DNA of 49,141 bases, from positions 1 through 49,141 of the forward strand of contig JAGVLJ010000014.1 in the NCBI GenBank assembly GCA_020049855.1. Direction: 5' to 3'. A program made the translations under genes and the position numbers. The notes beneath the pieces were generated by a model that saw only the letters and a list, made by a program, of their open reading frames with translations, did not search any database and had not been told where the DNA came from. Position 1 is the stretch's first letter, and each line of letters begins with the position of its first letter. Below, piece by piece: positions 1 through 49,141 of the stretch. Source of the DNA: Bacteroidia bacterium. Its GTDB lineage: Bacteria > Bacteroidota > Bacteroidia > UKL13-3.

Positions 1-1
1 G

Positions 2-1474
2 ACTGGGACTAAACTTGCTCTTTTTCATCCTTTTTTACATGTTAAAATTAAAAATTTATTTTCTACTTTTAAAATGTACTATTTTCGGGGATGCTTACAG
101 CTCTATATGATTTCGAACAAATGGAAATATGGAAATGACAAAGATTGGGGCTGGAACAGCAGAATTGGTTTACGTTTTTTAAATGAACAACGCATTGGCG
201 GACAAACTTTTTTCAATGCAGAAAGCGACAAAGGAAGCACCAATGTTTATGGACAATCTGTAAATATAAATCAGCCCGAAATTTGGACTAAAACAGGCTA
301 TCGTTTTAATGACAAACACAACGTTGTGTTACTTACTTCGGCTTTTCATCAAGAACAAAATTCTTTTTTCGGAACTGTAAAATACAACGCACAACAAACC
401 AATTTTTACGGCAACATTCAATATGAACTGAACTATGCCAAACACAATTTAAAAACAGGTATTAGTTATCGGCATCTAAATTTGAATGAAGAAATTGCCT
501 TTACCGATACATTTTTGCAAAGAACTTATTCAGGAGATTACAAGAGATTGGAAAACATACCCGGACTTTTTGCCGAAAACACAATGCGATTTTTTAATAA
601 TAAACTTACTTGGATTGCAGGAGTTCGGGGCGACCATCACAACCAATTTGGTTTTCAGTTTACGCCAAGAACACTTGTAAAATATGACATTACACCAAAA
701 ACTATTGTTCGTGCAAACTTTGGAACAGGTTGGCGAACGGTAAACCTGTTCAGCGAAAACATCGGGCTGCTGGTAAGTTCAAGAGACATCATTTTTGCCG
801 AGCAGTTGCGACCAGAAAAGGCAGTAAACTTTGGAGTGAATTTCACACAAAAATTTGAAATCAAAAACAACAACTTCTCAGGCTATTTCAGTGCCGACTA
901 TTACAGAACCGATTTTCAAAACCAAATTTTCCCTGACTATGACAGCGACCCGACAAAGGCTATTATTCGTAATTTTACCGGAACGAGTATAAGCAATGGT
1001 TTTCAGGCAGAATTGTATTTGAAGATTTACAGACGATTTGAGTTCAAAACAGGATATAACTATTTAGACATTTATCGGGAAGTTGGAGAAACAAAACAAC
1101 TTTTGCCTTTCAATCCAATTCACAAAGTAATTACAACTTTTAGCTACAAACCATTATCAAACAAGTTTCACTTTGATATGAATGTGCATTGGTATGGCAG
1201 ACAGCGTTTGCCCTATACAAAATCAAATCCATCCGAGTTTCAACGACCTGACTTTTCAAATCCGTACACCTTAGTAAATGCTCAATTTACTTATAGTTTG
1301 AGGAAGTTTGAAGTATATGCAGGTTGCGAAAATATTTTTGATTTCAGACAATCGCAGCCTATTATCAGTTGGCAAAATCCATTCAGCCCATACTTTGACA
1401 CTTCATCAGTTTGGGGTCCGACACGCGGCAGAGAAATTTATGTTGGAGTACGGTTTAAACTAAAAAATGATTAG
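2..1474 (+). CDS. TonB-dependent outer membrane receptor, C-terminal part (5' end missing)
   Basis: The reading frame is open from the left edge to the TAG at 1472-1474. From about base 104 the protein reads as the beta-barrel of a TonB-dependent receptor: alternating aromatic/polar strands, a GVRGDHHNQFG-type strand, an ANFGTGWR motif followed by LRPEKAVNFG (the usual 'G.G.R.PN..E...L.PE.a.n.E.G' region), and a C-terminus ending RGREIYVGVRFKLKND. A full receptor would also have a signal peptide and plug; neither is present. The first ATG in frame is at 74, but the 30-35 residues before NKWKYG do not look like barrel sequence and the DNA there is AT-rich and low in complexity. So the gene is cut by the window edge, broken upstream, or joined to foreign DNA near base 100. 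The substrate cannot be told. No downstream partner is visible. Confidence 0.85.
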   Translation, partial: TGTKLALFHPFLHVKIKNLFSTFKMYYFRGCLQLYMISNKWKYGNDKDWGWNSRIGLRFLNEQRIGGQTFFNAESDKGSTNVYGQSVNINQPEIWTKTGYRFNDKHNVVLLTSAFHQEQNSFFGTVKYNAQQTNFYGNIQYELNYAKHNLKTGISYRHLNLNEEIAFTDTFLQRTYSGDYKRLENIPGLFAENTMRFFNNKLTWIAGVRGDHHNQFGFQFTPRTLVKYDITPKTIVRANFGTGWRTVNLFSENIGLLVSSRDIIFAEQLRPEKAVNFGVNFTQKFEIKNNNFSGYFSADYYRTDFQNQIFPDYDSDPTKAIIRNFTGTSISNGFQAELYLKIYRRFEFKTGYNYLDIYREVGETKQLLPFNPIHKVITTFSYKPLSNKFHFDMNVHWYGRQRLPYTKSNPSEFQRPDFSNPYTLVNAQFTYSLRKFEVYAGCENIFDFRQSQPIISWQNPFSPYFDTSSVWGPTRGREIYVGVRFKLKND

Positions 1475-1482
1475 CCAATACA

Positions 1483-1551
1483 AAAAGCAAGAACATACCA
1501 CAGCCACACAAACCAAACGCAAGACCAAAGCTGTGGTAAGAGCTTGCTTTT
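1483..1551. repeat. Long imperfect inverted repeat between receptor and DUF4256 gene
   Basis: Two 22-base arms (1483-1504 and 1530-1551) match at 18 positions when one is reverse complemented: a 9-bp outer stem (AAAAGCAAG/CTTGCTTTT), a 4x4 internal mismatch, and a 9-bp inner stem (TACCACAGC/GCTGTGGTA), around a 25-base loop. It starts 8 bases after the receptor stop and ends 28 bases before the next start. It has no terminator-like T-run beyond the TTTT in the arm. It could be a weak terminator, a structured leader of the next gene, or a recombination remnant. Confidence 0.7.
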
Positions 1552-1579
1552 CCCGAGAGGCAAATTAAACAACCCTATA

Positions 1580-2119
1580 ATGACAAAAGAAAAAAGAAAG
1601 AAATTATCTCAATCAAAATGCACCGAACTGATAAGTATTTTGAAAGCCAGATTTGAAAAAAACATGACCCGACATAAAAGTATTGAGTGGGCAAAAGTGC
1701 TGATACGGCTTGAATCAAATGCAGAAAAACTTTGGTCGCTGAACGAAATGGAAAAAACCGGAGGAGAACCTGATGTGGTTATGCTGTCACTCAGTGATAA
1801 AAAAACGAACGAATACCACTACTGCGATTGTTCGTCCGAAAGCCCCATAGGCCGTAGAGGCCTTTGTTACGACCGTGAAGGGCTTAAGTTGAGAAAAGAG
1901 TTTAAACCGGAAAATACTGCCATAGATATGGCCGCTGCTATGGGAATTGAGCTTTTATCGGAAGATCAATATCGAGCATTGCAGCAACTCGGAAAATTTG
2001 ATGCAAAAACATCGAGTTGGTTGGCTACACCGAAAGCAATACGAAAGCTTGGCGGTTCTATTTTTGGTGATCTTCGCTACGAAACAGTATTTGTGTGTCA
2101 TAACAGTGCACAATCTTAA
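1580..2119 (+). CDS. DUF4256 family protein, C-terminus lost to a one-base frameshift
   Basis: The 179-residue product matches my memory of the DUF4256 family along its whole length: KARFEKNM.RHK..EWA, KLWSLNEMEKTGGEPDVV, YDCS-like CDCSSESPIGRR, CYDREGL, NTAIDMAAAMGIELL, KTSSWL.TP..IRKLGG and FVCHNSAQS. The family function is unknown. I chose ATG 1580 because the family begins just before the KKLS segment; an in-frame TTG at 1544 would add 12 residues that fall in the hairpin arm. Family members continue after HN.AES with YY.xRGFRG.LRV. Here the stop TAA comes at once, but the +1 frame encodes YTFRGFRGLLRV up to a stop at 2157-2159. Removing one A at 2118-2119 would restore QSYYTFRGFRGLLRV. 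It may be a recent pseudogene, a tolerated truncation or a sequence error. Confidence 0.85.
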   Translation: MTKEKRKKLSQSKCTELISILKARFEKNMTRHKSIEWAKVLIRLESNAEKLWSLNEMEKTGGEPDVVMLSLSDKKTNEYHYCDCSSESPIGRRGLCYDREGLKLRKEFKPENTAIDMAAAMGIELLSEDQYRALQQLGKFDAKTSSWLATPKAIRKLGGSIFGDLRYETVFVCHNSAQS

Positions 2120-2238
2120 TTATACGTTCCGTGGTTTTAGGGGTTTGTTACGGGTATAATGAACAGAAATAAAAGAAGAATACCTCCGGTTCTATCTCGT
2201 TGTGTATTCCATTTACCTATTGATATAATGCTGGGTTG

Positions 2239-2634
2239 CTAATGCGAAACCTGCTTGGCTGTATCAAAGTTACCTTCAATCATTTCCTTAAGTACATTGG
2301 CCATACGCAGGCACGAACCCACCCTTTCCATATCCATGCAATACATATCTTTAGTTTGCATATTACCCGGATGGCAATGCATAACCGTTAAATCAAGCAA
2401 CGAAAAACGGTTGTCGAGTTCACCGCATTGCATCTGCAACACATCCACATCGGGTGCTGCCGAAATATCTTTCCCGTTTTTTAACAAGTAGGAAGAAAGT
2501 AAATCCGACATAATGCCTCGTGTTTGGTGGCATACTGAAAAAGTCATCACATCTTCTTGGGGGCGGTTTAATTCTTCGTTTACAAAATTCAGTCGGGCTA
2601 CAGCCTGCTGAAAAAGTTCTTCTGCCTTATTCAT
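2239..2634 (-). CDS. Small Cys/His-containing helical protein coupled to PFOR, function unknown
   Basis: I do not recognise this 131-residue protein with confidence. It is predicted mostly helical, beginning with an amphipathic stretch rich in E, Q and N and including a GIMSDLLSSYLL helix, which is loosely reminiscent of small HEPN-type four-helix proteins, but I see no RxxxxH nuclease motif. It carries five cysteines (in SVCHQ, MQCGE, MHCHP, MYCMD, GSCLR) and several nearby histidines, so metal or cluster binding is conceivable. Its ATG (2632-2634) lies inside the end of the PFOR gene, with an 8-base overlap, which implies a shared mRNA and translational coupling. The context therefore suggests an accessory, assembly or regulatory role for the oxidoreductase; that is inference. 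Confidence 0.6.
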   Translation of the reverse strand: MNKAEELFQQAVARLNFVNEELNRPQEDVMTFSVCHQTRGIMSDLLSSYLLKNGKDISAAPDVDVLQMQCGELDNRFSLLDLTVMHCHPGNMQTKDMYCMDMERVGSCLRMANVLKEMIEGNFDTAKQVSH

Positions 2635-5600
2635 TTGTTAATGCTTTACTGGTTTGAGGAGATAGAAACTCGGTGCGGCTAAGTTCGCCTCGGTCTATTT
2701 TATCAATTAATTCACGCTGGGCTTTGTAATCGGCATTGGCAATACCGGCTCTGCTTTGCATCATGCGCCAGGCTTTTCTGCGCTCTACGCAAAACAATAC
2801 CATTTGCCTTGATACCAGATGTGCTTTCTTTTTCCCATCGGCACAATGCTCATAGGTAAATGTACCCCACTCGGGAATAAACGAACGGTGCTCCGGATTT
2901 AAAAACCTGCGATGCACAATATCATCTTGAGTAATCAGTTTGATTAATTCTTCGAGCCTTATTTTACCATTCGTCTCGGTTTCATCAACCACCTTGTGGT
3001 GCATGCGAAAACGAGCCTCGGTAAATGCCCAGTGAGCCGGAAGGTAGGTGTAAGGTGTTTTAGTAATAGGTGCTATGGCCTGATACCAGTCGCCCATGTA
3101 ATTTGGATTCCCCTTTACATTTAACGCCTCAGTAAATGATTCGCCCAATTGCGGGTTAAAAATAAATTCGGGAACTCCACGGCTGTCGCGTGCATACAAT
3201 GCCTGTTGCGGACTTGCATAATCAGGAACTCCATGTTCAGGCTGGCAAGTAGTGTACACTTGAAAAAATGCAGTACCCCGATAACATAATCCATCAAGAA
3301 GCGATTTATACAACGAACCCGAATTGGCTAATGAAACCTGAGCTACAAAAGGAGAACCATGACCACCGATAAATGCTTCAGCGACCCACTTTTTCTCGGT
3401 AAGTTTTCCGCTGGTTGCCGCACCCGCCTGATTCATATCAAACCCACCGGCCATCACCGATGATTCTGAATTTTGTCCGCCTGTATTGGAATATACCTGT
3501 GTATCCAGCATCATCATTTTTACATTTGGTCTATTTTGCAAAACCACTTTTGATACATTCTGAAATCCAATATCTCCCATGCCACCATCTCCGCCTATCA
3601 CCCATACTTTGGGTAATTCCATAATTTCATCATCAGTCATATAAGTATCGGTGAAATGAGTGAACCTAAAATAATCCTGATCGGTGAATGTTTGAGGGGC
3701 AACGCCCATGAGCAAATCGGTTAACCGCTCAGGTATCACCGAACGAACCGCATGGTCGCGAATAAAACTTTCACCCATAAGCCAGCCAATAGTAGCCCCA
3801 TCCTGAAACAAGGAATTCATCCACGGATACGGATGCGGATTATTTGGTGGTGTGCTTCCGAAAACGGTATTACATCCGGTATGAGCAGCCATTGCCATAG
3901 CGGCCATTCCATTGGGTGCAACGCCTTCAATGGCTTGGAGGCTAATGTGATTTATGGCCTCGCTACGCAACACGGTTACTAAAGCCTGAATCAGTTCGGC
4001 ATCTCCTCCTTTAAAATTTTCATTGATGCGTTTATCTGTTTCGTTTGCATCTTCAGCACCAAAACCCATAAGGATATGCAACACGGTTTTTTTGAGCAAC
4101 ACATAAACTTGTTCCTCTTTTTCCCTTAATGCAGCGAGCATTTTTAATCCGTCTTTTTCAAGCAAAGAGGCCTTTTGATGCAAACGGGCTGCTTTTTTAT
4201 GAAAAATTGGGCGCATTAATGTTTCGGTTAAAGTAGCTACCGAGCGTAATACCGATTTTTCTCCACAGCCAGCGCAAGCTCCATCGCCTGAAAGAAGTGC
4301 ATTATATTTTGATTGCAGCATAAGATGAAATTTAAGTGCTGCTGCTTTCGAGTTTTCGGGATTTTCCTCATCAAAAATACCCAGATATTTTTTGGGCGTA
4401 TCATGCAACAAACTAAAAAACTCGTATGCCGATTCCAAATCGGCATGATGTTGTTCGGTTTCTTCTACCATCTTAAGTGCATTGTGATTTCCACACGCTT
4501 CTACACAAGCCGCACACCCTTTACACAAATCGCGTACGGCAATAGAGAATAACCCTCCCGAGCCAGGTTGTTTTTTCTCCATACTACTAAAAATAGCTTT
4601 TGTGTTTAGATAGGCCATGGGAACAATTTTAAGTATTGCGCCCAGTTCACCCAAACTGCGTTCGGTAATATGCTCATCTTTTAAATTTCGATAAGCCTGC
4701 AGCACCAGTTCAAAAAATGCCGGGGCTTCTTTTGTCTCTTTTGAATTTGCTGCTTCGAGCATGGCCGAGCGAATGGGAACATCAATATCTGAAACACGTT
4801 TTAACAAAGCATTGCGAGTAGTTTGGTCTTTTACATAATTACGAATGGCCGTATTAATCACTGTATGTATATCCTGAGCGGTGTTTGGCAAAGCCGTATC
4901 GGGGCACACCACCATGCACTCCATGCATTGGGTGCAATTATCCGGAATCCACACCGGTATTTGCCTGCGCGAAACATATTTACTGCTGGTACTTCCGGTA
5001 GCCGATGCCACTAAACCCACCGATGCTAATGCACTGGCCGGTTGATGATAGCCCAATCCGGCACGAAACTCCTCATCAAAAGTTGACATGCGAAACATGG
5101 GTGCTTTTTCCGTTTCGGGTTCGTGCACGGGTGTAACTCCTGCCATGCAATGAATCATGCCTCCAATAAAACGCGAAGTATCCGGGGCATCAACTGCACC
5201 GTAAGGCACTTCAATTACTTGATCAAAACCGGCCTGCATCACCATCATATTTGAATTAACGACCGCCTCGCCAAAACGACCGAATTTTTTCTCGTACTGC
5301 TTGCGAATAGTTGACTGATACTCTTCAACCGGAATATGAAATGTTTTTAAAAAAGGAGATACGTGAAAAAATGCCCCAAGAAAAGCATTACCCTGCATAC
5401 GTGTTTGCAAATCTTCACGCGGAGTAGCTTTTTTGGCAATTTCAAATCCATTAAGGATATATACCTTTATTTTTTTGTCAATAATCCATTGCCTGTACTT
5501 TTTAGGAATGCGCTCCCATGCTTTTTCGGGAGAATGTTCGTTTGATTCCCACACAAAAGCACCTCCGTCTTCCAGCCCATCTAGTGGATTGGAGTGTAAA

Positions 5601-7285
5601 AACACTTTGGGGTCGCAGCACAATACCGTGTGAACATGCTGCAAATCACAATTTACACGCACCCGCTCTGGGGCTGCTACCATAAAGTAATTGGTAGGTG
5701 CTCCTTTTTTCTCCGACCCATACTTGGGATTTGCACTTATATGAATAACCTCTTTAGGTGTTCCGTCCTCGTCCAAAAGTTTATCACGCTGAGCAATGTA
5801 ATTTGAAAATTCCCCAAGCACTTCGCCTAGATTTTTTCCTGTAGTAATCATTCCCCAACCACCAATAGAGTGAAACCGAACAGCAATAGAATCGTTGGGC
5901 AGACAGGAAGGCCTTTCAACAGACAACACTGCATACGGATGATCAATTCCGATAAAGAAAAACCCTGCTCCCTCGCCTGCTTTTTTTCCGTCTTGTCGGG
6001 CAATGCGTCCCTCGGCAAAATCAAGTGCTCCTATAATCCCCTCGGGTCTGAAATCGCGGGAGCCCAATCCGTAGGATCCTGAAAAAATTTCCGGCCTCTC
6101 GGTAAGCGGGTTAAGAGAAGGCAACCCTTCATAAGTATTGGTAAAAAAGTTTGCTTCGGCTTTACTGAGTGCAACTTTAATATCCCGTGTCAAAGGATTA
6201 TCACCCGATAGTGATTCATCTGTACGTTCCAGTACTATCACGCGTGTTTTTCCTTTCAGTGCTTCTATCACTGCCTTTTCGGGAAACGGACGAATAACAT
6301 TGATATGAATTACCCCAACGGCTACGTTGCGTGTAGCTTTAAGGTAATCCACAACGGCTTCAATATTTTCGGCTGCAGAACCCAGTGCTACAAAAACAGT
6401 TTCGGCCTGCTCACAATTATACGAAGAAATCAATCCGTAGCTTCGCCCGGTTAATTCTCCATAGGTTGTATAGGCTTGTTCAAAAAATGAAAGAATGGCT
6501 TCCGAAAAATTATTTCTGCGGGCAGCCACCCCATTCATGTAATGTTCCTGATTTTGTACCGGACCAAGCAGTAACGGATTTTTTAAATCAATTCCTGCGG
6601 GAATACGCCTGCGTTTAGTACCGAATAAAGTTTTTTGTGCTTCGGTAGGACTTTCAATTTCATCTGACGGGTCGCCTAAAAATTCGCGTATCAATGCCGC
6701 TTCAGGTTTACGAAAAGTGCGTTCTAAGTGCGTAGTTAAAAACCCGTCCTGCACATTCATTCCGGGATTAAGCGAAAGCTCGGTAACCCTTCGTAAAATG
6801 ATGGCCTGATCGGCTGCCTGCTGCGCATCCTTGGCAAAGGTTATCAACCATCCTGTATCGAGAGCCGCATATACATCATCGTGGCCGCAATGCACATTGA
6901 GGGCATGTTTGGTAAGAGCACGAGCCCCCACTTCAATCACCATGGTGCTTAATTTGCCCGGAGCATGGTAATATTGCTCCAATCCGTACACCACCCCCTG
7001 ACCCGAAGTAAAGTTAACGGTGCGTTTTCCTGTTACACTCATCGCAATCGCTCCGCCTTGTGCTGCATGTTCGCCTTCGGTTTCAATAGCCGTAAGCGGA
7101 CGTCCAAAGGCATTGAGCTGACCCTGTGCATAGGCTGTTTGAAAGAGCTCACCCATTTCGGTTGATGGAGTGATGGGGTAAAATACCCCCGCATCGCAAA
7201 TAAGTTGTTCGGTGCTGCACACCAGTGAATTTCCATTAGTGGTAACCCGTTTACCGGGGTACTTTGGTTTATTTTGATTACTCAT
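2627..7285 (-). CDS. nifJ: Pyruvate:ferredoxin (flavodoxin) oxidoreductase, unusually long single chain
   Basis: The enzyme oxidises pyruvate to acetyl-CoA and CO2 and passes electrons to ferredoxin or flavodoxin. All PFOR landmarks are visible in order in this 1552-residue chain: the domain I motif FYPITPSTEMGE (T39), the thiamine-activating Glu in AIETEGEHAA (about E70), the substrate Arg in VGARAL (R122), the gamma-like domain from about residue 430 (FHSIGGWGMITTG), two ferredoxin-type clusters (C784-787-790-794 and C921-924-927-931), the proximal cluster ligands C1004, C1007, C1138 and C1347, and the TPP motif GGDGG (1231-1235) with NTGGQ (1267-1271). Classical PFORs are about 1170-1230 residues. 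The excess lies largely in two insertions, between the ferredoxin motifs and between CAGCG and TGC. ATG 7285 is the first Met before the conserved start. Specificity for another 2-oxoacid cannot be excluded, but pyruvate is the natural first guess. Confidence 0.92.
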   Translation of the reverse strand: MSNQNKPKYPGKRVTTNGNSLVCSTEQLICDAGVFYPITPSTEMGELFQTAYAQGQLNAFGRPLTAIETEGEHAAQGGAIAMSVTGKRTVNFTSGQGVVYGLEQYYHAPGKLSTMVIEVGARALTKHALNVHCGHDDVYAALDTGWLITFAKDAQQAADQAIILRRVTELSLNPGMNVQDGFLTTHLERTFRKPEAALIREFLGDPSDEIESPTEAQKTLFGTKRRRIPAGIDLKNPLLLGPVQNQEHYMNGVAARRNNFSEAILSFFEQAYTTYGELTGRSYGLISSYNCEQAETVFVALGSAAENIEAVVDYLKATRNVAVGVIHINVIRPFPEKAVIEALKGKTRVIVLERTDESLSGDNPLTRDIKVALSKAEANFFTNTYEGLPSLNPLTERPEIFSGSYGLGSRDFRPEGIIGALDFAEGRIARQDGKKAGEGAGFFFIGIDHPYAVLSVERPSCLPNDSIAVRFHSIGGWGMITTGKNLGEVLGEFSNYIAQRDKLLDEDGTPKEVIHISANPKYGSEKKGAPTNYFMVAAPERVRVNCDLQHVHTVLCCDPKVFLHSNPLDGLEDGGAFVWESNEHSPEKAWERIPKKYRQWIIDKKIKVYILNGFEIAKKATPREDLQTRMQGNAFLGAFFHVSPFLKTFHIPVEEYQSTIRKQYEKKFGRFGEAVVNSNMMVMQAGFDQVIEVPYGAVDAPDTSRFIGGMIHCMAGVTPVHEPETEKAPMFRMSTFDEEFRAGLGYHQPASALASVGLVASATGSTSSKYVSRRQIPVWIPDNCTQCMECMVVCPDTALPNTAQDIHTVINTAIRNYVKDQTTRNALLKRVSDIDVPIRSAMLEAANSKETKEAPAFFELVLQAYRNLKDEHITERSLGELGAILKIVPMAYLNTKAIFSSMEKKQPGSGGLFSIAVRDLCKGCAACVEACGNHNALKMVEETEQHHADLESAYEFFSLLHDTPKKYLGIFDEENPENSKAAALKFHLMLQSKYNALLSGDGACAGCGEKSVLRSVATLTETLMRPIFHKKAARLHQKASLLEKDGLKMLAALREKEEQVYVLLKKTVLHILMGFGAEDANETDKRINENFKGGDAELIQALVTVLRSEAINHISLQAIEGVAPNGMAAMAMAAHTGCNTVFGSTPPNNPHPYPWMNSLFQDGATIGWLMGESFIRDHAVRSVIPERLTDLLMGVAPQTFTDQDYFRFTHFTDTYMTDDEIMELPKVWVIGGDGGMGDIGFQNVSKVVLQNRPNVKMMMLDTQVYSNTGGQNSESSVMAGGFDMNQAGAATSGKLTEKKWVAEAFIGGHGSPFVAQVSLANSGSLYKSLLDGLCYRGTAFFQVYTTCQPEHGVPDYASPQQALYARDSRGVPEFIFNPQLGESFTEALNVKGNPNYMGDWYQAIAPITKTPYTYLPAHWAFTEARFRMHHKVVDETETNGKIRLEELIKLITQDDIVHRRFLNPEHRSFIPEWGTFTYEHCADGKKKAHLVSRQMVLFCVERRKAWRMMQSRAGIANADYKAQRELIDKIDRGELSRTEFLSPQTSKALTNE

Positions 7286-7396
7286 AATCCAATATCTTCT
7301 TTACTTTTCAGAGCTGCAACAGAAGAACATAAGGTGACTTCAAGCGCGCCCCGATTTTGGAAGTATAAAAATACTGCCATCTCCAAAGGCGGAATA

Positions 7397-7408
7397 TGAC
7401 AATTGTCA
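7397..7408. promoter_or_regulatory. 12-bp perfect palindrome upstream of the PFOR gene
   Basis: TGACAATTGTCA is a perfect dyad about 110 bases upstream of the PFOR start and about 15 bases upstream of a plus-strand promoter-like sequence. Its symmetry and place suggest an operator for a dimeric regulator. Which regulator would bind cannot be told. A second, smaller dyad, AGTAT-AAAA-ATACT, lies at 7362-7375. Confidence 0.4.
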
Positions 7409-7423
7409 GGGCGGGATATGATT

Positions 7424-7452
7424 TTTGTTTGGGCAGGAGGAGCATACTTTCG
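7424..7452 (+). promoter_or_regulatory. Bacteroidota-type promoter-like sequence facing away from PFOR
   Basis: TTTG (7424-7427), 17 bases, then TACTTTCG (7445-7452) fits the TTTG/TAnnTTTG pattern with one mismatch, and has the same spacing as the element before ruvC. It points right, so a transcript would run antisense through the MOSC gene towards the kinase gene at 8381. Confidence 0.4.
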
Positions 7453-7525
7453 CACCTTGCCCAAGCCATAACTGAGGCTGGCAGACGGCTCACGCACTTT
7501 ATGTTCTGCCCTGCATGAGGGAGTG

Positions 7526-8314
7526 TTAACTCACGTGCACAACATCACCTACTTTTATAACTCCCGGGCTCAACACAAGGGCATTTTGCCCAAAAAGGAT
7601 TTTATTATTTTGTTGTCGGTAGATACCCAGTGTGTGCAAAGGCTCCTTCCCTTTTTTACTGGTTTGCTGGTTTATGGTGGGTATCGTACAGCGGGTGCAT
7701 GGTTTGCTCAATTCAAGAATGGTATCGGCAATATACATCAGCTTGCATTCATCTTCCTGATGCGGAAGCCCCCCTGAAAAAACCATGTTTGGCCGAAAGC
7801 GGTCTGCTGGAAGTTTATCCTGTAGCTTGCTGTTTAATAAATTTAATGATTCCTGCCCAAGTATCAATACCGGAAACGCATCGGCAAAAGCAGTTTGTTC
7901 GTTGTGTTTGGCATAAGTGGTATCTACCATTCGTTTGGTTTGCGAAGCACACCTTACCAATGAACAGGAAAAACCCACACGCGCGCTAAACCACCTGTTT
8001 ATCTCGTCAGAAGCACGAATGGCGGTTACCGTATCCTCCCACACTTGCACTGTCATCTCATGTCCATCAAAATAAAAGGGGATAAACACCTTTTCATTCT
8101 TGTGAATAATAAATATCCCATTCTGATGCAACGAGGTACTGAAAAGGCATAAACGAGGCCATTCGCGTTGAGTTAAAAAACGGCCATACTCATCGGTGAG
8201 CATCATGTGGCGGTCGTGCTCAAAACCACGGGTAGTAACGTTTACCACGGGCAATGATATGCCCCCCAGCGACTTTACGGGATACACAAATAAAGAAGAG
8301 ACCTGCAATAGCAT
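7526..8314 (-). CDS. MOSC domain protein (YcbX/mARC-like)
   Basis: This 262-residue protein has the MOSC N-terminal beta-barrel followed by the MOSC domain. It opens with VSSLFVYPVKSLGGI, the usual 'L.iYPVKS..G' start, then RGFEHDRHMMLTDEYGRFLTQRE. Later come DAFPVLILGQESLNLLN, DRFRPNMVFSG and PCTRCTIPTI, which carries the conserved Cys thought to bind the molybdenum cofactor in this family. Family members (YcbX, mARC) reduce N-hydroxylated compounds using Mo cofactor, usually with a separate electron donor. No ferredoxin domain is attached here, unlike E. coli YcbX, so a partner is expected elsewhere. The gene stands alone on the minus strand between the PFOR gene and the divergent kinase gene. 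ATG 8312-8314 directly precedes the conserved start. Confidence 0.85.
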   Translation of the reverse strand: MLLQVSSLFVYPVKSLGGISLPVVNVTTRGFEHDRHMMLTDEYGRFLTQREWPRLCLFSTSLHQNGIFIIHKNEKVFIPFYFDGHEMTVQVWEDTVTAIRASDEINRWFSARVGFSCSLVRCASQTKRMVDTTYAKHNEQTAFADAFPVLILGQESLNLLNSKLQDKLPADRFRPNMVFSGGLPHQEDECKLMYIADTILELSKPCTRCTIPTINQQTSKKGKEPLHTLGIYRQQNNKILFGQNALVLSPGVIKVGDVVHVS

Positions 8315-8380
8315 CTGTACCTGATTATCTGAAATATTTGCAAACTGTAGTACCTTGCAGCAAATTTGCAGAAAAAAGAA

Positions 8381-9487
8381 GTGAAACCGCGTATTCTATT
8401 TTTTATTGTTGCCGCATATGTGCTGGCAGCCTTTAGCTGGCTCACCTACTCTTCCATTATGAACAGCCGCAAAATGTTTAAATACGAAAAAGACATGCTT
8501 TGGCTCACCACGTACACCGTAAACCAGGATATTCAGAAAAAAATGACTGCGGGTGAAATTACCGACAGTGCCTCATTTGCTCAATACATGCAGCGCGAAC
8601 ATCCAATGTACGAAGCCGGATACACCGAAGAAGCCACTTCAATGGATGAGTATGCCTTGTTTCCAAAGCCCCAGGCCGTTGCTTTTATTCAGGAACGGCA
8701 ACACCGCAAAGAGTTAATGTACCTCTCGGAAGGAATTGTATTTGTGCTATTGTTGCTGTGGGGGTTGATATGGATTTACCGCAGTTTTCAGCAAAAAATG
8801 GAGCTTAACAGTCAGCAACATAATTTTTTATTATCTATTACACATGAATTAAAAACTCCCCTGGCATCGGTAAAATTGTACTTGCAAACCTTACAGAAAC
8901 ACGCTCTTGAAAAAGAGAAAACGGAAGAAATTATCCGCAACTCGCTGAAAGAAACCGATCGCCTAAATGATTTAATTGAAAACGTATTGGTAGCTGCCCA
9001 AATAGAAGGTAAAAAATATCACTACCAGCTTGAGCAACTTGATTTGTCTGAAATGCTGAGTGAGTTATGCGATAAATTTGCACATGCCTACACAGGTAAA
9101 GCATCATTAATAAAAACCATTGAACCTGGAGTGAAAGTGAGAGCCGATCGTTTTGTGCTTAGCATTGCCATAAGCAACCTTATTGAAAATGCCTTTAAAT
9201 ATGCCAATAAAAACCAATGCGAGGTAAAAGTAAAACTTACCACCGAGTTAGGTAAAGCCACGCTACAGGTGGAAGACAACGGACAAGGAATTGCACAGGG
9301 AGAGCAGCAAAAAATATTTGATAAATTTTATAGGGTAGGCAGCGAAAGTACCCGTAAAACCAAAGGTACAGGTTTGGGCTTGTATATTGTAAAACAAGTG
9401 CTCGATACCCACCAGGCACAGGTAAGTGTGAAAAGTGCCGAAGGTAAAGGAAGTATTTTCACCGTTAAATTCAGCAACAATGGCTAA
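8381..9487 (+). CDS. Two-component sensor histidine kinase
   Basis: This membrane kinase has a TM helix at the very N-terminus (ILFFIVAAYVLAAFSWL), a periplasmic sensor segment of roughly 85 residues, a second TM helix (IVFVLLLLWGLIWIY), no obvious HAMP domain, then HisKA with SITHELKTPLAS (His155 counting from the GTG) and a complete HATPase: N box NLIENAFKYA, G1 DNGQGI, F box FDKFYR, G2 GTGLGLYIV. The first ATG in frame lies too far in, beyond TM1. The start is either TTG 8366 or GTG 8381; I prefer GTG because GAAAAAAGAA precedes it and the TM helix follows. It overlaps the response regulator start by 8 bases, so the two form a co-translated pair. The signal it senses is unknown. Confidence 0.9.
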   Translation: MKPRILFFIVAAYVLAAFSWLTYSSIMNSRKMFKYEKDMLWLTTYTVNQDIQKKMTAGEITDSASFAQYMQREHPMYEAGYTEEATSMDEYALFPKPQAVAFIQERQHRKELMYLSEGIVFVLLLLWGLIWIYRSFQQKMELNSQQHNFLLSITHELKTPLASVKLYLQTLQKHALEKEKTEEIIRNSLKETDRLNDLIENVLVAAQIEGKKYHYQLEQLDLSEMLSELCDKFAHAYTGKASLIKTIEPGVKVRADRFVLSIAISNLIENAFKYANKNQCEVKVKLTTELGKATLQVEDNGQGIAQGEQQKIFDKFYRVGSESTRKTKGTGLGLYIVKQVLDTHQAQVSVKSAEGKGSIFTVKFSNNG

Positions 9488-10178
9488 TGAACGCATTTTA
9501 GTAGTAGAAGACGAAGAGCATATTTTGGAACCCTTAAAACTAAATCTGGAGTTGGAGGGCTATAAGGTAGTAGGTGTGCAGGACGGGCTATCGGCCATTA
9601 AACGCTTTAAAGAAGAAAGTTTTGACCTGATTATTCTAGATATTATGCTTCCCGAAATGGACGGCATAACGGTGTGCGAAAGCATCAGGCTACACAATAA
9701 TGAAGTGCCAATTCTTTTTCTCTCGGCCAGAAACAGTGGGGAAGACCGTGTACTTGGATTAAAAAAGGGCGGTGATGACTACCTTACCAAGCCATTCAAT
9801 CTGGAAGAGTTGATGCTAAGAGTAAGCCTCCTTATTCATAAAAGTAAACGGATAAGTGGGGTTGAAAGTAAAACACCCAATATTTTTCATTTTGGTAATT
9901 GCTGGATAAACTTTGAAAGCTATGAAGCGCAAGGGGTAAACGAGGCATTTACTCTTACAAAAAAAGAAGTGATGCTGTTAAGGTTGCTTATCGATAATAA
10001 AAATGAAGTGGTGAGCCGCGAAAAAATTCTGCAAAGTGTATGGGGTTACAATGTTTTCCCATCTACCCGAACCATTGACAATTTTATTTTAATGCTGCGC
10101 AAGCACTTTGAAACCGACCCCAAAAATCCCCAATACATTGAGTCAGTAAGAGGTGTTGGATATAAATTTGTAGTGTAG
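9480..10178 (+). CDS. Response regulator, OmpR/PhoB family
   Basis: The 232-residue protein has a receiver domain with acidic pair E10/D11, phosphoacceptor D54 in LIILDIMLPEMDG, S82 and K104 (YLTKPF), followed by a winged-helix DNA-binding domain ending TIDNFILMLRKHFE...YIESVRGVGYKFV. ATG 9480 sits inside the last codons of the kinase gene and gives the standard start (MANERILVVEDEE); an upstream in-frame start at 9435 would only add kinase-overlap sequence. It is the cognate partner of the kinase. An 11-base-spaced direct repeat (10187-10208), the form of site bound by PhoB-like regulators, follows directly and precedes the heme-type operon, so that operon is a candidate target. That link is inference. 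Confidence 0.93.
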   Translation: MANERILVVEDEEHILEPLKLNLELEGYKVVGVQDGLSAIKRFKEESFDLIILDIMLPEMDGITVCESIRLHNNEVPILFLSARNSGEDRVLGLKKGGDDYLTKPFNLEELMLRVSLLIHKSKRISGVESKTPNIFHFGNCWINFESYEAQGVNEAFTLTKKEVMLLRLLIDNKNEVVSREKILQSVWGYNVFPSTRTIDNFILMLRKHFETDPKNPQYIESVRGVGYKFVV

Positions 10179-10186
10179 TCCTTCGT

Positions 10187-10208
10187 TTGTCAAAGTTCTG
10201 TCAAAAGG
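10187..10208 (+). promoter_or_regulatory. Pho-box-like direct repeat
   Basis: Two TGTCAAA heptamers begin at 10188 and 10199, exactly 11 bases apart: TTGTCAAAGTT then CTGTCAAAAGG. OmpR/PhoB-family regulators commonly bind tandem sites at 11-base spacing, and the E. coli Pho box is built on CTGTCAT repeats. The site is about 80 bases upstream of the next gene and just after the regulator gene. Confidence 0.45.
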
Positions 10209-10286
10209 CCATAAACTGATTTGCATCATACTCCTATTGTTTTTGGCTGCTGTTTATTTGTACCCTCAAATTTTAAATACCATCAT

Positions 10287-11570
10287 ATGAAAAAGTTTTT
10301 ACTTGCTTTATCAATAGGTGTCAGCGCGGCCGTGTCGGCACAAACTGTTGATACCATTTATTGTACTCCGGGATTTGCAGCCCGCACTTATTACCGCCTT
10401 AGTAATAAAGTTCAAACTCCTACCCCTCTTTCCAACTGGCATTTGGCCATTCCTGTAAGAGCCTCTGCTTTCCCCAACAATCCGATTAGCGGAACTTCAA
10501 TGCGCTACAATGGCGGGGCAGGAATGAAATTATACCGTGTTCCAGGAAAAACCGCAGCTGATTACAATGCCGCTTTGGATACCTCCGGAATGAGTAGCTG
10601 GACGAACCTGACAGACCCTGATACTACCTGGGATATCGGAGCCTTTAATGCCAACAAATCATCCGATATTTTCAACTTTGGGTGGGGAACCTACAACCAA
10701 AACTCACATGATGTGGTAGGTGATTCCATGTACCTGCTTAAAATATATAATTCTCCCGGATTTTTTTACAAAAAATTCATCATCGAACGTTTGGCGTATG
10801 ATACATTATGGATGTTCAAATGGTCAAATATTGACGGTACATCGCCTGACAGTGTCACCATCAACAAAAAAGATTTTGCCGGAAAAAACTTTGTTTACCT
10901 GAATGTGCTGGCTAAAAATGTACTCGATAATGAGCCGTTGAGCAGCAATTGGGATTTATTATTTGGCCGTTATGCCACTAACGTAACCTTATTCTCACAA
11001 ACCATTAATGATTATCCGGTGGTAGGAACATTGAGCAACATAGGGGTGCAAGTAGCCGAGGCACGCGGAGTTGATAAAACTACTGCTCACAATTTTACTT
11101 ACCGCGACAGCTATACCAACAATATTTCTGAAATAGGATGGGACTGGAAAGCCGCACTTACATCGGCACTGGTTGATTCATTATCTTACTTTGTTAAGGC
11201 AAAAGACAATAATATTTATAAACTTATTTTTACTTACTATGGTGGGAATGCCAACGGTAAAATTGCCATTGCGGTACAGGGATTAGGCACTTCGATAAAA
11301 AAGGTTAATCCGTATGCAAGCAGTTTTGCCGTATATCCAAATCCGGCAAGTACCACTGCAACACTAATTTTTAGTAACACTGTTGGAGATAAACAACAAA
11401 CTATTCGGGTATATGATATGGCCGGCAAACAATGGATAACATCAACCATTGAAAGTGTAAGTGGATTAAATACTTCTGAAATTGATTTAAGTAATTTACC
11501 AAAAGGCCTCTACATCATTAGCCTTTTTGCAGGCGACTATCCCGCACAACAGCGTTTGCTGGTAAAATAA
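10287..11570 (+). CDS. T9SS-exported HmuY-like surface protein
   Basis: The start is ATG 10287, giving a clear Sec signal peptide (MKKFLLALSIGVSAAVSA, cut before QTVD). The last 80 or so residues form a type A T9SS sorting domain: FAVYPNPASTTATLIF, IRVYDMAGK, IDLSNLPKGLYIISL and a basic end QQRLLVK. The middle resembles the HmuY-like lipoprotein encoded two genes downstream: two 'NW.L.F' lobes (SNWHLAIPV and SSNWDLLFGRYA) and a late strand pair YFVKAKDNNIYKLIF comparable with YIIKDATGTYYKMRF. I therefore infer a secreted ligand-binding paralogue, probably heme or haem-protein related; heme ligands cannot be assigned from sequence. Its stop is immediately followed by the TonB receptor ATG, so the genes form an operon. 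Confidence 0.8.
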   Translation: MKKFLLALSIGVSAAVSAQTVDTIYCTPGFAARTYYRLSNKVQTPTPLSNWHLAIPVRASAFPNNPISGTSMRYNGGAGMKLYRVPGKTAADYNAALDTSGMSSWTNLTDPDTTWDIGAFNANKSSDIFNFGWGTYNQNSHDVVGDSMYLLKIYNSPGFFYKKFIIERLAYDTLWMFKWSNIDGTSPDSVTINKKDFAGKNFVYLNVLAKNVLDNEPLSSNWDLLFGRYATNVTLFSQTINDYPVVGTLSNIGVQVAEARGVDKTTAHNFTYRDSYTNNISEIGWDWKAALTSALVDSLSYFVKAKDNNIYKLIFTYYGGNANGKIAIAVQGLGTSIKKVNPYASSFAVYPNPASTTATLIFSNTVGDKQQTIRVYDMAGKQWITSTIESVSGLNTSEIDLSNLPKGLYIISLFAGDYPAQQRLLVK

Positions 11571-13793
11571 ATGCACATCAGGCTACTATTGTTTTTGTTG
11601 TTGAATGGCTGTTTGGTTGCTCAGGCACAAACAGCCATTCAAGTAGTGAATGCAAATACCAATTTACCCGTGGCAGACGCTTTTGTGTACTATACGCAAC
11701 TTGGAAACACCAAAAGCAATCAATCTCTAAAATTTGCCGATTCTTTGGGCAACACCCTCATTGTGCTAAAAGGAACATCACTCATCCGAATTCACTTTCC
11801 GGGATATGAGGTGTTGTTTGACACACTGCAACCCGGAGCAACTTCTAAAATTTACCGACTTAAAGAAATTAATAAAATTCTTGATCAGGTAGTAGTAACA
11901 GGGCAATATGATTCGCACACAGCCGACCAGTCTGCCATCAAAATTAATGTGATTAATTCCGCCCGAATTGAAAAGCAGGCTGTGCAAAATTTAGCCGAGT
12001 TACTCAGCAATGAGTTAAATATACGAGTTGCCAATGACGCATTTATTGGAAGTAGTATGAGCCTACAGGGAATAAGCGGTCAAAACGTGAAAATTTTACT
12101 TGATGGAGTGCCCGTAACCGGACGTCTAAATGGGAACATCGATTTAAGCCAGATGATGCTGAATAATGTAGACCGCATCGAACTAATTGAAGGCCCAATG
12201 AGTGTGATTTACGGTACAGATGCGCTGGGGGGGGTAATAAATATCATTACCAAAAAAGATGTAAACACCTATCGTCCTATTGCATTAAACACTTATGTTG
12301 AAAACATTGGGAGGTACAATTTTGACGGCAGCATTGGGATACCTTTAAAAAACAATAAACTTTTACTTTCGGGAGGGCGCTACTTTTTTCAAGGATTTAC
12401 CCTTGATGAAAGCAACCGGGTAAAACCCTGGAAACCTAAAGAACAGATATTTGGAGACATAACTTACACATTTCATACGCGTAAAATACAACACCGCCTC
12501 TATTCGCAACTTTACCGTGAAAAACTTATTTCGAGAGGATCAGCCACCATCACTCCATATGAAGCGTATGCCTTTGACGACTTTTACATAAGCTGGCGCA
12601 ACACCAATTCATTATACAGTGATATTTATTTCAAAAACGGTTCTTCGCTTGCGTTTATCAACTCGTATGCCTGGTACAACAGACAAAAAGAAACCTACAA
12701 CCGTAACCTGGTAACCTTAGAAGATACCCGCATAAACAACACCGCACAACAAGATACTAATGCTTTTAGTCACTGGCTGTTCAGAGGTACTTTTAACTCA
12801 CATAAAATGACCTCAAAATTTAATTTTCAAACGGGATATGATGTGAATTACGAAAATGGGAAAGGCCCAAGACTCGCCAATAATAAACAGGAAATACTGG
12901 ATGCAGCCTTATTTTACACAGCCGAGTATAAGCCTGTGTCACGCCTAATTGTTAGGCCCGGATTACGTGTTGCATACAACTCGCGTTTTACGGTTCCCGT
13001 ATTACCATCGCTTAACGTAAAAATGGATATCACCAAAAATACTCTCTTTCGTTGTTCATATGCCCGAGGATACCGTGCCCCATCATTGAAAGAAATGAAC
13101 CTTGTTTTTGTAGATGTAAACCACAATATACTCGGAAATCCGAATCTGAGGGCTGAAACATCTGATAATTACCAAAGCTCTGTGCAATGGCTCCACCGTA
13201 AAACCAACAAAGTACTCCGGATTGACCTTTCGGCTTTTTACAACCAAATAAAGGATATGATTGCGCTGGCGGTAACCAACTTGAGCACTATGCAATACAC
13301 GTATATCAATATTGAAGGATTTCGATCGGTGGGAGGTGTGATAAATGCCGAAATCCGCTCAACTAAGTATTTAGTTTCGGTAGGTGCTGCCTATTTAGGA
13401 CGTAGCAATCAATTTGCAAATGCTGCAAACCTTCCCTTTGTGTACACCCCTGAACTCAGAAGCAATTTCACCACCTCTCTTCCATACATAAAAACAGATT
13501 TTTCAGTATTTTATAAGTACAACGGAAAACAACTGGCCTATGGGGTTAATCAAGCAAACAAACCCGAACAAACATATATTAACGCCTACAGCATAATGGA
13601 TATGAATCTATCTAAACGCATTTTAAATAACCAACTTTATATTGCAGCCGGGCTTAAAAACATGTTTAATATAGTGAATATAAACAGCACAGCCAGTGCA
13701 GGTGTTCACAGCGGAAGCGGCCAGGTGCTTATTGGCACAGGGCGTTCTTATTTTGTTACTGTTAAGTGGAATTTTGGATGGAAAAAATCATAA
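11571..13793 (+). CDS. TonB-dependent receptor, probable heme/haemophore type
   Basis: This complete 740-residue outer membrane receptor has a signal peptide ending VAQAQ, a short carboxypeptidase-regulatory-like segment (residues about 20-100), a TonB box-like DQVVVTGQY, a plug with SMSLQGISGQNVKILLDGVPVTG and IELIEGPMSVIYGTDALGGVINIIT, and a 22-strand-type barrel containing SYARGYRAPSLKEMN (R-A-P-S-L-K-E, the classic heme/cobalamin-type receptor motif) and an aromatic C-terminal strand. It starts one base after the upstream stop and overlaps the downstream lipoprotein gene by 16 bases. The HmuY-like neighbours suggest heme uptake. An 8-base G-run (12227-12234) lies in the plug codons for LGG. 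Confidence 0.92.
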   Translation: MHIRLLLFLLLNGCLVAQAQTAIQVVNANTNLPVADAFVYYTQLGNTKSNQSLKFADSLGNTLIVLKGTSLIRIHFPGYEVLFDTLQPGATSKIYRLKEINKILDQVVVTGQYDSHTADQSAIKINVINSARIEKQAVQNLAELLSNELNIRVANDAFIGSSMSLQGISGQNVKILLDGVPVTGRLNGNIDLSQMMLNNVDRIELIEGPMSVIYGTDALGGVINIITKKDVNTYRPIALNTYVENIGRYNFDGSIGIPLKNNKLLLSGGRYFFQGFTLDESNRVKPWKPKEQIFGDITYTFHTRKIQHRLYSQLYREKLISRGSATITPYEAYAFDDFYISWRNTNSLYSDIYFKNGSSLAFINSYAWYNRQKETYNRNLVTLEDTRINNTAQQDTNAFSHWLFRGTFNSHKMTSKFNFQTGYDVNYENGKGPRLANNKQEILDAALFYTAEYKPVSRLIVRPGLRVAYNSRFTVPVLPSLNVKMDITKNTLFRCSYARGYRAPSLKEMNLVFVDVNHNILGNPNLRAETSDNYQSSVQWLHRKTNKVLRIDLSAFYNQIKDMIALAVTNLSTMQYTYINIEGFRSVGGVINAEIRSTKYLVSVGAAYLGRSNQFANAANLPFVYTPELRSNFTTSLPYIKTDFSVFYKYNGKQLAYGVNQANKPEQTYINAYSIMDMNLSKRILNNQLYIAAGLKNMFNIVNINSTASAGVHSGSGQVLIGTGRSYFVTVKWNFGWKKS

Positions 13794-14767
13794 AGTATTT
13801 CTCTTTAATAATTGTCTTCTTTTCATCATGTGAGAAAAAAGAAGAACCGATTACATTGCCTCGCCAAGGACTAAGTACGGTAACTGTTATTGAAATGAAA
13901 GAAGACTATTCGCAGCAGGTATGTTTTAGTTTACAAACGGGAGCTAAATTTACATCGGCCACACTTGGTTGGGATCTTGCCTTCGACAATAGAAACGCAA
14001 GTAACCTCATTTTAATGAATACCGGAAAAGATGTGAAAGCTTGGGTAAGCAACGATACTGATTTTGCTGCCATTACTTCACCCAACGGAATCGCTTTTGA
14101 TTGGGATCGATCGGACGGCTCATATGATTCCCTAATTATCCGAGACCGATGGCTTAGCAACGGAAAAAATAATAATAAAATTATTTTACTTGATCTAAGC
14201 AATTTGGAACCTGCCGACAAACGATATAAAAAAATACAACTACTAAATGTAAGTGCCGCGCAATACACCATTCGGCTGGCTAATATAAATGGAAGTGATG
14301 AGCAACGAGTAAACATTGCCAAACAAGCAGGTGAAAACTTTACCTATTTTTCATTCAATCCCCGGCCCACGCAAAAATCGAACGAACCTCAAACACGTAG
14401 CTGGAACTTGATGTTTACCCGATACAAAACATGGGTTAGCGCACTCGGTTCTACTATTCCTTACACTGTTACAGGCGTTTGGTTGAATCCGGAAGGGGTA
14501 AGCTGCAACAAGCTGGTTGATATGCCATTTGAGTCTATTACCTACGAGAGCGTGAAAAATTTGCCCTTGTTAACCAAACGCGATGTGATAGGATATGAGT
14601 GGAAAGGGTTTGATTTTGATTTTTCCAATGGGAACTATAAAATTTTCGACAACTGGACTTACATTATTAAAGATGCCACGGGAACCTATTATAAAATGCG
14701 CTTCCTTGACTTTTATGATGCCAATCGCAACAAGGGATTCCCAAAAATTGAATACCAACGACTTTAA
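13778..14767 (+). CDS. HmuY-family lipoprotein
   Basis: The protein is 329 residues from ATG 13778, which lies inside the end of the receptor gene (16-base overlap). The lipobox is IIVFFSSC, so it is lipid-anchored, probably outer-leaflet. The body follows the HmuY pattern: LGWDLAFDNRNASN, a second lobe RSWNLMFTRYKTWV, and the family's typical end, TYYKMRFLDFYDANRNKGFPKIEYQRL in outline. HmuY proteins take heme from host or environmental proteins and hand it to the TonB receptor HmuR. The usual family length is near 200-220 residues for a single lobe; this one looks like a two-lobe version. Whether heme is really the ligand is inferred from family and receptor context. Confidence 0.85.
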   Translation: MEKIIKYFSLIIVFFSSCEKKEEPITLPRQGLSTVTVIEMKEDYSQQVCFSLQTGAKFTSATLGWDLAFDNRNASNLILMNTGKDVKAWVSNDTDFAAITSPNGIAFDWDRSDGSYDSLIIRDRWLSNGKNNNKIILLDLSNLEPADKRYKKIQLLNVSAAQYTIRLANINGSDEQRVNIAKQAGENFTYFSFNPRPTQKSNEPQTRSWNLMFTRYKTWVSALGSTIPYTVTGVWLNPEGVSCNKLVDMPFESITYESVKNLPLLTKRDVIGYEWKGFDFDFSNGNYKIFDNWTYIIKDATGTYYKMRFLDFYDANRNKGFPKIEYQRL

Positions 14768-14780
14768 TAGGGTTTATCAG

Positions 14781-14812
14781 GTTTTACGTTTCATCAAACC
14801 TTTGTATCTTCG
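14781..14812 (+). promoter_or_regulatory. Bacteroidota-type promoter for the TPR gene
   Basis: TATCTTCG (14805-14812) is one mismatch from TAnnTTTG and is followed 28 bases later by the start codon. GTTTTACG lies at the -33 distance. It separates the heme-type operon from the next gene. Confidence 0.5.
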
Positions 14813-14840
14813 CGGCAAGATTTTTACATAAATTGTTATT

Positions 14841-15494
14841 ATGAAATTGCTCCGTTGGTTTATTATTTACCGTTTAATAGTGGGTTTTGTGGTGCTAGCT
14901 CTGGGCGGAGTCCTACAGGTTTTTGAGGGTTTCTGGCCCGCTTTCCCTCTATATCTCCTTGGTGTTATTTTTATTCTAATGCACTATACAATTGGTCCCA
15001 TGCGCTTAGTACAACTTTCAATTGAAGAAGACGACCCCGATGCCGCCATTGCACATTTGAATAAAATTAAATACCCCAAGTTGTTATTTAAACCCATCCG
15101 CCAGAGTTACTACATGCTGCAATCAAATTTGGCTTTTGCCGGAAAAGATTTAGATAAAGCCGAGGAACATCTGCGTAAAAGTTTAAATACCAAAAGTTCT
15201 TTGTTGAAAGAACAAGAAGGAGTACAATACCTGCAACTGGGCATGATTGCCATGCAAAAAGGAGATTCTAAGGCGGCACGCGAGAATTTAAAACTCGCCT
15301 TGCAAAAAGGCTTACCCGATGACGACAACAAAGCAGCCGCTTACCTACAACTAGCTTCTCTGGAAATTCAGCGCAGGCAAAACAAAATTGGAAAAGACTA
15401 TTTTCGCAAGGCAAAAATGCTGAAGCCAAAAACCAAAGAGGTAAAATCGCAAATTGCCGATATGGAAAAATACATGGCTCGTATTCCTGGCTAA
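14841..15494 (+). CDS. TPR-repeat inner membrane protein
   Basis: The 217-residue protein begins with two hydrophobic helices (IVGFVVLALGGVLQVF and FPLYLLGVIFILMHYTI), then a cytoplasmic or periplasmic helical part with tetratricopeptide-like repeats: SYYMLQSNLAFAGKDLDKAEEHLRK, VQYLQLGMIAMQKGDSKAARENLKLAL (in outline) and AAAYLQLASLEIQRRQNKIGKDYFRKA. The A/G/Y/L/A/P spacing fits TPRs. TPR modules hold protein partners; no partner is evident here. It has its own promoter-like element and is followed after 36 bases by the PAS protein, so the two may be co-transcribed. Confidence 0.75.
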   Translation: MKLLRWFIIYRLIVGFVVLALGGVLQVFEGFWPAFPLYLLGVIFILMHYTIGPMRLVQLSIEEDDPDAAIAHLNKIKYPKLLFKPIRQSYYMLQSNLAFAGKDLDKAEEHLRKSLNTKSSLLKEQEGVQYLQLGMIAMQKGDSKAARENLKLALQKGLPDDDNKAAAYLQLASLEIQRRQNKIGKDYFRKAKMLKPKTKEVKSQIADMEKYMARIPG

Positions 15495-15530
15495 ACAACG
15501 AAATAAGAACCCCATGCCAAACAAGCTTAC

Positions 15531-16748
15531 ATGAAACTTCCTCCCGCGCGTATTGCGCTTATTTACTTCGGTATTTCTTTTATCTGGATTACAGTTAGTG
15601 ACCGCTTGATATGGAATTCATTTCACAACCTGAATAACACCATTTATTTCAGCACACTCAAAGGTATTTTTTTTATTTCATTAAGTTCATGGCTTATTTA
15701 TGCGCTAATAAAAAACTACTCTGTAAGGTTAAACCAAACTGAAAAAGACTACCAATTACTGCTGCGTTCTAATCCCCAGCCCATGTGGATTTTTGAATAC
15801 CCATCACTGCGGTTTGTGGCAGTAAATGAAGCAGCTATTGAGTTTTACGGCTATTCGAAAAAAGAATTTTTACAGATGACAGTTCTAAATATGCGTCATC
15901 CTGAAGACCACGACCAATTGAAGGAGCTAATTGGTAAGGTGGGTGAAAAAGCCAACACCAATATAGGAATTTGGAGGCATATCAAAAAAAACGGGGAGTG
16001 GGTTTACGTTCAGGTCAATTCTAATATAATCAGGTTTAATGGAAAAGATTGCCGCATCAGTTCAGGAATTGATGTTACCAGTGAACAATTGGCGCGTCTA
16101 AGAATTTCCGAACTCAACAAGGAACTTACCGAGTACCGGCATGCCATTGATTCGGCAGCAATTGTTTCCATCACCAATTTAGAAGGAGCTATTCTGCACG
16201 TAAATAAAAATTTTGAGCAGATATCGGGCTACAGTGAAAAGGAATTGATTGGTAAAAATCATAATATCATTAAATCGGGGCATCATTCCAAGGAGTTTTA
16301 TCAGGAGTTGTGGCTCACCATAAAATCAGGGAAAGTATGGCGTGGATTAGTAAAAAACAAAAGCAAACACCAACGTTTTTTCTGGTGCGACAGCTCAATT
16401 ATTCCCATACTCAATCAGCAAAATGCAATCTCCCACTTTATCTGTTTCAGATATGATGTAACGGATCGGATAACCTCTGAACTGCAATTAAGGGAACACA
16501 ATGCCAAGCTAAAAGAAATTGCTTGGATCAGTTCACATGAATTACGTCATCCGCTGGCTTCTATGCTGGGGTTAATTCAGTTGTTTGATAAAAGTAATCT
16601 GGGAAGCAGTGAACATAAAGAATTGATGGATTTTCTGGAAAGCACATGTAACAAACTTGATGAGCAGATTCATGCCATAGTAGCACGCACCAATTTAACT
16701 CTACGCTCCGAAACTATTAAGCTAACTTCCGAGAACACAGACAAATGA
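15531..16748 (+). CDS. Membrane PAS-PAS protein ending in a histidine-kinase-like DHp domain, no ATPase domain
   Basis: This 405-residue protein has two N-terminal TM helices (IALIYFGISFIWITV and GIFFISLSSWLIYALI), PAS 1 (about 73-185, with MWIFEYPSLRFVAVNEAAIEFYGYS), PAS 2 (about 199-318, with VSITNLEGAILHVNKNFEQISGYSEKEL), and a dimerisation/phosphoacceptor-like helix pair (IAWISSHELRHPLASMLGLI, His336). It then stops after about 60 more residues. There is no N, G1, F or G2 box, so it cannot bind ATP as a kinase by itself. I recall similar Bacteroidota PAS proteins ending this way, so it may be a natural class acting as a dimer partner, phosphotransfer protein or sensor scaffold. Its last 27 bases overlap the convergent glycosyltransferase gene. 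Confidence 0.8.
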   Translation: MKLPPARIALIYFGISFIWITVSDRLIWNSFHNLNNTIYFSTLKGIFFISLSSWLIYALIKNYSVRLNQTEKDYQLLLRSNPQPMWIFEYPSLRFVAVNEAAIEFYGYSKKEFLQMTVLNMRHPEDHDQLKELIGKVGEKANTNIGIWRHIKKNGEWVYVQVNSNIIRFNGKDCRISSGIDVTSEQLARLRISELNKELTEYRHAIDSAAIVSITNLEGAILHVNKNFEQISGYSEKELIGKNHNIIKSGHHSKEFYQELWLTIKSGKVWRGLVKNKSKHQRFFWCDSSIIPILNQQNAISHFICFRYDVTDRITSELQLREHNAKLKEIAWISSHELRHPLASMLGLIQLFDKSNLGSSEHKELMDFLESTCNKLDEQIHAIVARTNLTLRSETIKLTSENTDK

Positions 16749-17888
16749 GTCCCACACCCCGGTGGCTGTTTTCTCCCAACTGAATTTCGTTTGTTGAATA
16801 GTTCCTTTTGCAATCAAATTGGTTCTCAATTTTTCGTCCTTTGCCATTTGAATCATCGCATCTTTAATACTCTCAACCGAAAAAGGATTCACCAATAATG
16901 CCGCATCTCCGGCCACTTCGGGCATTGAGGTTACTCCCGAACAAATTATCGGTATTCCTGCCTGCATAGCCTCGAGAATGGGAATTCCGAATCCTTCAAA
17001 ATAAGAAACGTAGGTAAGAGCCAAAGCCGAACCCATTACGTGGCCAAGGTCTTCGTTGCTCAATCTCCCGGTGAACACTACATCCTCTTTAAATTTCATC
17101 TCTTCAAAAATGGCCTCAAGCTCCTGTGTTTTCCATGCTTTGCGGCCCACTATTACCAACTTTATTCCTGAGCCATAAGACTTGCGAAATGCATCAAATG
17201 CCTTGAGTAAATTACCAATATTTTTACGGGGCTGAATGGCTCCCACATAGAGAAAGTATGCATGGTCTTTAGTAAACCGCCTTCGGGTTACTTGTTTTAT
17301 AACTTCGTTTACAGGCTTAAACGAAGGAGCAGCACCCGGATACACAAGATCTATTTTTTCAGGTGCAATGGAATACAATTCTACTATATCCTTTTTGGTA
17401 TATTCAGAAATGGTAATGATACGTTGGGCACGTTCGGCAAACTGAGGAAAAAATTTAGTATAGTACCAAGCCCCTGATTTGCTTATATCCTCGGGATAAT
17501 GTTCAAAAGCTAAATCGTGCAATACCTGAACCTGCGGTATATTAGTACGCAACGAGAGATACCCATCGGGCGAAAAAAACAAATCGGCTTTGTATTTCCT
17601 GAGTAATCTGGGAATACTGTATTGAAAATAAATATAGTACAAATACGGATGCCTTGCCTGCGGAAAAGCTACTACCGGCTGCACATTGGGTGCATACACA
17701 TATTCCTCAGAAAATTTGCGGTCGAAAATAAAGACAAACTCATGTTCAGGATGGTTACGCACCACCCGTTGCAGGGTTTCGTGCTGAAAGGTGCCAATGC
17801 CTTCCAGTTTATCCTTTAAAAGAAAACGGGTATTTACTGCTATTCTCAACCGTTGCAAATTAGTAAAAACCGTGCGTATAATTGTCAT
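16722..17888 (-). CDS. Glycosyltransferase family 4 protein
   Basis: This is a GT-B retaining glycosyltransferase. N-terminal signals include LRIAVNTRFLLKDKLEGIGTF; the C-terminal nucleotide-sugar domain has YFLYVGAIQPRKNIGNLLKAF, VFTGRLSNEDL, and the EX7E motif in YFEGFGIPILEAMQAG, then SVTSMPEV-like CSGVTSMPEVAGDAALLVNP. The donor and acceptor cannot be told. I prefer ATG 17888 (MTIIRTVF); the in-frame ATG at 17918 lies in the promoter region shared with the divergent flippase gene. It is the left border of the polysaccharide region, diverging from wzx-, wzz- and wzy-like genes, so it probably builds the same glycan. Confidence 0.9.
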   Translation of the reverse strand: MTIIRTVFTNLQRLRIAVNTRFLLKDKLEGIGTFQHETLQRVVRNHPEHEFVFIFDRKFSEEYVYAPNVQPVVAFPQARHPYLYYIYFQYSIPRLLRKYKADLFFSPDGYLSLRTNIPQVQVLHDLAFEHYPEDISKSGAWYYTKFFPQFAERAQRIITISEYTKKDIVELYSIAPEKIDLVYPGAAPSFKPVNEVIKQVTRRRFTKDHAYFLYVGAIQPRKNIGNLLKAFDAFRKSYGSGIKLVIVGRKAWKTQELEAIFEEMKFKEDVVFTGRLSNEDLGHVMGSALALTYVSYFEGFGIPILEAMQAGIPIICSGVTSMPEVAGDAALLVNPFSVESIKDAMIQMAKDEKLRTNLIAKGTIQQTKFSWEKTATGVWDSFVCVLGS

Positions 17889-17911
17889 TTCAGTTAGTAT
17901 TACTATCTTTC
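17882..17911 (+). promoter_or_regulatory. Promoter-like sequence for the flippase gene
   Basis: TTG (17882-17884), 19 bases, TATCTTTC (17904-17911) is one base from TAnnTTTG. The GTG start of the flippase follows after 10 bases, giving a very short leader. Confidence 0.5.
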
Positions 17912-17921
17912 CGAGCATATT

Positions 17922-19367
17922 GTGGTAAAGAAATTTTTTGGCAACCTGCTGCTATTAGTATTCGCTAACCTGCTTATTAAACCTTTGTGGGTATTAGGCA
18001 TTGACCGCACCGTACAAAATCTGGTAGGTACCGAGGCTTATGGCCAATACTACGAGTTATTCAACACTACTTTTTTGCTTGCCATTTTACTTGATATGGG
18101 CATTAACAATTACAACAGCAAGGTAATTGCCCGGCATCCGCAACTCATCAATAAAAAACTGGCCGGTATTTTGGTGGTAAAACTGCTGCTGGCGGTAGTG
18201 TACCTGCTCATCACCCTGCTTATAGGTATCTTTTCAGGTTACACAAGCGTTCAAATGTACCTGTTGATGCTGCTTTGTTTGAATCAAATTTTATCGTGGT
18301 ACATTTTATACCTGCGTACCAATATTTCGGCCTTGCAGTTGTTCAAAACCGATACCTTTCTTTCGGTACTCGACAGGCTGTTGATGATTGTTTTTTGTGG
18401 TGTTTTATTGTTTACTCCGTTGCGCACCCGTTTTCAAATCGAGTATTTTGTGTATGCTCAAACTTTATCCTACTTGTTTACTGCGATAGTATGTTTGGCC
18501 TTTGTAAGCAGGTACACCGCCCAAATTAAACTTAACTGGAATTTACCTTTGCTGCTGGTTATCGTTAAACAAAGTTATCCCTATGCGCTGCTTGCTTTTT
18601 TGATGGTAGTATATACACGCATTGATGCTAAAATGATGTACCTAATTTTACCCGACAGCGAACGGGAAATAGGGATGTATGCAGCAGCCTACCGCCTGCT
18701 TGATGCAGTGAATATGCTGGGCATCCTGGTCGCCTCGTTGTTGCTGCCTATTTTTTTAAAAATGCTCAGGCAAAAACAAAGCTTGAACAAACTGGTCAAC
18801 TTTAGCTTTACACTGGTAGTGCTTCCTGCCATTTTGCTTGCCGCCTATGCCTGGCAATACAAAGAACAGGTGATGTCGGCTTTATATGTGCATACCTTCC
18901 CGCAAAGCGGAATGATTTTTTTGCTGCTCATGCTTTCCTTTATTCCCATATGCACCATTTATGTGTATGGAACACTGCTCACCGCCAACGAAAATCTGAC
19001 CCTGTTAAATAAAATAGCCCTGTTAAGTTTATTGCTGAATATCATTTTAAACTTATGGCTTATCCCCGAATATAAGGCTCTAGGAGCCGCATGCACCGGA
19101 TTGATTACCCAGAGTTTTGTAGCCGGCTGCCATATGTTTTTTTCGTACCGCAAAATGCCGCTAAAGGCAACCCCGTATTTATGGTTAAAAATCATCGGAA
19201 TAGCGATAATATTGTTTGCCCTTGCGGGCTGGCTGCGCACAGGCGTCCTAACAGGTTTAGCTGCACTTGTTTTACCTGCAGCCACTGCTGGTAGTATGGT
19301 ACTGGTTCTAAATCTGTTTAACTGGAAAAATATGCTGAACGTACTGAAAGGAACCGTGCAACGTTAA
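17922..19367 (+). CDS. Wzx-like polysaccharide flippase (MOP superfamily)
   Basis: This is a 481-residue, very hydrophobic protein with about 12 predicted TM helices. The N-terminus (FFGNLLLLVFANLLIKPLWV) and the AYGQYYELFN, SYPYALLAFLMVVYTRIDAKMM and EREIGMYAAAYRLLDAV segments are typical of oligosaccharide flippases, including the Y.....DKIML-like TM7 region and the 'G.Y..AY.i.d' loop. It would move lipid-linked repeat units across the inner membrane for assembly outside. The start is GTG 17922 because no ATG occurs before TM1. It is followed closely by wzz- and wzy-like genes, consistent with a Wzx/Wzy-dependent pathway. Confidence 0.88.
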   Translation: MVKKFFGNLLLLVFANLLIKPLWVLGIDRTVQNLVGTEAYGQYYELFNTTFLLAILLDMGINNYNSKVIARHPQLINKKLAGILVVKLLLAVVYLLITLLIGIFSGYTSVQMYLLMLLCLNQILSWYILYLRTNISALQLFKTDTFLSVLDRLLMIVFCGVLLFTPLRTRFQIEYFVYAQTLSYLFTAIVCLAFVSRYTAQIKLNWNLPLLLVIVKQSYPYALLAFLMVVYTRIDAKMMYLILPDSEREIGMYAAAYRLLDAVNMLGILVASLLLPIFLKMLRQKQSLNKLVNFSFTLVVLPAILLAAYAWQYKEQVMSALYVHTFPQSGMIFLLLMLSFIPICTIYVYGTLLTANENLTLLNKIALLSLLLNIILNLWLIPEYKALGAACTGLITQSFVAGCHMFFSYRKMPLKATPYLWLKIIGIAIILFALAGWLRTGVLTGLAALVLPAATAGSMVLVLNLFNWKNMLNVLKGTVQR

Positions 19368-19384
19368 TCTATCGTCAAATAATG

Positions 19385-19392
19385 TATTTTTG
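19385..19392 (+). promoter_or_regulatory. TAnnTTTG element inside the polysaccharide operon
   Basis: TATTTTTG is a perfect -7 match 15 bases before the Wzz-like start. No clear TTTG is present at the -33 distance, so this may be a weak internal promoter. Confidence 0.35.
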
Positions 19393-19407
19393 CTCAAATT
19401 CGTTTTC

Positions 19408-20442
19408 ATGAACAATACACCCAATCATCCTCGTTTTGACCTGATAAACATCGTGTACTTCCTTATTCGCTGGTGGAAAAAAATTATGCTGGTAACCCTA
19501 TGCGGAGCTGGAATCTCGGTAGTGGTAGCGTTACTGCTACCTCCCAAATTTATGGCACAGGCAGTGGTTTTTCCCAGTTCAAATGGCTCCTTTGCCGGAG
19601 CCTACCTTTCTGAAGTTACCTCGAAGGATAAAGCGCAGGACCCGCTTGCTTTTGGCGAAGAAGAACATGCCGAACAATTGCTTCAGATTTTGCAGTCGGA
19701 TTTTGTGCGGGGCTCGGTTATCCGAAAATTTAAACTGATGGAACATTATGAAATTAACCCAACATCAAAAGGTGCCGAATTAAAATTGGCCAACCAATAC
19801 GAAAGTAACATAAAAGTAAAACGCAACCAATATTCGGCTATTGAAGTGACAGTACTTGATAAAAATCCACAATATGCTGCTGATATTGCCAATGCAGTAG
19901 TTGCCTTTGCCGACACGGCCAAACGCGAAATGTTACGCAGCTACTCAACACGCGCATTAAGTGATATGGAAAGTTACCTGGCCGAAAAAGAAGCCTACAT
20001 TCAAGTAGTTAAAGATTCGCTGAATGCGCTGGGTGAAAAAGGAATTATCTCGCCCGATGAACAGGTGAAAGGTTTAATGGAACAAGCAGCTATTGCCGCC
20101 TCTCATAATGACCAACGCACGCTAAATTATATTGACACCCGCATTAAATCAATTGGTGCGCTATCGGGCGATTATTTTCGTTACAACCGCCTAATGGTGG
20201 AAGAAGCTCAGAAAATGGCCGATCTGCGTAAAAAATACGAGCAGGCCAAAGCCAATACAAAATCGGAAATTGCCGCCAGCTTTGAAGTTAACAGAGCTTA
20301 CCCCCCCGGTGATCGTGCCTTTCCGGTGAGGTGGCTTATTGTGGTAGCCGCTACCATTGCTACCTTTGTTACCACCTGTTTGGTACTGCTGATTTACGAG
20401 CAACTTTACCTGCCGGTTAAACAACAGCTTGGCCATAACTAA
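19408..20442 (+). CDS. Wzz-like polysaccharide chain-length/co-polymerase protein
   Basis: The 344-residue protein has the PCP layout: a TM helix near the N-terminus (IMLVTLCGAGISVVVALLL) followed by PPKFMAQAVVFPS, a long periplasmic helical part with coiled coil (ALSDMESYLAEKEAYIQVVKD onward in outline), the Pro-rich motif PPGDRAFPVRW just before TM2, and a second TM helix (LIVVAATIATFVTTCLVLLIY). It lacks a C-terminal Walker tyrosine kinase. Such proteins set polymer length together with Wzy. ATG 19408 gives the usual start; the upstream in-frame TTG at 19390 overlaps the -7 promoter element. The stop overlaps the next ATG by one base (TAATG). A run of seven C (20301-20307) encodes the two prolines. 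Confidence 0.88.
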   Translation: MNNTPNHPRFDLINIVYFLIRWWKKIMLVTLCGAGISVVVALLLPPKFMAQAVVFPSSNGSFAGAYLSEVTSKDKAQDPLAFGEEEHAEQLLQILQSDFVRGSVIRKFKLMEHYEINPTSKGAELKLANQYESNIKVKRNQYSAIEVTVLDKNPQYAADIANAVVAFADTAKREMLRSYSTRALSDMESYLAEKEAYIQVVKDSLNALGEKGIISPDEQVKGLMEQAAIAASHNDQRTLNYIDTRIKSIGALSGDYFRYNRLMVEEAQKMADLRKKYEQAKANTKSEIAASFEVNRAYPPGDRAFPVRWLIVVAATIATFVTTCLVLLIYEQLYLPVKQQLGHN

Positions 20443-21914
20443 TGTACTTTGATTTTACCAATCAACTAAAACAACCACGCAGCCTGATGCTGTGGGCAAC
20501 GCTGCTTTCGCTGACAGGAATTGGAACAGGCTACTTCTACTATCAGCAATTCCCCGAATATAACTGGCTTCTGTTTTTTTTACCGGCCTCGTTGCTATTT
20601 GTTGTATTCTTAATTTTTCGATCATTTAACGCTGTTTTTTGGCTGGCAGTTGGCTGTACACCCCTCTCATTAGCCACGCTTGACCAAACAGCTAATCTTG
20701 GATTAAGTTTGCCCAACGAGCCGCTCATCATGCTGTTAATGTTCATTATTTTACTGCGACTGTTTTTTGTACGCAGCATAGAGAACGCAATACTAAAACA
20801 TCCCATAAGCGTAGGCATTTACTTTTACCTTGGCTGGCTGTTTATTACATCGTGTACCAGTACCATGCCGCTGGTTTCCTTCAAATTTTTACTGTCACGC
20901 ATTTGGTTCATTGTGGTGTTTTATTTTTACGGCATCTCTTTTTTTAAAGAGAAAAAAAATATTTCCCGTTTCATCTGGATTTATTCTGTTCCGCTGGCTA
21001 TCGCGGTTATTAATACAATCGTTCAGCATAACGAATTTGCATTTTCCAGAGATGCGGCTTTTTATGTAATGAGCCCCTTTTTTATTGACCACGGGGTGTA
21101 TGCGGCCACCATTGCCTTTATGGTTCCACCTTTAATTGCTTTAGCATGGGTCGGTCGTAAGGGCGGACAATCATCAGGATTGCAAGTAGCCGCCATTGCA
21201 CTTATCCTGCTATTTACCTCCGGCATTTTACTTTCCTACACCCGCGCAGCCTGGCTAAGCTTGGGGGCTGCAGCCGCACTGACTGTTGTTTTTTTCATGC
21301 GTATCCGGCTATGGTTTTTACTGCTCACCACAAGTCTGGTAACAGTGGTATATGTAAATTTTAAAGATGATATTGCCGTTATGCTATCGCGCAACAAGCA
21401 AGTATCCGAAACAGGTTTCGACCGACAGTTTCAATCCATTACCAATATATCTACCGATAACTCAAACCTCGAACGCATTAACCGATGGAACTCGGCCATT
21501 GCCATGTTTAAAGAAAAACCACTAACGGGGTTTGGGCCGGGTACCTATATTTTTAATTATGCCCCTTATCAAAACTCGGCCGACCTCACACCCATCAGTA
21601 CCAACTTTGGTGACGGGGGCAACTCGCACAGCGAATATTTAAACCCGTTAGCCGAAACCGGATTGCCCGGATTGCTTTTGATTATTTTATTAGTACTGTT
21701 GTACCTGCACACCGCCATGAAACTGGTGTACCATGCCCGAATGAAACATGTGCGGTTACTTGCCTTTGGAATTGCACTGGGAATTTCGACCTACTACGCT
21801 CATGGTGTATTAAACAATTACAGCGACTCCGACAAAACCATGGTGCTCATTTGGGCCTTTGCAGGTATGCTGGCTTCATTGGATATTTACGGAAGGAGAG
21901 CTAAAGAGGGTTGA
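20442..21914 (+). CDS. O-antigen ligase/polymerase-like membrane protein (Wzy/WaaL family)
   Basis: The 490-residue protein has about 11-12 TM helices and one large periplasmic loop near residues 290-410. The loop carries the family landmarks: ERINRWNSAIAMFKEKPLTGFGPGTY (the R..W......hPl.G.G.g.f pattern, in outline) and GNSHSEYLNPLAETGLPG with the conserved His. The earlier TM stretch SGILLSYTRAAWLSL holds the catalytic-type Arg found in this family. It would polymerise repeat units or ligate the glycan to a lipid or protein. The start overlaps the Wzz-like stop by one base, indicating coupling. The end overlaps a convergent accessory gene by 14 bases. Confidence 0.87.
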   Translation: MYFDFTNQLKQPRSLMLWATLLSLTGIGTGYFYYQQFPEYNWLLFFLPASLLFVVFLIFRSFNAVFWLAVGCTPLSLATLDQTANLGLSLPNEPLIMLLMFIILLRLFFVRSIENAILKHPISVGIYFYLGWLFITSCTSTMPLVSFKFLLSRIWFIVVFYFYGISFFKEKKNISRFIWIYSVPLAIAVINTIVQHNEFAFSRDAAFYVMSPFFIDHGVYAATIAFMVPPLIALAWVGRKGGQSSGLQVAAIALILLFTSGILLSYTRAAWLSLGAAAALTVVFFMRIRLWFLLLTTSLVTVVYVNFKDDIAVMLSRNKQVSETGFDRQFQSITNISTDNSNLERINRWNSAIAMFKEKPLTGFGPGTYIFNYAPYQNSADLTPISTNFGDGGNSHSEYLNPLAETGLPGLLLIILLVLLYLHTAMKLVYHARMKHVRLLAFGIALGISTYYAHGVLNNYSDSDKTMVLIWAFAGMLASLDIYGRRAKEG

Positions 21915-22581
21915 ATGTATATCCTACTTTAACCTCTGATAAAATCAACGATTTTAAATCTGGATAACCAAAAGGAGACTTACTGTAATATAATCCAAGC
22001 CCAGCTTTAAATCTATTTTTTTGTATTGAGTAATTCACATTTACTGCTTCAAACATAAAACTACCTGTTCCCCCACCAAAATATTGTGCATAAGAATAAT
22101 TAGTACCTCTATTCATAAAAGCCAAACCTACCTCCATAATATGTTGAACTGGTTTTCGAGGTCTGAAAACCTTTATTAAATTTAAGTTATAATCAACAAT
22201 TAAACCTTGTACATTCACTCCAGGGCTACTTATACTACTAGTTGTAGTATCAACAATTGGTAAAGTATAATAAATATGATTATAACGGATAGTATTGGAA
22301 TACTTTACTCCCCACCCTTTCCTGTTGCTTAAACTAATCCCAAGGTTAAGACCCATTCCAGTTAATTGATTTGCCAGACTATAGAATGGGATTACCTGCG
22401 CAGGAGAAGGATAGTACATAAAGTCTGTTTTTGAGAAAATGCCAAACCTACGAACATAATTGGCCTCAACCAAAAGCAACACTTTTCTTTCCTTTTGCTT
22501 TACCTCTTGAGAATAACCCTTAAAAAAAAAGGCACAATGCAAAATGATACTAAAAATTATAAATATTTTAAAGTTGCTCAT
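21901..22581 (-). CDS. Predicted outer membrane beta-barrel protein, unknown
   Basis: I do not recognise a family. The 226 residues begin with a signal peptide (FKIFIIFSIILHCAFFFKGYSQ), followed by alternating polar/hydrophobic stretches and Gly/Tyr-rich turns: GMGLNLGISLSNRKGWGVKYSN, HIMEVGLAFMNRGTN, NRFKAGLGLYYSKSPFG, ending SEVKVGYTFNPL, a barrel-like terminal strand. It fits an 8-10-strand outer membrane protein of the OmpW/OMP_b-brl type in size. It lies 6 bases after a lipoprotein gene on the same strand, so they form a pair. The DNA looks more AT-rich than the neighbouring polysaccharide genes. Confidence 0.65.
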   Translation of the reverse strand: MSNFKIFIIFSIILHCAFFFKGYSQEVKQKERKVLLLVEANYVRRFGIFSKTDFMYYPSPAQVIPFYSLANQLTGMGLNLGISLSNRKGWGVKYSNTIRYNHIYYTLPIVDTTTSSISSPGVNVQGLIVDYNLNLIKVFRPRKPVQHIMEVGLAFMNRGTNYSYAQYFGGGTGSFMFEAVNVNYSIQKNRFKAGLGLYYSKSPFGYPDLKSLILSEVKVGYTFNPL

Positions 22582-22587
22582 AAAAAA

Positions 22588-23898
22588 CTACGGTGTTCTT
22601 AGTGTGTTATTAAACTCAATATGCTCAGCCTGCCATGCAGATCCTGACCAATTCATCAGATTGAAAAGGTTGTATGGATAAGGCGTATCACGGTTAGTGA
22701 AAAAATAAAGGGCGTAAGGTACATTAGCCGACCTAAACTCAAATTTGACGTACTTATTTGTTGTTGGGCTTATAAAAAGGTACTTCGGGCTATTTCGTTC
22801 TTTTTTCCTTAATGCATCCCGTTCATATAATACAAACGCAATAATTGGTCGACCCCAGGCATACCAATTATCCTTTCCAACCCAATTAAAGTTAACATCA
22901 TACCCACGGTAATTACAACAATTTGCCTGATGAATTTCTTGCCTAGTGAATTTCCCGACCTTATCCCCTCTTTCATTATTAGTATTAGCCCATAAATCAT
23001 GTATCGCCCAGGATTCATTGCAAAGTTTGCGGATGCAATAAACTTCACTTGGACCGCCCATCCATCCATCATAATCAATTGAAATAGCCATATTTTGTAT
23101 CCAAAATTGGTCACCTGGAGCATTTGTCTTATATTTTGGTGCATAGATTGGGTGATGATATTTCATTGAGCCAGAATCAGCATACGTGCTATCAAAAACA
23201 TCTCCTGAAAGAGAACCATCAATTGGAAAAGTACCGTCATTCTCAATAATATCGTTTACCGAAAAGACCCAAACATGTTTACCCATTAGTGAGGTTGTAT
23301 CTTGTGAAGTAATTGAATCAATGGTTAAGTCAGCTGGCAAACCCGTATACTTTTTCTTATAAGCCGTATAGTTATTATACTCCTCATCTTCCCAGTAAGG
23401 AACAGCATATATGGTGGAAGATACAGGCTCTGTTTCCGGTTGCGGGATGTAAATTTGTATAAAATAATTTTCACCATCAATATTCCTAAGTGAATAAACT
23501 AGATCCAGGAAATTCTCATCAATTCCATTGTCATCCAAAACTGCCTGTGCGCTATCAACCAAATCGTATCCCCCATTTGTGCAAACCGTAATTAGCCTTT
23601 CGATGAGAACACAACTGTCTGCCCCAACAGAATCCCCAGTGTTGGTCGCGGCTGTTGCAAGTATATTTTTAAAAGCATTAGACTCGGTTAGACCCGAAAA
23701 AGCTTTTGCAATTAACCCTAACTGTTTTTTGGCGTAAGCCAACTGCGCTTCTTCTGTTTCAAAATGCTGTAACGAATAATTTGCATTAGGGTTGTTGACA
23801 AAAGGAGACTTGTTATTACTCATTTCAGGTAAATCTTGCTTTTTGCAGGATAAAGATAACAAAATCAAAGTGCAGATTGCGAATATTTGTGTTTTCAT
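22588..23898 (-). CDS. Large secreted lipoprotein of unknown function
   Basis: The 436-residue protein has a lipobox (LILLSLSC, Cys18) followed by KKQDLPEM. I recognise no domain. The mature part has an N-terminal helical stretch (EAQLAYAKKQLGLIAKAFSGL), then sequence rich in Asp, Tyr and Trp, with cysteines in DSCVLIERLITVCTNGG and CIRKLCNE plus a CC pair in HQANCCNYRG that may form disulfides. Phrases such as YDGWMGGPSEVYCIRKLC and FNWVGKDNWYAWGRP suggest a folded extracellular domain. It is first in a two-gene unit with a barrel protein and has a well-formed promoter. The codon choice is AT-rich. An adhesin, effector or surface-binding role is possible but not shown. Confidence 0.6.
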   Translation of the reverse strand: MKTQIFAICTLILLSLSCKKQDLPEMSNNKSPFVNNPNANYSLQHFETEEAQLAYAKKQLGLIAKAFSGLTESNAFKNILATAATNTGDSVGADSCVLIERLITVCTNGGYDLVDSAQAVLDDNGIDENFLDLVYSLRNIDGENYFIQIYIPQPETEPVSSTIYAVPYWEDEEYNNYTAYKKKYTGLPADLTIDSITSQDTTSLMGKHVWVFSVNDIIENDGTFPIDGSLSGDVFDSTYADSGSMKYHHPIYAPKYKTNAPGDQFWIQNMAISIDYDGWMGGPSEVYCIRKLCNESWAIHDLWANTNNERGDKVGKFTRQEIHQANCCNYRGYDVNFNWVGKDNWYAWGRPIIAFVLYERDALRKKERNSPKYLFISPTTNKYVKFEFRSANVPYALYFFTNRDTPYPYNLFNLMNWSGSAWQAEHIEFNNTLRTP

Positions 23899-23924
23899 AA
23901 AACATTAATTAAGGTTTATTAAGA

Positions 23925-23954
23925 CAAAGTTATATAAAAAACGAAATCGTCAAA
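23925..23954 (-). promoter_or_regulatory. Well-matched Bacteroidota promoter for the accessory lipoprotein operon
   Basis: On the minus strand TTTG (23954-23951), 18 bases, then TAACTTTG (23932-23925) gives a full match to TTTG...TAnnTTTG. The start codon follows 26 bases downstream. Confidence 0.65.
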
Positions 23955-24030
23955 TTTTATTTTACATTAGGCCAAATTTAATTGTACAATCAAAAGATGT
24001 TATTTCAATCAGGGCAACGAAGATTGCTTC

Positions 24031-24351
24031 GTGAAACTTCACATAGGGAAAGAAATAGAGAAACAGATTAAATTAAATGGCATTAGCAAAAGCGAATTCG
24101 CCAGACGCATTGCCAAGTCAAGGCAAAATGTGGAGGATATTCTTAAGCGTGAATCAATCGATTCAGCCCTATTATACAAAATTAGCTCGGTGTTAAAATT
24201 TGACTTTTTTGAACCTTATTCTAATTCTTTGGGCATTAACAAGCCGGAAGACTCAACTACAACTAATAAAGATAAAGAATTAGAAAGCCTAAAAAAAGAG
24301 ATTAGCTATCTAGAAGAAATTAATACCCTTCTAAAGAAGAATAAAAAGTAA
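24031..24351 (+). CDS. Small XRE-type helix-turn-helix protein with coiled-coil tail
   Basis: The 106-residue protein begins IGKEIEKQIKLNGISKSEFARRI, the pattern of an XRE/Cro-type HTH (helix 2 KSEFARRIAKS, helix 3 RQNVEDILKRES). After residue 60 comes a linker rich in T and N and then a heptad-like tail (KELESLKKEISYLEEINTLLKK), which should dimerise. The start is GTG, as no ATG is available in frame. It diverges from the accessory lipoprotein operon, a common layout for a local regulator, and the intergenic promoter could be its target. It ends two bases before the stop of the convergent small winged-helix gene. Confidence 0.75.
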   Translation: MKLHIGKEIEKQIKLNGISKSEFARRIAKSRQNVEDILKRESIDSALLYKISSVLKFDFFEPYSNSLGINKPEDSTTTNKDKELESLKKEISYLEEINTLLKKNKK

Positions 24352-24353
24352 CT

Positions 24354-24623
24354 TCACCTGCTATTATGCTTCATCAATCCCTCTTTGGTAGCCAGGTAAT
24401 GGTATGCCCGCATGTTGTCGCTGTCATAAATAAAGCTGCGAACGTACTCACTTTGTTCCATATCAAATTTCATGGCGGTTACCAGCTTGTGTTGTATTAA
24501 GCCGCGCAGGCAGTCGGTAATAATATTTTCGGGAGCATTTACTTCCTTTACAATATTGTCAAATGGCTCTACAAAATAAAGAGCTCCTAAAATATCAAAT
24601 TCTACGGGTGATAAATCATTCAT
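24354..24623 (-). CDS. Small winged-helix-like protein coupled to a glycosyltransferase
   Basis: The 89-residue protein starts at ATG 24623, which overlaps the GT2 stop by 4 bases (ATGA); an in-frame ATG at 24644 lies inside the GT2 gene and is less likely. The pattern LSPVEFDILGALYFVEPFDNI, ENIITDCLRGLIQHKLVTAM and MRAYHYLATKEGLMKHN resembles a winged helix: helix, helix, recognition-like helix, then a wing ending in 'Y.LT.EG'. I do not know a named family. It is the last gene of a tightly coupled three-gene chain that makes membrane glycan enzymes, so it may be a local regulator or a small protein partner of the glycosyltransferase. Confidence 0.6.
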   Translation of the reverse strand: MNDLSPVEFDILGALYFVEPFDNIVKEVNAPENIITDCLRGLIQHKLVTAMKFDMEQSEYVRSFIYDSDNMRAYHYLATKEGLMKHNSR

Positions 24624-25768
24624 CGCACATTTCTTCCTTTCCATTCAAACGTACCAAACTGCCCGGCCAAACCAATATACAACACATACAAGAGATGCAG
24701 TGGCTGGGCAGGAATAAGCCATAGCAAAAGGGAGGTACGTTTAAACATTTTCAATACACTATATAAAAACACTCCTTCAACCACAACCTTTAGCATAAAA
24801 ATAACTGTAAAAATTTTTAACCAAACGGGAGAAAAAAAGGCAGCAACAAAACTTGCCAGCAAACTTACATGATACAAATACACCAGTGCCATAAATAGGG
24901 TAATAAGTTTATTGTTGTAATGCACACTTTTTGATACCCATCGCTTGCGTTGCTGTATAAACCCTACAGCTTTATGCTGCGGTTCGGTTTGCACCAGTGC
25001 TGAAGTGCTTTTTATAAACTCAACCTGCCGGGGATATTTCTTAAAAATTTTATGCATTAAAAATTCATCATCGCCTGAACTTAGTTGTTCATTACCGCTA
25101 TAGCCGCCCACTTCAGCAAATACCTGTTTTCGATACGCTAAATTAGCTCCGTTACACATATTTGGAGTGCCCATTTTAATAGCTGCAGCCCCTATGCCAA
25201 TTAACCCTAAAAATTCCAGTGCCTGCATTTTTTCAAATACATTGTCGAACGTAAACTCAACAGGGCCCGATACCAAATGCAGGTTTTTATGCTCCATAAA
25301 ATGCACCATGGTTTTTAACCATTCGTTGCTTCGCCAGCAGTCGGCATCGGTGGTAAGAATAATGGCTCCGCTGGCCATAGAAATAGCTTTGGTAATTGCC
25401 TGCTTTTTGTACGATTTACCAACCTGTTCATTCTCCTCCAGTTTTAGTAAACGCAAATTGGTTGACCCGCCCACCAGCCGCTTACCTATGTACTGCTCTA
25501 CCAGTTTCGTGGTGCTATCGGTTGAGTGGTCATCGGCTACAATCACCTCAAATGCCCCTGCATAGTGCTGGGCAAATAATCCATCGAGGCAGTTGATAAT
25601 ATGTTTTTCTTCGTTGCGCACGGGCACTATAATGGTGCACGCGGGCAAGGGCATTAATTCAATCTCCGAGGTATCAATCCAGGCAGGCGTTTTGTGCCAG
25701 CCTATATAATGGTAAATAAGAATGGATATATAAAAGCCGCTAAGAAAAATGACAATTGTTGGTATCAT
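24620..25768 (-). CDS. Membrane glycosyltransferase family 2
   Basis: Processive-type GT2: an N-terminal TM helix (IPTIVIFLSGFYISILIYHYI), then ACTIIVPVRNEEKHIINCLDGL, the nucleotide-binding VIVADDHSTDST, the metal-binding LTTDADC (DxD), GDDEFLMHKIF (catalytic-type acid), and QQRKRW (the Q..RW motif of acceptor binding), followed by C-terminal TM helices. The sugar donor is not known. ATG 25768 overlaps the stop of the upstream gene by 4 bases (ATGA), which decides the start over the in-frame ATG at 25846. It would act on lipid-linked or polysaccharide acceptors at the inner membrane. Confidence 0.88.
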   Translation of the reverse strand: MIPTIVIFLSGFYISILIYHYIGWHKTPAWIDTSEIELMPLPACTIIVPVRNEEKHIINCLDGLFAQHYAGAFEVIVADDHSTDSTTKLVEQYIGKRLVGGSTNLRLLKLEENEQVGKSYKKQAITKAISMASGAIILTTDADCWRSNEWLKTMVHFMEHKNLHLVSGPVEFTFDNVFEKMQALEFLGLIGIGAAAIKMGTPNMCNGANLAYRKQVFAEVGGYSGNEQLSSGDDEFLMHKIFKKYPRQVEFIKSTSALVQTEPQHKAVGFIQQRKRWVSKSVHYNNKLITLFMALVYLYHVSLLASFVAAFFSPVWLKIFTVIFMLKVVVEGVFLYSVLKMFKRTSLLLWLIPAQPLHLLYVLYIGLAGQFGTFEWKGRNVR

Positions 25769-26799
25769 GTATCGGCTTTTAAAAACCTTACCCGCAACAA
25801 TAGGATTAACCCTACCAGTGCCGGAAAAATAAGATTGATGATCCACAACCCGTAGGCCGACAGAGTTAAACTTACTTTGTTGGTGGAATAGAATGCAAAA
25901 AACACAATGGCACTGTATCCGCGCAATCCTATTTCGGTGAGGGTGGAAGTGGGCACAATAGATTGTACCAAAAAAATAATCGGTATTACTTTTAGAGCAT
26001 CGGCTACTTCCACACTAGTACGAAAGGAATACAGCATAAGCACATACTGGGCGGTGAACACAGCATAACGAGCCAGCGAATACCCAAGCAGTATTGTTAA
26101 ATCAGTATATGTGTATTGTTCAAACTCTTCGAAATAGCGGGCATATTTTTTAATGAACGGCATTCTCCGGCTCACAGGAGCAATTAACCAGATATTGTAA
26201 TACAGCAGCAAAATAAGACCCACCAGAATTAAGCAAAGAAACACTAACGTTTGCCTGGCCAAATCCATTTGCGGAAGAATATGTTTCAACTCAAAGCACA
26301 GGCAAACACATCCTGCCACCAACGTGATACACAATTGTGCAAAACTTCCAACCATAGTAGTAAGTGCAGCTTTTACTTTATCATAGGTTTCCAAATACAC
26401 TACGCGCCCGGCATATTCGCCAATACGGTTGGGAGTAATTAGACTGATAGTAGTTCCGGATATTACCGCCTTAAATGCCATGCTGAAACTGATGCGTTCC
26501 TTGCGCTGAATAAGGTATTGCCACTTGAGAGCTTCAATGCTCCAGTTGGCTGCCATAAAAAGTACTGTAAGTGCTACGGTCCAGCCAACCATCCCTCCCA
26601 TACTTTCCCTGTATTGGCTATAAAGATCATCAATATTATAAGACACAAACAGTTTGTAGTACACATAAGAGCATGTGTAAACCGTAACGAGCAGTTTAGC
26701 TGCAAGAATTATAACCTTTAAAGGTTTGCGATTCAAAAAATGCGGTATTTTCGCGGGTGAAGTTAGTACATTCAATTCAAAAATAAGTTGCAAAGCCAT
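25765..26799 (-). CDS. Lysylphosphatidylglycerol synthase-type membrane protein (UPF0104/AglD-like)
   Basis: The 344 residues include about 7-8 TM helices and the family's landmarks: WSIEALKWQYLI, FKAVISGTTISLITPNRIGEYAGRVVYL (the 'G...s..tP.r.GE..r' motif, in outline) and VPTSTLTEIGLRGYSAI. It lacks the soluble synthetase domain of MprF, so it is the stand-alone membrane part found next to glycosyltransferases in many phyla; its reaction is not established. It is first in a chain with GT2 and the small winged-helix protein. ATG 26799 is the only ATG before TM1 but lies upstream of a minus-strand TATTTTTG at 26785-26778. If that is the promoter, TTG 26736 (NRKPLKVI) would be the true start. 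Confidence 0.75.
   Translation of the reverse strand: MALQLIFELNVLTSPAKIPHFLNRKPLKVIILAAKLLVTVYTCSYVYYKLFVSYNIDDLYSQYRESMGGMVGWTVALTVLFMAANWSIEALKWQYLIQRKERISFSMAFKAVISGTTISLITPNRIGEYAGRVVYLETYDKVKAALTTMVGSFAQLCITLVAGCVCLCFELKHILPQMDLARQTLVFLCLILVGLILLLYYNIWLIAPVSRRMPFIKKYARYFEEFEQYTYTDLTILLGYSLARYAVFTAQYVLMLYSFRTSVEVADALKVIPIIFLVQSIVPTSTLTEIGLRGYSAIVFFAFYSTNKVSLTLSAYGLWIINLIFPALVGLILLLRVRFLKADT
26725..26753 (+). promoter_or_regulatory. Promoter-like sequence for ruvC
   Basis: TTTG (26725-26728), 17 bases, TATTTTCG (26746-26753), one mismatch from TAnnTTTG. It lies inside the 5' coding part of the divergent membrane protein gene. Confidence 0.5.
26778..26785 (-). promoter_or_regulatory. TAnnTTTG element for the divergent membrane protein gene
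   Basis: Read on the minus strand, TATTTTTG is a perfect -7 match. It lies within the annotated start of the gene it would serve, which questions the ATG at 26799. No clear -33 TTTG was found. Confidence 0.35.
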
Positions 26800-27360
26800 C
26801 GTGAAGTTCCGTTTGACCGAATCATACTGGGCATAGATCCGGGAACCAATATTATGGGCTACGGACTAATTGGCTGTCATAAAAAGAAGACCAGCATTCT
26901 TAGCCTTGGAGTGATGAAACTTGATCATCTGGATGGACATTCACTAAAACTGAAACAGATTTTTGAGCGATGCCTAACCCTTATTGATGAATATCACCCT
27001 GATGAGATGGCTTTGGAAGCTCCGTTTTTTGGGAAAAACGTACAATCAATGCTGAAGCTTGGACGAGCCCAAGGGGTTGCCATGGCTGCCGGACTATACC
27101 GTGAACTTCCCATATTTGAATATGCGCCACGTAAAATAAAACAATCCATAACGGGAAGCGGAAGCGCAAGCAAGGAGCAGGTGGCCGCAATGCTTCAAAA
27201 AATACTACACTTTAAAGAGACTCCACAATTTTTAGATGCTACCGATGGCTTGGCTGCGGCTTATTGCCACTTTTTGCAAAACAACCTTGGTCAGGAAAAA
27301 AATAAAAAATACACCGGTTGGGCTTCATTTATTAAAAACAATCCTAAGAAGCTTAAATAA
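26788..27360 (+). CDS. ruvC: Crossover junction endodeoxyribonuclease RuvC
   Basis: RuvC resolves Holliday junctions during recombinational repair, working with RuvAB. The RNase H-like core is intact: D17 in ILGIDPGTN, E77 in MALEAPFFGKN, D150 and D153 in FLDATDGLAAAYCH, matching the four catalytic acids of the family, plus KLGRAQGVAM and APRKIKQSITGSGSASKEQV. The length of 190 is normal for Bacteroidota. The only available starts are non-ATG; TTG 26788 gives a 12-residue lead before the conserved core and follows the promoter-like element by 34 bases. Its end is one base from the convergent HIT gene. Confidence 0.93.
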   Translation: MQSHREVPFDRIILGIDPGTNIMGYGLIGCHKKKTSILSLGVMKLDHLDGHSLKLKQIFERCLTLIDEYHPDEMALEAPFFGKNVQSMLKLGRAQGVAMAAGLYRELPIFEYAPRKIKQSITGSGSASKEQVAAMLQKILHFKETPQFLDATDGLAAAYCHFLQNNLGQEKNKKYTGWASFIKNNPKKLK

Positions 27361-27361
27361 A

Positions 27362-27757
27362 TCAGGCTATAAAATGGCGTATGGCCTGAGCAGTGGCAGC
27401 CAGTTCTTCAGGAGCAGGTTTTAATTTTGGTTTGGCAAAATTAATATCGCCCACCTCATTGATAGGAACTAAATGTATATGTGCATGGGGCACCTCAAGC
27501 CCAATAACTGCAACTCCTACTTTTTTGCAAGGAATTGCTTTGCGAACAGCATCGGCCACAATTTTCGAGAACAAATGCAATCCTGCAAATTGCTCATTGT
27601 CTAAATCAAAAATATTATCGGTTTCCTGCTTCGGAATCACCAGCACATGGCCGGTTGTAAGCGGAAACACATCTAAAAAAGCAAGGTAATCTGTGGTTTC
27701 GGCTATTTTATAACAGGGTATTTCGCCCAAAACAATTTTGCTGAATATACTTACCAT
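27362..27757 (-). CDS. HIT family nucleotide-binding protein
   Basis: The 131 residues contain the histidine triad HAHIHLVP and the typical opening IFSKIVLGEIPCYKIAETTDYLAFLD (in outline), then TTGHVLVIPKQETDNIFDL. HIT proteins of this Hint/YcfF-like branch hydrolyse or transfer nucleotides from AMP conjugates. The cellular substrate is unknown. It lies 4 bases after greA on the same strand and is probably co-transcribed with it, a pairing I recall from other Bacteroidota. Confidence 0.93.
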   Translation of the reverse strand: MVSIFSKIVLGEIPCYKIAETTDYLAFLDVFPLTTGHVLVIPKQETDNIFDLDNEQFAGLHLFSKIVADAVRKAIPCKKVGVAVIGLEVPHAHIHLVPINEVGDINFAKPKLKPAPEELAATAQAIRHFIA

Positions 27758-27761
27758 GCTT

Positions 27762-28238
27762 TTACAAACTTATATCAATTATCTCCAGTTGGATTACTCC
27801 TGCTGGCACGGTTATATCCACCACATCGCCTAAGGCTTTTCCCATTAAGGCCGCTCCTATCGGAGATTTGATAGAAATTTTTCCCGCTTTCATATCGGCT
27901 TCCTTTTCTGAAACCATTACATAAACAATCTCTCCTTTTGTTTTCAGGTTTTTCACTTTCACCTTACTTAAAATCATCACCTTGCTGTTGTCGAGTTTAG
28001 TTTCATCTATTACACGCACCTTTGCCAGTTGATTTTCCATTTGTGAAATACGTGTTGCCAGCAGGCTTTGAGCCTCTTTAGCGGCATGATACTCGGCATT
28101 CTCCGATAAATCGCCTTTATCACGTGCTTCCGCAATCTGCCGGGAGATATAAGGCATCTCCACACTTCGGAGTTGCTGCAATTCCTTTTTAAAATTGTCG
28201 AAACCTTCTTTAGTAAGGTAAATAACTTCGTCTGCCAT
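27762..28238 (-). CDS. greA: Transcription elongation factor GreA
   Basis: The 158-residue protein has the GreA design: an N-terminal antiparallel coiled coil with the acidic tip EARDKGDLSENAEY (D43 and E46 match the residues that chelate Mg in the RNA polymerase active site), and a C-terminal FKBP-like domain with SPIGAALMGKALGDVVDITVPAG. It enters the secondary channel of RNA polymerase and promotes cleavage of backtracked RNA. It is the first gene of a greA-HIT pair. The 5' side carries a long hairpin that is most simply the terminator of the upstream porV-type gene. Confidence 0.95.
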   Translation of the reverse strand: MADEVIYLTKEGFDNFKKELQQLRSVEMPYISRQIAEARDKGDLSENAEYHAAKEAQSLLATRISQMENQLAKVRVIDETKLDNSKVMILSKVKVKNLKTKGEIVYVMVSEKEADMKAGKISIKSPIGAALMGKALGDVVDITVPAGVIQLEIIDISL

Positions 28239-28260
28239 ATTGTTGTTTCCTGATTAAGCT

Positions 28261-28302
28261 AAAAAGAAGAAACGCCTTGCGTGCAAGACGTTTCTTCTTT
28301 TT
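28261..28302 (-). terminator. Strong bidirectional intrinsic-terminator-like hairpin
   Basis: A 14-bp outer stem (AAAAAGAAGAAACG with CGTTTCTTCTTTTT), one mismatch, and a 5-bp inner stem (CTTGC/GCAAG) with a 2-base loop. The T-run on the minus strand lies downstream of the PorV-like gene (stop at 28322), so it should end the three-gene minus-strand operon. Because greA starts only 23 bases further on, it may also sit in the greA leader. Confidence 0.75.
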
Positions 28303-28321
28303 ACGGGTACAAATATATGTA

Positions 28322-29422
28322 TTAATTCGATTTCTTGCCTGTAAGCAATAAGCGGGCACCAAAAGTATGTACTCCGTCAAAGCTATTGGTAGCACGGTAA
28401 GAATAATCAATACCGAATTTAGTACCTGTTTTGTTAATAGGTATCAATACCCCAAAGCCTGCATTAAACCCAGTAAACACCGTTTTGCGCAGTTCCTTAT
28501 TGAACAAATCCTTTTCAAAAACAAATCCGCTTCGAAACAACAACATTTCTTTCATGCCATATTCAACCCCTAAAATGTACTGGTTATTTTGAAAAGTGTG
28601 CGAGGCAAAATTAAATGAAGCCGTAAGACGATGATTATACTTGGTTGAATCACGATCGAGGCGAATATCATAACTTGCTCCGACATTAATCAACGAAGGA
28701 AGATTAAATGTAGCTGCCCGTTGTTCGGTGTTTGATGAAAGTCCCGTAGATACATTGGTGGTATATACCGAAAGACCGCTACCCCCAAATTTCATATCGG
28801 GGCCAATGTTTCGGATAGCAACCCCAAAATGAACATCCCGTCCTTTAATTTTGGCATTATTAGGGTTGAGTGAGGCTTTATATTGAACACCGGCCTCCAT
28901 GCTCACCCCCTGAGCTTTTACATCAGTAATGGCTTCTGAAATAGCCCGCATCATAATTCCACCATAAATATTATCAGAGAATTTTTTGGCATAACCCAAA
29001 CCTACATTTAAAAACTGTGGCGAAAAAGTTCCCAACGTACCATCCGGGGCTTCGGTGGTAGTGATATCAATATTGCCAAAATTCATTGAAAAAACTGAAA
29101 TTCCGATTACCGACCCTTCGCCAACTCGCTGGGCAAATCCGAAATTATTAATATTAATATCGGTTGTTTTTAAATAATTGGTTCTACTAAAAACCAACTC
29201 GGTATTGTCAGTAAAGGCTAACCCGGCTACATTCAGATGGAAAGCTTCCAGTCCTTTCACTTCAGCACTGTTTGCTCCTCCCAAACCCGAACTGCGTGCC
29301 CACGGGTTAATGAGTAACTCGGTTGCACCAGCCTGCCCTGCCCGGTCAGGATTACCTGCCATAACAACGGTTGAAATACCCAAGGCAAAAATTGCTGTAA
29401 AAATTATATTTCTAATTCTCAT
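28322..29422 (-). CDS. PorV/PorQ family outer membrane barrel protein
   Basis: The 366-residue protein has a signal peptide ending STVVMA and then the signature of the PorV/PorQ family: AGQAGATELLINPWARSSGLGGA, followed by NVAGLAF, and barrel strands such as NFGFAQRVGEGSVIGISVFSM (in outline), GLGYAKKFSDNIYGGIMMRA and FGIDYSYRATNSFDGVHTFGARL. PorV (LptO) takes T9SS cargo from the secretion pore to the attachment complex; PorQ and relatives have similar roles. It lies 25 bases after a large T9SS-type cargo gene and a TonB receptor on the same strand, which suggests a dedicated escort for that cargo. It is probably not the housekeeping PorV, which is usually found elsewhere. Confidence 0.85.
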   Translation of the reverse strand: MRIRNIIFTAIFALGISTVVMAGNPDRAGQAGATELLINPWARSSGLGGANSAEVKGLEAFHLNVAGLAFTDNTELVFSRTNYLKTTDININNFGFAQRVGEGSVIGISVFSMNFGNIDITTTEAPDGTLGTFSPQFLNVGLGYAKKFSDNIYGGIMMRAISEAITDVKAQGVSMEAGVQYKASLNPNNAKIKGRDVHFGVAIRNIGPDMKFGGSGLSVYTTNVSTGLSSNTEQRAATFNLPSLINVGASYDIRLDRDSTKYNHRLTASFNFASHTFQNNQYILGVEYGMKEMLLFRSGFVFEKDLFNKELRKTVFTGFNAGFGVLIPINKTGTKFGIDYSYRATNSFDGVHTFGARLLLTGKKSN

Positions 29423-29447
29423 TTCTATGTTATTTTCAGGTTAGGAA

Positions 29448-32400
29448 TTAAAACGAATCCAAATCATACTGCCTCATCACTCCAAACCATTTGAGCACCT
29501 TTTCACCAAGTACACCTGCATCAATATGAATGATGTAAACCCCGCTGGCAATTGGCACGTTGGCTTGATTCTTAATATCCCAATCAGCACTGGTAGTAGT
29601 GGGATCATCTTTTTTAATACGTCTTACCAAAACACCATTCAGCGTATAAATACTAATTGTACATTTTGGCGGAAGGTTGGTAAACTTCACTTTGGTATCC
29701 AGTTGATTTGTTTCATAGGCTGAATACCCGTAGTAGGGGTTCGGAACTACATTAATCATATCAATAGCTTTTTTACCTACCGCAGCACTGGCTACGGCTG
29801 CTATATCGGCAGTTGAGAATGAATAAGCCGGCATTCCTCCGTTAATCGGGTTGTTATCGGGATTATAGATGGCGTATGGCTTTTGCATTCTTACTTTTAT
29901 GCGTACATCAGTGGGTACAATCCCTTCTTCAGGAGTAAGTGTTTTAAAACCACCTTGCGTGTACGACATCATTACCCACATTGCTTGTGAAAACACGAAA
30001 CGCTTGTTAAGATTATTGGTTTGGTTGGTTGTAAACAAGTTCTGATAACTCGCCCCTTCGTCATAAATAGGGCCTGTATAAGTACCGAATGTTTTGCTAC
30101 CCATAATATAAATGTAGTGCTTGCCGCCAAATACAGGTGTAGAAGATACCCCATTGTAAAGGGTAGATGTAGGATTCCACAACATATCGCGGGTATTCTC
30201 ACCCTCATAATAGGAATCTTCGCCAAACATGATATTTAAGCGCTCCCCAGTTTCAACATTGATGGCATAGCCCGGAAACCATCCACGACCCTGCTCACCT
30301 CCAGGTAATGGCTTACCCATTTTATCTACCGATGCATGTTTACGCATACTCAGTTTTGCTGCATTGCCTTCAGTAAGGTTCGGGTCTTCCCCTAATTCAA
30401 GCACTACACAACGCGTCCATTTACTGGTATCTGAGGTTAATACCAAATCAATACTTGCCAAATCGGTCAAGCGGCTGTCGGTTTGTAACGAGCCCTCCCA
30501 TGCAGGCCCGTAAGTGTTAAGGTCATTGGCTCGGGTTTTTTTAGAACACAAAGTATAAGGAGCCATTCGCCCATCCAACACTTTTTCAAAACGCTCTTTA
30601 GGGTCAAGTGAACTTCCATTGGTATTATAATCCCAGTAATAATCCTTGTCAGCCGGTGGAGATGGGCTTTGCCAATCGTTACGACCAACGCTTCCCGATC
30701 GAATCCAATTGAGCCAGTAAGCCGTGGAGCGTACCTGAATATTATCTACATCTTTTAATCCTGTTAGCCACGGTTTACTCAAATCTGCAAACTCGATGGA
30801 GGAAGATATATAACCATTTGATTGATCGAATAAGTCCGTTGTATTCCCTGTTTTGATCGTTTGATTAATAGCAACCGACATTCCCCAGTCCTCTGCTTTA
30901 CCCGTGGTGGGATTTTTGAATTTAACAATTTGCTCATTTTTCTTGGCAAGCGTCATTTCAGAGAAAACAGTATCTCGGTTAATACCATTTTTACGAACCA
31001 AGTACCAGATTGATTTAGGAGCCGCCAATGAATCGGCCTTTGCGGTAGAATCCAGAATGTATAATTCAAAATCTCCCGCAGGCACTTTGGTCGGGTCAAT
31101 TACTTTAATATTTACGGGCCCGTTGCCCCCAAGGTAAGTTGGTTGGCTTAGTTTCCCATTTTTCACAATTGCATCAATAGAAGCTTGTGTTAGCTCAAGC
31201 TCCTGACCACCGTTTCCTGTCCCGGTAATACGTTTAATTTGAGGCCCGCCTCCGTACCCCGAATTAACTTGCAGCCCCCCGCTACGTGGCTGCGGTGGAT
31301 GTGGTACAGCTGCATAAGTTTTTACGTTTTTACGGCCGGGGTAATATTGCACCCGATAATTATTATCGCTTGCCCGTGCATATGATATAATCATATAGTA
31401 GTAGGTTTTGAAGTTTACCAGAGTCTGATCTCCTCTGGCAAATAGATCCTTTTGTATGCGGAAAGAGTGTGAAATTCCTTTTTCGCTACCCACTACTTTT
31501 AATATTTTGGTATAATCTTTAATGGCAGGATCATATTCCTCATTCACTAAGTCCTTCACATTATTTTGCAAATCCGTTTGCACCACCAAACGCGCACGAT
31601 CTACATCATCCAACTCTCCGGTAGAAACCGACCCGTCTTTTAATTGATAGATAAGGTATCCTTCAAAATTGTATAGCACATTGGGTTGTCCCGTTCTTTT
31701 TAGCGTATCCTGATAGAGTTCTACTTTATTGTTGACTGTATTTTCAAGATTGATGATTAACTCACGGTTTATCTCGGCAATATTCAAATCGGGAGCCGTT
31801 GGTCCATCAAGTATTTTAAAATTATTGTCGAATAGAACTTGAGCAGTCTCATCATACTTCACCAAAAGATCGAGTGAACCTGTTGCCCCACCCTGTGAAA
31901 CACGTGCCCAAACTACTCCAACCGTTACTTTATTTACTGCCCCTGATTTTAATTTGAAAGGCCCGGCTGATTGTAAGAACCTTCTGTCGGCAGGTGGATT
32001 ACCGGCTGTAAGTTCCGTCCACTCTCCCAACGAGGAGTAAAGGAATGGGTCGGTATTTTTTGGAAACATCCAATTGCTTTTCACATTGGTTGCACCTAAA
32101 CCGCCCCCAATTCCATTTCCACCATAACTCATGGTCACTCCATTCTTCCATATTCCACGCAAGTAATTGTAATAGTGTTGTGGCGCAGTTGGATTTCCTC
32201 GGTCAGCAGAAAAATCATTGTTGTAATAAACAAATTTAGAAAGACCTATACGTTCGCCAGGCTCATCTGTGGTTCCATTGCGGTCATTATCTACTCCATC
32301 ATTTGGGTCAGCAAAAGGACCTTCAAAAAAATCAACCCCAACGCTTGGAGGATTTACACCATAACCTAAAACGCCTTCATCATCATCATCCCCATTATAG

Positions 32401-33350
32401 GTGTACCCCAGACTATGCACTACATCACAACCTACGTAGTCGTCAGAATAATTTCCAAGATCGGCATCGACCCACTCTCCAAAATAACAACTGTCAACAT
32501 CTTCATTGCTTCTATTGGTAATGGTAGTGGTATAAAAAGTCATGTTATTAATTTCATCGTTGGTAGCAAAACCAAAAGCTTGTGTTTGCAACTCCAACCC
32601 AATAGGTATACCCTGAGTTTCGGTGTGAATTGCCCCTTTATCATTATATACCCACCACAAAGTTTGGTCACCCAATACATCCGGATAATCTCCCAGTTGG
32701 GGCTCATACCTCAAACTTCCTCCAACGTTCACAAATGGAGCCAAGTATTCAGTTTCTCCAAATGCAGGATTCCCGTGAGCAGGCCACTCATCAATTACTG
32801 AAGGTGGGCTAGACTTATCGGGATTGGCAATAAAATTTTCAATATCTACCCTATTTATTTTAAAAATCTTGTCGTAAAATTTACACCGATCAGGGGTAAC
32901 AGATGAATTGTTTGTATTTAAAGGCCCCGGGAAAAAATCATTTCCATTCTGTCGATAGGTTTGGGCGGCCAACTTTAGATTTCCTTGCGATAATCCCCCA
33001 ATCCATAAGGCTCCAGCAAAAAGGGAGTTTTTTCTGTTATTATTGGCAGGGTCGGTGATTTTTGGAATTTCGTACTTGGCGTTGTTCAAATCCCACCACA
33101 TATCTCCTCCGTTTAAAATACGGGTTCTAACATTATTAATATCTAAATCTACCTGAGCGGTGGCCGGCTCACAACCTGCGGCCACTTTATAGAACTCATT
33201 TTTGCCGGTACGTCCTGCCGGATTTTCCTGTGGTGCTCCTACTATTTCTCTGGCGTAGCCATTAGCTCCAAAAAGCATGGCTATTGTTATTCCTGAAATT
33301 ACTTTGTATTTCATGTTGAACTTACTTTTCTTTAATGATTTCATTCTCAT
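29448..33350 (-). CDS. Very large T9SS cargo-like surface protein, function unknown
   Basis: The 1300-residue protein has a signal peptide (IAMLFGANGYA) after an unusually long N-region, a widely seen but uncharacterised Bacteroidota opening (ARILNGGDMWWDL-like RILNGGDMWWDLNNAKYE, SLFAGALWIGG, AAQTYRQNGNDFFPGPL), a calcium-site-like Asp-rich stretch DPNDGVDNDRNGTTDEPGER, and a C-terminal T9SS-type sorting domain: INVVPNPYYG, VKFTNLPPKCTISIYTLNG, WDIKNQANVPIASGVYIIHI and GEKVLKWFGVMR. I recognise no enzyme domain. ATG 33350 follows AAGGA by 7 bases; ATG 33314 would give a more normal signal peptide. It sits between a TonB receptor and a PorV-family gene, with about 20-25 bases between them. 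Confidence 0.8.
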   Translation of the reverse strand: MRMKSLKKSKFNMKYKVISGITIAMLFGANGYAREIVGAPQENPAGRTGKNEFYKVAAGCEPATAQVDLDINNVRTRILNGGDMWWDLNNAKYEIPKITDPANNNRKNSLFAGALWIGGLSQGNLKLAAQTYRQNGNDFFPGPLNTNNSSVTPDRCKFYDKIFKINRVDIENFIANPDKSSPPSVIDEWPAHGNPAFGETEYLAPFVNVGGSLRYEPQLGDYPDVLGDQTLWWVYNDKGAIHTETQGIPIGLELQTQAFGFATNDEINNMTFYTTTITNRSNEDVDSCYFGEWVDADLGNYSDDYVGCDVVHSLGYTYNGDDDDEGVLGYGVNPPSVGVDFFEGPFADPNDGVDNDRNGTTDEPGERIGLSKFVYYNNDFSADRGNPTAPQHYYNYLRGIWKNGVTMSYGGNGIGGGLGATNVKSNWMFPKNTDPFLYSSLGEWTELTAGNPPADRRFLQSAGPFKLKSGAVNKVTVGVVWARVSQGGATGSLDLLVKYDETAQVLFDNNFKILDGPTAPDLNIAEINRELIINLENTVNNKVELYQDTLKRTGQPNVLYNFEGYLIYQLKDGSVSTGELDDVDRARLVVQTDLQNNVKDLVNEEYDPAIKDYTKILKVVGSEKGISHSFRIQKDLFARGDQTLVNFKTYYYMIISYARASDNNYRVQYYPGRKNVKTYAAVPHPPQPRSGGLQVNSGYGGGPQIKRITGTGNGGQELELTQASIDAIVKNGKLSQPTYLGGNGPVNIKVIDPTKVPAGDFELYILDSTAKADSLAAPKSIWYLVRKNGINRDTVFSEMTLAKKNEQIVKFKNPTTGKAEDWGMSVAINQTIKTGNTTDLFDQSNGYISSSIEFADLSKPWLTGLKDVDNIQVRSTAYWLNWIRSGSVGRNDWQSPSPPADKDYYWDYNTNGSSLDPKERFEKVLDGRMAPYTLCSKKTRANDLNTYGPAWEGSLQTDSRLTDLASIDLVLTSDTSKWTRCVVLELGEDPNLTEGNAAKLSMRKHASVDKMGKPLPGGEQGRGWFPGYAINVETGERLNIMFGEDSYYEGENTRDMLWNPTSTLYNGVSSTPVFGGKHYIYIMGSKTFGTYTGPIYDEGASYQNLFTTNQTNNLNKRFVFSQAMWVMMSYTQGGFKTLTPEEGIVPTDVRIKVRMQKPYAIYNPDNNPINGGMPAYSFSTADIAAVASAAVGKKAIDMINVVPNPYYGYSAYETNQLDTKVKFTNLPPKCTISIYTLNGVLVRRIKKDDPTTTSADWDIKNQANVPIASGVYIIHIDAGVLGEKVLKWFGVMRQYDLDSF

Positions 33351-33370
33351 TTGTCGTCCTTACCTGTTAG

Positions 33371-36300
33371 TTAAAAGTTGTAACGAACCCCAAGTCTGGT
33401 CCATCTTGGCAACGCATAATTGCCCGGATTGGCCACTTTAATATTATACAAGTCAATAAATGATTGGGCATTGGTTGCCTGATTAATTGCAACTTGACCT
33501 GCAGGTGAATTTAAGTACCCGTCATTATCTGCCGAACCGCTGTAACGATAAACGCCCAAAACATTTTTAGCATTAAACAAATTGGTGATTTGCATAAATA
33601 CCACAATACTGGCTTGTTTAGGTGCTCCGTTTTTATAAGTGCCTGCTTTGAAGTAGAATGTTTTGTCAATATTCAGGTCGGTATAAAATTGCCATGGTAA
33701 ACGTGATCCGTTAGGATTACCCTTTATCGGGCTTCGAACAACTACCCCCGGTTGAGCGTCAGGGGTGGCCTGAGAGTTTACGGTATATGGACGCCCAGAT
33801 TGGGAATTAAAAATTAACGCAATCCCTGCATTTTGGAAAATAGGCTTGTTAAACACTATTGGACCATTATATTGATTTCTTTTAGCATCCTTGTCATAAC
33901 CTTTGTAATGGAAATCAACTGTACCTTTAATAATGTGGCGAACATCATAATCTAATGGAAATAAGGTACGTAAATTAGGCAGCCCAACTGCAAGCAAAGC
34001 TCCGCTTGAACCGGAGTTTGAACCCGTACCATCGGCAAACTGCAATGCGTAGTTGGCCATCAGCGATACGTTACCTAAATCTCTTAGTTCATATTCAAAA
34101 CGTAAACTTTTTACCGTAGAAAAATCAAGATTTCCAAAAGTAGTATAGGTAATAGGATAAGCCTGATTGTAGCGGTACTGCGTTATGAGGTTTCTCATTT
34201 CGCTGTAAGATGCGGCAATAGTTAACGCCTGATTGGCGTTCCCGTCAGCATCACTGCCAAGTGCTTGCTTAAAGCCTAGCTCGTAGTCGGTACGTCTGGT
34301 TGGTTTTAAATCAGGATTACCAATGGTACTGTTAGCTCTGTTTTGCATGTAGTAATAATCATCAACCTGTGCAATGGTACCTTCGGTAGGGCGCTGGGTT
34401 AAGATATCGTATGTTGCAAAAAACTGAGCCTTTTCATTGATAGGGAAGGAGAACCAAACACGTGGTAACACATTAATCTGAGGTTGGTAATCTTTAAACG
34501 TACCGGTAGTAGTGATTACCTGATTATTGGGGTCAACCAAATAAGGTTGAATACGGCCAGAAGTAGTAGCATTGGCTAATACGGAAGGGTCATTGATACG
34601 GCTTCCTTCGGCATTGTACCAGTTAATTCCGTCACGATATCCCAATATTTTGGTTGGATTTTTCACATCATCTACATAAACAGCATAATTAGAGCCAATG
34701 GTTGATGGATGGGTAACTTGATTGTTTCCTATTTCACTCACCTCGCCTGCTGTTTTTACAGGATATAATGTAAACGGATCTTTAAGTACCGGCATGTTGT
34801 TGTCAAAACGTTCCAAACGAACACCGATGCGGAAAATTAAATCGCGGAAAATAAACTGATCCTGTAACCAGGCGGCCTGATAAATGGGCATATAAGCCGG
34901 AATCAAACGCTCCCCGTTTAAGAAACGGTCGTAGCCCGGTTTACCTTTTACTTTATTGCCATATGCATCGTATCCGTAATAATTCACATAGGAATTTCCA
35001 TTATTTAATAGTTCATCAGCACTAAACATATTAATATTGAAATCGTTTGGCGAATAAGAGTTCACATCAATAAAACTTTGCTGATTAATCAGATTTCCAT
35101 ACACGTCACGCTCACCTCTTGCTATTAACTCACTTCGGAAAGTCTTGTCAAAATAGGATTGATCGGCTCCATTGAATGAGCGGTCGTAGCGAACTGTATC
35201 CTGAAATACTCCATTGGCATCATATACCAAAAAGCCGCGATAATATCCGTTTGCGTCAGCCTGATTGGCCAAACCTGCATTAAATTGATTATTCATTAAC
35301 TGACGGGCAAGACCCCATAACTGAATAGCCGATACCCCGTATGAACGCTGCACACGCTGCTCATACTGCAATCCAAACTGGAGGGAATGCTGACGGCCTT
35401 TATTGCGTTTACTGTTTATGCTGGCTTCGCCCATTGCATATAAAGTAAACTGCTCTACGGAGGCTTTGCTGTAATTGGTTAGCGGTGTTCCCGGATTTGA
35501 CCACATTAATGAGTATATTGCCTGTGGATTATCTCCATTAACCAATCCCAGATTTTGACGAACTGTATTGATACTCGAAATTTTCCCACCCTGGCTGGCT
35601 ATAAGTTCATAGAGGTTTTGGGTATAATTAGCCCGAATGGCATTAATATCTGAACGCTCAAATGTGTAGAGTGTATCAACATTGGCAACATGCTCCTGAA
35701 AATAGCTTAATAGTACGGTATCGCCATTCTGGTCGATAAACTTTTTTGGTGTTCCGTTTACACCAGGATTATAGGTATTGTAAAAGGCCGATTGGTAGGT
35801 CTTGAATTTACCTACATATCCATACTTAAAGAAATCATCTTTAAGGTCGGGATCCTGCTGCACAATTTGGCGATAAGTATAGTCGAAACGAACGGTGTAA
35901 AACGCATTTGAGATTGGGTAGAACTTATCTTTCTCCTTATTATCGTTAGTAAAAGTTTGAGTAAACCTTAGGTAAGTTCTGTAAGTTCCGTCAATGGTTT
36001 GCGGATTTTCTTTGAAGTTAAACAGTGAACTTGAATACGAATACCCAAGGGCATTTACGTAATTGGCCTGACCTCCAAAAACAATGTTAATATTTTTGGA
36101 TGGCTGGTAATTTAAACTTCCTGTAATGCTAAAGGATTTGCGTGGAATATTTAATTTGGCATCTACCTTCTCCAAATCACTTTTGGTAACAAATTCAGCG
36201 TTTGGAACAAAACCAGTACCGCCTGGAGCTATACGCAGCGGATTTTTTTCTAAATTGCTTAATACATTATCTTTTGCTTTCCACACCCCAATTGCCGATG

Positions 36301-37171
36301 GGCTTGGATCTTTTGTGTAACCAAGATTTGCACCCAACGAGAACCCAAGCAAAGAGCGTTCTTTGTCTCGGTCACCTTTGTCCTTTTTTAGAATAGGGCC
36401 CTGTGCATACATTTCCAACTGATTAAAATTGTACGCATCAAAAGGGGTAGAGGTAATTAATTCAGCACCGCCATGCAAATATTTCGATGGCCCCTTGGTA
36501 CGGATGGAAATAGCTCCTCCCGTATAATCGCCATACTGAGCAGGAACACCGCTGGTAATTACCTGAATTTGATCAATCATATTGGTTGGTACGCCTGCAC
36601 TGCCAATAACGCGAACCCCATCAATATAATAAGCGGTACCATCGGCACGAGCCCCTCTAAAAGTAGGTGTTCCGCCATTTACTGAAATTACCCCGGCAGC
36701 TAAATTAGCCAATTGATTAATGTTACGATTAGGCATGCGCATTACCTGTGCTGCCGTTAACCCAATACCTTGTTTTCCACCCGGATCTATTAACGGAACC
36801 GCATTTTTGGAGTCCTTTTTTATTACCAGTCTAAGTGTTCCTTTCGGAGCAATTTCAACATTTATAAACCTGATTTGGTCGGGTGAAAGCACAATGCCGC
36901 GGGTAGTATCACCTTCATAACCCGGGAATTGCACCTCAATAGAGTAGGTGCCCGGATCAAGCGGTCGTAATACATAATTCCCCTCATCATCGGTGTAGGT
37001 GCTGCGTTTAGCTACTCCTTCCAGTTTGGCAACCACCAGCGCATAATCCACGGGCTTGCCCTTTTCGTCCCGCACTTTCCCACGGATTTCACCAAAACCG
37101 GTTTGAGCCGATACATGATGCCAAAAACCCATGAAAACTACTAGCAAAAGGTAAAACTTTTTATTCATCAT
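33371..37171 (-). CDS. Large TonB-dependent receptor with carboxypeptidase-like N-terminal domain
   Basis: The 1266-residue protein has a signal peptide ending HHVSAQ, a carboxypeptidase regulatory-like domain (about 28-110: GKVRDEKGKPVDYALVVAKLEG, DDEGNYVLRPLDPGTYSIEV), a plug (RGARADGTAYYIDGVRV, IDQIQVITSGVPAQYGDYTGGAISIRT) and a long barrel with ANSTIGNPDLKPTRRTDYELGFKQ and a terminal strand RWTRLGVRYNF. No canonical TonB box is obvious. The length is well above typical siderophore receptors and closer to SusC-like proteins, but no SusD-like gene follows. Instead a giant T9SS cargo and a PorV-family gene follow on the same strand, so the receptor may take up, or sit with, whatever that cargo binds. 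Confidence 0.9.
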   Translation of the reverse strand: MMNKKFYLLLVVFMGFWHHVSAQTGFGEIRGKVRDEKGKPVDYALVVAKLEGVAKRSTYTDDEGNYVLRPLDPGTYSIEVQFPGYEGDTTRGIVLSPDQIRFINVEIAPKGTLRLVIKKDSKNAVPLIDPGGKQGIGLTAAQVMRMPNRNINQLANLAAGVISVNGGTPTFRGARADGTAYYIDGVRVIGSAGVPTNMIDQIQVITSGVPAQYGDYTGGAISIRTKGPSKYLHGGAELITSTPFDAYNFNQLEMYAQGPILKKDKGDRDKERSLLGFSLGANLGYTKDPSPSAIGVWKAKDNVLSNLEKNPLRIAPGGTGFVPNAEFVTKSDLEKVDAKLNIPRKSFSITGSLNYQPSKNINIVFGGQANYVNALGYSYSSSLFNFKENPQTIDGTYRTYLRFTQTFTNDNKEKDKFYPISNAFYTVRFDYTYRQIVQQDPDLKDDFFKYGYVGKFKTYQSAFYNTYNPGVNGTPKKFIDQNGDTVLLSYFQEHVANVDTLYTFERSDINAIRANYTQNLYELIASQGGKISSINTVRQNLGLVNGDNPQAIYSLMWSNPGTPLTNYSKASVEQFTLYAMGEASINSKRNKGRQHSLQFGLQYEQRVQRSYGVSAIQLWGLARQLMNNQFNAGLANQADANGYYRGFLVYDANGVFQDTVRYDRSFNGADQSYFDKTFRSELIARGERDVYGNLINQQSFIDVNSYSPNDFNINMFSADELLNNGNSYVNYYGYDAYGNKVKGKPGYDRFLNGERLIPAYMPIYQAAWLQDQFIFRDLIFRIGVRLERFDNNMPVLKDPFTLYPVKTAGEVSEIGNNQVTHPSTIGSNYAVYVDDVKNPTKILGYRDGINWYNAEGSRINDPSVLANATTSGRIQPYLVDPNNQVITTTGTFKDYQPQINVLPRVWFSFPINEKAQFFATYDILTQRPTEGTIAQVDDYYYMQNRANSTIGNPDLKPTRRTDYELGFKQALGSDADGNANQALTIAASYSEMRNLITQYRYNQAYPITYTTFGNLDFSTVKSLRFEYELRDLGNVSLMANYALQFADGTGSNSGSSGALLAVGLPNLRTLFPLDYDVRHIIKGTVDFHYKGYDKDAKRNQYNGPIVFNKPIFQNAGIALIFNSQSGRPYTVNSQATPDAQPGVVVRSPIKGNPNGSRLPWQFYTDLNIDKTFYFKAGTYKNGAPKQASIVVFMQITNLFNAKNVLGVYRYSGSADNDGYLNSPAGQVAINQATNAQSFIDLYNIKVANPGNYALPRWTRLGVRYNF

Positions 37172-37250
37172 CTGTTCGGCTTTTATTTTTTATAGAATTT
37201 ACTATTGGATAAAGGAAATTTTATTTTATTAACCATGTGTTTTACTTGTT

Positions 37251-38225
37251 TTAAGTCTTACTTTGACGCTTCCAGCCATTTTCAGTAAACTTGTCCGCTA
37301 AACAACTAATTTTATTTGATAAAAAAAAGGAAATTTTTTTATACGACTCATGTGTCCAGCCTCCAATATGAGGAGCAAGCACAACCTTATTGTTTCCAAC
37401 TAGTTCTGTAAAAGTTTTTTTTTCTTCTTCGCTCAGTTGTTTCAGGTTTTCATTTTCCAATACATCTAAGGCACATGCCTTTACTTTTTCTTCGGCTAAT
37501 GCTTTTACTAAATAGTGTTGGTTCACTACTTTGCCCCTTGACAAGTTAAGCAGTACCACTCTCTTTTTGAATTGGTTGATATAGTCAGCATCAATCAGAT
37601 GAAAGGTTTCATCGGTTAGTGGTATATGTAAACTTACAATATCGGCCTGCTCAAAAATATCGGCCATAGTTGCTTCGCTGGCATATATATCTCCATAATT
37701 TTTCAGGTATTTATCATAAGCTAAAACCGTTACCTCAAAACCGGATAGCTTTTTTGCAACGGCCTTCCCGGTGTGGCCGTAACCAATTAGTGCCACGGTT
37801 TTACCTTTTAATTCTACTCCCCTGTTGGCCTCCCTGTTCCACTGCATTTTTCGCACTTCCGTATCGGCCTTTACTAAATTGAGCATTACGGCCAACAGCA
37901 TACCTACGGTATGTTCGCCCACTGCATCAGCATTAGCTTCGGGTGCATTTACTAATTCCACCCCCAGTTGCAGTGCATATACTTCATCTATATTATCCAT
38001 TCCTGAACCGGCTCTTGCTATGAGCAACAGACCGGGTAGCGCATCTAATAGGCACCTATCTACATAAATCTTACTACGTACCACCAGGCCATTATACTGC
38101 TTTAATTCTTTTCTGATTTCGTCAGGAGTAATGTTGGGGAGATATCGGTAGCTAATATTCTTTTTATCCAATTGTTGCATGAACAACGGATGCATATCAT
38201 CAACAATCAACAGGTTTAGTTTCAT
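37251..38225 (-). CDS. D-isomer-specific 2-hydroxyacid dehydrogenase (phosphoglycerate dehydrogenase-like)
   Basis: The 324-residue NAD-dependent dehydrogenase has the nucleotide-binding motif ALIGYGHTGKAVAKKL and the catalytic triad R230 (LNLSRGKVV), E259 (ALDVLENE) and H286 (LAPHIGGW). The N-terminal half has RAGSGMDNIDEVYALQLGVELVNAPEANADAV, which is close to SerA-type enzymes (in outline). It lacks the C-terminal ACT domain of long SerA, so either a short SerA of serine synthesis or another 2-oxoacid reductase is possible. It begins one base after the mgtE stop, so the two are co-transcribed. Confidence 0.85.
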   Translation of the reverse strand: MKLNLLIVDDMHPLFMQQLDKKNISYRYLPNITPDEIRKELKQYNGLVVRSKIYVDRCLLDALPGLLLIARAGSGMDNIDEVYALQLGVELVNAPEANADAVGEHTVGMLLAVMLNLVKADTEVRKMQWNREANRGVELKGKTVALIGYGHTGKAVAKKLSGFEVTVLAYDKYLKNYGDIYASEATMADIFEQADIVSLHIPLTDETFHLIDADYINQFKKRVVLLNLSRGKVVNQHYLVKALAEEKVKACALDVLENENLKQLSEEEKKTFTELVGNNKVVLAPHIGGWTHESYKKISFFLSNKISCLADKFTENGWKRQSKT

Positions 38226-38226
38226 A

Positions 38227-39588
38227 TCAGAAGGTCCCGTATAATAACCTGCCTACCAAAAAATATACCCCAAGACCAAGAAGGTCGTTGGTGGTAGTAA
38301 TAAACGGCCCCGTTGCCAAGGCTGGATCAATTTTCACTCTATCTAACAACATAGGGACAAAAGTTCCGAGAATAGAAGCAAAAATAATGACCGTAATTAA
38401 GGCAATACTTACGGTAAGGCTTAGCTCAACCGAATCACTCATAAAAAGATTATAGGCTAATATAATGGCTGCACATACCAATCCGTTGATGAGTGAAACC
38501 ATAAGCTCTTTAATAATTTTGGGAAATATATCTTTGGTGCCAAGTGTATTGTTGGCCAGCCCCTTTACAATAATAGCCGATGACTGTACCCCCGCATTTC
38601 CTCCCATTGCTGCAATAAGCGGAATAAAAAAAGCCATTTCGGGGTGTATTTTTAATTGCCCTTCGTACAAACCTATTACCCTTGAGCTCACAATACCTCC
38701 AAGTAACCCGATGAGCAACCAGGGAAGGCGTGCACGCGAAAGCACCCACACTTTATCGGTTGACTCTACACTCTCGGTAATACCCGACATCAACTCATAA
38801 TCTTTCTCGGCCTCTTCTTTAATTACTTCTACAATATCATCAATGGTAATGCGCCCTACCAGCCTTCCGATGGCATCGGCCACCGGAAGCACCACCAGGT
38901 TGTATTTATCCATAATGGAACTTACCTCTTCGCTAGAGGCGTGGGTAGGAACCGAAACCACATCCTCAATCATAATGGCTGAAACACGTTCGCGGGCTTT
39001 GGCCAGTATCAAACGTTTAAGTGAAATAAGCCCTTTTAACCGATCGTGATCATCTACCACATAAACCGTATATACATTACTTACTTCTTCTGCTTGTGCA
39101 CGTATTTCGTCTATACACTGAGCAACCGTCCAGTTTTCATTTACTTTCACCAGTTCCTTGGCCATAATACCACCCGCAGTGTCTTCATCAAAATTTAAAA
39201 GGGAGATAATATTAGCAGCAAATTCATGGTCGGTAATATGACTTATTATCTGGTCTTTTAATTTGGGTGGGAAAGAGCGAATGATGGATACGACATCATC
39301 AGTATCCATAAATTCAATAAACTGTTTAGCAATTTCTTCGGGTGAGTAATTGGTGAGAAACCGATCGCGGGTATCCTCGTCTATTTCTATCAGAATTTTT
39401 ACCGCATATTCGCCTTCAAAAAGCGCAATCACAAACTTTGAATCTTCGGTACTGAAATCGTAGAGAATCTCAGCTACATCTTCCGGATGCATCTCGCGTA
39501 GCAGTTTTCTAACTTCCTGCTCATTGCGGGCTTCAACCACTTGCCGCAATTCTGAAATTAACTCCTTGGTAACAGTAACATTTGACAT
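38227..39588 (-). CDS. mgtE: Magnesium transporter MgtE
   Basis: The 453-residue protein has all MgtE parts: the N-terminal superhelical domain with MHPEDVAEILYDF, a CBS pair (about 130-255: DTAGGIMAKELVKVNENWTVAQ, YVVDDHDRLKGLISLKRL, VVLPVADAIGRLVGRITIDDIV), a connecting helix, and five TM helices with the signature AMGGNAGVQSSAIIVKGLA and KIDPALATGPFITTTNDLLG. MgtE is a Mg2+ channel gated by intracellular Mg2+ through the cytosolic domains. The length is typical. It is probably the first gene of a two-gene unit with the dehydrogenase, with ksgA 52 bases upstream on the same strand. Confidence 0.95.
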   Translation of the reverse strand: MSNVTVTKELISELRQVVEARNEQEVRKLLREMHPEDVAEILYDFSTEDSKFVIALFEGEYAVKILIEIDEDTRDRFLTNYSPEEIAKQFIEFMDTDDVVSIIRSFPPKLKDQIISHITDHEFAANIISLLNFDEDTAGGIMAKELVKVNENWTVAQCIDEIRAQAEEVSNVYTVYVVDDHDRLKGLISLKRLILAKARERVSAIMIEDVVSVPTHASSEEVSSIMDKYNLVVLPVADAIGRLVGRITIDDIVEVIKEEAEKDYELMSGITESVESTDKVWVLSRARLPWLLIGLLGGIVSSRVIGLYEGQLKIHPEMAFFIPLIAAMGGNAGVQSSAIIVKGLANNTLGTKDIFPKIIKELMVSLINGLVCAAIILAYNLFMSDSVELSLTVSIALITVIIFASILGTFVPMLLDRVKIDPALATGPFITTTNDLLGLGVYFLVGRLLYGTF

Positions 39589-39640
39589 GTACCCTTCTGT
39601 TTTAGTAATAAAGACCTATACCTTGTTTTTTTGGTTGCTT

Positions 39641-40417
39641 CTATGAAGCAAGGATGTTGGTAAGTACTTCAAAATCCAGACACGTCAACTCCTCGGCTCT
39701 GCACTTCATAAATCCGCTGTCAAGCATTGCTTCATTTTTATCCGGATTAAATATACTCAATGCATTGCGCAGCGTCTTTCTACGTTGATTAAATGCAGCC
39801 TTTACCACGCGCAAAAATAAACTTTCATCGCAATTAAGAAAGCCTTCTGTTTTTCTTTTAAGCCTTACTACGGCCGATTTTACTTTTGGCGGTGGATTAA
39901 AAACGCCTTCGCTCACTGTAAATAAATACTCTACATCAAAATAAGCTTGTGTAATCACTGACATAATTCCGTACTCTTTGGTTCGGGGTTTAGCTACCAG
40001 GCGCTGGGCTACTTCCTTTTGAAACATCCCTACCATTAAGGGGCATACCGTTCTGTTTTCTATAACTTTAAAAACAATCTGGGAAGATATATTGTACGGA
40101 AAGTTCCCGATTACGGCTACCGGAGGTTCAAATTGGGTGAAATCAAGTTGTAAAAAATCTTCGTTTAATATCCGGCCACTCAATTTCACAAACTCCCGGC
40201 TCAAATAGGTTACACTTTCGCTATCAATTTCGGCCACAATCAGTTGCCAGGCATGTTGTTCCAATAAATATTTTGTAAGCACCCCCATACCCGGACCTAC
40301 CTCTATAATGGTATTGGCCTTCAGCTCGTCCAGCAGAGCCTGCACAATTTTTTTTGCGATATTTTCATCGTGCAAGAAATGCTGTCCTAATTGTTTCTTG
40401 GGTTTAACCTTTTCCAT
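39641..40417 (-). CDS. ksgA: 16S rRNA dimethyladenosine transferase KsgA/RsmA
   Basis: The 258-residue enzyme dimethylates two adjacent adenines near the 3' end of 16S rRNA during 30S maturation. It starts with KPKKQLGQHFLHDENI, the family hallmark, then the SAM site IIEVGPGMGVLTKYLL, acidic EIDSESVTYL, and the catalytic NFPYNISSQI (the N-L/F-P-Y motif), with FNPPPKVKSAVVRL and FNQRRKTLRNAL in the C-terminal part. The gene diverges from pepA across an 82-base gap and precedes mgtE on the same strand. Confidence 0.96.
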   Translation of the reverse strand: MEKVKPKKQLGQHFLHDENIAKKIVQALLDELKANTIIEVGPGMGVLTKYLLEQHAWQLIVAEIDSESVTYLSREFVKLSGRILNEDFLQLDFTQFEPPVAVIGNFPYNISSQIVFKVIENRTVCPLMVGMFQKEVAQRLVAKPRTKEYGIMSVITQAYFDVEYLFTVSEGVFNPPPKVKSAVVRLKRKTEGFLNCDESLFLRVVKAAFNQRRKTLRNALSIFNPDKNEAMLDSGFMKCRAEELTCLDFEVLTNILAS

Positions 40418-40469
40418 TCAGTTGTTTAAAGTACTTTTACCAACATGTGGTATGTACCGTCAAATCCTC

Positions 40470-40477
40470 TATTTTTG
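40470..40477 (+). promoter_or_regulatory. TAnnTTTG element for the aminopeptidase-pdxA pair
   Basis: TATTTTTG is a perfect -7 match 22 bases before the start at 40500. At the -33 distance there is only a TGTGG, so the upstream element is weak. Confidence 0.5.
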
Positions 40478-40499
40478 AGGCTTCGAAAATACAAACCCT

Positions 40500-41939
40500 A
40501 TGGCAACATCCATTAAAAAAGCAATAAAAACTGCCAGCAATACATCAATTGTATTGCTGGCAGATAAAAAAACAAAATGGTCGGCTTATCAATTAACTGA
40601 AAAAGAAGTAGCCTGGATTAATCAAAAAATTAAAGCAGATGAACAACTAATTATGATTAATCAGTTTGACAGGCTGGTGTTTGTGTTGATTACAAAAGAT
40701 AAACAAGAGCGACACGCCCAGTTAGAAGATTTAAGAAATAGCGGAAGTAAAATTTGCAGTGCCCTTAACACGCATAAACAAGGCAGCGTGATTATCGAAG
40801 ATGTGCTGAATGATACTGAAGCAGCACTGGCCATAGCTGAAGGTATTGCACTAAGTAATTACCAGTTTTTAAAATACCGGGGTGAAGCGGATAAAGAAAA
40901 AAACAGTTTACAAACCATTGCCATCAACAGCAAAAAATTAGATAAAAAAGATCTGGAACGTTTAGCCATTATAGTGGAAGCTACCTCGCTTGCCCGTACA
41001 CTTGTTAATGAGCCACAATCCTATTTAAATGCTCCAAAGCTTGCAGAAGAAATTCAGAAAATGGGTGACACAGCCGGATTTCAGGTAGAGGTATTAAACA
41101 AAACAAAAATTGAAGCTTTAAAAATGGGCGGACTTCTTGCCGTAAATAAAGGCAGCCAAACCCCGCCCACTTTTACCATTATGGAATACAAACCACGTGG
41201 TGCGGTAAATAAAAAACCGCTGGTACTGGTAGGCAAAGGCGTGGTGTATGATACCGGAGGATTAAGCCTCAAGCCCACACCCAACAGCATGGATACCATG
41301 AAGTGCGATATGGCCGGTGCCGCTGCGGTGTCCTGTGCCATATTTGCCGTAGCCAAAGCCAAATTAAAATACCACGTGATTGGACTGGTGCCCGCTACCG
41401 ACAACCGTCCCGGAGAAAATGCCTACACCCCTGGTGATGTGATTGAAATGTACAGCGGCAAAACCGTAGAAGTATTAAACACCGATGCCGAAGGACGTAT
41501 GTTACTGGCCGATGCGCTTGCCTATGCCAAAAAATACAAACCCGAACTGGTACTCGACTTTGCCACCCTTACCGGTGCAGCGGCTGCCGCAATTGGTCCC
41601 TATGGTATTGTATGCATGGGCACCGCAGATGAAAAAATTAAAAACAAGTTGAAAAAAAGTGGGAACTACGTGTATGAACGCCTCGTAGAATTTCCTTTCT
41701 GGGACGAATACAAAAACTTAATCAAATCTGATTTAGCCGACATGAAAAACATTGGTGGCCCTATTGGCGGAGCCATTACTGCCGGAAAATTTTTAGAATA
41801 TTACACCGACTACCCGTGGATGCATTTTGATATTGCAGGCCCGGCATTTATAAACAACAACGACTCCTACCGGGGAAAAAATGGAACCGGTGTGGGTGTT
41901 CGCTTATTATTTGACTTTATACTGAACGCATCTAAATGA
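40500..41939 (+). CDS. pepA: M17 leucyl aminopeptidase
   Basis: The 479-residue protein has the C-terminal catalytic domain of the leucine aminopeptidase family, with two metal sites: K246 and D251 in GKGVVYDTGG, D270 in MKCDMAGAA, and D329 and E331 in NTDAEGRMLLADAL; K258 and R333 match the catalytic Lys and Arg. The N-terminal domain is variable as usual. It removes N-terminal amino acids from peptides in the cytoplasm. The stop overlaps the pdxA start (ATGA), so the two are translationally coupled, although no metabolic link is evident. Confidence 0.93.
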   Translation: MATSIKKAIKTASNTSIVLLADKKTKWSAYQLTEKEVAWINQKIKADEQLIMINQFDRLVFVLITKDKQERHAQLEDLRNSGSKICSALNTHKQGSVIIEDVLNDTEAALAIAEGIALSNYQFLKYRGEADKEKNSLQTIAINSKKLDKKDLERLAIIVEATSLARTLVNEPQSYLNAPKLAEEIQKMGDTAGFQVEVLNKTKIEALKMGGLLAVNKGSQTPPTFTIMEYKPRGAVNKKPLVLVGKGVVYDTGGLSLKPTPNSMDTMKCDMAGAAAVSCAIFAVAKAKLKYHVIGLVPATDNRPGENAYTPGDVIEMYSGKTVEVLNTDAEGRMLLADALAYAKKYKPELVLDFATLTGAAAAAIGPYGIVCMGTADEKIKNKLKKSGNYVYERLVEFPFWDEYKNLIKSDLADMKNIGGPIGGAITAGKFLEYYTDYPWMHFDIAGPAFINNNDSYRGKNGTGVGVRLLFDFILNASK

Positions 41940-43009
41940 ATCGATTAAAAACTCCTATTATCGGTATCTCTGTTGGCGATGTAAACGGCATAGGACCCGA
42001 AGTAATTATTAAAACACTGGCCGATGCACGCATCAATGAATTTTGCATTCCCGTAGTATACGCCTCACCAAAGATTTTTTCTTTTTACAAAAAAATAATC
42101 GGACAAAACGATTTCAATTTGTTTATTGCCAAAAGCATTGACCAAATAAATCCGAAACGCCCCAACGTGCTGGTGTGCTGGGAAGAAGAAATTGACATAA
42201 AACCTGGCGAAGACAATGCACTTGGTGGTAAATACGCGCTTAAATCTTTACAACTTGCCACCAACGACTTGCGAGATGGTAAAATTGATGCCTTAGTTAC
42301 CGCCCCCCTCAACAAACATAATATACCTGCCGAAGCAGGAAAATTTATAGGCCATACCGAATTTCTCGCAACTGAATTTTCCAACTCAGAACACCTGATG
42401 TTTTTGCTAAGCCCCGAACTGAAAATAGGATTGGTAACCGGGCATGTGCCGGTAAAAGAAGTAACAGAAAAAATTACAGCAGAAAAAATTACAGCCAAAC
42501 TTAAACTGATGAAAAAAAGTTTGTTTGAAGATTTTGGAATGAACAAACCACGTATTGCCGTACTAGGTTTAAATCCCCATGCTGGCGACAATAATCTGAT
42601 AGGTACCGAAGACGAAAACATCGTTACTCCAGCTGTGAAAGCTGCACAAGATGCCGGCATACTAGCCTACGGACCTTACCCTGCCGATGGATTTTTCGGG
42701 TCGCGGCAATACCGCCAGTTTGATGCCGTACTGGCCATGTATCACGATCAGGGATTAATCCCTTTTAAATACATAGCTTTTGAAGAGGGGGTAAATTTTA
42801 CAGCCGGACTACCCGCAGTACGCACCTCTCCCGACCACGGAACAGCTTACTCGCTGGCAGGAAAAAATAAGGCGAGCGAAACTTCTTTCCGAAATGCCAT
42901 GTATGCAGCCATCGAAATTTTCAGGCAGCGCAAAAACAGCGAAGATATAACTTCCAATCCTTTGCCCTTTACACCGCTTAGAAGAGAGCGTTTCAGGATT
43001 GATTTTTAG
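41936..43009 (+). CDS. pdxA: 4-hydroxythreonine-4-phosphate dehydrogenase PdxA
   Basis: PdxA oxidises 4-phosphohydroxy-L-threonine for PdxJ in de novo pyridoxal phosphate synthesis. The 357 residues contain SVGDVNGIGPEVIIKTL, TAPLNKHNI with GHTEFLA, GLNPHAGDNNLIGTEDE, GPYPADGFFG, AMYHDQGLIPFK and VRTSPDHGTAYSLAGK, covering the metal-binding His residues and substrate site. The start ATG 41936 overlaps the aminopeptidase stop by 4 bases. It carries a small in-frame repeat, EKITA twice, near 42467-42496. Confidence 0.96.
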   Translation: MNRLKTPIIGISVGDVNGIGPEVIIKTLADARINEFCIPVVYASPKIFSFYKKIIGQNDFNLFIAKSIDQINPKRPNVLVCWEEEIDIKPGEDNALGGKYALKSLQLATNDLRDGKIDALVTAPLNKHNIPAEAGKFIGHTEFLATEFSNSEHLMFLLSPELKIGLVTGHVPVKEVTEKITAEKITAKLKLMKKSLFEDFGMNKPRIAVLGLNPHAGDNNLIGTEDENIVTPAVKAAQDAGILAYGPYPADGFFGSRQYRQFDAVLAMYHDQGLIPFKYIAFEEGVNFTAGLPAVRTSPDHGTAYSLAGKNKASETSFRNAMYAAIEIFRQRKNSEDITSNPLPFTPLRRERFRIDF

Positions 43010-43046
43010 TTTATATCCCTTTTTTACAGCATCATACACGTTTTCA

Positions 43047-43077
43047 TTTCCTAATTACCCCATTCTTTTTATCTTTG
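43047..43077 (+). promoter_or_regulatory. Promoter for the yceD-rpmF-plsX-fabH cluster
   Basis: TTTC (43047-43050), 19 bases, TATCTTTG (43070-43077). The -7 part is a perfect match and the start codon follows after 19 bases. It is among the best promoter candidates in the window. Confidence 0.6.
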
Positions 43078-43096
43078 CGGGCTTAATTAAGCAAGG

Positions 43097-43630
43097 GTGA
43101 GCCTGAAAGAGTTTGACATAGAGCTTTCAAAAATAAGAAACGGCCAAAACCACTATACATATAGATTGGAGCCAGCTTTTTTTGAAAACTTTGATAATCA
43201 TACTGTAAAAAGTTCAAACATGGAGATTGCGCTGGAGTTGGATAAATCCGACCGACTGGTAAATCTTAGGTTTAACATTAAAGGCTCCCTTGGCCTTGAT
43301 TGCGAGAAATGTCTTGCGGCTTATCAGCAGCCGGTTGATCATGTATCGTTTTTGATTGTTAAAATCACTGACGAGGAACAACCGAAAGATGAAGAAGATG
43401 AGATTATTTACCTCTCAAGAAAGGAAAATTGTTTTAACATAGGGCAACACATTTATGATTTTGTACTGCTTGCTTTGCCCTTTGTAAAAACCTGTACCGA
43501 ACCGGGAAATTTACCCGAATGCGACAGGGAGATGTTGGCCAAATTAGAACTGCTTAGCCACCCTGACACAAACGAAGCTGAACCCGATGAGCGCTGGAGT
43601 AAGTTAAAAGATTTTTTGAGTAATAATTAA
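43097..43630 (+). CDS. yceD: DUF177/YceD family protein
   Basis: The 177-residue protein starts at GTG (no nearby ATG) with the YceD-type layout: an N-terminal beta-rich part, the CxxC in LDCEKCLAAYQQPV, the acidic loop DEEQPKDEEDEIIYLS, and the second cysteine pair region ALPFVKTCTEPGNLPEC. YceD/DUF177 proteins are linked to accumulation of 23S rRNA and almost always precede rpmF; that is the case here, with a 13-base gap. The four cysteines may bind a metal. It is the first gene of the ribosome/fatty-acid cluster. Confidence 0.9.
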   Translation: MSLKEFDIELSKIRNGQNHYTYRLEPAFFENFDNHTVKSSNMEIALELDKSDRLVNLRFNIKGSLGLDCEKCLAAYQQPVDHVSFLIVKITDEEQPKDEEDEIIYLSRKENCFNIGQHIYDFVLLALPFVKTCTEPGNLPECDREMLAKLELLSHPDTNEAEPDERWSKLKDFLSNN

Positions 43631-43643
43631 ATAAGAAAGTACG

Positions 43644-43829
43644 ATGCCTAATCCGAAACGAAAACTCTCGAACACGAGAAGAGACAAAAGAAGAACACAC
43701 TACAAAGGCGTAGCACCAACTATTGCAGTTGACCCTACTTCAGGCGAAACCCACTTGTATCACAGGGTAACCGCCAACGGGTACTACAAAGGGAAAAAAG
43801 TACTTCCCGGCAACGATTCAGAAGCCTAA
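43644..43829 (+). CDS. rpmF: 50S ribosomal protein L32, cysteine-free form
   Basis: The 61 residues begin [21 protein letters not shown], the normal L32 opening (N-P-K-R-K-x-S). The end, [14 protein letters not shown], lacks the CxxC zinc pair present in zinc-binding L32 forms, so it is a zinc-free variant. It sits between yceD and plsX as in many bacteria, which ties ribosome supply to membrane lipid synthesis. Confidence 0.97.
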
Positions 43830-43851
43830 TCTTTTCTAAACCGAAAAGGTA

Positions 43852-44826
43852 ATGATAAGGATCGGCCTTGATATGATGGGTGGAGACTATGCCCCTGCAC
43901 AAGCAGTGCTGGGCTGCATACAGGCTTTGCCTTCACTAGGGGAAGAGGTAAGACTTACACTTATTGGCGATAGCCAGCAGGTTAAGCAATTAATTACTGA
44001 ACAGCAGGTTAATCCTGAGGTTTTCAATTTTGTGCACACCACCGAAGTGATTGAAATGGGTGAACACCCTACCAAGGCATTTCAGGCAAAAAAAAATTCA
44101 AGCATTTCAGTAGGCTTTGAGTTGCTGGCTAGTGGAGAAATTGATGCTTTTATTAGTGCAGGAAACACTGGTGCCATGATGGTAGGTTCTATCTTCTCGG
44201 TAAAACCCATTGAAGGTGTTTCACGACCTACCATTACATCCATATTGCCAAAATCGAACGGACAATACGGTCTACTTCTTGATGTAGGTGCCAATGCCGA
44301 CTGCAAGCCCGAGATGCTTAATCAATTTGCCATATTAGGATCCCTAATGAGCAAATATGTGTACGGTATTGATAACCCAAAAGTAGGTTTAATGAGCATA
44401 GGCGAAGAGAAAGAAAAAGGAAACTTGCTTACGCTGGCTGCCCACCAATTGCTCGCCCAAAATCAATTGATCAATTTTATTGGCAACGTTGAAGGGCGTG
44501 ACCTTTTTAATGACAAAGCTGACGTGATTGTGTGCGATGGGTTTACCGGAAACGTAATTCTTAAATCGGTTGAATCGGTATTTTACATGATGCACAAACG
44601 GAAAATTACCGATGAATACTTTGACAGGTTTAACTATGAAAACTATGGCGGCACCCCAATTCTGGGAGTAAATGCTCCGGTAATCATCGGGCATGGAATT
44701 TCAAACGCCCTTGCCTTTAAAAACATGATTCTGATTTCGCGCGATGTGGTTAAAACCGAACTGGTGAAACAAATTCGTGATGCGTTTAAAAATTTAGCAA
44801 CAAGCACCACAGCAAACAATGAGTAA
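43852..44826 (+). CDS. plsX: Phosphate acyltransferase PlsX
   Basis: PlsX converts acyl-ACP to acyl-phosphate, the donor for PlsY in phospholipid synthesis. The 324 residues contain IGLDMMGGDYAPAQAVLGC, MGEHPTKAFQAKKNSSI, ISAGNTGAMMVGSIF, LLDVGANADCKPEML, NFIGNVEGRDLFND and VIVCDGFTGNVILKSVE, which cover the whole family. The start follows rpmF by 22 bases, and its stop overlaps the fabH start by 8 bases. Confidence 0.97.
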   Translation: MIRIGLDMMGGDYAPAQAVLGCIQALPSLGEEVRLTLIGDSQQVKQLITEQQVNPEVFNFVHTTEVIEMGEHPTKAFQAKKNSSISVGFELLASGEIDAFISAGNTGAMMVGSIFSVKPIEGVSRPTITSILPKSNGQYGLLLDVGANADCKPEMLNQFAILGSLMSKYVYGIDNPKVGLMSIGEEKEKGNLLTLAAHQLLAQNQLINFIGNVEGRDLFNDKADVIVCDGFTGNVILKSVESVFYMMHKRKITDEYFDRFNYENYGGTPILGVNAPVIIGHGISNALAFKNMILISRDVVKTELVKQIRDAFKNLATSTTANNE

Positions 44827-45814
44827 AATTACCGCAGCCATTACTGCCGTGGGTGGTTATGTACCGCCTGATATTCTCGCTAATGCCGATTTGGAAAAAA
44901 TGGTTGATACCACTGACGAGTGGATTACAACCAGGACTGGTATTAAAGAACGCCATATACTTAAAGGCGAAAACAAAGGAGTTACTGAAATGGCTATTCC
45001 GGCTGTAAAAGAATTGATGCGTAAACGCGGAATAACGCCCGATGAAATTGATGTGATTATTTGTGCCACCGTTACAGGTGATATGATTTTCCCTTCATCG
45101 GCCTGCGTAATTGCCGATAAAATAGGGGCTAAAAATGCTTGGGGTTTTGATTTACAAGCGGCTTGTTCCGGATTTTTATTCGGGCTTGAAACCGGTGCCA
45201 AGTTTATTGAATCGGGCAAATACAAAAAAGTGCTGCTGATAGGCGGAGATAAAATGAGTGCGATTATTGATTACACTGACCGCAACACGTGCATTATTTT
45301 TGGAGATGGTGCCGGATGTGTTTTGCTGGAACCCGACTTCAATGGGTATGGCGTGCAGGATGCATTGCTGCATATTGACGGTTCGGGACGCCACTACCTT
45401 CATCAAAAAGCCGGAGGATCGCAAAAACCGCCTACACACCAAACGGTAGATGCCAAAGAACATTTTGTTTTTCAGGATGGCAAAACCGTTTTCAAGTTTG
45501 CCGTAACCAATATGGCTCAGGTTTCGTATGAAATTATGGAACGCAACAACCTCTCTGCCGACACAGTTACCTGGCTAGTACCACACCAGGCCAATCTTCG
45601 CATTATTGATGCTACGGCTGAACGCATGGGACTGAGCCGTGATAAAATTATGATTAATATTGAAAAATACGGAAACACCACCAATGGAACACTTCCGCTA
45701 TTGCTTTGGGAATGGGAAAAGAAACTTAAACAAGGGGACAACCTTATTTTCTCTGCTTTCGGGGGGGGGTTTACCTGGGGTTCGGTGTACATAAAATGGG
45801 CTTATAACGGCTGA
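44819..45814 (+). CDS. fabH: Beta-ketoacyl-ACP synthase III FabH
   Basis: FabH joins acetyl-CoA (or a branched primer) with malonyl-ACP to start fatty acid chains. The Cys-His-Asn triad is intact: C116 in LQAACSGFL, H256 in VPHQANLRI, N286 in YGNTTNG; the C-terminal FGGGFTWGSVYIKW is also typical. The start ATG 44819 overlaps the plsX end. Three glycine codons in a row (all GGG) make a run of nine G at 45761-45769, which is prone to slippage or misassembly. An 88-base gap with its own promoter separates it from accB. Confidence 0.97.
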   Translation: MSKITAAITAVGGYVPPDILANADLEKMVDTTDEWITTRTGIKERHILKGENKGVTEMAIPAVKELMRKRGITPDEIDVIICATVTGDMIFPSSACVIADKIGAKNAWGFDLQAACSGFLFGLETGAKFIESGKYKKVLLIGGDKMSAIIDYTDRNTCIIFGDGAGCVLLEPDFNGYGVQDALLHIDGSGRHYLHQKAGGSQKPPTHQTVDAKEHFVFQDGKTVFKFAVTNMAQVSYEIMERNNLSADTVTWLVPHQANLRIIDATAERMGLSRDKIMINIEKYGNTTNGTLPLLLWEWEKKLKQGDNLIFSAFGGGFTWGSVYIKWAYNG

Positions 45815-45837
45815 TTATCACATACAAATTTTTTTCA

Positions 45838-45870
45838 TTTGCCCGTTCGCACATTTTTTTTATACCTTTA
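45838..45870 (+). promoter_or_regulatory. Promoter-like sequence for accB-accC
   Basis: TTTG (45838-45841), 21 bases, TACCTTTA (45863-45870), one mismatch from TAnnTTTG. The start codon is 32 bases downstream. It would let accBC be expressed apart from fabH. Confidence 0.5.
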
Positions 45871-45902
45871 GTTTTTAATAGTAAGGAAAATATATTCGTG
45901 TT

Positions 45903-46379
45903 ATGGAATTAAAAGAGATAAAAGAGCTGATTAAACTTGTATCAGAGTATGGTGTAAGTGAGGTTGAAGTAGAAAAAGGCGATTTTAAAATTGCCATTAA
46001 AAAAACATACGAAGGAGTAGCAGGTGCTCCGGTAGTTTCTATTCCTGTGGCTCCGGTTATTCAATCGGCTCCGGTAGCACCGGCTGCTGCCATACCCGCC
46101 ACCACACCCCCTGCTGCGCCTGTGGCCAGCGATGCACACTTAATCACCATAAAAAGTCCAATGATTGGCACTTTTTACTCCTCGGCCTCGCCCGATAAGC
46201 CCGCTTTTGTAAAACCAGGCGATGAGATTAAAGTTGGTAAAGTGGTTTGCATTATTGAAGCCATGAAACTTTTTAATGAAATTGAATCTGAAGTTTCAGG
46301 TCGTATTGTTAAAGTGCTGGTTGAAAATTCATCACCGGTTGAATATGACCAGCCACTTTTTCTTGTTGAACCCATGTAA
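45903..46379 (+). CDS. accB: Biotin carboxyl carrier protein of acetyl-CoA carboxylase
   Basis: The 158-residue BCCP has an N-terminal helix region, a flexible Pro/Ala-rich linker (about residues 40-77), and a biotinyl domain from SPMIGTFYSS to the end. Lys122 in IIEAMKLFNEIESE is the biotin site. It carries CO2 from biotin carboxylase to the transferase subunits (AccA/AccD, not in this window). The accC gene follows 55 bases later and is clearly in the same unit. Confidence 0.96.
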   Translation: MELKEIKELIKLVSEYGVSEVEVEKGDFKIAIKKTYEGVAGAPVVSIPVAPVIQSAPVAPAAAIPATTPPAAPVASDAHLITIKSPMIGTFYSSASPDKPAFVKPGDEIKVGKVVCIIEAMKLFNEIESEVSGRIVKVLVENSSPVEYDQPLFLVEPM

Positions 46380-46434
46380 ACCGGTATGGCACGATGCTGC
46401 CACTGGTGTTTTTTTTCAAAAATGCTAATTAAAC

Positions 46435-47781
46435 ATGTTTAAGAAAATACTCATTGCCAACCGCGGAGAGATAGCACTTCGTATTATTCGCACCTGTAAA
46501 GAGATGAGAATAAAAACCGTGGCTGTTTATTCTACGGCCGATAAAGAAAGTTTGCATGTGCGTTTTGCTGACGAGGCAGTGTGCATAGGTCCTCCTCCCA
46601 GCCCACAGAGTTATTTGAATATGGCCAGCATAATTGCTGCAGCCGAAATTACCAATGCCGATGCCATACATCCGGGTTACGGTTTCTTATCCGAGAATGC
46701 AAAATTTTCAGAAATTTGTCGCGACCATGGAATTAAATTTATTGGTGCCACCCCCGAACAAATAAACTCGATGGGCGATAAGGCCAATGCCAAGGACACC
46801 ATGAAAAAAGCGGGTGTTCCTACTATTCCCGGCTCTGATGGTTTGCTGGAAGATGTGAAACAAGGCATTGAAATAGCCGCCCAAATTGGATACCCTGTTA
46901 TTTTGAAAGCTACTGCCGGTGGCGGTGGCCGAGGCATGCGTATCATTTGGCAGGACGAAGAATTTGAAGCGGCCTGGGACAGCGCCCGACAGGAAGCAGG
47001 TGCGGCCTTTGGCAACGCGGGCGTATATCTGGAAAAATATATTGAAGAACCCCGCCATATTGAAATTCAAATTGCTGGCGACCAATACGGTAAAGTTTGC
47101 CACCTGAGTGAGCGTGACTGCTCGATACAACGCAGACACCAAAAATTGGTTGAAGAAGCCCCATCGCCTTTTATAACACCCGAATTGCGTGATAAAATGG
47201 GTGCTGCTGCCATTGCAGCCGGAGAGTCTATTAAATACGAAGGGTTAGGAACCATTGAATTTTTAGTTGACAAACACCGTAACTTTTACTTCATGGAGAT
47301 GAACACCCGAATTCAGGTAGAACATCCCGTAACCGAGGAAGTAATTAATTACGATTTGGTAAAAGAACAAATTCTTATTGCGGCCGGTGTGCCCATTAGC
47401 GGAAAAAATCATTTGCCTATGAAGCATGCTATTGAATGCCGCATTAATGCAGAAGACCCTTTTAATAATTTCAGACCCACCCCGGGTAGAATTGTAAACC
47501 TGCATAAACCGGGCGGACATGGGGTGCGGGTGGATACCCATATTTACGCTGGCTACACCATTCCATCTAACTACGACTCTATGATTGCCAAGTTGATTGT
47601 GTGCGCCCAAACCCGCGAAGAAGCCATCATAAAAATGGAACGAGCCCTAAGTGAATTTGTTATTGAGGGACCAGGCATACATACAACCATTCCGCTTCAG
47701 ATTAAGCTTATGCAGAATGAAGATTTCAAAAATGGAAACTTCACTACCGCTTTTATGAATACGTTTGATATCAATGCATAG
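46435..47781 (+). CDS. accC: Biotin carboxylase subunit of acetyl-CoA carboxylase
   Basis: The 448 residues start [23 protein letters not shown] (in outline), as in all biotin carboxylases. The ATP-grasp part has the glycine-rich loop [45 protein letters not shown] and [13 protein letters not shown]; the C-terminal domain has [14 protein letters not shown]. The length matches E. coli AccC. It carboxylates the biotin on AccB, the first half reaction of malonyl-CoA formation. A strong terminator follows. Confidence 0.97.
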
Positions 47782-47804
47782 TTAACAAATCGGCCCTTGT
47801 GAGA

Positions 47805-47832
47805 AAGCCCGCTTTTGTGCGGGCTTTTTTTT
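47805..47832 (+). terminator. Rho-independent terminator after accC
   Basis: AAGCCCGC (47805-47812), a TTTTGT loop, GCGGGCTT (47819-47826) and a T-run to 47832. The 8-bp GC-rich stem with the T-run, 24 bases after the accC stop, is a textbook terminator. Confidence 0.92.
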
Positions 47833-47888
47833 GCACAATACGCAAAAGCTAACCTCCATTTATGCAAAAATATCCTCCGCTATCCTGA

Positions 47889-47915
47889 TTGTATTTGTAT
47901 TAAAGTCTATCTTTG
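47889..47915 (+). promoter_or_regulatory. Promoter for the PAS/GAF sensor gene
   Basis: TTG (47889-47891), 16 bases, TATCTTTG (47908-47915), a perfect -7 match. It stands between the accC terminator and the next start codon, 36 bases downstream. Confidence 0.55.
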
Positions 47916-47950
47916 TTGCCTTAGTTTATTCTCGCTTAAAAAACGGAAAA

Positions 47951-49141
47951 ATGAAGGACAATAAAACAATATACGTAAATCTCCCTTCACCCGAAACTGC
48001 CGATTCTATCCAATTACTTCGGGCGGTGTTAGACAATTCTCCCGGTAATATTATTTTGCTCGACAAAAATTACCGAATCCTGTATTATAATAAAGTAATA
48101 AAAGAAACATTACTCACCCTTAGCGGAAAGGAAATAACCATAGGGGATGATTACAGAGATTACAGTTTCCATTTCCCTAAAGAACTATTTGTGGAGGCGT
48201 TTGAAAACGCAGCTAAGGGAAAGCCTACTGAACTTGAAGCTGAAACAATATTAGGACAGCACAAAATATGGTTTCGCTATAACTTTAAGCCAATGTACGA
48301 ACCTACCGGAGAATTACTGGGGGTATTAGTTGCGGCCACTGACATTGATAACCGCAAAAGGGCAGAAATTAACTTGAGCAATATGCCTGATAACGTTGAT
48401 GCACTCATTGAAAATATTGAAGAACCTGTTTTGCTTATTGACAAAGATTACCTGATTCTCCAGTACAACACCGCTGCCAAAAAAATAATACAGGATACCA
48501 CAAAAAAAGAAATTTATATAGGGGCTAACTTCAGAGAATTTATATTTCCCGAACAGTTTGACATGTTTAACCTGCTGTTTACTGAATCGCTGCACGGCAA
48601 AAGCCATAGCCTGGAGATTGAGATACCGCTGCGGGATGCTTCCACATCGTGGGCTCGCACTAAAATTTTTCCGGTTTACGACCGCACCAAAAATGTATGT
48701 GGCGCGTACATACTTTTTAAAAATATTGATGTACTAAAAAAGGCCGAACCTGCCTTTAAACCACGGGAAGAAAAATTGCAAAAAGCTATTCATGAACTTA
48801 CCTTACTGAATAAAATAAATGACATAATCCTGACTACGGAAAATGAAAATATCCTGTTTGAACGGATTGTTAAATGTATTGTAGAAAAAGGAGGATATAA
48901 ACTGGCTCGGGTGTGCCCCAAACCCGACCCCGACAATAAAGACCAGTGGGTGAAACCCAGCCATGCTTTTGGTGAAACAAGCTATTTGGATGACATACAG
49001 ATTAGCCTTACCCAAACTGAATTGGCAAAAGGCCCTACCGCCACAACGCTTTTAACCGGCAAAATAAGTGTTACCAACAATGTTAACCGTGCCGATTATT
49101 TTAAACCCTGGCTTGAGCGTGCCAATAAATTCGGCATTGCA
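47951..49141 (+). CDS. PAS-PAS-GAF sensor protein, 3' end cut by window edge
   Basis: The frame is open from ATG 47951 through the last base (397 codons, no stop), so the gene runs off the window. PAS 1 is about residues 18-135 (LRAVLDNSPGNIILLDKNYRILYYN, in outline; WFRYNFKPMYEPTGELLGVLVAATDID). PAS 2 is about 150-270 (ENIEEPVLLIDKDYLILQYNTAAKK). A linker helix leads to a GAF domain starting LNKINDIILTTENENILFERI, with YKLARVC and GPTATTLLTGKISVTNN. This layout is usual for Bacteroidota hybrid or cytosolic sensor kinases, so a HisKA-HATPase part is expected further right. No TM segment is seen, so it probably acts in the cytoplasm. Confidence 0.85.
   Translation, partial: MKDNKTIYVNLPSPETADSIQLLRAVLDNSPGNIILLDKNYRILYYNKVIKETLLTLSGKEITIGDDYRDYSFHFPKELFVEAFENAAKGKPTELEAETILGQHKIWFRYNFKPMYEPTGELLGVLVAATDIDNRKRAEINLSNMPDNVDALIENIEEPVLLIDKDYLILQYNTAAKKIIQDTTKKEIYIGANFREFIFPEQFDMFNLLFTESLHGKSHSLEIEIPLRDASTSWARTKIFPVYDRTKNVCGAYILFKNIDVLKKAEPAFKPREEKLQKAIHELTLLNKINDIILTTENENILFERIVKCIVEKGGYKLARVCPKPDPDNKDQWVKPSHAFGETSYLDDIQISLTQTELAKGPTATTLLTGKISVTNNVNRADYFKPWLERANKFGIA

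Follow-up and report, generated by a model that had tools for sequence, protein, structure and literature searches.

What do a TonB-dependent-receptor-type protein, a large T9SS cargo and a PorV-family barrel do together when they are encoded side by side? The question is raised by a locus in the window, the whole stretch of 49,141 nucleotides from a Bacteroidia bacterium that was analyzed, where the first-pass annotation had placed three minus-strand genes in one operon and had read them as a self-contained surface uptake or assembly machine distinct from SusCD. Three open reading frames of 1266, 1300 and 366 residues, all beginning with ATG, indeed lie at the positions given there. These are the outer-membrane receptor (gene 1, 33371..37171, minus strand); the cargo (gene 2, 29448..33350, minus strand), made of a Sec-type N-terminus, a conserved body and a T9SS C-terminal domain (CTD); and the barrel, recognized by Pfam and NCBIfam models, that we propose as a dedicated carrier (gene 3, 28322..29422, minus strand). 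They are separated by 20 and 25 bases, in agreement with the annotated 20-25, and the single strong terminator that had been predicted is found 3' of the trio, before greA, as a hairpin of 20 pairs whose 3' arm is rich in U (28260..28303, minus strand). The corresponding 67-nucleotide stretch has a folding energy of -27.5 kcal/mol, compared with -8.85 ± 2.58 for shuffled sequences (z = -7.2; 0 of 200 shuffles as good). A simple scan for promoter and terminator consensus sequences missed this hairpin and gave counts no higher than those of shuffles. Upstream of the receptor gene, a gap of 79 bases leads to another gene on the same strand (37251-38225).

Rare adjacency in other genomes, which would have counted against such a unit, was not borne out by our survey of Bacteroidota, in which the trio genes adjoin nearly everywhere. 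We fetched 109 cargo loci, 88 of them distinct, and 102 of the 109 show the order receptor, cargo, PorV-like gene; six of the others end at a contig end and one has a frame-broken cargo, with the PorV-like gene still downstream. Nearly all loci with a title come from MAGs. The order was also seen in 4/4 further regions of the same class and in 19 of 20 regions of other classes, hand-picked from strong cargo-body matches at one per genome, the remaining region being at a contig end. Directly after the trio comes greA in 60 of the 63 contig loci with enough room, a constant place that agrees better with a housekeeping role than with a diet of changing glycans. A cargo profile matched 143 of 296 genomes across the phylum, up to 67 of them in the CTD only; since such matches include PorU and similar proteins, our counts use the genomes with matches to the cargo body (at least 76). 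SprA is present in 76 of the 76 genomes among the body matches listed, versus 153 of 220 other genomes. Life with a T9SS does not require the cargo, since of the 70 SprA-positive genomes that this sample includes from the same class, 62 have no cargo body among the matches listed. Two genomes of other classes, picked for their many PorV matches, hold at least 18 paralogous trios. The three proteins of paralogous trios co-diverge: across 18 of them, distances correlate at 0.90 for receptor and cargo, 0.85 for receptor and PorV-like protein, 0.81 for cargo and PorV-like protein and 0.71 for CTD and PorV-like protein (each p ~0.0002). On balance, and by a modest degree, we favor the view that the trio is a T9SS surface protein held on its own PorV-family carrier and joined to a TonB-type receptor, that is, a SusCD-like device built of unrelated parts.

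The receptor begins with a CarboxypepD_reg-like domain (PF13620, 62 bits; residues 29-105, 36857..37087, minus strand), followed by a TonB plug (PF07715, 29.2 bits with a cut-off of 23.9; residues 138-219, 36515..36760, minus strand). Both matches exceed the Pfam cut-offs, and the plug is a mark of TonB-dependent receptors. Its PDB matches fall in the plug region, the best being the Colicin I receptor (E = 8.4e-10). A receptor profile matched 29 of 31 genomes at 1e-20, and was not used for counting because many of its rows are only pieces of the plug region. The TonB-box-like stretch ahead of the plug is degenerate in the window receptor; an E-V-V-V-like segment precedes the plug, by a loose pattern, in 17 of 29 aligned receptor rows, the window row not being among them. 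Retention of the plug and N-terminal extension, and the loosely defined segment in those 17 rows, speak against an alternative in which carrier and cargo form a structural or biogenetic pair, for envelope organization or for display of a surface layer or adhesin, with the receptor as a stable barrel partner and no importer. We regard this as possible but unlikely, even though the constant locus by greA, the large conserved cargo and the degenerate segment of the window receptor would suit it, and even though FadL-type barrels are described as holding surface proteins without transport in the Bacteroidota BAM complex (PMC12611786, PMC12578637); the multi-copy trios of other classes resemble substrate diversification instead.

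As had been annotated, the receptor has no SusD partner: PF07980 gave 0 matches at E ≤ 0.001 across the window genome, and the neighbor is a T9SS cargo. Neither was a SusC model among the matches of an NCBIfam-type search with the trio proteins. The proposed distinctness from SusCD thus stands by membership, but not necessarily by mode of action, which may be SusCD-like. The other part of that proposal, a real self-contained unit, is upheld by order and close spacing kept across classes, by co-divergence, by the absence of SusD (PF07980) and by a separate clade of carriers.

That clade comes from a tree built on 95 rows that we selected; in it, the window-type trio carriers form a group of 41 rows (support 100/100) apart from the housekeeping PorV clade (100/99). 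The carrier belongs to the PorV/PorQ superfamily (NF033709, 138.1 bits, cut-off 90), also matches the Pfam PorV model (38.4 bits, cut-off 27) and finds F. johnsoniae PorV in a PDB search (6h3i_F, E = 8.4e-17). Three identities were ruled out: housekeeping PorV (NF033710, 69.5 bits, cut-off 250; position outside the PorV clade), PorQ (NF033711, 72 bits, cut-off 220) and PorV2 (NF052325, 20.3 bits, cut-off 325). The equivalogs of PorV (L001/L171, 493.7 bits), PorQ (L003/L168, 349.5 bits) and PorV2 (L005/L169, 473.5 bits) are other genes of the window genome. The window carrier contains no cysteine at all, and since 21 of 40 carrier rows have none beyond residue 25, the carriers share no conserved CxC, the SprF-like pair.

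The T9SS-type CTD ascribed to the cargo is recovered as a Type-A-like fold in a structural model and is weakly recognized by TIGR04183 (18.8 bits in a protein search and 23.2 bits in a six-frame search, cut-off 23); the PorZ model scores 21.8 bits there, with a cut-off of 260. The domain covers approximately residues 1189-1292 (29475..29786, minus strand) and is predicted to be a beta-sandwich (pLDDT 85) whose nearest fold is the PorZ CTD (Z = 11.7 over 90 residues, 2.4 Å). Behind it lies a tail with the consensus R-P-x-D-L-D-x-F, kept in the orthologous group of the cargo (29448..29474, minus strand, stop codon included). In Type A CTDs, a lysine near the C-terminus is almost invariant and functionally important (PMC10994853); at this position, matched by eye, 40 cargo rows have K in 36 and R in 4 (Lys1287 in the window). 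Both structural marks of Type A are present, the sandwich and the lysine, and the modeled CTD, which is nearest to PorZ, counts as a divergent Type A fold. Neither a Type B CTD (TIGR04131) nor a PorP/SprF model appeared among the matches of the trio proteins at E ≤ 1.

A Type A fold with its key lysine is also what an ordinary substrate of the housekeeping PorV/PorU route would show, in which case the adjoining PorV-like protein would have another job. The window genome has 105 TIGR04183 matches and a single PorV by the equivalog model, so that this PorV presumably serves many cargos. We hold such a role for the cargo improbable: its CTD ranks only 102nd of these 105 matches (at 23.2 bits), the PorV-like gene is linked in 102 of 103 loci free of contig-end cuts, the exception being the broken cargo frame, and the class of the CTD tracks linkage to a PorV-family gene. 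Among held-out CTDs with non-orthologous bodies, from loci that are not a random sample and with 19 pre-PorV CTDs set aside, those of trio-like type have a PorV-family gene next in 16 cases and lack it in 2, and those of generic type lack it in 31 cases and have it in 0. When the 19 are kept, the counts become 24 with and 2 without for the trio-like type, and 11 with and 31 without for the generic type. Thirty CTDs of the window genome served to build the generic model, and 7 of 191 CTD-bearing reading frames were dropped for too little downstream sequence. The 19 CTDs were taken as PorU by their place upstream of housekeeping PorV, not by a model, as was the CTD-ending reading frame just before porV (L171) in the window genome; 8 of them score as trio-type and 11 as generic. 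Since PorU CTDs are retained on PorV, this division leaves unsupported the idea that all retained CTDs belong to one sequence class. The main support for retention of the cargo CTD is its predicted PorZ-like fold.

The rest of the cargo begins with an N-terminus that is Sec-type and free of a lipobox (both judged by eye). No Pfam model matches the protein at E ≤ 1, and its one PDB match by sequence at E ≤ 1 is a PorZ CTD (E = 0.63), with none to the body. The motifs NGGDMWWDL, SLFAGALWIGG and AAQTYRQNG are present as reported, in a region that is strongly conserved among 40 aligned homologs. These motifs lie in a predicted supersandwich of approximately residues 60-513 (31812..33173, minus strand; pLDDT 87). 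Its best match in a fold comparison is 9ju0 (Z = 18.6 over 248 residues, 3.2 Å), the best 50 rows all having Z ≥ 14. The fold is shared with GH15, GH94, GH116 and GH65 enzymes (Z up to 18.6), at ~4-11% identity and with the matched part mainly N-terminal in those enzymes. As for their (alpha/alpha)6 catalytic barrel, the cargo model has few long helices, and the alignments run mainly over the sandwich and barely cover other parts. The predicted supersandwich by itself is no proof of function or of sugar binding.

We phrase the SusCD-like device as a model. The cargo would enter the periplasm via Sec and then be taken across the outer membrane by SprA, the T9SS translocon. Its Type-A-like CTD would be picked up by the barrel encoded next to it, not by housekeeping PorV, and would stay docked there as PorZ does on PorQ, PorU leaving it in place; the barrel would be escort and permanent anchor at once. 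That cognate PorV-like barrels may shield a CTD from cleavage is suggested in PMC10202324. The anchored cargo would sit above or beside the receptor, in complex with it, and present a ligand that, given the sugar-enzyme-like supersandwich, is most likely a glycan or glycoconjugate, and the receptor would import this ligand with TonB energy. The surface part would thus be a T9SS protein on a beta-barrel in place of a lipoprotein. The CTD could instead be cleaved, or the cargo handed to the PorU complex.

In Myxococcus, the TonB-dependent protein Oar exports or helps mature a protein. An Oar-like role of the receptor toward the cargo might be read from the position of its gene, which is immediately upstream of the cargo wherever room allowed a view; the T9SS CTD of the cargo and SprA in all 76 genomes among the body matches listed mean that a full export route is already present, and we consider this role very improbable. 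Hardly credible is a gliding or adhesion protein on a moving track, as SprB on SprF: the dedicated carrier just downstream recalls the Type B pairs described in PMC12618676, but neither a Type B CTD nor a PorP/SprF model is among the matches, and SprF track binding is described as requiring cysteines (PMC12635249), of which the carriers have no conserved pair (21/40 rows without cysteine after residue 25).

If the model of a privately anchored cargo beside its receptor is true, it may extend beyond this locus. Trios would then represent a third, unrecognized class of T9SS surface display, in which Type-A-like CTDs escape cleavage altogether and remain on private PorV-family carriers, each of these tied to a TonB-dependent receptor of its own. 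Where a class has hardly any SusD genes or none, but up to two dozen PorV-family genes, trios would be the main counterpart of SusCD, acting as nutrient receptors whose surface part the T9SS delivers; we advance this tentatively, as somewhat short of probable. Across 117 genomes, PorV and SusD counts, of which those near 13-16 per genome are to be read as at least that many, correlate with rho = -0.50, compared with -0.16 within the class (p = 0.36) and -0.25 in other classes (p = 0.03); the relation is mainly a difference between classes. No published description of the trio was found in the literature searched, which covered few subscription papers and no preprints, and its recurrence, with gene order unchanged, across many Bacteroidota may reflect an undescribed way of building a cell-surface receptor complex. 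Widespread dedicated PorV-family carriers with a recognizable CTD class and receptors would then amount to a third T9SS route, many unnamed PorV/PorQ-family proteins would gain a function, T9SS would be tied to nutrient uptake, and what shields some CTDs from PorU would become directly testable.

Several known systems share part of this design. BamG-BamH of the Bacteroidota BAM complex likewise has a FadL-type barrel that holds a large surface protein, but BamH is a lipoprotein, the gene set is another and, by the descriptions in PMC12611786 and PMC12578637, there is no TonB-dependent receptor. We dropped a link to that complex, as the same descriptions name FadL-type BamG with BamH and no PorV-family carrier with such a receptor. 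Type A substrates are described as using one general carrier, PorV, and Type B substrates as having dedicated ones (PMC12635249, PMC12618676). The PorP/SprF-like carriers of Type B CTDs are often encoded directly downstream and double as anchors (as described in PMC12618676, PMC9143113), whereas the trio has a Type-A-like CTD, a PorV-family carrier, no CxC tail and a TonB-dependent receptor in the operon. The PorZ-PorQ and PorU-PorV attachment complex also places a surface protein on a PorV-family barrel, PorZ being anchored by PorQ (as reported in PMC5562754), and the cargo CTD is nearest in fold to that of PorZ. The trio differs from it in the separate clade of its carrier, in its receptor gene, in a cargo body that has no PDB sequence relative and in showing no sign of a CTD-processing role. 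With SusCD the trio shares a TonB-type receptor with an N-terminal extension and a large surface partner encoded adjacently; it differs in lacking a SusD homolog, in that its partner is a T9SS cargo and not a lipoprotein, and in its third gene, which encodes a barrel.

The three minus-strand genes encode a TonB receptor (TBDT; 33371-37171, 1266 residues), a cargo (29448-33350, 1300 residues) and a PorV-like carrier (28322-29422, 366 residues), and the reading frames, their lengths, the gaps of 20 and 25 bases and the terminator-like hairpin all match the sequence as the first-pass annotation had described them. By domain models, the receptor has a plug domain and, at its N-terminus, a CarboxypepD_reg-like extension; the carrier exceeds the NCBIfam cut-off for the PorV/PorQ family (138 bits). 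The 1300-residue cargo had no match in Pfam; a family-model search placed a weak T9SS C-terminal domain (CTD) at its C-terminus. The host genome (2.9 Mb in 84 contigs, 99.4% complete) encodes the translocon SprA and clear PorV, PorQ and PorV2 proteins, with 105 matches to the Type A CTD model TIGR04183 and none to the SusD model PF07980. Elsewhere in the window, an apparently ordinary cargo of 449 residues ends in a good Type A domain (10221-11570, plus strand; 52 bits), and a fused pyruvate:ferredoxin-oxidoreductase-like protein of 1552 residues (2627-7285, minus strand) scores 366.6 bits with TIGR02176, under the equivalog cut-off of 911.35.

A protein search found cargo relatives in 56 of 58 genomes, counting the window genome; 40 of the 58 carry a single nearly full-length match, with 43-55% identity outside the window genome, and the remaining matches are partial, split or paralogous. 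From a scan of GTDB contigs for the cargo, the best 80 of 193 relatives were taken. At 102 of 109 cargo loci (21 of the 109 being near-copies of other loci), a receptor lies immediately upstream and a PorV-like gene immediately downstream on the same strand. The contig ends before the neighboring genes at six loci, and at the last, from one MAG, the cargo frame is broken, perhaps by gene decay or by misassembly; the PorV-like gene is still downstream, and the receptor and carrier frames have normal lengths. In other classes, 19 of 20 chosen regions show the identical three-gene order, and the twentieth ends within the cargo. The survey of Bacteroidota proposed earlier for this triad thus bears out its adjacency. 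Downstream of the trio in the window are greA (27762-28238) and a HIT-family gene (27362-27757), both on the minus strand. greA holds this place in 60 of the 63 contig loci (among 80) with 4 kb of downstream room, and a 2-hydroxyacid dehydrogenase lies upstream in 38 of the 64 with upstream room. Because both trio order and neighbors are conserved, the trio of the window region appears to be a long-standing locus passed on vertically rather than a mobile cassette.

Across 296 genomes sampled evenly over the phylum, a cargo profile of 40 rows matches 143, and among the matches listed the similarity extends beyond the CTD into the body in at least 76. SprA is present in all 76 of these, versus 153 of the 220 others (Fisher p 1.5e-10, taking genomes as unrelated); within the window's class, the body is found in 8 of 70 SprA-positive genomes, window genome included, again among the matches listed. 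PorV-family members number 3 to 24 per genome in 16 genomes of other classes. Two of these genomes, G086 and G070, have 18 and 24 PorV-family matches; part of these regions was examined, giving full trios in 10 of 14 (the exceptions being L244, L245, L248 and L249) and 8 of 8, respectively; many of these trios have cargos that are more distant, about 620 to 1290 residues long. In these 18 paralogous trios, the distances among receptors, cargos, CTDs and carriers correlate at 0.71 to 0.90 (p about 0.0002), as expected if the unit duplicated and diverged as a whole.

The carrier scores far under the cut-offs of the NCBIfam models for PorV, PorQ and PorV2, and its profile has the PorV of F. johnsoniae as sole strong PDB match. 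A tree of PorV-family proteins (95 selected rows) groups carriers from window-type trios of every class sampled in a 41-row clade at 100/100; an 89/90 clade unites these with the remaining trio carriers and a single unlinked pair (L002, L244). Housekeeping PorVs group apart from them at 100/99, in a clade that includes L249, labeled unlinked and corresponding to the PorV locus of G086. SprF is bound to the gliding track by cysteines of its C-tail, according to PMC12635249, whereas the aligned trio carriers have no conserved cysteines. The window genome also encodes a 714-residue protein with a trio-type CTD and no adjoining PorV gene (L172:8422-10563, minus strand), and an unnamed PorV-family protein with no adjoining cargo (L002, at L167:8536-9555, plus strand). 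The same two orphan kinds occur in L244 of G086, where a receptor gene adjoins the PorV gene, and the orphan carriers of the two genomes are sisters at 100/100. The orphans are perhaps an unlinked carrier-cargo pair.

We built two CTD models, from trio cargos and from 30 generic CTDs of the window genome, and ran them on 191 CTD-bearing frames, 184 of which had enough downstream sequence. Among 68 held-out CTDs with non-orthologous bodies, 24 that score higher as trio-type have a PorV-family gene next to them and 2, the orphan cargos above, do not, versus 11 and 31 generic ones. Setting aside 19 CTDs upstream of a housekeeping PorV, taken as PorU by their place, these counts become 16 and 2 versus 0 and 31; in the two multi-copy genomes alone they are 16 and 1 versus 0 and 11. 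The predicted CTD (551-residue model, pLDDT 85) best matches PorZ (Z 11.7, 90 residues, 2.4 A), followed by PorU (Z 8.2) and unrelated sandwiches (about 8). Cargo position 1287 is lysine in 36 of 40 rows and arginine in 4, and is followed by a conserved tail, R-P-x-D-L-D-x-F; matched by eye, position 1287 corresponds to the Type A CTD lysine that PMC10994853 describes as nearly invariant. PorQ holds PorZ (PMC5562754), and PMC10202324 states that the PorZ CTD is retained and suggests a possible role of cognate PorV-like barrels in shielding CTDs of this kind from cleavage, a proposal that the trio fits.

The cargo body (residues 36-1185) was modeled with pLDDT 87. About residues 60-513 of the model align with dextran dextrinase, glucoamylase, cellodextrin/cellobiose phosphorylases and glucosidases of family GH116; Z runs from 14 to 18.6, over about 230-275 residues at 3-4 A. 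The matched part of these enzymes is presumably their N-terminal supersandwich. Since the alignments fall mostly within this part and long helices are scarce in the model, a full enzyme of the glucoamylase/phosphorylase/GH116 kind is perhaps unlikely; a sugar-binding role would be a guess from the predicted fold. Cys60 (33171-33173) and Cys156 (32883-32885), both on the minus strand, are kept in all 40 aligned rows and may form a disulfide. Residues 348-364 (32259-32309, minus strand), rich in D, N and G, resemble calcium-binding stretches of the kind seen in thrombospondin-3 and dockerin repeats.

We propose that the cargo would leave by Sec and then cross via SprA, as suggested by its CTD and by the presence of SprA in every genome listed with the body. 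The private carrier would then capture it, given linkage, CTD class and co-divergence. The CTD may be kept on the carrier, the weakest of the four steps, to which the PorZ-like predicted fold points. Finally, the constant gene order and the receptor domains suggest that the cargo-carrier would complex with the receptor for ligand uptake; around the window, the unvarying position in the chromosome favors a ligand of a common, housekeeping type.

Having no SusD, the trio is not a member of SusCD; the earlier claim that it is distinct from SusCD holds for membership, but its working mode may be partly SusCD-like. Nor is it Type B, whose pairs have other CTD and carrier families, and its carrier lies outside PorV, PorQ and PorV2 proper. 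According to PMC12635249 and PMC12618676, Type A substrates share PorV as a general carrier and dedicated carriers are those of Type B. Searches of the openly available literature turned up no description of a unit of TBDT, cargo and PorV. The trio may work like a cross of PorZ-PorQ and SusCD.
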